From: an uncultured Rhodospirillales bacterium
GTDB lineage: Bacteria > Pseudomonadota > Alphaproteobacteria > Azospirillales > Azospirillaceae
Assembly: GCA_903856295.1 (NCBI GenBank)
Contig: CAIOBP010000194.1
Location: 1-37,083, forward strand
Direction of reading: 5' to 3'
DNA length: 37,083 bases
Shown here: positions 1-37,083 of the stretch, one piece after another
Position numbering within the stretch: the stretch's first letter is position 1
How the letters are laid out: each line of letters opens with the position of its first letter
The notes under the pieces: model-generated
The model's input: the letters and a program-made list of their open reading frames with translations, nothing else
Databases searched by the model: none
Told to the model about the DNA's origin: nothing
Translations under genes and position numbers: made by a program

Positions 1-103
1 CCGCCGGCCCCAGTGGGGTCCAGGGGCGAAGCCCCTTGGCCGTCGGAGACACCAGGGGCTCCGCCCCTGGACCCCGCCAAAGGCCGGCGGCCTTTGGAAA
101 CCA
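1..103 (-). repeat. Dispersed palindromic intergenic repeat, copy A (cut by window start)
   Basis: Directly 3' of ilvD (minus strand). It holds successive perfect hairpins: CCAGGGGC/GCCCCTGG at 52-70 and CCAAAGGCC/GGCCTTTGG at 77-97, plus a GGGGC/GCCCC stem around 23-35. It aligns nearly base for base with the reverse complement of copy D (29064-29173), including a shared 15-base stretch at 38-52. The GGAAACC edge touches the ilvD stop codon. A role in transcription termination or mRNA 3'-end protection is inferred from position. Confidence 0.85.
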
Positions 104-1939
104 TTACTTTTCCAGGCGTGAGACGTCGCGGACCGCGCCCCGGGCGGCACTGGTGGCCATGGCGGCGTAGGCGCGCAGGGCCGGGGAGACCTTGCGGTCA
201 CGCGCCGCCGGTTTCCAGGCCTTTTCGGCACGAGCGGCATGACGGCGGCCAAGTTCGGCCTCGGGAACCGCGAGGGTCAGAGTGCGGCCCGGAATGTCGA
301 TGTCGATCCGGTCCCCGGTCTCGACCAGCGCGATCAACCCGCCCTCCGCCGCCTCGGGCGAAACATGGCCGATCGACAGCCCCGAGGTGCCGCCGGAGAA
401 GCGGCCATCGGTGATCAGGGCGCAGGCCTTGCCCAGACCGCGCGACTTCAGGTAGCTGGTGGGATAGAGCATCTCCTGCATGCCCGGCCCGCCGCGCGGC
501 CCCTCGTAGCGGATGACCACGACGTCGCCCGCCTTGACCGCGCCGCCGAGAATACCGGCCACGGCGGCTTCCTGGCTCTCGTAAACCACCGCCGGCCCGC
601 TGAACACCAGGATCGAGGGGTCGACGCCCGCCGTCTTGACGATGCAGCCCTGCTCGGCGAGGTTGCCCGAGAGCACCGCCAGCCCGCCATCGAGACTGTG
701 AGCGCCGGCGACGTTGCGGATCGCACCCTTGGTGCGGTCCAGGTCCAACCCGCCGTAGCGCTTGGACTGGCTGAACGCCTCGGTGCTGATCACCCCGCCG
801 GGCGCCGCCTTGAAGAAGTCGTGAATGGCGGGATTGCGCATCACGTCCCACTCTTCCAGAGCCGCGCCCAGGCTGGAGGCATGAATGGTCGGAACCGCGC
901 GGTTGATCAGGTCGCCGCGATCCAGTTCGGCGAGAATGGCGAAAACGCCGCCGGCCCGGTGCACATCCTCCAGATGGGTGTTGGGGGCAGAGGGCGCGAC
1001 CTTGCACAAATTCGGCACCCTGCGCGACAGCCGGTCGATATCCTTCATGGTGAAGTCGACCCCGGCCTCGCTGGCCGCCGCCAGCAGATGCAGCACGGTG
1101 TTGGTCGAGCCGCCCATGGCGATGTCCAGCACCATGGCGTTCTCGAAGGCCTCGAAACAGGCGATCGAGCGTGGCAGCGCGCTGGCGTCGTCCTGCTCGT
1201 AATAGCGCTTGGCCAGCGCCACCGACAACCGCCCTGCCCGCTCGAACAGGCCGCGGCGGTCGGTGTGGGTGGCCACGATGGTGCCGTTGCCGGGCAGCGC
1301 CAGCCCCAGCGCTTCCATCAGGCAATTCATCGAATTGGCGGTGAACAGCCCCGAGCAGGAACCGCAGGTCGGACAGGCCGAGCGCTCCATCACGTCGACG
1401 TCGGCGTCGCTGACCTTGTCGTCGGCGGCGGCGACCATGGCGTCGACCAGATCGAGCGCCTTGGGCTGGCCGGAAATGATGCCGCGCCCGGCCTCCATCG
1501 GCCCGCCCGAGACGAACACCGCCGGAATGTTGAGCCGCAGCACCGCCATCAGCATGCCCGGCGTGATCTTATCGCAATTGGAAATGCACACCAGCGCATC
1601 GGCACAGTGAGCATTGACCATGTATTCCACCGAATCGGCGATCAGCTCACGGGAGGGCAGGCTGTACAGCATGCCGTCATGGCCCATGGCGATACCGTCA
1701 TCGATGGCGATGGTGTTGAATTCCTTGGCGACGCCGCCCGCCGCCTCGATCTCGCGCGCCACCAATTGCCCAAGATCCTTGAGGTGGACGTGGCCGGGCA
1801 CGAACTGGGTGAAGGAATTGGCCACGGCGATGATCGGCTTGCCGAAATCGCCGTCCTTCATGCCGGTGGCGCGCCAGAGGCTGCGGGCGCCGGCCATGTT
1901 GCGGCCATGGGTGCTGGTGCGTGAGCGATATGCGGGCAC
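104..1939 (-). CDS. ilvD: Dihydroxy-acid dehydratase
   Basis: Dehydrates 2,3-dihydroxy-isovalerate and 2,3-dihydroxy-3-methylvalerate to the 2-keto acids, the penultimate shared step of valine and isoleucine synthesis, in the cytoplasm. The protein is 611 residues; E. coli IlvD has 616. The family signature [11 protein letters not shown] places Cys122 (iron-sulfur ligand), Asp123 and Lys124, and [10 protein letters not shown] places Cys195, the second cluster ligand, at the same numbers as in E. coli. Asp80/Asp81 in the IAIDDG motif are the usual metal-binding region. The start is GTG at 1939, chosen because GGAGGG sits 7-8 bases upstream. It is monocistronic, ends in repeat copy A and diverges from the coiled-coil gene at 2089. 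Nothing looks broken. Confidence 0.97.
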
Positions 1940-2088
1940 GGGCGTGTCCCTCCGTTATCCCAATGAATCAGAGATTGATCGCATAGCAGGGAACGGCCGG
2001 AGTCTCAAGAAAGCATGTCGTCCACACGGGACTCGCCGTTCGAAGCCAGCTGCGCTATCATATCATAGTGACGATGGAGCACAGCACC

Positions 2089-2496
2089 ATGGCCGACGCC
2101 GAAGTAAAGGCCCTGCTCAAGCAGGTTCTGGAGATACTGCCAACGCTGGCGACCAAAGCGGATGTCAAAGCCGAAGTGGCGGCGGCGGAAGCGCGGGTTG
2201 GGGCGCGGATTGAGTCGCTGGCCAACACGGTCGGCTTGATGCGCGAAGACGTTTCGCTGCTCAAGGGCGATGTTTCGACGCTGAAAAGCGACGTCACGAC
2301 GCTGAAAGGCGACGTTTCGCTGCTGAAAAGCGATGTTTCGGCGCTGACCGGCGACGTCGCCGTGCTGAAGAATGGTCAGGCGCGCATCCTTGAGCATCTC
2401 GATGTCGCGGAACTGAAGGGGCGGGTGGAAGAGCAGAGCCGCACCATCGCCACCCTGATCCCGACCAGGGTTGCCGCCGTCCCCGGCCGCAGCTGA
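2089..2496 (+). CDS. Small heptad-repeat coiled-coil protein
   Basis: Unrecognised function; 135 residues with no signal peptide or membrane segment. The centre is six consecutive seven-residue units of the form DVSxLKG/S (DVSLLKG, DVSTLKS, DVTTLKG, DVSLLKS, DVSALTG, DVAVLKN), encoded by 21-bp repeats at 2248-2373. This pattern predicts a regular left-handed coiled coil. Flanks are helical, with KADVKAEVAAAEARV before it and a short basic tail after it. In-frame GTG 2068 and ATG 2074 also exist, but ATG 2089 is preferred because GGAG (2076-2079) lies nine bases before it. Divergent from ilvD; TATCATATCATAG at 2056-2068 is a possible -10 region. It could be a structural or partner-binding adaptor; the product type is clear, the role is not. 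Confidence 0.7.
   Translation: MADAEVKALLKQVLEILPTLATKADVKAEVAAAEARVGARIESLANTVGLMREDVSLLKGDVSTLKSDVTTLKGDVSLLKSDVSALTGDVAVLKNGQARILEHLDVAELKGRVEEQSRTIATLIPTRVAAVPGRS
2248..2373 (+). repeat. Six in-frame 21-bp repeats coding for heptads
   Basis: Six imperfect 21-bp units beginning GACGTTTC or GATGTTTC, each coding for one heptad of the coiled-coil protein. The unit length equals seven codons, so repeat-number change would keep the frame. Confidence 0.85.
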
Positions 2497-2522
2497 AGGC
2501 CATCCGCCGCAACAGGTCAGTA

Positions 2523-3785
2523 TCAGTTGAAGCTGGCCAGCTTCTTGCCTCTCTTCGTGGCCTCGAAACGGCGCCGGTCGACGATGTGGACGCGCGGTGG
2601 ACAGTCCTCGTTCCAGCCCTGCAAGTCGCCGTAGAGGCGGGGATAGCGTTCGGTATCGAGAGCGATCGACAGACCGCCGTAGCGCACCGCCATCACGATG
2701 TGCACCATGTTGAAAATGAACTTGGTCATGTATCCTTCGGCCGGTTCGGCCGCCGGATTGGGGATCAGCGGCATGCTGCTGCCCTTGCCCAGCATTTGCT
2801 GCATCGATGAAATGATGTGGTCATAACTGCGTTCGACATTGATCTCCAGCTTGGCCTTTTTCGTTTCCAGCGTTCCCTTGCGATCATTCAGGATGACCTG
2901 ATTGACTCCGGTCGAGAATTTACGGCACGCCTCGAAGTCTTTCTGGGGATCGATGGTCGCGAAATAGCTCTCGATCGACTGGCGCAACGCCTCCATCTCG
3001 CGGCGCTTGCCGTCGCGCAAATGCTCGGCCATGTCGTCGAAGGACACCATGGCCTCGATGGTCGCCGACAGCGCCTTGGACACCCCGTCCCGCCACTCAT
3101 CCAGCGATTGCTCGGCGCCCCGGGTCAGCACGTCGCCGAGTTCGCTCAGGCCGATCAGCGCCTTGTCCTTGGTCGCCGCGATCGTGCTCTGCAACGCCTT
3201 GCGCTTGCCCTCGTCCTGCTCCAGCAGCGCGTCGGGCGCCTCCAGCAGCGTGTCGATCGTATCCAGCGACTTGCGCGTCTCCTGCAACCCGGCCAGCAAT
3301 TCGCCGATATCGGGAATTTTCGTGCCCTCGGGCTCGGCGGGCGGCTTGGGTTTGGGCGGCGGCGCCCCCGGCTTGGGCGGTGCGGCGTTGGTGTCATCCA
3401 CCCGCTGGACCATGGCCTTGCCTTCGGCGTTCCGCCCGACCAGGATGCAAGGATGGAACTCCATCAGCATCCGTTTGCCGGTGGTCTCCTCCCGGATCAC
3501 GCCATTGTCGCGCATGAACATCATGCGGGTCAGCATATTGGAGCGTCGCCCTTCGGCGGTGAAGCGCAGATAGGGAATCGTGACGTCGGCTTCGGGATTA
3601 TTGGGCAGAATGCCGTCGGGCAGCACGAACCAGAACTGATTGCCATCGCGCAGGGTCAGAGTCAGGGTCTCGGTGATGGCGTCGGCATCGGCATAGACCA
3701 GATCCAGGCTGGTGGAAAACGCCAAAGGGTCTTTCCGTCCCTTCGTATTCTTCCCACGTGTTCCGGATTTCAACGGTTTCTCCAT
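2523..3785 (-). CDS. Hypothetical protein with proline-rich linker
   Basis: Not recognised. From ATG 3785 the protein has 420 residues; the frame stays open to TTG 3869, so the start is uncertain and no strong ribosome site decides it. The first ~135 residues look like a globular beta-rich domain (LDLVYADADAITETLTLTL, RDGNQFWFVLPDG). A proline-rich linker follows (PKPGAPPPKPKPP, about residues 137-153), then a long charged helical part to about residue 345 (DTIDTLLEAPDALLEQDEGKR, EMEALRQSIESYF) that is probably coiled coil, and a C-terminal domain (FNMVHIVMAVRYGGLSIALD). There is no signal peptide or clear transmembrane helix. It converges on the coiled-coil gene at 2089-2496 with a 26-bp gap. 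No function is proposed. Confidence 0.7.
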   Translation of the reverse strand: MEKPLKSGTRGKNTKGRKDPLAFSTSLDLVYADADAITETLTLTLRDGNQFWFVLPDGILPNNPEADVTIPYLRFTAEGRRSNMLTRMMFMRDNGVIREETTGKRMLMEFHPCILVGRNAEGKAMVQRVDDTNAAPPKPGAPPPKPKPPAEPEGTKIPDIGELLAGLQETRKSLDTIDTLLEAPDALLEQDEGKRKALQSTIAATKDKALIGLSELGDVLTRGAEQSLDEWRDGVSKALSATIEAMVSFDDMAEHLRDGKRREMEALRQSIESYFATIDPQKDFEACRKFSTGVNQVILNDRKGTLETKKAKLEINVERSYDHIISSMQQMLGKGSSMPLIPNPAAEPAEGYMTKFIFNMVHIVMAVRYGGLSIALDTERYPRLYGDLQGWNEDCPPRVHIVDRRRFEATKRGKKLASFN

Positions 3786-3958
3786 TCGACACCAGCGCCC
3801 GCTCTTGAAGCGACCTGAGATCACGTCAACAACACCCGGCGCCACGACTTTACCGTCACGACACGGCAAAGGGAAGGACGTTGCCAGACGATCGCGCCGC
3901 GACGCCCCAACGCCAACACTTCGTTCGAATAGGGGCCACCTGAAGCGCGCGCTTCGCC

Positions 3959-4303
3959 TTACCGGCGCTTGGCTGGAACCGGCTCCGGTTCGTCCTCGTC
4001 ATCCTCGTCGAGGTCGGCCTCGGCGGCGGCGTGACGCTCCTCGGCCCACTCCACCCCGGCCAGGAACGCGAAGGCCGAGATCACCGCCATGGTGCCGTCG
4101 TCCTGCCCGGTCCCGTACACGATCTCGGCCTCGGCGGTGCCGGGATTGAGTTCCAGATCCCACTCGACCAGCCCGTCGGGCCAGACGTGCTGGATCAGGT
4201 TGAACGGCTGGTCGTTGAGCGCACACCAGATGTTGAACTCGTCAACCGTGGCGATGCGCGACTTCTCGGTGTAGGCCGGACGATAGGGAGTGCTCGGTTT
4301 CAT
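3959..4303 (-). CDS. Hypothetical protein with acidic tail
   Basis: Unrecognised, 114 residues from ATG 4303, chosen over the upstream in-frame start at 4369 because AGGA lies six bases before it and the upstream extension overlaps the PAS_5 gene. The body contains short aromatic segments (FNIWCALNDQPFNLIQHVWPDG) and a possible hydrophobic helix (MAVISAFAFLAGVEWAEE). The C-terminus is a strongly acidic stretch (ADLDEDDEDEPEPVP) followed by AKRR. It lies 19 bp downstream of the PAS_5 gene on the same strand, so the two are probably cotranscribed. Confidence 0.65.
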   Translation of the reverse strand: MKPSTPYRPAYTEKSRIATVDEFNIWCALNDQPFNLIQHVWPDGLVEWDLELNPGTAEAEIVYGTGQDDGTMAVISAFAFLAGVEWAEERHAAAEADLDEDDEDEPEPVPAKRR

Positions 4304-4322
4304 CGGGATCCTGGAGCGGCTG

Positions 4323-4757
4323 CTACAGTTCGTATGCGGCGACCAGCAACTTGTCGATAGCCTGACCATCGGTGGACAAAGGCAGCACCACCCGCTCCCA
4401 GGTCTGCTTCACACCGTTGAAGGTCGCGGTGTAGACGCGGTGGAGCGGCGAACGCTGCCGGCACACCTGCTCGTATTCCTGGCGCAGAATGTCCCGCACC
4501 GCCTCGGGCAGATCGTTCAGGGTCTGCCCCAGCCGGCTCTCGCCGAAGGCGCGGGCCAGCGAGCGGCCATAGTAGGAATAAAAGAACTCACCGTCGGTGT
4601 GGACGTGCATGATCAGAAGATTGGGCAGCCAGCGGCGCAAATCGGCGGGCTCCATGTCGGAAGCCAGCGGCAACCCCCCTTCCGGGCATTGCTTCAGCCA
4701 GAATCCGCAAAGGGCCTGCACTTCCTTGTGTCTCAGTCCTGTGGGTTCATCGACCAT
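4323..4757 (-). CDS. PAS_5-like domain protein
   Basis: A 144-residue protein matching the compact single-domain PAS_5 type common in Rhodospirillales. It opens with a helix ending in FWLKQCPEGGLPLASDMEPADLRRWLPNLLIM, the typical 'position the domain on D-P-x-x-L-R-x-W-L-P' motif, then GEFFYSYYGRSLARAFGESRLGQTL and ends in a beta segment WERVVLPLSTDG. No output domain is attached, so any sensory role would require a partner; ligand unknown. No strong Shine-Dalgarno sequence is seen before ATG 4757. It precedes the acidic-tail hypothetical gene on the same strand. Confidence 0.75.
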   Translation of the reverse strand: MVDEPTGLRHKEVQALCGFWLKQCPEGGLPLASDMEPADLRRWLPNLLIMHVHTDGEFFYSYYGRSLARAFGESRLGQTLNDLPEAVRDILRQEYEQVCRQRSPLHRVYTATFNGVKQTWERVVLPLSTDGQAIDKLLVAAYEL

Positions 4758-4943
4758 GGTGTCTACGGAAGGCCATTGTTATCTGAAGATGGTATCTGAA
4801 GATCATCGTCATCCGCGCAGAACCGTTGCCAGCGGCCGCGGCGCACCCCGCAGCGTCTCCACTCCACGGCGCGCGGGACACCATAACGCCCGAGCACCGA
4901 ATCGCGCAATTGATATCTCGCTCTCGCGGCGACGCGCCCCGGC

Positions 4944-5126
4944 TCACGCCGGCTCTTCCAGCTTCTTGGCGTCGAGTTCGCGCCGATCGCGCTCCTTCAC
5001 GGCGTGTCCGGCCTGCTTTTCCGCCTTGGTCCGCCCGGTGCGTGCGCGGTTGGCACTGGCCTCCTGCTCGCGCAGGCGCTGTTCCCGAAGCTTGCGATAG
5101 CGATTGAGGTTGACGATCTCACCCAT
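4944..5126 (-). CDS. DUF4169-family small protein
   Basis: A 60-residue, highly charged, mostly helical protein starting MGEIVNLNRYRKLREQR and containing NRARTGRTKAEKQAG and RRELDAKKLE, the hallmark pattern of the alphaproteobacterial DUF4169 family. Function of the family is unknown. ATG 5126 is preferred over ATG 5141 because GGAGG lies five bases before it and family members begin MGEIVNL. It diverges from the AsmA-like gene across a 140-bp region with tandem repeats. Relatives are often followed by a ribbon-helix-helix gene; no such protein is recognisable here. Confidence 0.85.
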   Translation of the reverse strand: MGEIVNLNRYRKLREQRLREQEASANRARTGRTKAEKQAGHAVKERDRRELDAKKLEEPA

Positions 5127-5141
5127 GCCGGCCTCCCCCAT

Positions 5142-5184
5142 CCGGGGAACAGTTACCCGGGGACCAGTTCCGGGGAACGATCCG
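5142..5184. promoter_or_regulatory. Tandem CCGGGGAnCAGTT repeats in divergent promoter region
   Basis: Three near-identical units start at 5142, 5157 and 5170 (CCGGGGAACAGTTAC, CCGGGGACCAGTTC, CCGGGGAACGA). They lie between the DUF4169 gene (minus) and the AsmA-like gene (plus), where both promoters must be. They may form an operator; this is inference from position and repetition. Further right, GCGCAAG occurs twice (about 5216-5237). Confidence 0.45.
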
Positions 5185-5266
5185 TTGCGTCCCCGATCCC
5201 GACCAACTAGCTTAGCGCAAGCCTGCGCCAGCGCAAGGCTTACTGTGACTGATTCGGATTTTTCCC

Positions 5267-8230
5267 GTGAAGCGGCTGGTTCAGGGCATTGTTTCGGTGT
5301 TGGGCTTGACCGTCGCGGGCATGCTGATCGTGCCCGGCGTCGTCGACTGGAACCACTTCAAGGCTCCGATCACCGAGGGCCTGCACGCCTTTACCGGACG
5401 GCAGGTCACCCTCGAGGGCGACGTGCGCTTTTCGGTGCTGCCGGTGCCGACCCTGTCGGTGGCCGGGGTGCGGATCGGCAACCCGGCCGGCGCCGGCAGT
5501 CCCGATCTGCTGCGTCTGGCCCGGCTCGAGGCCCGGGTGGCGCTGCTGCCGCTGTTCGCCGGACGAATCGAGGTCGAGCACATCGTGCTCGACCATCCCG
5601 AGTTGCGGCTGGACCCTCTCCCCGATGGCCGGCCCGGCTGGCTGCCGGATCCGGCGCCCCCGCCCGGGTTTCAGCTGCCCCGGACCATCCGCTTCGACCG
5701 CGTCGAGATTCACGACGGCACCCTGGTCTGGCGCGACGACGCCCAGGTCTTGCGCACCGGCGCCCGGGGCGGTGAAACCCGCCTCACCGGCCTGCACGCC
5801 CGGATCAGCGCCAGCAGCCTGAGCGGACCGTTCGAACTGGTCGGGCGGGGCGAAATCGCCGGCCTGCCCCTGAGCTTCGACGCCGCGACCGGCGCCATCG
5901 GCAAATGGGCGTCGACGCCGGTCCGGCTCGCCCTCGCCACCCTCGACGGCAAGACCAGCCTGCGCTTCGCCGGGTTGGCCGCGGCCGGCGACGAACCCCG
6001 GTTGCAGGGCGACCTCCGGGCCGAAGTCACCGGCTCGCTGGAAACCGTCGCGGCGGCCCTGGGCTTCGAGTGGCCGGCGCTCGTCCAGCCGCTCTCGCTC
6101 CACGCCGCCCTCGACGCCGGCCGCAAGACCGTGAGCCTGACCGGCATCGAGTTCCAGAACGGCGACCTCTCGCTCTCGGGCAATGCCCGTCTGACCCTGG
6201 CGGCCAACCAGCCCCCGGCCCTCGAGGCGAAGCTGACGGCGGGGCGGCTTGACCTCACCCCCTGGCTCACCTCCAAGCCCGGCGCCACGCCCGCCCTGGC
6301 CGCCCCGGGCCGGCCCGCCGCCCTGTCCGCCACCCTCGATCTCGGTGTCGACGCGCTCGGACTCGGGCCGGTCCTGCTGCGTCAGGCCGGACTGCGCGCC
6401 CGGCTGGCCGCCGGCACCCTCACCCTGGAGCGGCTGGGCGCGCTGGGACCGGGCGGCTCCGAATTCGCGGTCTCGGGCACGATCGCCGCCGGCTCCGACG
6501 GCGCCGCGCCCACCGCCGATCTGCGCTTCGACGCCAGCGCCGACAATCTGCGCATGCTGCTCGACCAGATCGGCCTCGACAGCGCCGGAGTGCCCGGCGA
6601 CCGCCTGCGCCGCGCCGCGCTCGGCGGCCGGCTGCGCGGCGGTGCCAGCGACCTTCAGCTGTCCGGGCTGGAGATCGCCCTCGACACCAGCCGGATCACC
6701 GGACAGGCGGGCTATCGCAATCAGGGGCGGCCGGCGGTCTCGGTGCGGCTCGACGCCGATCATCTGGACCTCGACGCCTACCGCGCCGGGCTGTCGACGC
6801 CCGACCTCCGCACGCTCTCGGCCCGGCTCGACGGCCTCGATCTCAGCCTTTCGGCCCGGCTCGGCCTGCTGACCAGCGGCGGCGTCGCGCTCCGGGGCCT
6901 GGAACTCGACGCCAGCGCCGAACAGGGCGCGTTGACGTTGCGCTCGGTGCGCGCCGCCGATCTCGCCGGACTGGCCCTGAGCCTCCAGGGCAGCATCGCC
7001 GGGCTGGAGCCGCTGCGCGGCGTCGATCTCGCCTTCGGCGCCGAGACCGAGTCTATCGCCGGCGCCGAGCGGGTGTTCGGCCTGACGCTGCCGCCACCGC
7101 TGCGCCGGCTGGGCGCGCTGAAACTCGGCGGTCATCTGGCCGGCGACGGCGCCCGGCTCGCGGTCGCGCTCAATGCCGACGCCGAGGCCGGCCCGACCGC
7201 CCTCTCGGCCGAAATCGCGCGCGAAGGCAACCGCTGGCACCTTGCCGGCCTGCACGGCACCCTGGCCGGCACGGCGCTGAAGGGCGAGGGGGTGCTCGAT
7301 CTGTCCGGCGCCCCGCCCGCCTTCGACCTCCGGCTGCGCGGCGGCGAGATCGGGCTCGACCGGCTGTGGCCCGAAACGCCGCGCCCGGCCCTGCACCGCT
7401 GGTCGGTGGAACCGCTGGAATTCGGCTGGCTGTCCGGCGTCACCGGCCGGCTGGCGCTGAGCGCCGCCGGCATCACCCTGTCCGGACGCCGGCTGAGCGG
7501 CGCCATCCTCGAGGCGGCGCTGGGCAACGGCACCCTGACCCTTGAGCGTCTCGAGGGCGAGTTGATGGGCGGCCGCCTCGCCAGTCACGGCCGGCTGAGC
7601 CGCGGCGAGGATGGCGCCTGCGCGGCCGCGGCCAGCCTGACCCTGACCGGCGCCCGCTTCGAACACGGCCTGCTCGACGGGCGCACCGCGCCGGGAACCG
7701 TCGATGTCGCCGCCGGCACCCTCGACCTCGAGGCGACCCTGACCGGCTCGGGCGGCAGCGAACTGGCGCTGGCCGGCTCGCTGGCCGGCTCCGGCCGCTT
7801 CGCCATCGGCAACGGCCGGCTGCGCGGCATCGACCTGCCGGGACTGAGCCAGCGCATCGCCAGTCTGCGCCAGCCCCAGGACGTCGCCCTCCGGCTCTCG
7901 CTCGGCCGGGGCGAGCCCGAGGGCGACACCCCCTTCGAGCGGCTCGACGGCGCCTTCGACATCGATCACGGCATCGTCACCGCCTCCGGCGTCCGCCTCG
8001 CCGCCGAAGCCGGCGCCGCCGAGACCGAAGGCGGCCTGGATCTGCCCAACCGTCTGTTCAATCTGGCCATTCGCCTGCGCCCCGAGCTGCTGCGTCCCGA
8101 CCGGCAGCAGCCGCTGCCGCCAGCCAGCGTCCTGATCACCGGCAGCTTCGACCGGCCGCAACGAACTATCGACACCGGCGCCTTGCAGACCCATCTTCGC
8201 GAGATGCTGCTCGCCTCCCCGCCCCCCTGA
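5267..8230 (+). CDS. AsmA family protein
   Basis: A 987-residue envelope protein. It has a short basic N-terminus followed by one hydrophobic membrane anchor (about residues 5-25, IVSVLGLTVAGMLIVPGVV), then the AsmA N-terminal domain (WNHFKAPITEGLHAFTGRQV, VRIGNPAGAGSPDLLRLARL) and a very long repetitive beta region. The C-terminal AsmA_2-type segment is at about residues 800-900 (TAPGTVDVAAGTLDLEATLTG, FAIGNGRLRGIDL). AsmA-like proteins form periplasm-spanning beta structures proposed to move lipids between the membranes; that role is family knowledge, not seen here. The start is GTG 5267, giving the expected VKRLV signal-anchor start; no good Shine-Dalgarno sequence is seen. YccF follows after 22 bp. 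A long antisense reading frame over the whole gene is an effect of codon bias. Confidence 0.92.
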   Translation: MKRLVQGIVSVLGLTVAGMLIVPGVVDWNHFKAPITEGLHAFTGRQVTLEGDVRFSVLPVPTLSVAGVRIGNPAGAGSPDLLRLARLEARVALLPLFAGRIEVEHIVLDHPELRLDPLPDGRPGWLPDPAPPPGFQLPRTIRFDRVEIHDGTLVWRDDAQVLRTGARGGETRLTGLHARISASSLSGPFELVGRGEIAGLPLSFDAATGAIGKWASTPVRLALATLDGKTSLRFAGLAAAGDEPRLQGDLRAEVTGSLETVAAALGFEWPALVQPLSLHAALDAGRKTVSLTGIEFQNGDLSLSGNARLTLAANQPPALEAKLTAGRLDLTPWLTSKPGATPALAAPGRPAALSATLDLGVDALGLGPVLLRQAGLRARLAAGTLTLERLGALGPGGSEFAVSGTIAAGSDGAAPTADLRFDASADNLRMLLDQIGLDSAGVPGDRLRRAALGGRLRGGASDLQLSGLEIALDTSRITGQAGYRNQGRPAVSVRLDADHLDLDAYRAGLSTPDLRTLSARLDGLDLSLSARLGLLTSGGVALRGLELDASAEQGALTLRSVRAADLAGLALSLQGSIAGLEPLRGVDLAFGAETESIAGAERVFGLTLPPPLRRLGALKLGGHLAGDGARLAVALNADAEAGPTALSAEIAREGNRWHLAGLHGTLAGTALKGEGVLDLSGAPPAFDLRLRGGEIGLDRLWPETPRPALHRWSVEPLEFGWLSGVTGRLALSAAGITLSGRRLSGAILEAALGNGTLTLERLEGELMGGRLASHGRLSRGEDGACAAAASLTLTGARFEHGLLDGRTAPGTVDVAAGTLDLEATLTGSGGSELALAGSLAGSGRFAIGNGRLRGIDLPGLSQRIASLRQPQDVALRLSLGRGEPEGDTPFERLDGAFDIDHGIVTASGVRLAAEAGAAETEGGLDLPNRLFNLAIRLRPELLRPDRQQPLPPASVLITGSFDRPQRTIDTGALQTHLREMLLASPPP

Positions 8231-8252
8231 TGCCCCACCGAGGAAACCGCCC

Positions 8253-8678
8253 ATGTCTCCGGTCAGCCTGTTGCTCAACGTGTTGTGGATCGTGTTCGGC
8301 GGCCTGTGGATGGCGATCGGCTGGGCGATCGCCGGGCTGATCATGGCCCTGACCATCATCGGCCTGCCCTGGGCCCGCTCGGCCTTCACCCTCGCCCTCT
8401 ATGCCCTGGCGCCGTTCGGACGCACGGTGATCCGCCGCGATCAGCTCGAAGGACACGAAACCCTGGACACCGGCCCGCTGGGCGTGATCGGCAACATCGT
8501 CTGGCTGCTGCTCGCCGGCTGGTGGCTGGCGATCGAACATCTGGCAATCGCGCTCGGCTTCGCGATCACCATCATCGGCCTGCCCTTCGCCTGGGCCCAC
8601 CTCAAGCTGGCGGGGCTGTCGCTGTGGCCGGTGGGCATGATCGTGGTGGCCACCGAAGACCTGCCGCCGCCGCGCTGA
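8253..8678 (+). CDS. yccF: YccF-family inner membrane protein
   Basis: A 141-residue integral membrane protein of the YccF/DUF307 family. It has an internal duplication, each half holding an N-x-x-W-x-x-x-x-G-x-W-x-A start (LLNVLWIVFGGLWMAI; IGNIVWLLLAGWWLAI) and a T-I-I-G-L-P motif (LTIIGLPWA; ITIIGLPFAWAHLKLA). The family ends with a segment such as LWPVG, present here. Its biochemical role is unknown. GAGGA lies eight bases before ATG 8253. It is in the plus-strand run between the AsmA-like gene and the Spy-like gene. Confidence 0.93.
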   Translation: MSPVSLLLNVLWIVFGGLWMAIGWAIAGLIMALTIIGLPWARSAFTLALYALAPFGRTVIRRDQLEGHETLDTGPLGVIGNIVWLLLAGWWLAIEHLAIALGFAITIIGLPFAWAHLKLAGLSLWPVGMIVVATEDLPPPR

Positions 8679-8762
8679 GCCGCCATGCCGCGCCGCCATC
8701 TTGATCCGGACGGGCCGGACGTGCACAGTGAAGCGCGACCACCCCTCACGGAGTACACCCGA

Positions 8763-9359
8763 ATGAATCGCGGCATATTGACCCTGGCAATCACGGGCAT
8801 GGTCCTGGCCCTGACCATCCCGGCCGCCGGCGCCGGCCCCCTGAACGGCACGGTCCAACTGGCCCAGGCCCAGGACGACAAGGGCGATAAGGCCGACACC
8901 CCCCGCCCGCGGCGGCAGCGGATGTGCGACACCGCCGAGGAGCGCCACAAGGAGACCCTGGCCACCGCCGAGGCCAAGCTCAAGCTCACCGAAGCCCAGA
9001 AGCCGGCCTGGACCAAGTTCGCCGAGGCCGCCAACGCCGCGCATCAGAGCATGTTCCAGGCCATGTGCGGCGACGCCAAGGCCACCCCGGCCCGCACCCT
9101 GCCCGAGCGGCTGGCCCGCGAGGAGGCGATGGCCCAGGCCAGACTCAGCCATCTCCAGGCCGTCGGCCCGAGCCTGCTCGAGCTGTACAAGGCGCTGACC
9201 CCGGAACAGCAGAAAACCGCCGACCACCTGCCGCTCGCCGGCCACGGCCACGACCGCCGCCACCACAACGGCCCGCACATGGGTCCCGGTAACGGCCCCG
9301 GCAACGGCCATGGTCCCGACCACGCCCACGGCAACGGTCCGAACCAGCAGGGCCAGTGA
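8763..9359 (+). CDS. Spy/CpxP-like periplasmic protein, His-rich tail
   Basis: A 198-residue secreted protein. The start ATG 8763 is chosen over 8685 because it gives a clean signal peptide (MNRGILTLAITGMVLALTIPAAGA) and GGAG lies upstream. The mature part is helical and carries two LTxxQ motifs (LTEAQ and LTPEQ) of the Spy/CpxP periplasmic chaperone group, in the order expected for that fold. The last ~35 residues are rich in His, Gly, Asn and Pro (GHGHDRRHHNGPHMGPGNG), suggesting metal binding, as in CnrX/CzcE-like or Spy relatives. Two Cys (MCDTAEE and MCGDAK) could form a disulfide. The exact substrate, chaperone client or metal, cannot be told. Confidence 0.85.
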   Translation: MNRGILTLAITGMVLALTIPAAGAGPLNGTVQLAQAQDDKGDKADTPRPRRQRMCDTAEERHKETLATAEAKLKLTEAQKPAWTKFAEAANAAHQSMFQAMCGDAKATPARTLPERLAREEAMAQARLSHLQAVGPSLLELYKALTPEQQKTADHLPLAGHGHDRRHHNGPHMGPGNGPGNGHGPDHAHGNGPNQQGQ

Positions 9360-9381
9360 AAGCGGAAAACATCCGGGCTCG

Positions 9382-9418
9382 CCATGGCGGCGGGAAATTG
9401 CTAGAATCGCCGCCATGG
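9382..9418 (+). promoter_or_regulatory. Perfect 11-bp inverted repeat covering the start codon, with extended -10
   Basis: CCATGGCGGCG (9382-9392) and CGCCGCCATGG (9408-9418) are exact inverted copies around a 15-base loop. The right arm includes the ATG (9415) of the cobalamin adenosyltransferase gene. The loop ends with TGCTAGAAT, an extended -10-like element whose TAGAAT (9402-9407) lies seven bases before the A of ATG, and no Shine-Dalgarno sequence is present. This fits either a leaderless transcript or, on read-through mRNA, a hairpin hiding the start codon. Confidence 0.55.
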
Positions 9419-9990
9419 TCAAGCTCACACGCATCTACACCCGGGGCGGCGACGGCGGTCAGACCTCGCTCGGCGATGGCCGGCGGGTAGCCAAGCACGA
9501 TCAGCGGGTCGCCGCCTATGGCGCGGTCGATGAAACCAACGCCGTGATCGGCCTGGCCCGCCTGCACACCGCCGCCGCACCCGAGATCGACGCCATGCTC
9601 GGGCGCATCCAGAACGATTTGTTCGATCTCGGCGCCGACCTGTGCACCCCCGCGGAAGACCAGCCGAAACACCCGCCGCTACGGATCGTCCCGGCCCAGG
9701 TCGAGCGGCTCGAACGCGAGATCGACGCCCTCAACGCCGGCCTGCCCGCCCTGAATTCCTTCATCCTGCCCGGCGGCACTCCGACCGGGGCGTGGCTGCA
9801 TCTCGCGCGCACCGTCTCGCGCCGGGCCGAGCGGGAAATCACCCTGCTCGCCGAACGCGAGCCGGTGGCGGCTCCGGCATTGCACTACATCAACCGTCTC
9901 TCGGACCATCTCTTCGTGCTCGGCCGGATCGTCAACGACCAGGGCCGCGCCGATGTGCTGTGGGTTCCCGGCGGCAACCGCCAAGCTTGA
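9415..9990 (+). CDS. Cob(I)alamin adenosyltransferase, PduO type
   Basis: Transfers the adenosyl group of ATP to cob(I)alamin, making adenosylcobalamin in the cytoplasm. The 191-residue length and motifs are typical: TRGGDGGQTSLGDG (ATP-binding loop, residues 8-21), the RVAAYGAVDETNA segment (about 33-45) and the C-terminal INRLSDHLFVLGR motif, whose Arg-x-Ser-Asp is part of the active site. The start at 9415 is the family-typical MxxLTRIYTRGGD. In-frame upstream starts would overlap the Spy-like gene and lack family similarity. MoeB follows after five bases, so the two are cotranslated from one mRNA. See the separate entry for the inverted repeat over the start. Confidence 0.95.
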   Translation: MVKLTRIYTRGGDGGQTSLGDGRRVAKHDQRVAAYGAVDETNAVIGLARLHTAAAPEIDAMLGRIQNDLFDLGADLCTPAEDQPKHPPLRIVPAQVERLEREIDALNAGLPALNSFILPGGTPTGAWLHLARTVSRRAEREITLLAEREPVAAPALHYINRLSDHLFVLGRIVNDQGRADVLWVPGGNRQA

Positions 9991-9995
9991 GCGTC

Positions 9996-10778
9996 ATGGA
10001 TTTCACCGATAGCCAGCTCGAACGCTACGCCCGCCACATCATGCTGCCCGAGGTCGGCGGCACCGGTCAGGAGCGCCTGCTGCGCGCGCGGGTGCTGGTG
10101 GTCGGCGCGGGCGGACTCGGCTCGCCGCTGCTGCTCTATCTGGCCGCCGCCGGGGTCGGCACCTTGGGCGTGGTCGATCCCGATGTCGTCGACCTGTCCA
10201 ACCTGCAACGGCAGGTGATTCACGATGGCGGCTCCCTCGGCCGTCCCAAGGTCGACAGCGCCGCCGAGCGCATCCGGGCGATCAATCCCGAGATCGTGGT
10301 CGAGCGCCATCACACCAAGCTGACCGCCGCCAACGCCGCCGAACTGATCGCCGGCTACGACGTGATCGCCGACGGCACCGACAACTTCACCGCCCGCTTC
10401 CTGATCAACGACACCTGCTTTTTCACCGGAAAAACCCTGGTTTCGGCGGCGATCTTGCGCTTCGAAGGCCAGATTTCGACCTTCAAGCCCCATCTCGGCC
10501 CGGCCCACCCCTGCTATCGCTGCCTGTTTCCCGAGCCGCCGCCGCCCGGACTGGTGCCGAGCTGCGCCGAGGGCGGGGTGTTCGGCGCGCTGGCCGGCGC
10601 CATCGGCTCGTTCCAGGCCATCGAGGTGCTGAAGGAACTGCTGGGCATCGGCGACAGCCTGTCGGGCCACTTGCTGCTGATCGACGGCCTGACCAGCACC
10701 TTCCGCAAAATCAAGGTCCCCCGCGATCCCGACTGCCGCCTGTGCGGCCCGGCACCGGAAGTCCTACTGTCGCAATAG
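9996..10778 (+). CDS. moeB: MoeB/ThiF/HesA-family adenylyltransferase
   Basis: Adenylates the C-terminal glycine of a ubiquitin-like sulfur carrier (MoaD or ThiS) for molybdopterin or thiamine synthesis. The 260-residue protein has the Rossmann ATP loop VVGAGGLGSPLLLYL (residues 32-46), DPDVVDLSNLQRQVIH (62-77), DGTDNF (about 129-134), two zinc CxxC pairs (CYRC; CRLC) and a PSCAEGGVFG segment with the conserved Cys. Starts at ATG 9996 (MDFTDSQLERYARHIMLPE), the normal family start. The zinc-binding, rhodanese-free form is the bacterial MoeB type; whether its partner is MoaD, ThiS or another carrier cannot be told from the window. A hairpin follows its stop. Confidence 0.92.
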   Translation: MDFTDSQLERYARHIMLPEVGGTGQERLLRARVLVVGAGGLGSPLLLYLAAAGVGTLGVVDPDVVDLSNLQRQVIHDGGSLGRPKVDSAAERIRAINPEIVVERHHTKLTAANAAELIAGYDVIADGTDNFTARFLINDTCFFTGKTLVSAAILRFEGQISTFKPHLGPAHPCYRCLFPEPPPPGLVPSCAEGGVFGALAGAIGSFQAIEVLKELLGIGDSLSGHLLLIDGLTSTFRKIKVPRDPDCRLCGPAPEVLLSQ

Positions 10779-10779
10779 G

Positions 10780-10800
10780 GGAATCGCGACCTCCGATTCC
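10780..10800 (+). terminator. Hairpin after moeB
   Basis: GGAATCG and CGATTCC form a perfect 7-bp stem with a 7-base loop, starting one base after the moeB stop. There is no T-run after it, so it is a possible attenuating or Rho-assisted 3' structure rather than a classical terminator. Confidence 0.45.
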
Positions 10801-10894
10801 TGTGACAATTCGCAACAGCCTGATTTCCCGAACCCGCCGAATATGGTAGCGGTTGTGACGGTGGCTGGGGCGGGCGAACCAAAGGGGAGTGGTC

Positions 10895-13408
10895 ATGGCG
10901 GAGGTCGGTTTCTTCGAGCGCTACAAGGTCGGGGCCCGGATCAATTCCGGTTTCGCGATCGTCCTGGTGCTGCTGGTCGCCGTCGCCGTGGTCGCGGTGA
11001 TCAACCTGCGCAGCGGCGCCAGCGGCCTGAAGGATTACGCCCGAGTCTCGAGCAACACGGTCAAGGTGGTCGGCATCACCGCCGAGGTCGCCGAAATGCG
11101 CCGCCGGGTCGTGCTGTTCGCCGAAAGCGGCGATGAAAAGCCGCTCAGCCGGGCGCGGGAGCTGATCGGCGGCATCGGCACCGGGCTGGAGGCTCTGATC
11201 GCCGACACCGTCGCCGCCGACCGCCGCCAGATGCTGACCGAAATGCTCGAGTCGATCCATCTCTACGGCAATACCCTGGAACAAGCGGTGACGCTGCGCG
11301 CCCAGCGCGAAACCATGTTCACCGAGACCATGGCCGCCGTTGCCGGCACGCTGAGCGCCAGCATCGCCGAGGTGACCAAACAAGCGATGGCCGAGGGCGA
11401 TTACCCGCTGGCCGCCCGGGCCGGCATCGCCGAAAACGCCTTCACCATGGCCCGCTACTGGGCCGCCCGCTATACCGCCAAGGACGAGCAGCGCTTCGCC
11501 GACTCCGCGGCCGATCAGATCGCGCTGTTCCGCAAGAACATTGCCGATCTGCTGCCCCAGGTGACCAAGCCCCGGCTGATCGACAAGCTCGAGACCGCCG
11601 CCACCGCCGCCGCCGAATACCAGCAGCGCTTCGGCGAGTCCCAGACCCTCAACCGCAGCTTCGACGATCTGGTCTACAAGACCCTGGCCGGCATCGGCGT
11701 CGACTTCGCCGACAAGGCCGCCAAGCTGCGGGACGCCCAGCTCAAACGCAACACCGACCTGATGGCCGCCACCGACCAGGGCATGAGCACCGCCGTCACG
11801 GTGACCATCGGGCTGTCGCTGGCGGCGCTGCTGCTCGGTCTGCTGTGTGCGCGCCTGATTTCCTCCAGCATCATCCGCCCGGTCGAAGGCGTGCGCAAGG
11901 TGATGGTCGACCTCGCCGAGGGCCATCTCGAGGTTGTCGTGCCCTACACCGGCGGTCAGGACGAACTGGCCGAGATGGCGCGGGCGGTTCAGACCTTCAA
12001 GGAGATGTCGACCGGCGCGGTGCGCGCCGGCTGCGCCCTGGATCAGGTCACCGCCAACGTCATGATGGCCAACACCGAGGGGCTGATCACCTACGTCAAC
12101 CCGGCGCTGATCCGGATGTTCCGCACCGCCGAGAGCGATCTGCGCCAGGTGATGCCCAGTTTCGACGCCGGGACGCTGGTCGGACGGAATTACGACGAGT
12201 TCCATCGCCGGCCCGAGCATCAGCGCCAGCTGCTGGGCAGCCTGACCACCACCCATCGGGGGCAGGCCGCGGCCGGACGCCGGACCTTCCAGATCATCGC
12301 CAATCCGGTGGTCAGCCGACTCGGGGTGCGGCTGGGCACCGTGATCGAATGGCGCGATCTCACCGACGAACTGCTGATCGAAGAGGAGATCAAGGGCATC
12401 GTCGAGGGCGCCCTGCATGGCGACCTGTCCCGCCGGATCGCCCTCGAGGGCAAGAGCGGCTTCTTCCGCGCGATCAGCGAGGGCATCAACGGCATCGCCG
12501 GCACGGTCTCCGACGTCTCCGAGGAGCTGGCCACCTCCCTCGACGCCCTGGCCGGCGGCGATCTCAGCCAGCGCATCGACAAGACCTACGAAGGCGTGTT
12601 CGGCCGGCTCAGGAACGACTACAACGCCACCGCCGACAAGCTGGCCGAAGTGGTCGGGCGGATCACCGAGGCCACCCAGACCATCAGCTCGGCCGCCGCC
12701 GAAATCTCGACCGGCAGCATCGATCTCGCCGAGCGCACCGAACAGCAGGCGTCGAACCTGGAAGAGACCGCGGCGGCGATGGAACAGCTCGGCGCCTCGA
12801 CCCGGCGCAACGCCGAAAACGCCAGCCAAGCCAACCGCAAGGCCGCCGAGGCCAAGACCGCCGCCGAACATGGCGGCACGCTCGCCGGCTCGGCGGTGGA
12901 TTCGATCAAGCGCATCGAACAGGCCAGCCGCAAAATCACCGAGATCATCGGGGTGATCGACGAAATCGCCTTCCAGACCAACCTGCTGGCCCTGAACGCG
13001 GCGGTGGAAGCGGCGCGGGCCGGCGACGCCGGCAAGGGCTTCGCGGTGGTGGCGCAAGAGGTGCGGGTGCTGGCCCAGCGCTCGGCTCAGGCGAGCAAGG
13101 AAATCAAGACCCTGATCACCGCCAGCGACGCCCAGGTCCGCGATGGTGTCGAGATGGTTCAGAAGGCGGGCGGGGCGCTCGGCGGCATTGTCGACAGCGT
13201 CAACCGGGTGGCGCAGATGATCGTGGAAATGGCCGCCGCCAGCTCCGAGCAGGCCACGGCGATCGGTGAAATCAACTCGGCGGTGGCCATGCTCGACGAA
13301 ACCACCCAGAAAAACGCCGCGCTGGTCGAGGAAACCACCGCCGCCGCCCAGTCGATGGCCGGCCAATCCCGCGATCTCAAGGACCTGATGGCCTTCTTCA
13401 TCACCTGA
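10895..13408 (+). CDS. Methyl-accepting chemotaxis protein with HAMP and PAS
   Basis: An 837-residue chemoreceptor. Order: TM1 (about 19-38, SGFAIVLVLLVAVAVVAVIN), a helical periplasmic sensor (about 40-300), TM2 (about 302-322, IGLSLAALLLGLLCARLIS), HAMP (323-370), a cytoplasmic PAS domain (about 380-490; NTEGLITYVNPALIRMF, LVGRNYDEFH), a second HAMP-like stretch (ALAGGDLSQRIDKTYEG) and the MCP signalling coil to the end. The conserved hairpin tip DEIAFQTNLLALNAAVEAAR lies near residue 690. No C-terminal CheR-tethering pentapeptide is present (it ends MAFFIT). ATG 10895 is used because GGGGAG lies five bases before it; GTG 10889 is also in frame. It presumably signals through CheA/CheW encoded elsewhere; the PAS could sense redox or energy state, but no cofactor residue is identified. 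Ends in repeat copy B. Confidence 0.95.
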   Translation: MAEVGFFERYKVGARINSGFAIVLVLLVAVAVVAVINLRSGASGLKDYARVSSNTVKVVGITAEVAEMRRRVVLFAESGDEKPLSRARELIGGIGTGLEALIADTVAADRRQMLTEMLESIHLYGNTLEQAVTLRAQRETMFTETMAAVAGTLSASIAEVTKQAMAEGDYPLAARAGIAENAFTMARYWAARYTAKDEQRFADSAADQIALFRKNIADLLPQVTKPRLIDKLETAATAAAEYQQRFGESQTLNRSFDDLVYKTLAGIGVDFADKAAKLRDAQLKRNTDLMAATDQGMSTAVTVTIGLSLAALLLGLLCARLISSSIIRPVEGVRKVMVDLAEGHLEVVVPYTGGQDELAEMARAVQTFKEMSTGAVRAGCALDQVTANVMMANTEGLITYVNPALIRMFRTAESDLRQVMPSFDAGTLVGRNYDEFHRRPEHQRQLLGSLTTTHRGQAAAGRRTFQIIANPVVSRLGVRLGTVIEWRDLTDELLIEEEIKGIVEGALHGDLSRRIALEGKSGFFRAISEGINGIAGTVSDVSEELATSLDALAGGDLSQRIDKTYEGVFGRLRNDYNATADKLAEVVGRITEATQTISSAAAEISTGSIDLAERTEQQASNLEETAAAMEQLGASTRRNAENASQANRKAAEAKTAAEHGGTLAGSAVDSIKRIEQASRKITEIIGVIDEIAFQTNLLALNAAVEAARAGDAGKGFAVVAQEVRVLAQRSAQASKEIKTLITASDAQVRDGVEMVQKAGGALGGIVDSVNRVAQMIVEMAAASSEQATAIGEINSAVAMLDETTQKNAALVEETTAAAQSMAGQSRDLKDLMAFFIT

Positions 13409-13417
13409 GACCGTCCC

Positions 13418-13486
13418 GGTTTTCCAAAGGCCCACGGCCTTTGGCAGGGTCAAGGGGTGGCAGGGTCAAGGGGCGGCGCCCCCTTG
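13418..13486 (+). repeat. Dispersed palindromic repeat, copy B
   Basis: Ten bases after the chemoreceptor stop. CCAAAGGCC/GGCCTTTGG stem at 13424-13444, preceded by the family edge GGTTTTCC, then CAAGGGGC/GCCCCCTTG at 13467-13485. Between them GGCAGGGTCAAGGGG occurs twice (13443 and 13459), an internal duplication not seen in other copies. It lies between convergent genes, so may end both transcripts. Confidence 0.75.
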
Positions 13487-13520
13487 CCTTCCCCTTTGCG
13501 CCTTCACCCAGCGCCACCCA

Positions 13521-15824
13521 TCACGGCGAAAAGCGCAGGCGCTCGGACGGAAAGTGCAAAGTTACCGTCGTCCCCGTGTTCGCGCCCTGGCGGCTCTTGA
13601 TCGTCAGCCGGCCGCCATGGAGTTCGACCAAACTGCGGGTGAGGTACAGGCCGATGCCGGTCCCGGTGTGCCGGCGGTTCATCGCGGTGTCGACCTGAAC
13701 GAACGGCTGCGCCAGCCCGGCGATCCGGTCGGCGGGAATGCCACAGCCCGTGTCAACGACCTCCAGCCGCAACCCCGCGCTGTCCCAATGGGCGCCCAGG
13801 GTGATCCGCCCGCCCGCCGGCGTGAATTTGACGGCGTTGGACAGCAGATTGAGCAGCATCTGGCGCACCGCCCGGCGGTCGGCTCGCAAATGCGGGGCAA
13901 TGCTGGCCGAACGGGCGATCACCGTGCCTTTTTCGGCGGCGCGCGGCCCGACCAACCGCACCGCGTCCTCGAAGGCGTCGTTGACCACCAGCCACTCGTC
14001 GCTCAGTTCGAAGTGGCCGGCCTCGATCTTGGCCAGATCCAGCACTTCGTTGATCAGGTCGAGCAGATGGCGGCCGCTGCTGAAGATCGCCTCGGCATAT
14101 TCGCGATAGCGCGCATTGCCCATGACGCCCAGCACCTCACTGGCCATCATCTCGGAAAACCCGATGATGGCGTTGAGCGGGGTGCGCAACTCGTGGCTCA
14201 TGTTGGCCAGGAACTGGGATTTGGACTGGTTGGCCCGCTCGGCGGCTTCCTTGGCCTGAATCAGCGCCTGCTGATCGAGCTTGCGGGCGGTGATGTCCTG
14301 GCAAACGCCGAAGCGGCCGATCTCGACCCCGTCCTCGTCGCATTCGCGCTGGCTCTCGACCCAGAGCACCCGCTCCTCGCCGCTGGAGCGAATGATGCGG
14401 AACTCGCCCTCCTGGACCGAGGTCCGCCGGCCGCGCGCGGTGAGCAAACGGCGCACCTGCTCGCGGTCTTCGGGATGGATGCAGGCGAAGATCGTGGCCG
14501 GAGACAGGCGGAACGCCTCGGGCTCGACCCCGAACAACCGGAACATCTCGTCGGACCAGAAGACCAGACGGGTCCGGTGATCGTAGCGCCAGCCGCCGAG
14601 TTGGGCGATGCGCTGGGCCGCCGACAGTTCGGCCTCGCGTTCGCGCAACTTCTGCTCGCGCCCGTGACGCTCGGTGATGTCTTCGTAAATCGTGAGGCCG
14701 GCGCCCTCGGCGGCGTCAAGCTCGCGCACCTCGATGCGCCGGCCGCCCGAAATATCCATCTCGAAGCGGTTCGGACGGCGCTGGTGGCGATCCTGCCGCT
14801 CGGCGATCCAGCCTTCGATCTCCCGCGCGCGCTGAAGACCGGGGGCCTGGCCATGGGAAGCATACAGCCCGCGTTCGGCACAGGCGCGCACCAGGTCGGC
14901 GAACGGCCGGCCGGGGACGATCAGATCCGCGATGCCGGGAAACATCGTGCGCATGCGCGCATTGGCCAGCACGATGCGGTCCCGGGCATCGCACAGCAAA
15001 AACCCCTCCTGAAGCGCCCCGAGCGCATCGTGAAGCCGGGCGCTGGTCTGCTCGAGGCTGGGGCGGTTCATCTCATGATCGCCATCATGGAACAGCACGG
15101 CGACGAAGCCCTCGGGCTCAGGCGCCTGCCGTTCCCGCACCAGCAACAGCAGGGGAAAGCTCGTGCCATCCTTGCGCCGGCCGAACAGCTTGCGCCGCCG
15201 CTCGCCCGCCGCCGGCCACGCGCGGTCGCGGGCCTCGGCCATGTAGCGGTCATGCTGGGCAGCGTGGGCCTCCGGCATCAGCACCGTGACGTTGGCCCCC
15301 ATCACCTCTTCCGCCCGATAGCCGAAGATGCGCCCGGCTCCGGCGTCGAAGCTGTCGATCAGCCCCCGGCGATCGCTGCCGACCACGCCGTCGGCGGCGG
15401 TCGCCAGCACCGCGAAGCCGGGGGCGACACCGATGAACCCCGAAACGGCGGTGATCGGCGCACGCTCGTCGACCACCGTGACCGTGCTGACCGTGAAGCG
15501 ACCGCCGCTCATGCCCGACATCACCGAAGCGCTGGCCACCACCGAGCGGCCCGGCTCGCCCGGGTAGGGAAAGCGCAACTCGGCCCGGTCGCCCAGCGCG
15601 CCCCGGAGCAGGTCGGCATAGCCCGAAGAAAACAGGCCGTCGCCGCCCTCAAGCAGAACCGCCACCGGCCGCCCGGTCAACTCGGCCTCGGAGCGACCGT
15701 GAAGACGGCTGAACGCGCCGTTGACCCGCAGCATCGAGCCCTCGGCGTCAACAACGCACAACCCCGGCTCGGCGTTCACGGCCACAGGCAAGCATCCCGC
15801 AGGAGAAAATAATTCATCAGGCAC
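13521..15824 (-). CDS. Multi-PAS sensor histidine kinase
   Basis: A 767-residue soluble hybrid-free kinase. PAS domains run from the N-terminus: PAS1 (about 10-120, [20 protein letters not shown]), PAS2 of FixL-like form (about 125-250, [23 protein letters not shown]), a PAS_7-like domain (about 265-380, [20 protein letters not shown]) and a PAS_3-like domain (about 400-520, [20 protein letters not shown]). The HisKA phosphoacceptor is in [21 protein letters not shown] (His near 544), followed by HATPase motifs [18 protein letters not shown] and [13 protein letters not shown]. No receiver domain, no membrane segment. GTG 15824 is chosen because GGAAGG lies before it; the open frame upstream has no domain. 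The cognate regulator is not adjacent, so this is an orphan kinase. Convergent with the chemoreceptor gene, which may be functionally unrelated. Confidence 0.92.
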
Positions 15825-15961
15825 GGAACACCTTCCGGTCCATCCAGCCGTAATGATCTTAGAAGCGGGTACTGTAGGAACGGTTAACGGCCTCGGCTTA
15901 TTGCCGCTTGCCTGAAATATTTTCGCCCCCCGGGGCAAAACCCGGGAAGAGCAAGAGCAAG

Positions 15962-16012
15962 CCCAGGGCGTTGCCCTGGACCCACCAAAGGCCGCGGGCC
16001 TTTGGAAACCGG
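15962..16012 (-). repeat. Dispersed palindromic repeat, copy C
   Basis: Short form of the family just 3' of the Rid gene (minus). CCAGGGC/GCCCTGG with loop GTT at 15963-15979 and CCAAAGGCC/GGCCTTTGG at 15985-16005, ending GGAAACCGG towards the Rid stop. A separate CCCGGGG/CCCGGG structure lies at about 15926-15946. Confidence 0.75.
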
Positions 16013-16027
16013 AACCAGAGCGGGGCG

Positions 16028-16411
16028 CTAACGCCGCTTGCGCACGGTGACCTCGATTTCGATCTTGATCCGCGGATCGACCATCTGCACGCCGATCGTG
16101 GTGTTGGCCGGACGGCTGATGCCGAGGAAGCGGCCGAAGACCGGCGCCACCCGCTCGAAATCGGCGACATCGGCCAAATAGGCATGGACCCTGACCGTCT
16201 CGTCGAGGCTGGCGCCGGCCTGGGCCAATGCCGCCCGGATATTGAGAAACGCCTGCTCGGTCTGCGCCACCACATCCTCGGAGATGCTGCCGGCGGCATA
16301 ATCGAAGCCGGTGGTGCCGGACACGAACACCCAGCGGCCATCGACCACCGCCCGTGAATAGCCCATGACCTTTTCGAAGTCGGAACCGGAAGAAATCAGT
16401 TTGCGCGCCAT
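16028..16411 (-). CDS. Rid (YjgF/YER057c) family protein lacking the catalytic Arg
   Basis: A 127-residue protein of the Rid superfamily, trimeric enzymes that clear reactive enamine/imine intermediates. Family features: SRAVVDGRWVFVSGTTGFD, QTEQAFLNIRAALAQAGASLDETVRVHAYLADVADF and KIEIEVTV at the end. RidA proper has an Arg in PARS (Arg105 in E. coli) that binds the substrate carboxylate; here the aligned segment reads PANTTIGV, so the Arg is Asn. This places it among Rid subgroups for which imine deaminase activity is not expected. It is therefore not named ridA. Start ATG 16411 follows GAGAGG. It precedes the orphan kinase on the same strand but is separated by repeat C. Confidence 0.88.
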   Translation of the reverse strand: MARKLISSGSDFEKVMGYSRAVVDGRWVFVSGTTGFDYAAGSISEDVVAQTEQAFLNIRAALAQAGASLDETVRVHAYLADVADFERVAPVFGRFLGISRPANTTIGVQMVDPRIKIEIEVTVRKRR

Positions 16412-16523
16412 GATGCAGCCTCTCCTCACGCTGTGGGCAAATCGGAGTGCGAGCTATTGCCGGAGCCGCCGCGCCAAGTCCATCAAATTCGCCGCGGCGG
16501 CGCGACACGCCCTGCCGTCCCAC

Positions 16524-16587
16524 GACTCACGCGAGTCATACCCATTGGTATGCCGCAAGGCCGAAATTGCCGAGCGGAATACCGCTC
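16524..16587. promoter_or_regulatory. Three short inverted repeats, each with a 4-base loop
   Basis: GACTC-ACGC-GAGTC (16524-16537), CATACC-CATT-GGTATG (16537-16552) and GAGCGG-AATA-CCGCTC (16572-16587) are all perfect and nearly contiguous, in the region between sbcC (3' end) and the Rid gene (5' end). ACGG-CTCGT-CCGT (16619-16631) is a fourth small stem. Possible operator cluster for the Rid gene, or a small structured RNA; unknown. Confidence 0.45.
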
Positions 16588-16636
16588 TATCAAAAGGATA
16601 CGCGACTCTGATCGCCAGACGGCTCGTCCGTACACA

Positions 16637-16676
16637 GTGAGTCAAAACCGGGCTTTTTGTGAGTCCGAGGTGAGTC
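16637..16676 (+). promoter_or_regulatory. Helically phased GTGAGTC repeats
   Basis: GTGAGTC occurs at 16637, 16659 and 16670 (spacings 22 and 11 bp, whole helical turns) and once inverted as GACTCAC at 16524. Same-face spacing suggests a protein-binding array upstream of the Rid gene and just 3' of sbcC. The binding protein is unknown. Confidence 0.4.
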
Positions 16677-16685
16677 ACGGCTGGC

Positions 16686-19600
16686 TCACGCCCGGCGCAC
16701 GGTCTCGACGCGGCTGCGCCCGCCGCCCTCGGCGATCACCCGCACCTGGATGCCGATGCGCTCGATCATCGCCGGCACATGGCTGACCACCCCGACCGAC
16801 CGGCCGCCGGCCTGGAGCGCTTCCAGGCACGACAGCGCGACATCCAGGCTGTCGGGGTCGAGCGCGCCGAAGCCCTCGTCGATGAACAGGGTGCCGATGC
16901 CGGCACCGCCCCCGGCCATCGCCGACAGCCCGAGGGCAAGCGCCAGGGAGATCAGGAAGGTTTCACCGCCCGAGAGACTGTGCACCGAACGCACCTCGTC
17001 GCCCATGTCCTGATCGGCGACCTGGATTTCCAGGTCGGACCCGGCCGCCCGTTCGAGGCGGTACCGGCGGGCGAGGTCGGCCAACTGCGCGTTGGCGTGG
17101 CCGAGGACTTGATCCAGACTCAGGCCCTGGGCGAATCTGCGGAACTTATCGCCGCTGGCCGAGCCGATCACCTGATCAAGCCCGCCCCACAACTCGCAGA
17201 CCTGCCGCTGCGCCTCGATCTCCGCGACCATCCCGGCCAGCCCCGTACGCGCCTGATCATCCTGACGGATGCGTACACCAAGAGCGTACACCAGCTCACG
17301 CGCCGTCTTGAGTGCCGAGTCCGCCGCTGCCAGCGCCATCCCGGCTTCGGCGGCATCGCCCGTCGGCGCCTCCGGAACGGCCTGATGGCGCGTGAGCAGC
17401 CGCTGCCGCTCCGCCAGGGTCGCCGCCGCCGTGTCGAGGGCGCGATCAAGGGCCGCCAGCCGCGCCCCGGTGGCCTCCAGCCAGGCCTGATCATGGCGCA
17501 GCAGGTGACGAACGCTCTCCTCCTCCTGTCCGGCCGCCGCCAGTGCCGCCGCGAAAGCCGCCGCGGCCTCATCCGCCGCCGCCCGCCGCCGCGCCGCATC
17601 GTCAAGCGCCGAGTCGCGCTGCTGTACCGCCCGCGCCAGCGCCAGACCGGCACCATGATGCCCCTCCCGGGCCTCGGCCTGCGCCCGCCCGGCCTCGCGC
17701 CGCGCCGCCATCGCCTCCTGCCGCACCGCCGCCGCCGCCCGCCCGCCGAGCACACCGGCCCGCTCGGCGCCGCGCTGACGCCGCTGCTCCCCCAGGTCCT
17801 GCGCGCCCGCCACGGCGTGCGCTTGCGTCGTCGTCGCCGCCTCGACCCGAGCCAGCAGCCCCTTGCGATCGGCCCCGAGCCCGTCGCGGCGCCGCTCCGC
17901 CCCGGCGAGCGCCTGCTGATCCGCGAGCAGGGCCGCCACCGCCGCGGCCAGTTCGCGCCGGAAGCGCCCGGCATCGGCGGCCCAACCGCCGCGCCAGTCG
18001 CCCAACCCCGCGAAGGGGGCATCCAGTTCGCTCAACACCCGCGCGAACTCCAAAGCGGCGCCGGCCGCCGCCACCGCCGCGTCCGCCGCGGCCAGACGGC
18101 ACCGATGGGCCTCGGCCTCGCGCTCCTGCCCGGTAATCCCGGCCAACTCGGCCTCGATTTCAGCCGACCGCGCCGCCAGCACCGCCGCGACGCCCGCCCC
18201 GGCCGGACTGTCGGGCACCTGCGGACCGTCCGCAGCCCGCCAGTCTTCGCCCAGACCGACCAGCGCCGCCTCGGCCGCCGCGCAACGCTGTTCGGCCAGT
18301 TCGGCCTGACGCCGCGCCGCCGCCGCTGCCGAACGATGGCCGCCGAGCGCCTCGCTCAGCGCCCGGAGTTCGGTGCGCACCTGATCGACCCGGCCCTGCT
18401 GGCCGGCGAGCAGATCATCAAAAACCGCGCGCCGCCGCCCGGCCCAGGGGTGCTCCGCCGCCCCGCACACCAGACAGGGTTCCCCGGCCGCCAGTCCGGC
18501 CCGCAGGGACTCGACCTCGCCGCTGCGGGCGAGGTGCAGACGATGCAAGGCCGCCTCGGCCTCGGCAAACCCCGCCTGGGCCAGCGCCAACGCCGACTCG
18601 GCCGCCGCCGCCGCGGCGAGGTCAGCGGCCGACTGGTCGCGCTGCCGCTCCGCCTCGGCCCGCGCCTGCAACCGGTCGGCGACCGAACGCGCCGCCGCGT
18701 CTGCCAACGCGCCCAGTGTACGCACACGGTCGCGGCGCCGCTCCGCCGCCGCGCGCGCCGCGCCGAGCTGGGCCGACGCCATGACCGGCCGACCGGACAA
18801 CTCTGAGAAAATACCTTTCTTGCCAATAAGATGGCTCTCGGCATCCGCGACAGACCGGTCAAAGTCAACACGCGTCAAGGCGACCGGTTGCTCATCCCCA
18901 ACCCGACCGGCCAGACGCTTTCGACTGTCGACGAGAGTCGCCAGCGCCGCCCCGGCGCGGGCCAACGTACTCTGCCAGCGCGGCCACTCCGCGGCGACCG
19001 GAGCCACGGCCGTACGTGTCGTCAGCGCCTGCTGCCGGCGAGCAATCTCGGCGGTCAGCGCGCCAACTTCGCGCTCGAGCGCCGCCAACGCCGCCCGTTC
19101 GCTCTCGGCCTGCGCCACCGCCCGATCACGTCCGGCCTCAGCGGCACGCACCTCCACCTCCAGACGCGCAAGCTCGGTGTCGAGCAGCAGCGCCCGTTCA
19201 AGGTGCGGCTCCAGGCTCAGCCACGCCGCCTCGGCGGCTTCCTGATGCCGTTCGGCCGTCGCCAGCCGCTCGCCCGCGCTTTCGTGCCGGGTGTGGGCGG
19301 TCGCCAGCGCCGCCTCGGCGCTTTGGGCCTTGGCCGCCGCCTCCACAGCCTCCCGCCGGCTGCGCTCGCACTGCTCCAGAGCCGGGCGCAGGGACTGGAC
19401 CCGGCGCGCCGCCTCGAATTCCCGGCGCTCGCCCTCCCCCGCCTGCCGCGCCGCCAGCGCCGCCCCATGCTCCGTACCCGCCGCCTCCAGATCCCGGCTG
19501 AGCTCGCCCAGCCGACGGTGCCAGTCGCATGCCCGCCCGGCCGCCGCCGCCGCCGCTTCGGCACCGCGCACGGCATCCCCGGCCGCCGCCGCCTCGACCT

Positions 19601-20318
19601 CCAGCGCCGCCCGGCCGTCGGCATCCAGCACGGCCAACCCGCTGCGCTTTTCCTCCAGCGCCGCCAGCTTCCGCCGTTCGGCCTCGGCACGCTCGTACGC
19701 CGCCTTCGACAGCCGGGAGTAGATTTCGGTGCCGGTGATCTGCTCCAGCAGAGCCGAGCGGTCCTTGACCGGCGCCTTGAGAAAGGCCGCGAAATCGCCC
19801 TGGGCCAGCAGCACGGCGCGACGGAACTGCTCGAAATCCAGCCCGAGCAGCCGTTCGATCTCGGCGCGGGTCTCGGTGACGGTGCCTCCGAGCGCCTGAC
19901 GGTCCTCAAGCCGGAGCAAGCTCTGCTCCACGGCCTGAAGCTTGCCGCCCGGCCGGTTGTTGGCCCGCCGCACCGCCCAGCGCGCCCGGTAGCGCTGGCC
20001 GTCCCGCCCGACGAAATCGGCTTCGGCCCAGCCGGAACCGACGCCCCGGCGCAGCACCCCGCGCACATCGGTGGTGGAAATCCGCTGATCCGCCGGGTCG
20101 TCGTCACGGCCAAGCAGGGCGCCACTGCCCCCGGGCAACCGGGGCAAACGGTTGAACAGCGCCAGACAGAGCGCATCGAGAATCGTGCTCTTGCCGGCGC
20201 CGGTGGGACCGGTGATCGCGAACAGTCCGGCCATAGCCAGTGGCGGCTCCGCGAGATTGACCTCGAAGGCATCGGCGAGACTGGCAAGATTGCGGCCACG
20301 AATAGCAAGGAGCCTCAT
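16686..20318 (-). CDS. sbcC: Exonuclease SbcCD, ATPase subunit SbcC
   Basis: A 1210-residue SMC/Rad50-type ATPase that with SbcD opens hairpin and palindrome DNA ends and trims double-strand ends. N-terminal Walker A GPTGAGKST at about residues 34-42 in an AITGPTGAGKSTILDALCLALF context. Two long Ala/Glu/Arg-rich coiled-coil arms follow, with a zinc hook CLVC at about 613-616 (GEPCLVCGAAEHPW). At the C-terminus are the ABC signature LSGGETFLISLALALGLS and Walker B LFIDEGFGALDPDSL. Starts at ATG 20318 (MRLLAIRGRNLASL); its ATG overlaps the sbcD stop as ATGA, so translation is coupled. The open frame continuing upstream to 21143 is only a shadow of sbcD. Confidence 0.96.
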   Translation of the reverse strand: MRLLAIRGRNLASLADAFEVNLAEPPLAMAGLFAITGPTGAGKSTILDALCLALFNRLPRLPGGSGALLGRDDDPADQRISTTDVRGVLRRGVGSGWAEADFVGRDGQRYRARWAVRRANNRPGGKLQAVEQSLLRLEDRQALGGTVTETRAEIERLLGLDFEQFRRAVLLAQGDFAAFLKAPVKDRSALLEQITGTEIYSRLSKAAYERAEAERRKLAALEEKRSGLAVLDADGRAALEVEAAAAGDAVRGAEAAAAAAGRACDWHRRLGELSRDLEAAGTEHGAALAARQAGEGERREFEAARRVQSLRPALEQCERSRREAVEAAAKAQSAEAALATAHTRHESAGERLATAERHQEAAEAAWLSLEPHLERALLLDTELARLEVEVRAAEAGRDRAVAQAESERAALAALEREVGALTAEIARRQQALTTRTAVAPVAAEWPRWQSTLARAGAALATLVDSRKRLAGRVGDEQPVALTRVDFDRSVADAESHLIGKKGIFSELSGRPVMASAQLGAARAAAERRRDRVRTLGALADAAARSVADRLQARAEAERQRDQSAADLAAAAAAESALALAQAGFAEAEAALHRLHLARSGEVESLRAGLAAGEPCLVCGAAEHPWAGRRRAVFDDLLAGQQGRVDQVRTELRALSEALGGHRSAAAAARRQAELAEQRCAAAEAALVGLGEDWRAADGPQVPDSPAGAGVAAVLAARSAEIEAELAGITGQEREAEAHRCRLAAADAAVAAAGAALEFARVLSELDAPFAGLGDWRGGWAADAGRFRRELAAAVAALLADQQALAGAERRRDGLGADRKGLLARVEAATTTQAHAVAGAQDLGEQRRQRGAERAGVLGGRAAAAVRQEAMAARREAGRAQAEAREGHHGAGLALARAVQQRDSALDDAARRRAAADEAAAAFAAALAAAGQEEESVRHLLRHDQAWLEATGARLAALDRALDTAAATLAERQRLLTRHQAVPEAPTGDAAEAGMALAAADSALKTARELVYALGVRIRQDDQARTGLAGMVAEIEAQRQVCELWGGLDQVIGSASGDKFRRFAQGLSLDQVLGHANAQLADLARRYRLERAAGSDLEIQVADQDMGDEVRSVHSLSGGETFLISLALALGLSAMAGGGAGIGTLFIDEGFGALDPDSLDVALSCLEALQAGGRSVGVVSHVPAMIERIGIQVRVIAEGGGRSRVETVRRA

Positions 20319-21538
20319 TCCGCGTCCTCCTGGCCGTGCACGGTCTCGAGCAAATCGTGAAACGCCGCGAGGTGGGCCGGCGAGGGTTCGGAGCGCAGGC
20401 CGCGCGCCCAGCAGCGCCGGAACACCTCCTCGGGCGCCAGCACCGAAAGCGGCACCGCCGGCCCGGCCAGGGCGCGGCCATGACCGCCGCTCTCCAGCGC
20501 CAGCCGCACCAGTCGCACCGCCTTGTTCGCCACCGCCTCCTCGACCCGCGCCCGCAGCCCCGGCGCCGGTTGGTCGAGGCGCACCGTCAGTTCCAGCAGC
20601 GGCCAGGCGGCCCGGCCGCCGCCATCCCCGGCCACCGCCTCGGGCAAGGCCGCCAGCAGCGCCGGCACCGCCTCGGCCGAGGGCGCGGCCAGCCGGAGAA
20701 TCTCGACGAAGCGCGGCACCGGCACCGCCTGCCAACCGGCCAACCGGCCGGCCTGAAACTCCACCAGCACCACCTGATGATGATAGCCGGCCTCGTCGAG
20801 CGCCAGCGGCAGCGGCGAACCGCTGTAGCGCACCGCCTCCCGGCCGCCGACGCTCTGGGCGCGGTGCAGATGCCCAAGCGCGACATAATCGATGTCGGCG
20901 GGAAACAGCTCCACCGGCAAGGCGTGCAGGTTGCCGCGCAGGATTTTCCGTTCGCTGAGGTCCGAGACCTGCCCTCCGGCCATATAACAGTGTCCGAGCG
21001 CGATCACCGGCTGATCCGACGCCCGCCGCGCCCGCAACGCCGCGAAAATCTCCTCGTGAACCGCGCGAACCCCCGCGATCTCGGGCTCGTCGCCCGCCAA
21101 AGCCGGCAAATCGCCGGGACGAAGGTAGGGAATGGCCGCACACCAGCCGCCCCCGGCCAACGGCACCAGCAACCGTTCGACATCGAGAGCGCCATCGGCG
21201 CCGCGGCGCAGCCCGCCGACCACCCGCACGCCCAACTCCTCAAGCAAGGGAGACGGCGCCTCCAGCCGGCCGCCGCTGTCGTGGTTGCCGGCAATGATCA
21301 CCACCGCCAGCTCCGGCCGCAGCCGCCGCGCCCGCGCCAGGAACTGGTACAGCAGCCGCTGGGCGCTCACCGGCGGATTCTGACCGTCGAAAACATCGCC
21401 GGCAATGGCCAGCACATCGACCGCGCGCTCGACCAGCAGCGTGCCCAGCCACTCGAGAAACCGATCGTGCTCAAACTCCCGCGCCTCACCGTGCAGGGTC
21501 TGGCCGAGATGCCAGTCGGCGGTATGCAGCAGGCGCAT
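20315..21538 (-). CDS. sbcD: Exonuclease SbcCD, nuclease subunit SbcD
   Basis: The Mre11-like Mn-dependent nuclease partner of SbcC; 407 residues, close to the 400 of E. coli. Phosphoesterase motifs appear in order: LHTADWHLGQTLHG (4-17), IAGDVFDGQNPP (about 45-56), IAGNHDSGGR (about 80-89), GHCYMAGG (about 175-182) and LGHLHRAQ (about 215-222). Starts at ATG 21538. It is first in the sbcDC operon, and its TGA overlaps the sbcC ATG. The upstream 418 bp is shared with mucR in the opposite direction. Confidence 0.96.
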   Translation of the reverse strand: MRLLHTADWHLGQTLHGEAREFEHDRFLEWLGTLLVERAVDVLAIAGDVFDGQNPPVSAQRLLYQFLARARRLRPELAVVIIAGNHDSGGRLEAPSPLLEELGVRVVGGLRRGADGALDVERLLVPLAGGGWCAAIPYLRPGDLPALAGDEPEIAGVRAVHEEIFAALRARRASDQPVIALGHCYMAGGQVSDLSERKILRGNLHALPVELFPADIDYVALGHLHRAQSVGGREAVRYSGSPLPLALDEAGYHHQVVLVEFQAGRLAGWQAVPVPRFVEILRLAAPSAEAVPALLAALPEAVAGDGGGRAAWPLLELTVRLDQPAPGLRARVEEAVANKAVRLVRLALESGGHGRALAGPAVPLSVLAPEEVFRRCWARGLRSEPSPAHLAAFHDLLETVHGQEDAE

Positions 21539-21956
21539 GAGCAGTCCCTATCCGTGGCACCGACGACGTCCGGCAGCCAGCGTATAAGGCGCCCTCCGGT
21601 GCCTGTCCACACCAGCCGCGAAACCGAGTCGCAGCCTGCCAAGACCCAGAAAGCGCGGTAAACCCGGGAATCCCAGCTTTCATTCCTTAAGATGAAGCAA
21701 AGAGATTACGTTCGCTCGCCCCCTGTTGCGACGCTGCCACGCCTGCACAAGATAACGACCGCGGCAACGAAAAAGTTCGAACAGTTCACCCCTTTTCGTT
21801 TTAATTCTGGAGTGACAGTTCAGATATCGGTGACTCAGAGTCGCCCAGGCGAGCTAGAGCGACGGTAGAGCAAGGATTAACGAAGCGGCTTGCCCCTCCG
21901 CTCTTGACCTGCTAAAGACACGATTAACTTGGTACGAACAAAAAACGAGGTCGGAC
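21539..21956. promoter_or_regulatory. 418-bp divergent regulatory region of sbcDC and mucR
   Basis: No gene is seen here. It is clearly more A+T-rich than the flanks. Elements: GATTAAC at 21875-21881 and again at 21922-21928, ACAGTTCA at 21781 and 21815, a GTTCGAAC palindrome at 21775-21782, and a TTGACC that could be a -35 for mucR (21904-21909), without a good -10 at the right distance. MucR/Ros proteins bind A+T-rich sites with TpA steps and often repress their own gene, so GATTAAC may be autoregulatory; this is inference. Confidence 0.5.
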
Positions 21957-22376
21957 ATGGACACGCCGGATAACAGCGATATCACCAGTTTGACGGCGCG
22001 AATCGTCGCCGCCTACGTCAGCCATCATCAACTTCCCGTTTCGGAGCTTCCGCGGCTGATTCAGAGCGTCCGCGACAGCCTTCAGCGCCTGACCGCGCCC
22101 GCCGAGGAGGCTCCCGCCAAGGAAGAGCTGAAGCCTGCGGTTCCGATCAAGAAGTCGGTCACGCCCGACTACATCGTGTGCCTGGAAGACGGCAAGAAGC
22201 TGAAGATGCTCAAGCGGCACCTGATGTCCAGCTATGGCATCACGCCCGACGAATATCGCGCCAAATGGGGCCTGCCGGCCGACTATCCGATGGTCGCCCC
22301 CAACTATGCCAAGGCCCGCTCGGACTTGGCGGTGAAGCTCGGCCTCGGCCGCCGCTCGGGCGACAGCGAAGGCTGA
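21957..22376 (+). CDS. mucR: MucR/Ros-family transcriptional regulator
   Basis: A 139-residue member of the alphaproteobacterial Ros/MucR zinc-finger family, pleiotropic repressors of surface polysaccharide, motility and cell-cycle genes. The N-terminus holds the oligomerisation part (TARIVAAYVSHHQLPVSELPRLIQSV). The DNA-binding part is DYIVCLEDGKKLKMLKRHLM followed by YGITPDEYRAKWGLP. As in MucR (not Ros) the second Cys is replaced by Asp (CLED); the first His is in KRHL, while the last His position reads SSYG, so the zinc site lacks an obvious fourth ligand. GAGG lies six bases before ATG 21957. A hairpin follows the gene. Confidence 0.92.
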   Translation: MDTPDNSDITSLTARIVAAYVSHHQLPVSELPRLIQSVRDSLQRLTAPAEEAPAKEELKPAVPIKKSVTPDYIVCLEDGKKLKMLKRHLMSSYGITPDEYRAKWGLPADYPMVAPNYAKARSDLAVKLGLGRRSGDSEG

Positions 22377-22400
22377 TCGGGTCCACCCGGTGGATCGCTA

Positions 22401-22426
22401 CGAAGGGGGGCGCGAGCCCCCTTTCG
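22401..22426 (+). terminator. Bidirectional terminator-like hairpin
   Basis: CGAAGGGGGG and CCCCCTTTCG form a 10-bp stem (one G-U) with a 6-base loop, between mucR (plus) and the convergent hypothetical gene (minus). A few T residues follow on the plus strand. A small CCACC/GGTGG palindrome sits at 22383-22393. Confidence 0.6.
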
Positions 22427-22450
22427 CCGTTTCTGGACCTCCCCCGACGC

Positions 22451-22942
22451 TCACGGCCGCTTGCGATTGCGGGCGTAGACCGCGGCCAGAGTCCGGATGG
22501 CGCTGGCCTGATCGGCGGGCGGCGCCGGCTTGGCTGGTCCTCCGGCGACACCTCCGGCGACGGGGCGGCGCTGCGGCGCTGCCGGCTTGGCCACCGGCGG
22601 GCCTCCCAGAATGTCGGCCGCGCTCAAGCCGCCGCCTTTGCTCTCCCCGCCCTCGCCATCGCCGCCGCCGAGTTGGCTGAGCACCTGCATCAGGTCCGAC
22701 TGGGACAGTTTGGGGGCCGGCCGGGCCGGCGGACCGCTCATTCCGGGCACGCTGACGCCGCGCTTGACCGCACCGGCGATCGCGGCGCCGGAAATCGCCT
22801 TGATAAAGGGCTGGGCCATCGCCTTGAGCAGGCGGTCATCGGTCATCGCCCACTTCATCAACGCGTTCTGGGCCAGCGACCGGCTGCCCTTGGCCGCCAC
22901 CAGCGCTTCACGCACCTTGCCGTCGAGGTAGGAATCGCTCAT
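22451..22942 (-). CDS. Hypothetical protein, conserved-looking N-terminus
   Basis: Not recognised; 163 residues from ATG 22942, which has a GAGAG ribosome site. The first 70 residues are helical and slightly amphipathic (YLDGKVREALVAAKGSRSLAQ, MKWAMTDDRLLKAMAQPFIKA). They are followed by a weakly hydrophobic ISGAAIAGAVKRGV and then a low-complexity Gly/Pro/Ala linker (GGGDGEGGESKGGG; PAAPQRRP) and a final basic helix (ASAIRTLAAVYARNRKRP). No signal peptide. Convergent with mucR. No function suggested. Confidence 0.65.
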   Translation of the reverse strand: MSDSYLDGKVREALVAAKGSRSLAQNALMKWAMTDDRLLKAMAQPFIKAISGAAIAGAVKRGVSVPGMSGPPARPAPKLSQSDLMQVLSQLGGGDGEGGESKGGGLSAADILGGPPVAKPAAPQRRPVAGGVAGGPAKPAPPADQASAIRTLAAVYARNRKRP

Positions 22943-23149
22943 CCTTGCTCTCTGCCCTTGAGATTGTAGGGCGGCTTGGCCGCGGCACCCAGTCTACAGG
23001 ATCGCGCAGGCTTTGCCCACGGAAAGCAAGAGGGGGACCATGAGACCGGCGCGCAATGACAGTGACCCATCGGCGCGCCGGAATCGGCCGCGCGCCACAT
23101 GGCGCGGATGCCCTGACGAGTCCGGGCGACACCGGAAAGAGAGTATCCG

Positions 23150-23794
23150 GTGCTGATCGATATCTTTTCCGATCTGGTCTGTCCCTGGTGTTACATCGGC
23201 GTCAACCGGCTGGCGCGAGCGCTCGGTGAACGGCCGAAGCTCCGGCCGCAGCAATTCTGGCACCCCTTCCTGCTCAGCCCCAACCTGCCGGTCGCCGGCA
23301 TCGACAGCGCCCTGTATCACACCATCCGCTTCGGCAGCCGCGAGCGCGCCCGGAAAATGATGGCGGTGGTCGAGGAAACCGCCGAACGCGACGGCCTGCC
23401 GCTCAATCTCGAGCGGATCAGCCGCACCCCCAACACCCTGACCGCCCATCGGCTGGTGCTGCTGGCGGAAACCACCGATCATGGCGAAACGCTGATCCAG
23501 GCGCTGTTTTCCGCCTATTTCGTCGACGGCCTCGACATCGGCGACCCCGGCGTGCTGCTGGCGCTGGCGGAAGCCGCCGGGCTCGATCCCGAACAGAGCA
23601 AGGCCTGTCTCGCCGGCGACGGCCGCCAGGACCTCGCCCGCTTCCAGGCCGAAGTGCATGGGCACCAACTCGACCTCCACGCCGTGCCCTGCTTCATCTT
23701 CGAACGCCGCTTCGTGCTGGCCGGCGCCCAGGAACCGGTAGCCTTCCTGCCCCTGCTCGATCTTGCCGCCGGAGACACCGGCATCGCGGCGTGA
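23150..23794 (+). CDS. DsbA-family oxidoreductase (FrnE-like)
   Basis: A 214-residue thioredoxin-fold protein of the FrnE / 2-hydroxychromene-2-carboxylate isomerase group. The redox motif CPWC lies at residues 11-14 (DIFSDLVCPWCYIGVNRL), and the cis-Pro region is AVPCFIFERRFVLAGAQ. There is no signal peptide, so it acts in the cytoplasm. The N-terminus starts directly at the first beta-strand, supporting GTG 23150. Intact CxxC favours disulfide oxidoreductase or isomerase activity over the isomerase branch, which usually lacks it. It is followed by an inverted repeat and by the convergent gshB, which makes the cell's main thiol; a functional link is possible but not shown. Confidence 0.9.
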   Translation: MLIDIFSDLVCPWCYIGVNRLARALGERPKLRPQQFWHPFLLSPNLPVAGIDSALYHTIRFGSRERARKMMAVVEETAERDGLPLNLERISRTPNTLTAHRLVLLAETTDHGETLIQALFSAYFVDGLDIGDPGVLLALAEAAGLDPEQSKACLAGDGRQDLARFQAEVHGHQLDLHAVPCFIFERRFVLAGAQEPVAFLPLLDLAAGDTGIAA

Positions 23795-23822
23795 TCCCAG
23801 GGGACGCCGCCCGTAACGGGGG

Positions 23823-23842
23823 CTGGGGCCTCCAGGCCCCAG
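23823..23842. terminator. Perfect CTGGGGCCT/AGGCCCCAG hairpin
   Basis: A 9-bp perfect stem between the convergent DsbA-family gene and gshB. The same arm pair occurs in repeat copy D (29155-29173), so this is a diverged relative of that family, without the CCAAAGGCC hairpin. Probable two-way 3'-end structure. Confidence 0.6.
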
Positions 23843-23879
23843 GCAGGGAGCGCGAGGGCAAGGCGGCCCCTCGTCTCTC

Positions 23880-24833
23880 TCAGCGCCGCGCCGCCAACCG
23901 CGCCTCGATGGCATCGACCACCAGCGCCTCGACCTGCCGGTTCTCCAGACGATTGATCTGCTGGATGCCGGTGGGCGACGTGACGTTGATTTCGGTGAGA
24001 TAATCGCCGATGACGTCGATGCCGCAGAACAACAGGCCGTTCTCGCGCAGCATCGGGCCGATGGCGGCACAAATGTCCTGTTCGCGGGCGGTGAGCGCGG
24101 TCTTGGCCGCCTGACCGCCGGAATGGAAGTTGGCCCGCGCCTCGCCGGTCTGGGGCATGCGGCTGACCGCGCCCACCGGTTCGCCCTCGACCAAAATGAT
24201 GCGCTTGTCGCCCTGGCGGATTTCCGGCAGATAGCGCTGCACCATCAACGGCTCGCGGGGGATCAACTGGCCGAACAGCTCAAGAATCGAACTCAGATTC
24301 TCGTCGCCGGGCTGAAGGTGGAACACGCCCGAGCCGCCGCAGCCGAACAGCGGCTTGATGATGATGTCCCGGTACTCGACCCGGAAGGCTTCGATCTCGG
24401 CGCGATCGCAGGTGATCAGCGTCGGCGGCATCAGGGCGGGAAAATGGGTGACCAGCAGCTTTTCCGGAGCGTTGCGCACCTGCACCGGATCGTTGCACAC
24501 CAGCACCCGCTCGGGCAGATGCTCCAGCAGGTGAGTCGAGGTGATGTAGGCGAGATCGAACGGCGGATCCTGGCGCAGCAGCACGACATCGAACTCGGCC
24601 AGCGCCACCGTGCGCGGCGCGCCAAGCTGAAAATGCGCGCCCTTGCGCCGCTCCAGCGTCAAATCCCAGCCCCGCGCCACCAACTGATGGTGACGCAGCG
24701 ACATATGCCGGGGCTGGTAATAAAACAGCGTATGACCACGCCGCTGGGCCTCCAGGGCGATCACGAAGGTGCTGTCGGCGTCGATGTCGATGGACTCGAC
24801 CGGGTCCATCTGGATGGCGATTGAGAGGGTCAT
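23880..24833 (-). CDS. gshB: Glutathione synthetase
   Basis: Joins gamma-glutamylcysteine and glycine with ATP to make glutathione, in the cytoplasm. At 317 residues it matches E. coli GshB (about 315). Seen: an N-terminal IAIQMDPVESIDIDADSTF segment, LRQDPPFDLAYI (about 88-99), the ATP-grasp segment IIIKPLFGCGGSGVF (about 150-164), QRYLPEIRQGDKRIILVEG (about 197-215), and the C-terminal GIDVIGDYLTEINVTSPTG (about 274-292), which holds the Mg-binding Glu and Asn. It lies ten bases after the coiled-coil gene on the same strand and is probably cotranscribed with it. No clear Shine-Dalgarno sequence is seen before ATG 24833. Confidence 0.96.
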   Translation of the reverse strand: MTLSIAIQMDPVESIDIDADSTFVIALEAQRRGHTLFYYQPRHMSLRHHQLVARGWDLTLERRKGAHFQLGAPRTVALAEFDVVLLRQDPPFDLAYITSTHLLEHLPERVLVCNDPVQVRNAPEKLLVTHFPALMPPTLITCDRAEIEAFRVEYRDIIIKPLFGCGGSGVFHLQPGDENLSSILELFGQLIPREPLMVQRYLPEIRQGDKRIILVEGEPVGAVSRMPQTGEARANFHSGGQAAKTALTAREQDICAAIGPMLRENGLLFCGIDVIGDYLTEINVTSPTGIQQINRLENRQVEALVVDAIEARLAARR

Positions 24834-24843
24834 GGCGGCAATT

Positions 24844-25428
24844 TCAATGGCTGGGGAGATAACGGATAAGGGTCATGATCGCACCGATGACGGCCATGAA
24901 TCCCGCGGCACCAACGCCGACGACCCACCGAATCATCCGTGACTCGGTCTCGGCGGCCCGGCGCTCGATCCGCTCGTTAAGGGACTCGAAATGGGCCTGC
25001 TCCCGCGCCACCATCTCGCGCATATCGGAGCGGAGAGTCTGCTCGATCTCGCGCATGTCGGACCGCAGGGACTGATCCATCTCGCGCATGTCGGAGCGAA
25101 GGGTCTGATCCATCTCGCGCATATCCGAGCGAAGAGCTTGATCCGTTTCACGCATAGCGGCACGGAGAGACTGCTCGATCTCGCGTATATCGGAGCGGAG
25201 GGTCTGCTCGATCTCGCGTATATCGGAGCGGAGAGCCTGCTCGATCTCGCGCAGTTCGCCGCGAATGGTTTGGCCCATCTCGCGAACATCGGGCTTGGTC
25301 GCGAGTTCGGCGCCGGACATCGCTTCGGCCAGGGCGTCGGCGACACCCTCAGCCTGCTCCGCCGACATCTGGGCGGTGTCGCGCAGCTTGCGGGCCAGTT
25401 TCAAGGTATCGAAAGCAACGGCCGCCAT
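24844..25428 (-). CDS. DUF1640/CCDC90-like hendecad coiled-coil protein, C-terminal membrane anchor
   Basis: A 194-residue protein. The N-terminus (FDTLKLARKLRDTAQMSAEQAEGVADALAEAM) is the head motif of the DUF1640/CCDC90 (MCUR1-like) family. It is followed by about nine 11-residue units of type SDMREMDQTLR (residues about 47-140), then a single transmembrane helix (WVVGVGAAGFMAVIGAIMTLIRYL) at the C-terminus. The 11-residue period predicts a right-handed or straight helical rod projecting from the membrane; several bacterial relatives form trimers. ATG 25428 has AGGAG five bases upstream. Precedes gshB by ten bases; function unknown. Confidence 0.85.
   Translation of the reverse strand: MAAVAFDTLKLARKLRDTAQMSAEQAEGVADALAEAMSGAELATKPDVREMGQTIRGELREIEQALRSDIREIEQTLRSDIREIEQSLRAAMRETDQALRSDMREMDQTLRSDMREMDQSLRSDMREIEQTLRSDMREMVAREQAHFESLNERIERRAAETESRMIRWVVGVGAAGFMAVIGAIMTLIRYLPSH
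25013..25290 (-). repeat. 33-bp coding tandem repeats (11-residue units)
   Basis: About eight to nine units, 33 bp apart, each containing ATCTCGCG(C/T)AT on the plus strand, wholly within the coiled-coil gene. The units at 25178-25243 are the most alike, suggesting recent duplication. No spacers and in-frame length exclude a CRISPR array. Confidence 0.85.
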
Positions 25429-25518
25429 GGTCTCCTACCGGGTGACACGAGGAAACAACCGGCGTCAGGATACCGGATTCTCCCGCCCCCCGCCAGCCAT
25501 TCCCCGGGACCCGCAGCG

Positions 25519-26445
25519 TCAATTCAGCCGATTCCTCAACTGCTGGATGATCACGGCGGTCTGGTGCTGGGCGGGATCGTCGCCGGCCATGTCCATGAAG
25601 GTCTCGAGGGCGGCGATGGCGGCGTTGAGGTTGCCGAAATGGGCACGGAGCAGGCCGGTCTCGCGCCACAGGGTCGGCTCCTTGGGCGCGAACAGCAGCA
25701 TGTCCTCCAGGACATCCAGCGCCTTGTTGATCTGATTGGCCCGGAGATGGCGCAGCTTGATGTTGTTCTGGAGCCGCAGCAGGATCGAGCGGTTGTCCAC
25801 CGGGGCGTAATGCTCGGGCTCCAGTTCGGCGTCGGCGCCGGCGGTGGCCTTCAGCAGATCGCGCAGTTCGACGGCGCCGCATTCCAGCGCCTTGCGGAAC
25901 GGGTCGACGATGATCCGCCCGCCGGCGGCCTCCAGCCGAACCAGGAAATGACCGGGGAAATTCAGCCCCTCGGCGTCCCACTCGCGCAGCCGCGCAACGT
26001 GGAGAAAGATGATGCCCAACGCCACCGGCAACCCCCGGCGACGGTCGATCACCCCCATCAGGTTGGCGTTCTGCAGATCTTCATAGGTCTGGGTGTCGCC
26101 CTGATAGCCGTAGCGGTTGACCAGGGTCTCGCGCAGCGCCGCCACCCGGGCCGCCACATCATCCTCGCCGCCCGGCGGCACGCGCCCGGCGACATCCTCG
26201 GCCAGTTCGGTGAGATGGCGGCGATAGCTGTCGAGGTCGCCGCTCGGCCGGTCCAGCACCGCCAGCATCAAGGCGGCCTCGGCCAACTCGATGTCTGCGT
26301 CGGCCTGTTCGCCGACTTTGCGAAGATATTCCCGGGCTTCCGGACGGGTGGACAAGGCTGATACGCTCGTACTGACGATCTGGGATGAATCACTGACGAC
26401 CGGCAGATGAGGTAGACCAACTCCCCTGTCCTTGTCGACGCTCAA
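25519..26445 (-). CDS. SirB1 family protein (transglutaminase-like plus TPR)
   Basis: A 308-residue SirB1-type protein. The transglutaminase-like part is seen as YGYQGDTQTYEDLQNANLMGVIDRRRGLPVALGIIFLHVAR (about 112-152) and LNFPGHFLVRLEAAGGRIIVDPFRKA (about 162-187). A C-terminal tetratricopeptide-like part (RLQNNIKLRHLRANQINKALDVLEDMLLFAPKEPTLWRETGLL) ends the protein. The Cys and His of active transglutaminases are not all present, so an enzymatic role is doubtful; some relatives are regulators. Start is uncertain: TTG 26445 is the furthest that avoids YraN, another TTG lies about 90 bases in, and no ATG occurs near the N-terminus. Downstream of YraN by 12 bases. Confidence 0.85.
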   Translation of the reverse strand: MSVDKDRGVGLPHLPVVSDSSQIVSTSVSALSTRPEAREYLRKVGEQADADIELAEAALMLAVLDRPSGDLDSYRRHLTELAEDVAGRVPPGGEDDVAARVAALRETLVNRYGYQGDTQTYEDLQNANLMGVIDRRRGLPVALGIIFLHVARLREWDAEGLNFPGHFLVRLEAAGGRIIVDPFRKALECGAVELRDLLKATAGADAELEPEHYAPVDNRSILLRLQNNIKLRHLRANQINKALDVLEDMLLFAPKEPTLWRETGLLRAHFGNLNAAIAALETFMDMAGDDPAQHQTAVIIQQLRNRLN

Positions 26446-26457
26446 ATTAGGGAAAGT

Positions 26458-26826
26458 TCACGGACGCCAAGCGTCGGGAATGTGCTCCGGCCAGCGCCAG
26501 GGCCGAACCAGCATGACATCGAAGCGCACCGCCAGCCCGGCCAGTTCGCCATGACGGCCGAGAAACATCGCCGCCGCCCGTTCCAGCCGTCCGCGCTGAC
26601 GCGCCGACACCGGTTCGTCCAGCCCGGCGCCCTGCCGCCGCGCCTTGACCTCGACCACCGCGACCACGCCGCCACGCCGCACCACCATGTCGATCTCGCC
26701 CACCGGCGTCCGTTCGCGCACCGCCAGCACCCGGTAGCCCTTGAGTCTCAGAGCCAGCCGGCACCACGCCTCGGCCCGCCGCCCGAAACGCTCGGCGGCG
26801 GCGCGACTCGTCGTTCCGGCCCTCAC
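26458..26826 (-). CDS. yraN: YraN/UPF0102 family protein, nuclease-like fold
   Basis: A 122-residue UPF0102 protein with the restriction-endonuclease-like core: RRAEAWCRLALRLKGYRVLAV, then VGEIDMVVRRGGVVAVVEVKAR, which provides the Glu, Asp and Glu-x-Lys set of that fold, and a basic RQRGRLERAAAMFLG helix. The start is GTG 26826, which overlaps the rsmI TGA as GTGA and so shows translational coupling. RsmI-YraN neighbourhood is conserved across proteobacteria, but the biochemical function of YraN is not established. Confidence 0.93.
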   Translation of the reverse strand: MRAGTTSRAAAERFGRRAEAWCRLALRLKGYRVLAVRERTPVGEIDMVVRRGGVVAVVEVKARRQGAGLDEPVSARQRGRLERAAAMFLGRHGELAGLAVRFDVMLVRPWRWPEHIPDAWRP

Positions 26827-27776
26827 TCCCCCGCCCCCGCGCCGACCAGCGCATCTTCCCGGGCGCCGACCTGCACCTCTTCTCGGGCGCCGACCAGCGC
26901 CAGGGCACGGGCATAGACGGCCTTGCGCGGCTGGCCGCTGAGACGGCAGACGGTGGCCACGGCGTCGCGCAGGCTTGAGCTTGCGAGGGCTTGTTTGAGG
27001 GCGGCGTCGAGTCCCGCCTCGTCGAGGGTTTCTGAGTCGGAGTCGCGGGGCGGAGCGATCACCACCACCACCTCGCCCTTGGGCGCTCCGGCCTCGGCGT
27101 AATGGGCCGCCAGCTCGGTCAGAGTGCCGCGCCGCACCTCCTCGAACAGCTTGGTCAGCTCCCGCGCCACCGCCGCCGGACGCGGCCCGAGCATCTCGGC
27201 GAGATCGCCCAGCAGGGCCGCCAGCCGCTGAGCCGATTCGTAACACACCAAAGTTGCCCCGATTCCAGCCACTTCGTCGATGGCCGCGCGCCGGGCGACC
27301 GATTTGTTGGGCAGAAAACCCAGGAACAGAAAGCGGTCGGAAGGCAGCCCCGAGAGCTGAAGCGCGGTCAGCACGGCGCTGGCGCCGGGCAGCGCCGTCA
27401 CCGCCAGCCCGGCCTCGACCACCGCCTGAACCAGCTTGTAGCCCGGATCCGAGATCAGCGGCGTGCCGGCGTCGGAGACCAGCGCCACCACTTGGCCTTC
27501 GCGCAGCTTTTCCAGCAGGCGCGGGCGCATGGTGGCGGCGTTGTGCTCGTGATATGGCACGGTGTGCGCGCGAACTCCGAACCGGGTCAAGAGCTTAGCC
27601 GTGACCCTCGTGTCCTCGCAGGCCACGATGTCGGCACTTTTCAGCAGCTCCAGCGCCCGCAGCGTGATGTCGCCAGTGTTGCCGATCGGTGTCGCAACGA
27701 GATAAAGGCCAGGGCTTGGTTTACAGAACCCGTCGCGATCGTTACCCTCTCCGTCGCGCTTCGACTGTTCAGGCAT
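26823..27776 (-). CDS. rsmI: 16S rRNA (cytidine(1402)-2'-O)-methyltransferase
   Basis: Uses S-adenosylmethionine to 2'-O-methylate C1402 of 16S rRNA in the decoding centre. The 317-residue protein begins the conserved part with GLYLVATPIGNTGDITLRALELLKSADIVACEDTR, followed by YHEHNA, ALVSDAGTPLISDPGYKLV (SAM loop) and LPGASAVLTALQLSGLPSDRFLFLGFLP. Start is ATG 27776; ATG 27785 is also possible. Neither has a good ribosome site. The C-terminal tail (VGAREEVQVGAREDALVGAGAG) is low-complexity, with two VGARE repeats. It is divergent from the LpoA-like gene, with 11 bases between start codons, and overlaps yraN. Confidence 0.95.
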   Translation of the reverse strand: MPEQSKRDGEGNDRDGFCKPSPGLYLVATPIGNTGDITLRALELLKSADIVACEDTRVTAKLLTRFGVRAHTVPYHEHNAATMRPRLLEKLREGQVVALVSDAGTPLISDPGYKLVQAVVEAGLAVTALPGASAVLTALQLSGLPSDRFLFLGFLPNKSVARRAAIDEVAGIGATLVCYESAQRLAALLGDLAEMLGPRPAAVARELTKLFEEVRRGTLTELAAHYAEAGAPKGEVVVVIAPPRDSDSETLDEAGLDAALKQALASSSLRDAVATVCRLSGQPRKAVYARALALVGAREEVQVGAREDALVGAGAGE

Positions 27777-27787
27777 GGAGACCATCG

Positions 27788-29062
27788 GTGACAGGGTTGA
27801 CGAAAGGTTTCGAGTGGCTCGGAAAGATGGTATCCCCCGGTCTTGTGGGGATGGTGGCGGTGCTTGCGCTGACGGCCTGCGCCAGCAGCAGCCCCCCCAC
27901 CATAGAGCAGACGTTAGCGGCTGAGCCCCCTTCAACGCAAGGGTCGGCCAAGGACAAGGCCCAGGCGGCCCTCGGGCCGGTGAAGGTCGGCCTGCTGCTG
28001 CCGCTGTCCGGTCCCGCGACCAATGTCGGCTCCGAGATGCTCAACGCCGCCCAGATCGCCCTGTTCGATCTCGGCGAGGAGCGTTTCACCCTGCTGCCCC
28101 GCGACAGCAAAGGCTCGCCGCTCGAGGCCGCCGAGGCCACCCGCCGCCTGATCTCCGAGGGCGCCAGACTGATTCTCGGGCCGCTGCTGGCTCCGGAGGT
28201 CGGCGCCGCCGCGCCGGTGGCCCGCGCCGCCAACATCAACCTGCTCGCCTTCTCCAACGATTGGCAGCGCGCCGGCAACGGCACCTACATTCTCGGCTTC
28301 GTGCCCGCCGATCAGGTGGCGCGCGTGCTGCTCTACGCCCGGGTGCGCGGCATCGCGCGCGTCGCGGCGCTGGCGCCGCGCAATCCCTACGGCGATGCCG
28401 TGATCGCCGCCCTCCATGACACCGCCCAGCGCCAGGGCATCACCGTGGTCCGGGAAGAACGCTACACCGCCGACAACGCCGATCTGGCCGGAGCGGTCGC
28501 CCGCCTCGCCGGAGGAACCGCCGCCGCCGCCCCGGCCACGCCAACCGCACCGGCCGCCAAACCTGCCGGGGGCGGTGGCTTCGACGCTCTGCTGATCGCC
28601 GATGGCGGAGACCGCCTGAAGGCGATCGCGCCGATGTTGACCGCGAATCGCATCGACCCCGCCCGCATCCGCCTGCTCGGCACCGGCTTGTGGGACGATC
28701 CGGCAGTGTCGAGACTGCCCGCGCTCGCCGGAGCCTGGTTCGCCGCGCCCGCGCCCCAGGCCCGCGCCGATTTCGAAGGCCGGTTCGAGGGCCTGTATCA
28801 TCACCGTCCGCACCGCCTCGCGACTCTGGCCTATGACGCCACGGCGCTGGCCGCGGTGCTGGCCCGCCTGCCCCCGCCGACCAGTTTCGACTCGGTCAAC
28901 CTGACCAATCCCAGCGGCTTCGCCGGGGTCGACGGCATCTTCCGGCTGCGCAACGACGGCTTGGTCGAACGCGGCTTGGCGGTGATCGAACTCGCCCCCG
29001 GCGGCCCGCGGGTGATCGATCAGGCTCCGACCAGCTTCGAAGCCATCGCCTCAGCCAAGTAA
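27788..29062 (+). CDS. LpoA-like penicillin-binding-protein activator lipoprotein
   Basis: A 424-residue outer-membrane-type lipoprotein. The signal peptide ends in lipobox LTAC (LALTAC, Cys about residue 31), followed by ASSSPPT; the mature protein is a periplasmic-binding-protein (type I) fold: VKVGLLLPLSGPATNVGSEMLNAAQIALFDLG, LILGPLLAPEVGAAAPVAR and LGTGLWDDP. This is the LpoA/YraM C-terminal-domain type, known to activate PBP1A in gammaproteobacteria; the alphaproteobacterial version is shorter and lacks the TPR domain, so the activator role is inferred. GTG 27788 is selected because GGAGA lies seven bases before it; ATG 27827 is alternative. Its location beside rsmI and yraN mirrors the E. 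coli rsmI-lpoA-yraN cluster. Confidence 0.88.
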   Translation: MTGLTKGFEWLGKMVSPGLVGMVAVLALTACASSSPPTIEQTLAAEPPSTQGSAKDKAQAALGPVKVGLLLPLSGPATNVGSEMLNAAQIALFDLGEERFTLLPRDSKGSPLEAAEATRRLISEGARLILGPLLAPEVGAAAPVARAANINLLAFSNDWQRAGNGTYILGFVPADQVARVLLYARVRGIARVAALAPRNPYGDAVIAALHDTAQRQGITVVREERYTADNADLAGAVARLAGGTAAAAPATPTAPAAKPAGGGGFDALLIADGGDRLKAIAPMLTANRIDPARIRLLGTGLWDDPAVSRLPALAGAWFAAPAPQARADFEGRFEGLYHHRPHRLATLAYDATALAAVLARLPPPTSFDSVNLTNPSGFAGVDGIFRLRNDGLVERGLAVIELAPGGPRVIDQAPTSFEAIASAK

Positions 29063-29063
29063 C

Positions 29064-29173
29064 GGTTTCCAAAGGCCATTGGCCTTTGGCGGGGTCCAGG
29101 GGCGGCGCCCCGGGTGTCTCCGACGGCCAAGGGGCTTTGCCCCTTGGAGCCCCACTGGGGCCTCAGGCCCCAG
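29064..29173 (+). repeat. Dispersed palindromic repeat, copy D (longest)
   Basis: Directly after the LpoA-like stop and before the convergent hydrolase stop (29180). Hairpins: CCAAAGGCC/GGCCTTTGG (29069-29089), CCAAGGGGC/GCCCCTTGG (29127-29147) and CTGGGGCCT/AGGCCCCAG (29155-29173), plus the 15-base stretch at about 29113-29127 shared inverted with copy A. Full-length form of the family. Confidence 0.85.
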
Positions 29174-29179
29174 ACCCCG

Positions 29180-29956
29180 TTACCGGGCCAGGGCGGCGAT
29201 GGCCGGGAAGTAGCGGTCGGCTCCGACCATCATCAGATCGTTGTGCCCGGCGCCGGCAATCGGCAGCAGCCGCTTGTCGGTGGCGCCTGAGGCCTCATAC
29301 AACCGGCGGCCGTCGGAAAACGGGATGATCCAGTCCTCCTTGCCGTGAATGATCAGGGTCGGCACCGTGACCTTGGCGATGCGGGCGAGACTGCCGAAGC
29401 CGTCGCGCGCCTCGGTCGCCCCGGCCGGCAGCACCCCACCCAACCGTTCGACCAGCGACAGCGTCTCGGCAAACCCGCTCTCGATGATCAGGCCGGAGAG
29501 CGCGGCGCCCCGGGCCTCGGCCACCACCAGCGCCGCCGCGCTGCCCATCGAGCGCCCCATCACCAGCAACCGTGCCGGCTTGAGCCCCGCCGCCGCCAGC
29601 ATCGGCGCAGCCTGATCGAACACCTCGAGCGCGTCGCCGGCCAGCGCCGTCGCCGTGGGCCTGCCACCGCTGATGCCGTAGCCGCGATAATCGGCCACCA
29701 GCAGCGTCAAGCCGAGCTGCCGGTAGAGCGGCGCCAGATCGTCGTAATCCGACGCGATTTCGCCATTGCCGTGAAAGAACAGAATCGCCGGCGCGGTCTC
29801 TCCGGCCGCATGCAGCCGGCCGCCGATCACGGTACCGTCGGCCATGACGAAGCGGACAGTGCGCGCCTCGGGCCCCTCGGTGAGCCCCGGATATTCCGGC
29901 CGGGGATGAAACAGCACCTGACCGATGTCAGGCCGATCGAGCACATCAAACACCAT
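29180..29956 (-). CDS. Alpha/beta hydrolase, BEM46/ABHD-like
   Basis: A 258-residue serine hydrolase. Motifs: FFHGNGEIASDYD (oxyanion-hole HG, about 71-83), YRGYGISGG, GRSMGSAAAL (nucleophile Ser in GxSxG, about 144-153), HGKEDWIIPFSDG (acid Asp) and GAGHNDLMM (His). The set matches the BEM46/ABHD13/17-like group of esterases or deacylases; the substrate is unknown. ATG 29956 is used; an ATG at 29971 is in frame, separated by a run of eight G bases that makes the ribosome site ambiguous. Downstream of the metal ABC permease, after repeat copy E, so probably not in its operon. Confidence 0.88.
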   Translation of the reverse strand: MVFDVLDRPDIGQVLFHPRPEYPGLTEGPEARTVRFVMADGTVIGGRLHAAGETAPAILFFHGNGEIASDYDDLAPLYRQLGLTLLVADYRGYGISGGRPTATALAGDALEVFDQAAPMLAAAGLKPARLLVMGRSMGSAAALVVAEARGAALSGLIIESGFAETLSLVERLGGVLPAGATEARDGFGSLARIAKVTVPTLIIHGKEDWIIPFSDGRRLYEASGATDKRLLPIAGAGHNDLMMVGADRYFPAIAALAR

Positions 29957-29991
29957 GCCTCCCCCCCCCATCTCACACCGGCGCCAGTCCC

Positions 29992-30039
29992 GGTTTCCAA
30001 AGGCCCCCGGCCTGTGGTCGGTCCAGGGCAACGCCCTGG
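29992..30039 (+). repeat. Dispersed palindromic repeat, copy E
   Basis: CCAAAGGCC/GGCCTGTGG (one mismatch, 29997-30017) and CCAGGGC/GCCCTGG (30023-30039), the short form also seen in copy C. It is between the hydrolase start and the permease stop (both minus). Its orientation is opposite to that of copies A-D relative to the nearest gene end. Confidence 0.7.
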
Positions 30040-30066
30040 TCGCCGAAGGCAGGCCCTCCATGGTGG

Positions 30067-30939
30067 TCACGCCGCGCGATGACGCCCCGGAAAATAGCGG
30101 CTGCGAAGCCCACCGCACGGCCCGACCAGCACCGACACCGCGTACACCCCCCCGGCGGTGAGCACGATCGACGGCCCCGAGGGCAGCGAGCCATGATAGG
30201 ACAACAGCAGACCGAGATAACCGGAAACCAGGGCCAGCGTCGAGGCCAGCGCCGCCAGCGCCCATAACCCGCGAACCCAGAAACGCGCCGCCGCCGCCGG
30301 CAGCATCATCAGCCCGACCGCCATCAAGGTGCCCAGCGCCTGAAAGCCGGCGACCAGATTGACCACCACCAGCACCAGAAAGCCGTAATGGGCGAGGCTG
30401 CCGCCACCGCCCACCGAACGCAGAAAGCCGGGATCGAAGCACTCGACCACCAGCGGCCGGTAGAGCACCGCCAGCCCGACCAGCGAAAAACTCGCGACTC
30501 CGGCCATTTCGATCAACGACACGTCGTCCACGGCAAGGATGGTGCCGAACAGCACGTGGAGCAGGTCGACATTGTTGCCCCGCGCCGAGACCAGCAGCAC
30601 CCCCGCCGCCAGCGAAATCAGATAGAAAGCGGCGAAGCTGGCGTCCTCGCGCAAGGGCGTCAAGCGGGCCACGCCGCCGGCCGCCAGCGCCACCAGCAGC
30701 CCGGCGGCAAAGCCACCCAGGCTCATCGCCGGCACCGACAGCCCGGCCCAGAGAAAGCCGACGGCGGCTCCGGGCAGAATGGCGTGGGACATGGCGTCGG
30801 CCATCAGGCTCATCCGCCGCAGCATCAGCAGCACCCCGACCGGCCCGCAGCCGACCGCCAGCGCGAGACAGCCGACCAGCGCCCGGCGCATGAAGGCATA
30901 GTCGGCGAAAGGCTGGATCAGCAGATCATAGAGACTCAT
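30067..30939 (-). CDS. Zn/Mn-type metal ABC transporter permease
   Basis: A 290-residue membrane permease of the ZnuB/MntB (ABC-3) family. It begins FMRRALVGCLALAVGCGPVGVLLMLRRMSLMADAMSHAILPGAAVGF, the signature of this family, and has eight or nine hydrophobic helices, including VLFGTILAVDDVSL and FQALGTLMAVGLMMLPAAAARFW. The start ATG 30939 overlaps the ATPase stop as ATGA. Metal choice (zinc, manganese or iron) cannot be read from the permease; the Zur-like operator upstream favours zinc. No substrate-binding protein gene is nearby. Confidence 0.93.
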   Translation of the reverse strand: MSLYDLLIQPFADYAFMRRALVGCLALAVGCGPVGVLLMLRRMSLMADAMSHAILPGAAVGFLWAGLSVPAMSLGGFAAGLLVALAAGGVARLTPLREDASFAAFYLISLAAGVLLVSARGNNVDLLHVLFGTILAVDDVSLIEMAGVASFSLVGLAVLYRPLVVECFDPGFLRSVGGGGSLAHYGFLVLVVVNLVAGFQALGTLMAVGLMMLPAAAARFWVRGLWALAALASTLALVSGYLGLLLSYHGSLPSGPSIVLTAGGVYAVSVLVGPCGGLRSRYFPGRHRAA

Positions 30940-31682
30940 GCCGCCGCTCCCCGGTGGCAGCGGCCGGCATGCTCGTCCCAGGCCTCGGACATGGCGCGGG
31001 CGCGGGCAAGATTGGCGGGGCTGAGCACCTCGGCCGCCGCCCCCCAAGCCACCGGCTCGCGCGCCAGCAGCAGCGCCTCGGGAAAATGGGCGCGCACCTG
31101 ATCGAAATCGTGGGACACCACCATCACCGTCCGGCCCTCGCCGTGCCAGTGGCAGACCAGACGCAACAGATCGACGGTCGTGCGGTCGTCGATGGCGGAA
31201 AAAGGCTCGTCGAGCAAAATCAACCGGGCGTCCTGAACCAGCATGCGCGCGAACAGCACACGCTGAAACTGCCCAACCGACAAGCTGGCGATCGCGCGCC
31301 GCTCGAAATCGCCCAGCCCGACCGACTCCAGCGCCGCCCGCCCGCGCGCCAGCAACGGCGCCGTCACCGCCCCGAACGTGCCGATGGTCCGCCAATGGCC
31401 GAGCAGCACGGTATCGAGCACGCTGATCGGAAAGCCGCGGTCGATCTCCGCCTGCTGGGGCAGATAGGCGACTTCGGCCGGCTTCAGCCCGACCAGCTCG
31501 ACCCGGCCTTCGAGCGGCCGCGCCAGCCCCATGATGCCCTTGAGCAGCGTGCTCTTGCCGGCGCCGTTCGGCCCGACCACCGCGGTCAGCGAGCCGGTGC
31601 GCACCGCCCCCGACAGGTGATGCACCGCCGGGTGACGCTCATAACCGAAGGTGACGCCGTGCAGACGGATGATGTCGGCCAT
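30936..31682 (-). CDS. Zn/Mn-type metal ABC transporter ATPase
   Basis: A 248-residue ABC ATPase that powers the permease beside it, facing the cytoplasm. Walker A GPNGAGKST (about 38-46), Q-loop in AYLPQQAEIDRGFPISV, signature, Walker B ARLILLDEPFSAIDD and the H-loop MVVSHD are all present. The signature reads LSVGQFQRV instead of LSGGQ, a Gly-to-Val change at the third position. The first gene half resembles ZnuC/MntB-type ATPases. ATG 31682 follows AGGA. Its stop overlaps the permease start; four bases separate it from the small membrane protein upstream. Confidence 0.93.
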   Translation of the reverse strand: MADIIRLHGVTFGYERHPAVHHLSGAVRTGSLTAVVGPNGAGKSTLLKGIMGLARPLEGRVELVGLKPAEVAYLPQQAEIDRGFPISVLDTVLLGHWRTIGTFGAVTAPLLARGRAALESVGLGDFERRAIASLSVGQFQRVLFARMLVQDARLILLDEPFSAIDDRTTVDLLRLVCHWHGEGRTVMVVSHDFDQVRAHFPEALLLAREPVAWGAAAEVLSPANLARARAMSEAWDEHAGRCHRGAAA

Positions 31683-31686
31683 GATC

Positions 31687-31833
31687 CTACCCGCCGATCC
31701 AGCCGAGCGCCCAGGCCACCGCCAGCCACAGCCCGGCCGCAGCCGCCAGTGCCCCGGCCAGCCGCGCCGGGACGCCGGCCCCCAGCAGCGAGGCGTGACC
31801 AGCCGTCGCCGCTCGCTCCCCCGCCTCGGACAT
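31687..31833 (-). CDS. Small single-helix membrane protein at head of metal ABC operon
   Basis: A 48-residue protein from ATG 31833, with GGTGGG-like ribosome site, ending four bases before the ABC ATPase start. It has a polar N-terminus (MSEAGERAATAGHA) and one hydrophobic helix (LAGALAAAAGLWLAVAWALGWIGG) at the C-terminus. The -10 and Zur-like box are just upstream, so this is the first reading frame of the operon. Not recognised; could be an accessory or leader peptide for the transporter. It is real by operon position, start and hydrophobicity, but homologues were not checked. Confidence 0.6.
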   Translation of the reverse strand: MSEAGERAATAGHASLLGAGVPARLAGALAAAAGLWLAVAWALGWIGG

Positions 31834-31859
31834 CGCCCACCCCCACCGCAATCCTGCAA

Positions 31860-31896
31860 CGATATAGTATAACAGGCGAGGGCGCGGCGGAGTCAA
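31860..31896 (-). promoter_or_regulatory. Promoter with overlapping Zur-like operator
   Basis: On the minus strand TTGACT (31896-31891) and TATACT (31871-31866) form a -35/-10 pair 19 bases apart; TTATAC one base earlier gives 18. TGTTATACTATATCG (31874-31860) overlaps the -10 and shows dyad symmetry at five of seven pairs, resembling the alphaproteobacterial Zur consensus around GTTATAnTATAAC. It lies 27 bases upstream of the 48-residue frame, so zinc-dependent repression of the ABC operon is likely. Confidence 0.6.
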
Positions 31897-31903
31897 GCGG
31901 CGG

Positions 31904-32278
31904 TCACAGCATTTGGCCGCCGACATCCACCGAGCGCCGGGAGGCGGCCAGGGTGACAGTAAAGCCGGCGATGACGTCGAGCAGGGTCATGACCAGAATC
32001 AGGAAGAAGGTGCCGGTGCCGGCCACCGGCAGGGTGATGAACATCACCAGGCACGACACGAACAGCGCCAGCGACAAGCCGTGATCGATCACCGAAGCGA
32101 TCGAGGTCCGCACCGATTTGAGGATTTCCAGGTACAGGAGCACCAGCCCGCAGGCGACCAGCAGATCGCCGGTGGTGAGCATCCACAGCGTTTGCGCGGT
32201 CAGGGCCGAGGGAGCGCTGAAAGCGACGCCGAAATAGGCGAGCACGACCAGGGACAGCAGGGGAACGACGTTGAACAT
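31904..32278 (-). CDS. Hypothetical four-helix membrane protein
   Basis: Unrecognised, 124 residues, almost all hydrophobic. Four likely transmembrane helices: residues about 4-22 (VVPLLSLVVLAYFGVAFS), 37-55 (MLTTGDLLVACGLVLLYLE), 68-87 (HGLSLALFVSCLVMFITLP) and 89-112 (GTGTFFLILVMTLLDVIAGFTVTL). The connecting segment contains EILKSVRTS and the tail SRRSVDVGG. ATG 32278 has GGAG upstream. It follows rluC-like gene with 23 bases between, so is probably cotranscribed. No function suggested. Confidence 0.75.
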   Translation of the reverse strand: MFNVVPLLSLVVLAYFGVAFSAPSALTAQTLWMLTTGDLLVACGLVLLYLEILKSVRTSIASVIDHGLSLALFVSCLVMFITLPVAGTGTFFLILVMTLLDVIAGFTVTLAASRRSVDVGGQML

Positions 32279-32301
32279 GACAGGTTTCTCCGTCTGAGAC
32301 T

Positions 32302-33312
32302 TCAGGACTCGTCGCCGGGGAAGTCGTCGGCGATGCTGTTGGGCTCGATGCCGAGCCAAGCGCAGGTATCGAGCATGTGCGGCGGCAGCGGCGCCTTGAC
32401 GTCGACCTCGCCCTTGCGCGGATTGGGATGGGGCAGCACCAGCCGCCGGGCATGGAGATGCAGCTTCTTGGCGCTGGCCACCGTCTCGATGAAGGCGCCG
32501 GCACCGCCGTACTTGCCGTCGCCGAGGATCGGCGTCCCCAGCGCCGCCATATGTACGCGCAGCTGATGCGTACGCCCGGTGAGCGGCGACATCTGTACGT
32601 ACGCCGCATGCTCACCCACGGTGTCGGCGACCTGATACAGCGTCACCGCCTTGAGTCCGGCCTCGCCGGCCACCGCCACCCGCTCGCCGCGCGGCCCGGC
32701 TTCCTTGGCCAGCGGCAGATCGATCCGCCCACCCGCCGGATCGGGCACGCCGACGGTCAGCGCCACGTACAGCTTGCGTACACCCCGGCCACGGAAGGCC
32801 TCGGTGAGCTTGGCGGCGGCGGCGGCGGTCCGGGCCAGCGCCAGCACACCGCTGGTGTCCTTGTCCAACCGGTGGACCAGACGCGGCCGCTCGGCGGCCT
32901 CGAAGCGCAGGGCGTCGAGCAGACCATCGAGATGGTGAGTGGTATTGGTGCCGCCCTGGACCGCCAGCCCGGCCGGCTTGTCGATCACCAGCACCTCGTC
33001 GTCCCGGTACAGCACCCGCGCCCGAATCGCTTCGGCCTCGGCGGGGGCGATGGTCCGCACCGGCAACGGACGCGGCGGCGCCTCACCGGCATCATCGGCG
33101 CTTTCGGCGGCCAGCGGCGGAATCCGCACCATCTGCCCGGGCTCGACCCGGTCGCCGGCCTTGACCCGCTTGCCGTCGACCCGCACCTGCCCGGTGCGCA
33201 ACAGCTTTTCCAGCCTGGTATGGCCGAGAAACGGATAATGGCGCTTGAACCAGCGATCGAGCCGCAACCCGGCCTCGTCGCCACTCACCTCGCGGCTGGA
33301 CACTGCACTCAA
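32302..33312 (-). CDS. RluC/RluD-family 23S rRNA pseudouridine synthase
   Basis: About 336 residues. An N-terminal S4 RNA-binding domain (LDRWFKRHYPFLGHTRLEKLLRTGQVRVDGKRVKAGDRV) is followed by the synthase domain with VIDKPAGLAVQGG, the catalytic motif HRLDKDTSGVLALARTA (Asp within HRLDKD) and the C-terminal PLTGRTHQLRVHMAALGTPILGD. This matches the RluC/RluD type that modifies 23S rRNA; which of the two it is cannot be fixed from sequence alone. No ATG occurs near the N-terminus; TTG 33312 has GGAG nine bases before it, and GTG 33303 is also possible. The tRNA-Val gene lies upstream, in the opposite direction. Confidence 0.9.
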   Translation of the reverse strand: MSAVSSREVSGDEAGLRLDRWFKRHYPFLGHTRLEKLLRTGQVRVDGKRVKAGDRVEPGQMVRIPPLAAESADDAGEAPPRPLPVRTIAPAEAEAIRARVLYRDDEVLVIDKPAGLAVQGGTNTTHHLDGLLDALRFEAAERPRLVHRLDKDTSGVLALARTAAAAAKLTEAFRGRGVRKLYVALTVGVPDPAGGRIDLPLAKEAGPRGERVAVAGEAGLKAVTLYQVADTVGEHAAYVQMSPLTGRTHQLRVHMAALGTPILGDGKYGGAGAFIETVASAKKLHLHARRLVLPHPNPRKGEVDVKAPLPPHMLDTCAWLGIEPNSIADDFPGDES

Positions 33313-33376
33313 GACATCACACTCCGCGTCGGGCAAAAAAACCTTGTAGCCGATTTCATGGCGTGTGCGCCAGCGC

Positions 33377-33405
33377 TTGACAGCAGCGCCCCCCCGCCGT
33401 ACATA
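33377..33405 (+). promoter_or_regulatory. Promoter of tRNA-Val
   Basis: TTGACA (33377-33382), 17-base spacer, TACATA (33400-33405), then a GC-rich discriminator. The mature tRNA starts about 64 bases downstream of the -10. Confidence 0.6.
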
Positions 33406-33468
33406 ACCGCCACCGCACCGGTTGCCGCGCCCCCCGAGGGACACCCAGCCGCGTCGCGCGAGAAAGAT

Positions 33469-33543
33469 GGGCGATTAGCTCAGCGGGAGAGCACACCCTT
33501 CACACGGGTGGGGTCATAGGTTCAATCCCTATATCGCCCACCA
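33469..33543 (+). tRNA. tRNA-Val(CAC), CCA encoded
   Basis: 75 bases with a 7-bp acceptor (GGGCGAT/ATCGCCC), 4-bp D stem (GCTC/GAGC), 5-bp anticodon stem (CACCC/GGGTG) with loop TTCACAC (anticodon CAC at 33501-33503, valine), TTCAATC T-loop on an ATAGG/CCTAT stem, and encoded CCA. Bases 33460-33467 (GAGAAAGA) and 33544-33551 (TCTTTCTC) are complementary and extend the acceptor beyond CCA. Confidence 0.95.
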
Positions 33544-33647
33544 TCTTTCTCAAGGGGTTAGCGGAAATCAGCCGTACCGACAACCAGCCGGGGAAGCCTG
33601 GGGGAAGCCAGAGACGGTAAGTCGGAGCCAGATCAGGCAACGATGCG

Positions 33648-34895
33648 CTATCCCGTCGCACCCATCCGATACTCGCCCGACTTCCGGTCCCGTTGCAGCT
33701 TCGCGGGGTGAGCGGCGGTCACGAGATGGACGTTGAACCGGCGAGCGAAGCGCTTCAGGTCGCGGATCGCCTGCCCGGTGTACTCGGTCACGGTCATGCC
33801 GGGGGCGCGCTGGTGTTCTAACTCGTTCCACGGATCGATGCTGATCACGGTGGCGTTGTGGCGGATCACGGCGGCGGCGGCGGCGGTTTCGAACACCCAT
33901 TCGAGGGTGGCGTCGGTGTCGTCGTCGGCCACCAGGAACACGAAATGCTGATCAATCCAATCGTCGGCCGCTGCGATTTCCTCGAGGCTCCACAGGGCGG
34001 GCGGTTTGCCGATCTTCCACCAGCGCAGCGCCCGGCGGTGATCAACCTGCGCCCGTTGCTCGGGACTGAAGAACGCGGTGACGCTGCCGTGCCTGTGAGC
34101 CAGCCGACAAGCGGTTTCGTTGATCCAGGTCGATTTCCCGTGGTTCGGAATGCCGGTCACCACCTGAAAGTCACCCCGGCGAATACGGATGTGCTGGTCA
34201 AGGGCAAGGTGGCCGAGCGGCAAGGCGTCCGGTTCGGTGAGGGGCGGCAATTGCGACATGGTGAACAGGCCACGGACGGCCAGCCAGTCGGCCCCCTCGA
34301 TCACGGCGCGCACCGCCGCGCCCCCGTACTTGACCAGCACGTCGTTGAGGTCTTTGCAGCCGGCCGGATAACGGACATAGCGGCACTTCGCCCGCCCGAG
34401 CCGTAGGGCCAGATCGTTCATGAGGTTGACGCCCGGTCCGTCCGCGTCGGTCGCCAGGATGATCGTTGGCACCGAGCGGAGCGCGTCCAGGGCGTCGGCC
34501 ACGTAGCTATATTTCGCGCTGTCGGGTTCTGCGCCGATGGCTTGTTGCGGGGCACCGTCGGGCACCGAGACGACGCGAGCGAAGCCGGCTTGCAGGGCGG
34601 TGATCGCGTCAAGCTCGCCCTCGGTGATGATCAGCGGTTCGGTGGCAAGGGTGGTGTCGGTGATCGCGTCGGCGTTCCAGAAACATTTCACCCCGTCCTT
34701 GTCCTGATAAAATCGCTTCTCCCCGGCGATGGTCCGGAATTTCCGGTTCACGACGGCACCGCTCCGAAAGCTGGGAATAACGATCCAGTCACCACCACGT
34801 TCTTGATGGCTGCCGATGCCCAGCCGGGTGATCAGTTCCACGTCCAGACCGCGCGCTTCGAGGATCGCGGCGTGTTTCTCGGTCAATCCGGGCAT
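33648..34895 (-). CDS. Phage-type Toprim-helicase (primase-helicase), C-terminally truncated
   Basis: A 415-residue T7 gp4-like protein without its own zinc ribbon. After MPGLTEKHAAILEARGLDVELITRLG come Toprim motifs TEGELDA (about 120-126) and ILATDADGPG (about 165-174), then a RecA/DnaB-type helicase part with Walker A GIPNHGKSTW (about 272-281) and SIDPWNELEH. It stops in the LVTAAHPAKLQRDRKSGEYR segment, which in relatives is followed by the last conserved helicase strand and arginine finger, so about 60-80 residues are missing beside the tRNA. ATG 34895 has AAAGGA eight bases before it. The zinc ribbon is in the overlapping upstream gene. Priming plus unwinding of the element is the expected task; activity after the truncation is doubtful. 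Confidence 0.85.
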   Translation of the reverse strand: MPGLTEKHAAILEARGLDVELITRLGIGSHQERGGDWIVIPSFRSGAVVNRKFRTIAGEKRFYQDKDGVKCFWNADAITDTTLATEPLIITEGELDAITALQAGFARVVSVPDGAPQQAIGAEPDSAKYSYVADALDALRSVPTIILATDADGPGVNLMNDLALRLGRAKCRYVRYPAGCKDLNDVLVKYGGAAVRAVIEGADWLAVRGLFTMSQLPPLTEPDALPLGHLALDQHIRIRRGDFQVVTGIPNHGKSTWINETACRLAHRHGSVTAFFSPEQRAQVDHRRALRWWKIGKPPALWSLEEIAAADDWIDQHFVFLVADDDTDATLEWVFETAAAAAVIRHNATVISIDPWNELEHQRAPGMTVTEYTGQAIRDLKRFARRFNVHLVTAAHPAKLQRDRKSGEYRMGATG

Positions 34896-35121
34896 CGACA
34901 AATCCTTTGAATTCGCAGTGGTGACAGAGGAAGACGGCAGTTCCGATCTCGATCCGGCCGCGACGGGTCTCGCTGGGTCCGATGGCGACCGAGAGGCAGG
35001 GCGATTTTCGATTGTGCTTCCGGGTGTGGCTGCACTTCGGGCACAGGCCGTAACGGCTGCCCGGCTCGTAGCTCCGCAGGCGGATGCCATGCTTGATCAG
35101 TTCGTCGGTGACGCTGGTCAT
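34789..35121 (-). CDS. Phage-primase zinc-ribbon protein, overlapping the helicase gene
   Basis: A 110-residue frame with a CPKC...CHHC zinc ribbon (LCPKCSHTRKHNRKSPCLSV; AVFLCHHCEFKGFV) exactly like the N-terminal zinc-binding domain of phage primase-helicases (Pfam Prim_Zn_Ribbon group). It begins at ATG 35121, two bases after the preceding gene's stop. Its conserved part ends at about residue 75; the rest (RSARSGRGTDHPAGHRQPSRTWW) reads over the helicase gene in another frame and looks non-functional. The helicase frame is +1 relative to it. This is either an authentic pair of overlapping genes, a programmed frameshift, or an ancestral single gene broken by a frameshift. Confidence 0.75.
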   Translation of the reverse strand: MTSVTDELIKHGIRLRSYEPGSRYGLCPKCSHTRKHNRKSPCLSVAIGPSETRRGRIEIGTAVFLCHHCEFKGFVDARIDRETRRDPRSARSGRGTDHPAGHRQPSRTWW

Positions 35122-35123
35122 GG

Positions 35124-35489
35124 TCAGAACCCCAGCGGCGTGATGCCGACACGTTCGGCGAGCGACTGAGGCTTGTCGGCGGCGGCGGACGGTGTTGCGT
35201 GGTCCGCGTCTGCCCAACGTTCGCCATTCAGCCACGTGGCGGGGTGGGGGATGAATTTCGGATCGCTGCCAACGGATTTGCCGGCAAAGCGTTCGGCGGC
35301 AGAGAGCAGGGCGGCGGCATCGACTTTCTTGCGAGCGGCACGGTAGGCTTTCAGGGCAGCGCCTCGGCCGACGTGGCGTGGATAGGCGGCATACCAAGCT
35401 GGGAAGTCGGCTTCCGTCAGGCAGATCACCTTCCCCTGAAGTGCGCAGCTTTCCTCCCGCCGGCTTTTAGTCGAGGGCGCCGGTTCCAT
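35124..35489 (-). CDS. Phage replication protein, DnaT/O-like C-terminal domain
   Basis: A 121-residue frame with the recognisable phage replication C-terminal domain: FPAWYAAYPRHVGRGAALKAYRAARK, then SDPKFIPHPATWLNGERW, the 'HPATWL' ending of DnaT/lambda-O-like replisome-organiser proteins that recruit the helicase. ATG 35489 has AGGA seven bases before it. The frame is open further upstream through the PPIE-coding 12-bp repeats, so it may originally have been fused to the gene at 35546-36127. Stop is two bases before the zinc-ribbon start. Confidence 0.75.
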   Translation of the reverse strand: MEPAPSTKSRREESCALQGKVICLTEADFPAWYAAYPRHVGRGAALKAYRAARKKVDAAALLSAAERFAGKSVGSDPKFIPHPATWLNGERWADADHATPSAAADKPQSLAERVGITPLGF

Positions 35490-35505
35490 GGCGGTTCCTA
35501 CTGCT

Positions 35506-35553
35506 GGTTCTATTGGTGGTTCTATTGGTGGTTCTATTGGTGGTTCTATTGGT
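35506..35553 (+). repeat. Four exact 12-bp tandem repeats (GGTTCTATTGGT)
   Basis: Four identical units at 35506, 35518, 35530 and 35542. In the frame of the replication C-terminal gene they read PPIE; in the frame of the upstream gene they bring the TAG stop (35546-35548). Copy-number change would not alter the frame. Confidence 0.9.
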
Positions 35554-36127
35554 GGATAGGCGGAACGTGGTTCCCCAGGGGGCGGAACGTCGTTCCGGGG
35601 GCTGGGGAATTTGGTTCCGGGGACTGGGGAACGTCGTTCCGGGCGGAATTCAGTTCCGGGCGGAATGTGGTTCCGGGCGAAACCGGCGCGGAAAGAGTGG
35701 CGAGGATCGCGAGATCGATCCGGTACTCGCGGGCTTTGTGCCGCGCCATGTCGGCTTCGGCGACCATGACCAACATCCACGCAGCCAGCGGCCGGGCATC
35801 ACCTTCGGCAAGCCATCGGATCATGGTCCTATCACAGCAAAGCCCAAGCGTGTCTCCTGTGCGCTCTTCCCGGTGCAGCGCCTCCTTCGCCCAATCATCA
35901 TTGACCGACCACGGCGCATCAGCAGGCCAAGGGTCGCCAGCCTTCCGGTCGTGCCACATCAAGACGCCGCTATCCGGCATGCGTTCGAGCGCGGCTTTTC
36001 CCGCAGGGTCTCCGCCCGAAATAGCTTGACCGAGCCACAAAATCCGGGCTGCGCGTTCCGCATTTTTCTTTTCTCGGTTGGGATCAATAACTTCAACGGG
36101 CTCAGGAAAATCTGCCTCTTCGGTCAT
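35546..36127 (-). CDS. Element protein of unknown function upstream of the replication genes
   Basis: Not recognised; 193 residues from ATG 36127, eleven bases after the integrase stop. The N-terminal ~140 residues look globular (NREKKNAERAARILWLGQAISGG, WHDRKAGDPWPADAPWSV, DRTMIRWLAEGDARPLAAWMLVMVAEADMARHKAREYRID). The last ~45 residues are a Pro/Asn/Ser-rich linker (GTTFRPELNSARNDVPQ; GTTFRPLGNHVPP) coded by the iteron array, ending abruptly in the 12-bp repeats. If fused to the next frame by a net one- or two-base change it would be an approximately 334-residue initiator with a linker, as in lambda O. Could be the origin-binding domain. Confidence 0.7.
   Translation of the reverse strand: MTEEADFPEPVEVIDPNREKKNAERAARILWLGQAISGGDPAGKAALERMPDSGVLMWHDRKAGDPWPADAPWSVNDDWAKEALHREERTGDTLGLCCDRTMIRWLAEGDARPLAAWMLVMVAEADMARHKAREYRIDLAILATLSAPVSPGTTFRPELNSARNDVPQSPEPNSPAPGTTFRPLGNHVPPIHQ
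35562..35674. repeat. Six palindromic iterons GGAAY-N3-GTTCC, spacing 22/22/22/17/17
   Basis: Units at 35562 (GGAACGTGGTTCC), 35584 (GGAACGTCGTTCC), 35606 (GGAATTTGGTTCC), 35628 (GGAACGTCGTTCC), 35645 (GGAATTCAGTTCC) and 35662 (GGAATGTGGTTCC). Spacings of 22 and 17 are not multiples of 3, so the repeat is not the consequence of a repeated peptide. It lies within the 3' part of the upstream gene, directly before the replication C-terminal gene. Candidate replication origin. Confidence 0.75.
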
Positions 36128-36138
36128 GAAAGCTCCTC

Positions 36139-36942
36139 TCAAGAAATTTGGCGCGCTATTGGCAGCGCAATTACTTCGGCCGCTTCGGCTCCGCACATCA
36201 ACGCACCGATGTGCCGCGACACTCGGTCGGCTGCCCCAATCAAGGCGGCATCGGGACGGCGGATATAGTGGCGTTCGGTTACTCCCCGCCGGGAATGACC
36301 GAGCAATTCGCCTATCGTGGCGTCTGAATATCCTTCGGTCGCCGCGATGGTGGCGAACGTCCTGCGAAGATCATGGCTTCGCGCATCGGACAGACCGGCG
36401 GCATCGAAGATCGCGGCTATCGGTTTTTTGAGATCGGCGGGAGCGGTGCCGTCGCGGTTCGGAAAAACCCAGTCCTCGTGGCGACGAGGCATGGACTTGA
36501 GAATATCCAGAACAGACCTGCCAATCGGGCGGGTGCTCCGGCCCGTCTTCGTCGCCTGCAAGCGCAGGCACGAACCGAGTTCATCAATCTCCGACCACCG
36601 CAACCCGACGGCCTCTTCCCGTCTCAGCCCAGTGAATGCGATAAGACGCACGGCGGCAACCGGGGCCGGGTGCGTCGCCTCCATCGCCTTCAGGACGGCT
36701 CCGAGTTTGCGAAGCTCATCAGACGTGAGCACCCGGTCTTTCGCTCCGCTGGCGGCTTTATCAACCCCGTGCGCAGGATTTTCGCCCGACGTGTAGCCGC
36801 GTCGTTCTGCCCACTTCCAGATTGCCCCCAGCAGCCCGACGGCCCTGGCTGCCGTGCCGGGTCCGCCAGTCACAACGGCTTTACCCCTCGCCTTGGTCTT
36901 GACGACAACGGCTGTCCGCCCGGCGGCTATCGCGTCCACCAT
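36139..36942 (-). CDS. Tyrosine recombinase/integrase, N-terminal arm-binding domain missing
   Basis: A 267-residue catalytic and core-binding part of a tRNA-site integrase. Core-binding: GLLGAIWKWAERRGYTSGENPAHGV (about 37-61). Catalytic Arg in FTGLRREEAVGLRWSEI, Lys in ATKTGRSTRPI, HDLRRTFAT for the His-x-x-Arg box, GHSRRGVTERHYI for the second His and the nucleophile Tyr. All active-site positions are present. Related proteins have about 80-120 additional N-terminal residues (DUF4102-type arm binding); here a TGA (36964-36966) lies in frame seven codons before ATG 36942, and RQDVQR between them resembles the family, so the domain was lost by a nonsense or deletion change. It may still recombine, or be inactive. 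First gene of the minus-strand element operon. Confidence 0.8.
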   Translation of the reverse strand: MVDAIAAGRTAVVVKTKARGKAVVTGGPGTAARAVGLLGAIWKWAERRGYTSGENPAHGVDKAASGAKDRVLTSDELRKLGAVLKAMEATHPAPVAAVRLIAFTGLRREEAVGLRWSEIDELGSCLRLQATKTGRSTRPIGRSVLDILKSMPRRHEDWVFPNRDGTAPADLKKPIAAIFDAAGLSDARSHDLRRTFATIAATEGYSDATIGELLGHSRRGVTERHYIRRPDAALIGAADRVSRHIGALMCGAEAAEVIALPIARQIS

Positions 36943-37083
36943 CCGTTGAACATCTTGGCGGTGTCAATCAGCGCGCAAAAGTTTCCAGGCAGGCGGGGAA
37001 AACAGCGCGTTTTTTTTCCAGTCCCTCAGGTTGTTTTCTGACGCTGTTTAAAACGGTATGAGTGGTTTCCGGTTTCGAGTATA
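36943..37083. other. A+T-rich flank upstream of the integrase
   Basis: No gene seen. Contains an in-frame stop (36964-36966) that ends the integrase's upstream extension, a run of eight T within GGAAAA...TTTTCC (36997-37019) and no copy of the tRNA-Val 3' end. It probably holds the integrase promoter. Confidence 0.5.

What the first reader, a model, noticed from the sequence alone, without database searches (positions are those of the whole stretch)
33469..37083. Compact integrated element at tRNA-Val(CAC) with both end genes truncated
The order integrase, unknown, replication domain, zinc ribbon, helicase on one strand directly next to a tRNA 3' end is a satellite- or phage-like layout. The integrase has lost its N-terminal domain at the distal end and the helicase its C-terminus at the tRNA end, so attP lies between them in the circular form or deletions occurred at both ends. 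The remaining cargo and attR are outside the window.
Basis: partly seen in the sequence, partly recalled or inferred. Interest (0 to 1): 0.6.

Follow-up and report, generated by a model that had tools for sequence, protein, structure and literature searches.

The report
Decayed mini-prophage or satellite in tRNA-Val
A 4-kb leftover of a phage-like mobile element sits in a valine tRNA gene; both its ends can be found, but its integrase, replication initiator and helicase genes all look broken, so it is most likely an ordinary dead relic.

Summary
tRNA-Val(CAC) at 33469-33543 is followed by an integrase/replication element, and the tRNA 3' end is repeated exactly (60 bp) on contig C221 of the same draft genome. 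The window is a whole contig that stops inside that IS, which splits the integrase; the other half, with an apparent frameshift, lies on C221 beside attR.

The "unknown" and "replication domain" ORFs are largely pieces of one phage replication initiator: most of its winged-helix domain is deleted and its frame changes at two in-gene iteron arrays. A separate zinc-ribbon ORF is normal in relatives. The helicase has lost about 70 C-terminal residues.

So integrase, initiator and helicase are damaged, while both att copies, arm-like repeats and iterons remain. Best reading: a decayed prophage or phage-satellite remnant at a tRNA hot spot; a genus-mate has a different element in the orthologous tRNA. 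The helicase groups with phage helicases, whereas the iterons match a capsid-type satellite-like element of a family-mate, so the parent type stays open. No empty site was found. Ordinary in kind.

The parts
33469..33543 (+). tRNA-Val(CAC), integration target, kept whole
   Evidence: ARAGORN; Rfam RF00005, 64.5 bits; anticodon 33501-33503
33497..33556 (+). attL core: 60-bp exact direct repeat, from the anticodon arm to 13 bp beyond the tRNA; the other copy (attR) is at G000:C221:767-826 (locus L007)
33590..33621 (+). arm-like repeats inside attL: GGGGAAGC at 33590 and 33601, GGTAAG at 33616; GGGGAAGC recurs at C221 618, 629, 639, 737
   Evidence: only 2 copies in the whole window; expectation 0.004 per strand in 144 bp; motif chosen after the fact, and the plain 9-mer test was weak (42 of 2000 shuffles reached the observed value)
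33648..34895 (-). primase (TOPRIM) / DnaB-like helicase, 415 aa from an inner ATG; about 70 C-terminal residues missing
   Evidence: phrog_239 E 4e-56; Toprim_2/Toprim_4 over cut-off; relatives run on past our last aligned residue
34789..35121 (-). zinc-ribbon ORF of the primase, overlapping the helicase ORF
   Evidence: tblastn hits of 30-52% in many helicase loci; separate overlapping ORF also in L075; no PHROG hit of its own
35124..35780 (-). ORF with the C-terminal domain of the replication initiator (domain about residues 120-206)
   Evidence: phrog_270 E 1e-16 and related replication families; no Pfam hit
35489..35555 (.). iteron-like array 1: 5.5 copies of a 12-bp unit TGGTGGTTCTAT
   Evidence: Tandem Repeats Finder
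35562..35674 (.). iteron-like array 2: six near-palindromes GGAAYNNNGTTCC at 35562, 35584, 35606, 35628, 35645, 35662 (spacing 22, 22, 22, 17, 17)
   Evidence: 16 matches with up to 1 mismatch in the window, 12 of them these sites read on both strands; mean 4.0, 0 of 100 shuffles reach 16
35546..35779 (-). part of the fused 'unknown' ORF (about residue 124 on): end of the initiator's winged-helix domain plus iteron-coded linker
   Evidence: matches initiators of 5 family genomes besides our own, query about 123-197; 43% over 72 columns to G060
35780..36148 (-). part of the same ORF (residues 1-123): no relative found; first ATG near 36127
   Evidence: no match to this part
36139..36961 (-). 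integrase C-terminal half (catalytic domain); the other half is on C221, about 141-603, minus strand
   Evidence: PF00589 76 bits; phrog_1; both halves align to the G073 integrase, 39.6% and 36.7%
36953..36961 (.). presumed target-site duplication of the IS, TCTTGGCGG, also at C221 141-149
36962..37083 (.). end of an IS at which the contig stops
   Evidence: same end or the opposite one lies near the ends of nine other contigs

Best explanation
A remnant of an integrative phage or phage satellite. A tyrosine integrase once recombined a circular element with the anticodon-to-3'-end part of tRNA-Val(CAC); the element brought an identical 3' end, so the tRNA stayed whole and the displaced copy marks the far end (shown: both copies; inferred: the recombination). 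After excision the element would have replicated from an origin made of iterons inside its own initiator gene, bound by the initiator, which recruits or works with the TOPRIM/DnaB-like primase-helicase (inferred from homology and layout; the phage lambda O analogy is recalled). It has since decayed: an internal deletion fused another gene's start to the initiator and removed most of the DNA-binding domain, the initiator frame changes at the iterons, the last part of the helicase is gone next to attL, the integrase has an apparent frameshift and then took an IS. It should now be unable to excise or replicate by itself. Whether the parent was a prophage or a satellite is not decided.
For: 60-bp exact direct repeat on C221. 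Integrase halves on the two contigs, in one frame at the shared 9 bp, each next to an IS end. The IS ends recur near nine other contig ends, which explains the break. Winged-helix fragment and iteron linker match initiators of family-mates, and no frame of the element encodes the missing part of that domain. Helicase C-terminus missing against nearly all relatives listed. Complete relatives exist with the same order integrase - initiator with in-gene repeats - primase/helicase between direct repeats (L155). The tRNA is a hot spot: G050 has another integrase at the orthologous site with a 60-bp exact repeat of its own.
Against: The join of the two contigs is inferred, not read; C221's right flank is a sensor-kinase gene, while G050's right flank is another gene, so synteny does not support it. 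Draft-assembly errors could cause the two frame changes. GC does not help: element 0.630, window left part 0.687, but C221 beyond attR 0.618. No empty site was found. The parent type is not fixed by gene content.
Confidence: 0.87

Rival explanations
1. A working minimal satellite: about 4 kb of integrase, origin and helicase is enough, as in PICMIs, and a helper phage does the rest. The two-piece initiator and the short helicase would then be genuine.
For: Both att copies, arm-like repeats and iterons are kept. Vibrio PICMI115 is only 6,110 bp with int, alpA and prim as core (passages of PMC10803314), and EcCIMP1 lacks identifiable terminase genes (passages of PMC11773190).
Against: Integrase split by an IS and frameshifted; winged-helix domain mostly absent; helicase without its last part; no AlpA-like gene among the ORFs scanned and no int-alpA RNA.
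Confidence: 0.04
2. The element is much larger and what is seen is only its edge; cargo and a further attR lie elsewhere.
For: The assembly is in 255 contigs and the body of the IS is not in it, so DNA between the two contigs besides the IS cannot be excluded.
Against: The integrase halves meet at one shared 9-bp sequence with IS ends on both sides, which leaves room for an IS-sized insert but asks for nothing else; C221 carries attR directly beyond the integrase start.
Confidence: 0.05
3. Chance or assembly artefact: C221's tRNA fragment belongs to some other, unrelated integration event.
For: Contigs are joined here only by sequence logic; G050 shows that other elements use the same tRNA; flanks are not syntenic.
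Against: The repeat is 60 of 60 identical, it reaches 13 bp past the tRNA, and C221 carries just the integrase half that the window lacks, with the matching IS duplication.
Confidence: 0.04

Closest known systems
Temperate prophage remnants (cryptic prophages) in tRNA genes
   Same: tRNA-nested att repeat, tyrosine integrase, early replication genes, progressive loss of genes, IS insertion; helicase groups with phage helicases such as L075 (terminase, portal) and L039 (CI-like repressor, portal).
   Different: No structural, lysis or repressor gene is left, so prophage origin cannot be shown.
PICI (phage-inducible chromosomal islands), Gram-negative type
   Same: Integrase plus replication module with two iteron sets; PMC6092414 describes two iteron sets flanking an AT-rich stretch (passages). 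A family-mate, G016, has a PICI-like element with related initiator and helicase, TerS and an int-alpA RNA.
   Different: No AlpA, TerS or interference gene seen; here the two arrays lie side by side, the 12-bp array itself being the AT-richer part (0.55 AT at 35500); helicase lies in another clade than G016's.
cfPICI-like (capsid-type) elements of the same bacterial family
   Same: G038's element has eight near-copies of the same iteron GGAACNNNGTTCC with 17- and 22-bp steps in a winged-helix initiator.
   Different: Capsid, adaptor and terminase genes present there, absent here.
PICMI (minimalist islands of Vibrionaceae)
   Same: Very small, integration plus replication genes only.
   Different: PICMI integrate next to fis and need int, alpA and a DUF3987/DUF5906 primase; here tRNA-Val and a TOPRIM/DnaB-like enzyme.

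Membership tests
Integrative element with tyrosine integrase at a tRNA | direct repeat of the target 3' end at the far side | tested here: met
Integrative element with tyrosine integrase at a tRNA | one intact integrase gene | tested here: not met
   split by an IS and apparently frameshifted
Temperate prophage | structural, lysis and terminase genes | tested here: not met
   none among the window and C221 element ORFs scanned
PICI | integrase with AlpA/Stl-type regulator | tested here: not met
   no regulator hit; no int-alpA RNA
PICI | replication gene(s) with two iteron sets | tested here: inconclusive
   two arrays present but side by side, and the initiator is broken
PICI | no structural genes; TerS or cos for packaging | tested here: inconclusive
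   no structural genes and no TerS; cos not tested
PICI | induction and packaging by a helper phage | not testable with these tools
   needs an experiment
cfPICI | own capsid and terminase genes, no tail genes | tested here: not met
   no such genes here
PICMI | int, alpA, prim next to fis | tested here: not met
   tRNA-Val site, no AlpA, other primase type
Phage O-type replication initiator with in-gene origin | winged-helix N-terminus, iterons inside the gene, C-terminal partner domain in one ORF | tested here: not met
   C-terminal domain and iterons present, winged helix mostly deleted, frame broken

The most novel reading that the evidence does not exclude
A cis-only passenger: every gene for moving and copying that was tested is broken, yet each cis-acting site looked for (att core twice, arm-like repeats on both sides, two iteron arrays) is still there. 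The element may be a non-autonomous, MITE-like derivative of a satellite or phage, kept because a related integrase and initiator arriving in the same cell can still excise and amplify it.
Probability: 0.05. Interest if true: 0.5.

Novelty: new member of a known kind. Interest (0 to 1): 0.22.

Why it matters
By itself it is one more decayed tRNA element, useful as a worked case: a contig break inside an IS made one gene look truncated, and a deletion made half an initiator look like an unknown gene. The relatives are worth more: in the same bacterial family there are compact elements (PICI-like in G016, capsid-type in G038) that share an initiator with iterons inside its gene, in hosts for which I found no such satellites in the papers searched.

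Tried and rejected
Rejected: integrase loss at an element end (its other half is on C221). Rejected: zinc ribbon/helicase split as a mutation (usual in relatives). Rejected: 'unknown' as a new gene as a whole (its last third is initiator sequence); its first 123 residues stay unexplained: no match in viral contigs (3 pattern stretches, none confirmed), phages or plasmids. Rejected: the IS as an IstB-type element already in the assembly: the two best IstB contigs, C57 and C55, do not match its ends beyond 10-14 bp chance hits; the family of the IS stays undetermined and its body is missing from the assembly. Tried without result: an empty tRNA-Val site in 4 genus-mates; right-flank synteny (beyond our own genome the best was 69% in G049, and no tRNA-Val match in the stretch fetched there); att repeats of G060 and G073 (nothing above 15 bp), of G010, G026 and G029 (nothing above 14 bp); a close relative of the integrase at tRNA-Val (26 of 82 genomes have an integrase match at E<=1e-25, our own included, best 42%; of the 24 integrase and satellite loci given to ARAGORN none holds a tRNA-Val). 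The shared 9-mer test between the two att arms was weak (42 of 2000 shuffles reach it). A helper prophage: one TerL family (phrog_9) gave only an 83-aa scrap in the own genome; other families were not tested. In one search the zinc ribbon was given in a wrong frame; it was repeated in the right frame (no PHROG hit). In one search five of ten G038 ORFs had no hit, partly because my own gene caller took the wrong strand (seen).

Full report
What the window is. The window is the whole of contig C194 (37,083 bp) of a draft genome of 4.02 Mb in 255 contigs. ARAGORN and Rfam find tRNA-Val(CAC) at 33469-33543. To its right, all on the minus strand, lie a helicase ORF, a zinc-ribbon ORF, a replication domain, an 'unknown' ORF and an integrase that runs to the contig end.

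Both ends of the element. A search of the own genome with the tRNA region finds a second, exact copy of window 33497-33556 at C221:767-826; the repeat is 60 bp and reaches from the anticodon arm to 13 bp past the tRNA. On C221 (4,566 bp) the sequence inside this copy carries, on the minus strand, an arm-type DNA-binding domain (PF13356) and the N-terminal half of a tyrosine integrase; beyond the copy follows a large sensor-kinase-like gene (the name is my reading of the sequence). The window half and the C221 half of the integrase align to one integrase of a family-mate (G073), 39.6% and 36.7% identical, and overlap exactly in the 9 bp TCTTGGCGG that both contigs share, in the same frame. Beyond these 9 bp both contigs run into IS ends. 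One end recurs near the ends of contigs C228, C184, C51 and C149, the other near those of C37, C223, C244 and C92, so a repeated IS broke the assembly here. C228 and C223 share 8 bp at the same place (read by eye), which fits a target duplication. The IS family is not determined and its body is not in the assembly. Without the IS the element measures 4,082 bp. The start of the integrase on C221 lies in another frame than the rest, near C221 547: an apparent frameshift, or a draft error.

Att arms. GGGGAAGC occurs twice in the whole window, both inside attL (33590, 33601), and four times in 206 bp inside attR. The expectation is 0.004 and 0.006 per strand. The motif was picked after looking, and a plain test of shared 9-mers was weak (42 of 2000 shuffles reach the observed number). 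I take them as likely integrase arm sites, not as proven ones.

The initiator. ORF 35124-35780 matches replication-initiation families over its C-terminal part (phrog_270 E 1e-16). The 'unknown' ORF has no relative in viral contigs, phages or plasmids at the limits used. In 82 genomes of the order (all of one family) 6 have a match at E<=0.001, our own included, and the matches of the other five cover only about residues 123-197. Those five genomes encode a winged-helix initiator whose wing end and following linker align with our residues 124 on (43% over 72 columns to G060). No frame of our element encodes the rest of that winged helix. So residues 1-123 belong to something else and are fused to an initiator remnant; the initiator's C-terminal domain goes on in another frame after the repeats.

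The iterons. Six near-palindromes GGAAYNNNGTTCC lie at 35562-35674 with steps of 22, 22, 22, 17 and 17 bp (0 of 100 shuffles of the window reach the 16 matches counted), next to 5.5 copies of a 12-bp unit at 35489-35555. The initiator genes of G016 (L155) and of Magnetospirillum fulvum (L044) carry different repeats at the corresponding place, and that of G038 carries eight near-copies of our palindrome with 17- and 22-bp steps. Iterons inside the initiator gene are the layout of phage lambda O (recalled). I infer an origin here.

The helicase. The 415-residue product matches primase/helicases (phrog_239 E 4e-56; Toprim_2 and Toprim_4 over the Pfam cut-off). In one search nearly all relatives listed run on for 57 to 97 residues past the aligned part; exceptions are L055 (0, cut by its contig), L067 (24) and L071 (165). 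In the alignment our sequence leaves the others right after 'SGEY' and ends 7 residues later. The missing part follows the conserved HP-K motif of the ATPase core; that it holds the last ATPase motifs is recalled. The zinc ribbon is a separate overlapping ORF in relatives such as L075 and fused in L155 and L044.

Which parent? A tree of 107 helicases puts ours in a 19-row group (support 94) with L075, L039, L043 and 15 viral contigs, apart from the group of G016, G010, L044, G026 and G029 (support 100). Of that 19-row group I annotated two: L075 has terminase, portal and head genes, L039 a CI-like repressor and a portal. On the other side, the iterons and the initiator linker resemble those of G038, whose element lies between 32-bp repeats (the right one at the 3' end of tRNA-Ser) and has integrase, major head protein, head-tail adaptor, TerS and TerL, with no tail hit among ten ORFs scanned. 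So the element is a mosaic, and prophage or satellite origin cannot be decided.

Site use by others. Genus-mate G050 has the orthologous pseudouridine-synthase gene/tRNA-Val pair (80% identical) followed by other DNA, and a 60-bp exact repeat on its contig C231 beside a different integrase. The other three genus-mates have their rluC-like gene and the tRNA-Val on separate contigs in their drafts; G048 also has an integrase next to a tRNA-Val. No empty site was found.

Papers. Passages of PMC6092414, PMC10803314, PMC11773190, PMC11389934 and PMC11476347 were seen; no paper was read whole. A search for Azospirillum with phage-inducible chromosomal island found no paper in the held library, one for SatelliteFinder, cfPICI and Alphaproteobacteria none, and one for phage satellite, PICI and Alphaproteobacteria two, on other subjects by their listing.

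Verdict. An IS-split, deleted and frame-broken remnant of a phage or phage satellite, about 4.1 kb, in tRNA-Val(CAC), with both ends identified. Shown: repeats, integrase halves, iteron arrays, missing domains. Inferred: the contig join, integration history, origin function, loss of mobility.

Noticed in passing
L155 (G016:C1:2222500-2242400), 4160-14852: PICI-like element between 39-bp repeats (10,654 bp apart): integrase, int-alpA RNA (RF02996, 37.6 bits against a cut-off of 35.8), initiator with iterons, fused primase-helicase, TerS (phrog_2538), an Abi/AbiU-like gene; no structural PHROG hit among the 15 ORFs inside that were scanned.
   Followed up: partly
L198 (G038:C54:270000-289900), 2878-18962: Capsid-type, cfPICI-like element of 16 kb ending at tRNA-Ser(GCT): integrase, winged-helix initiator with eight GGAACNNNGTTCC-like iterons, major head protein, adaptor, TerS, TerL; not all ORFs scanned.
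   Followed up: partly
L196 (G060:C4) and L197 (G073:C60): Integrase, initiator, DnaB-like helicase, portal, protease/major head protein and adaptor (TerL found in L197 only, among the ORFs scanned); no att repeat found.
   Followed up: partly
L156 (G010:C2:613000-632900), 4819-15307: tRNA-Ser, integrase, AlpA/Xis-like gene, initiator in two ORFs, primase-helicase and TerS, followed by transposase genes: a relative of the G016 element disturbed by insertion.
   Followed up: partly
L178 / L179 (G050:C208, C231): A different integrated element in the orthologous tRNA-Val with other arm-like repeats (CTGTAAGTGCA); its content lies on contigs not identified.
   Followed up: no
L044 (Magnetospirillum fulvum), 65-12102: Integrase, initiator with repeats, helicase, head morphogenesis, TerL, portal, major head protein and a Proteo-phage-1 RNA; contig too short to tell phage from capsid-type satellite.
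   Followed up: no
window 31454-31531: ARAGORN calls a tRNA-SeC here that no Rfam family supports; it overlaps ABC-transporter-like ORFs and is probably false.
   Followed up: partly
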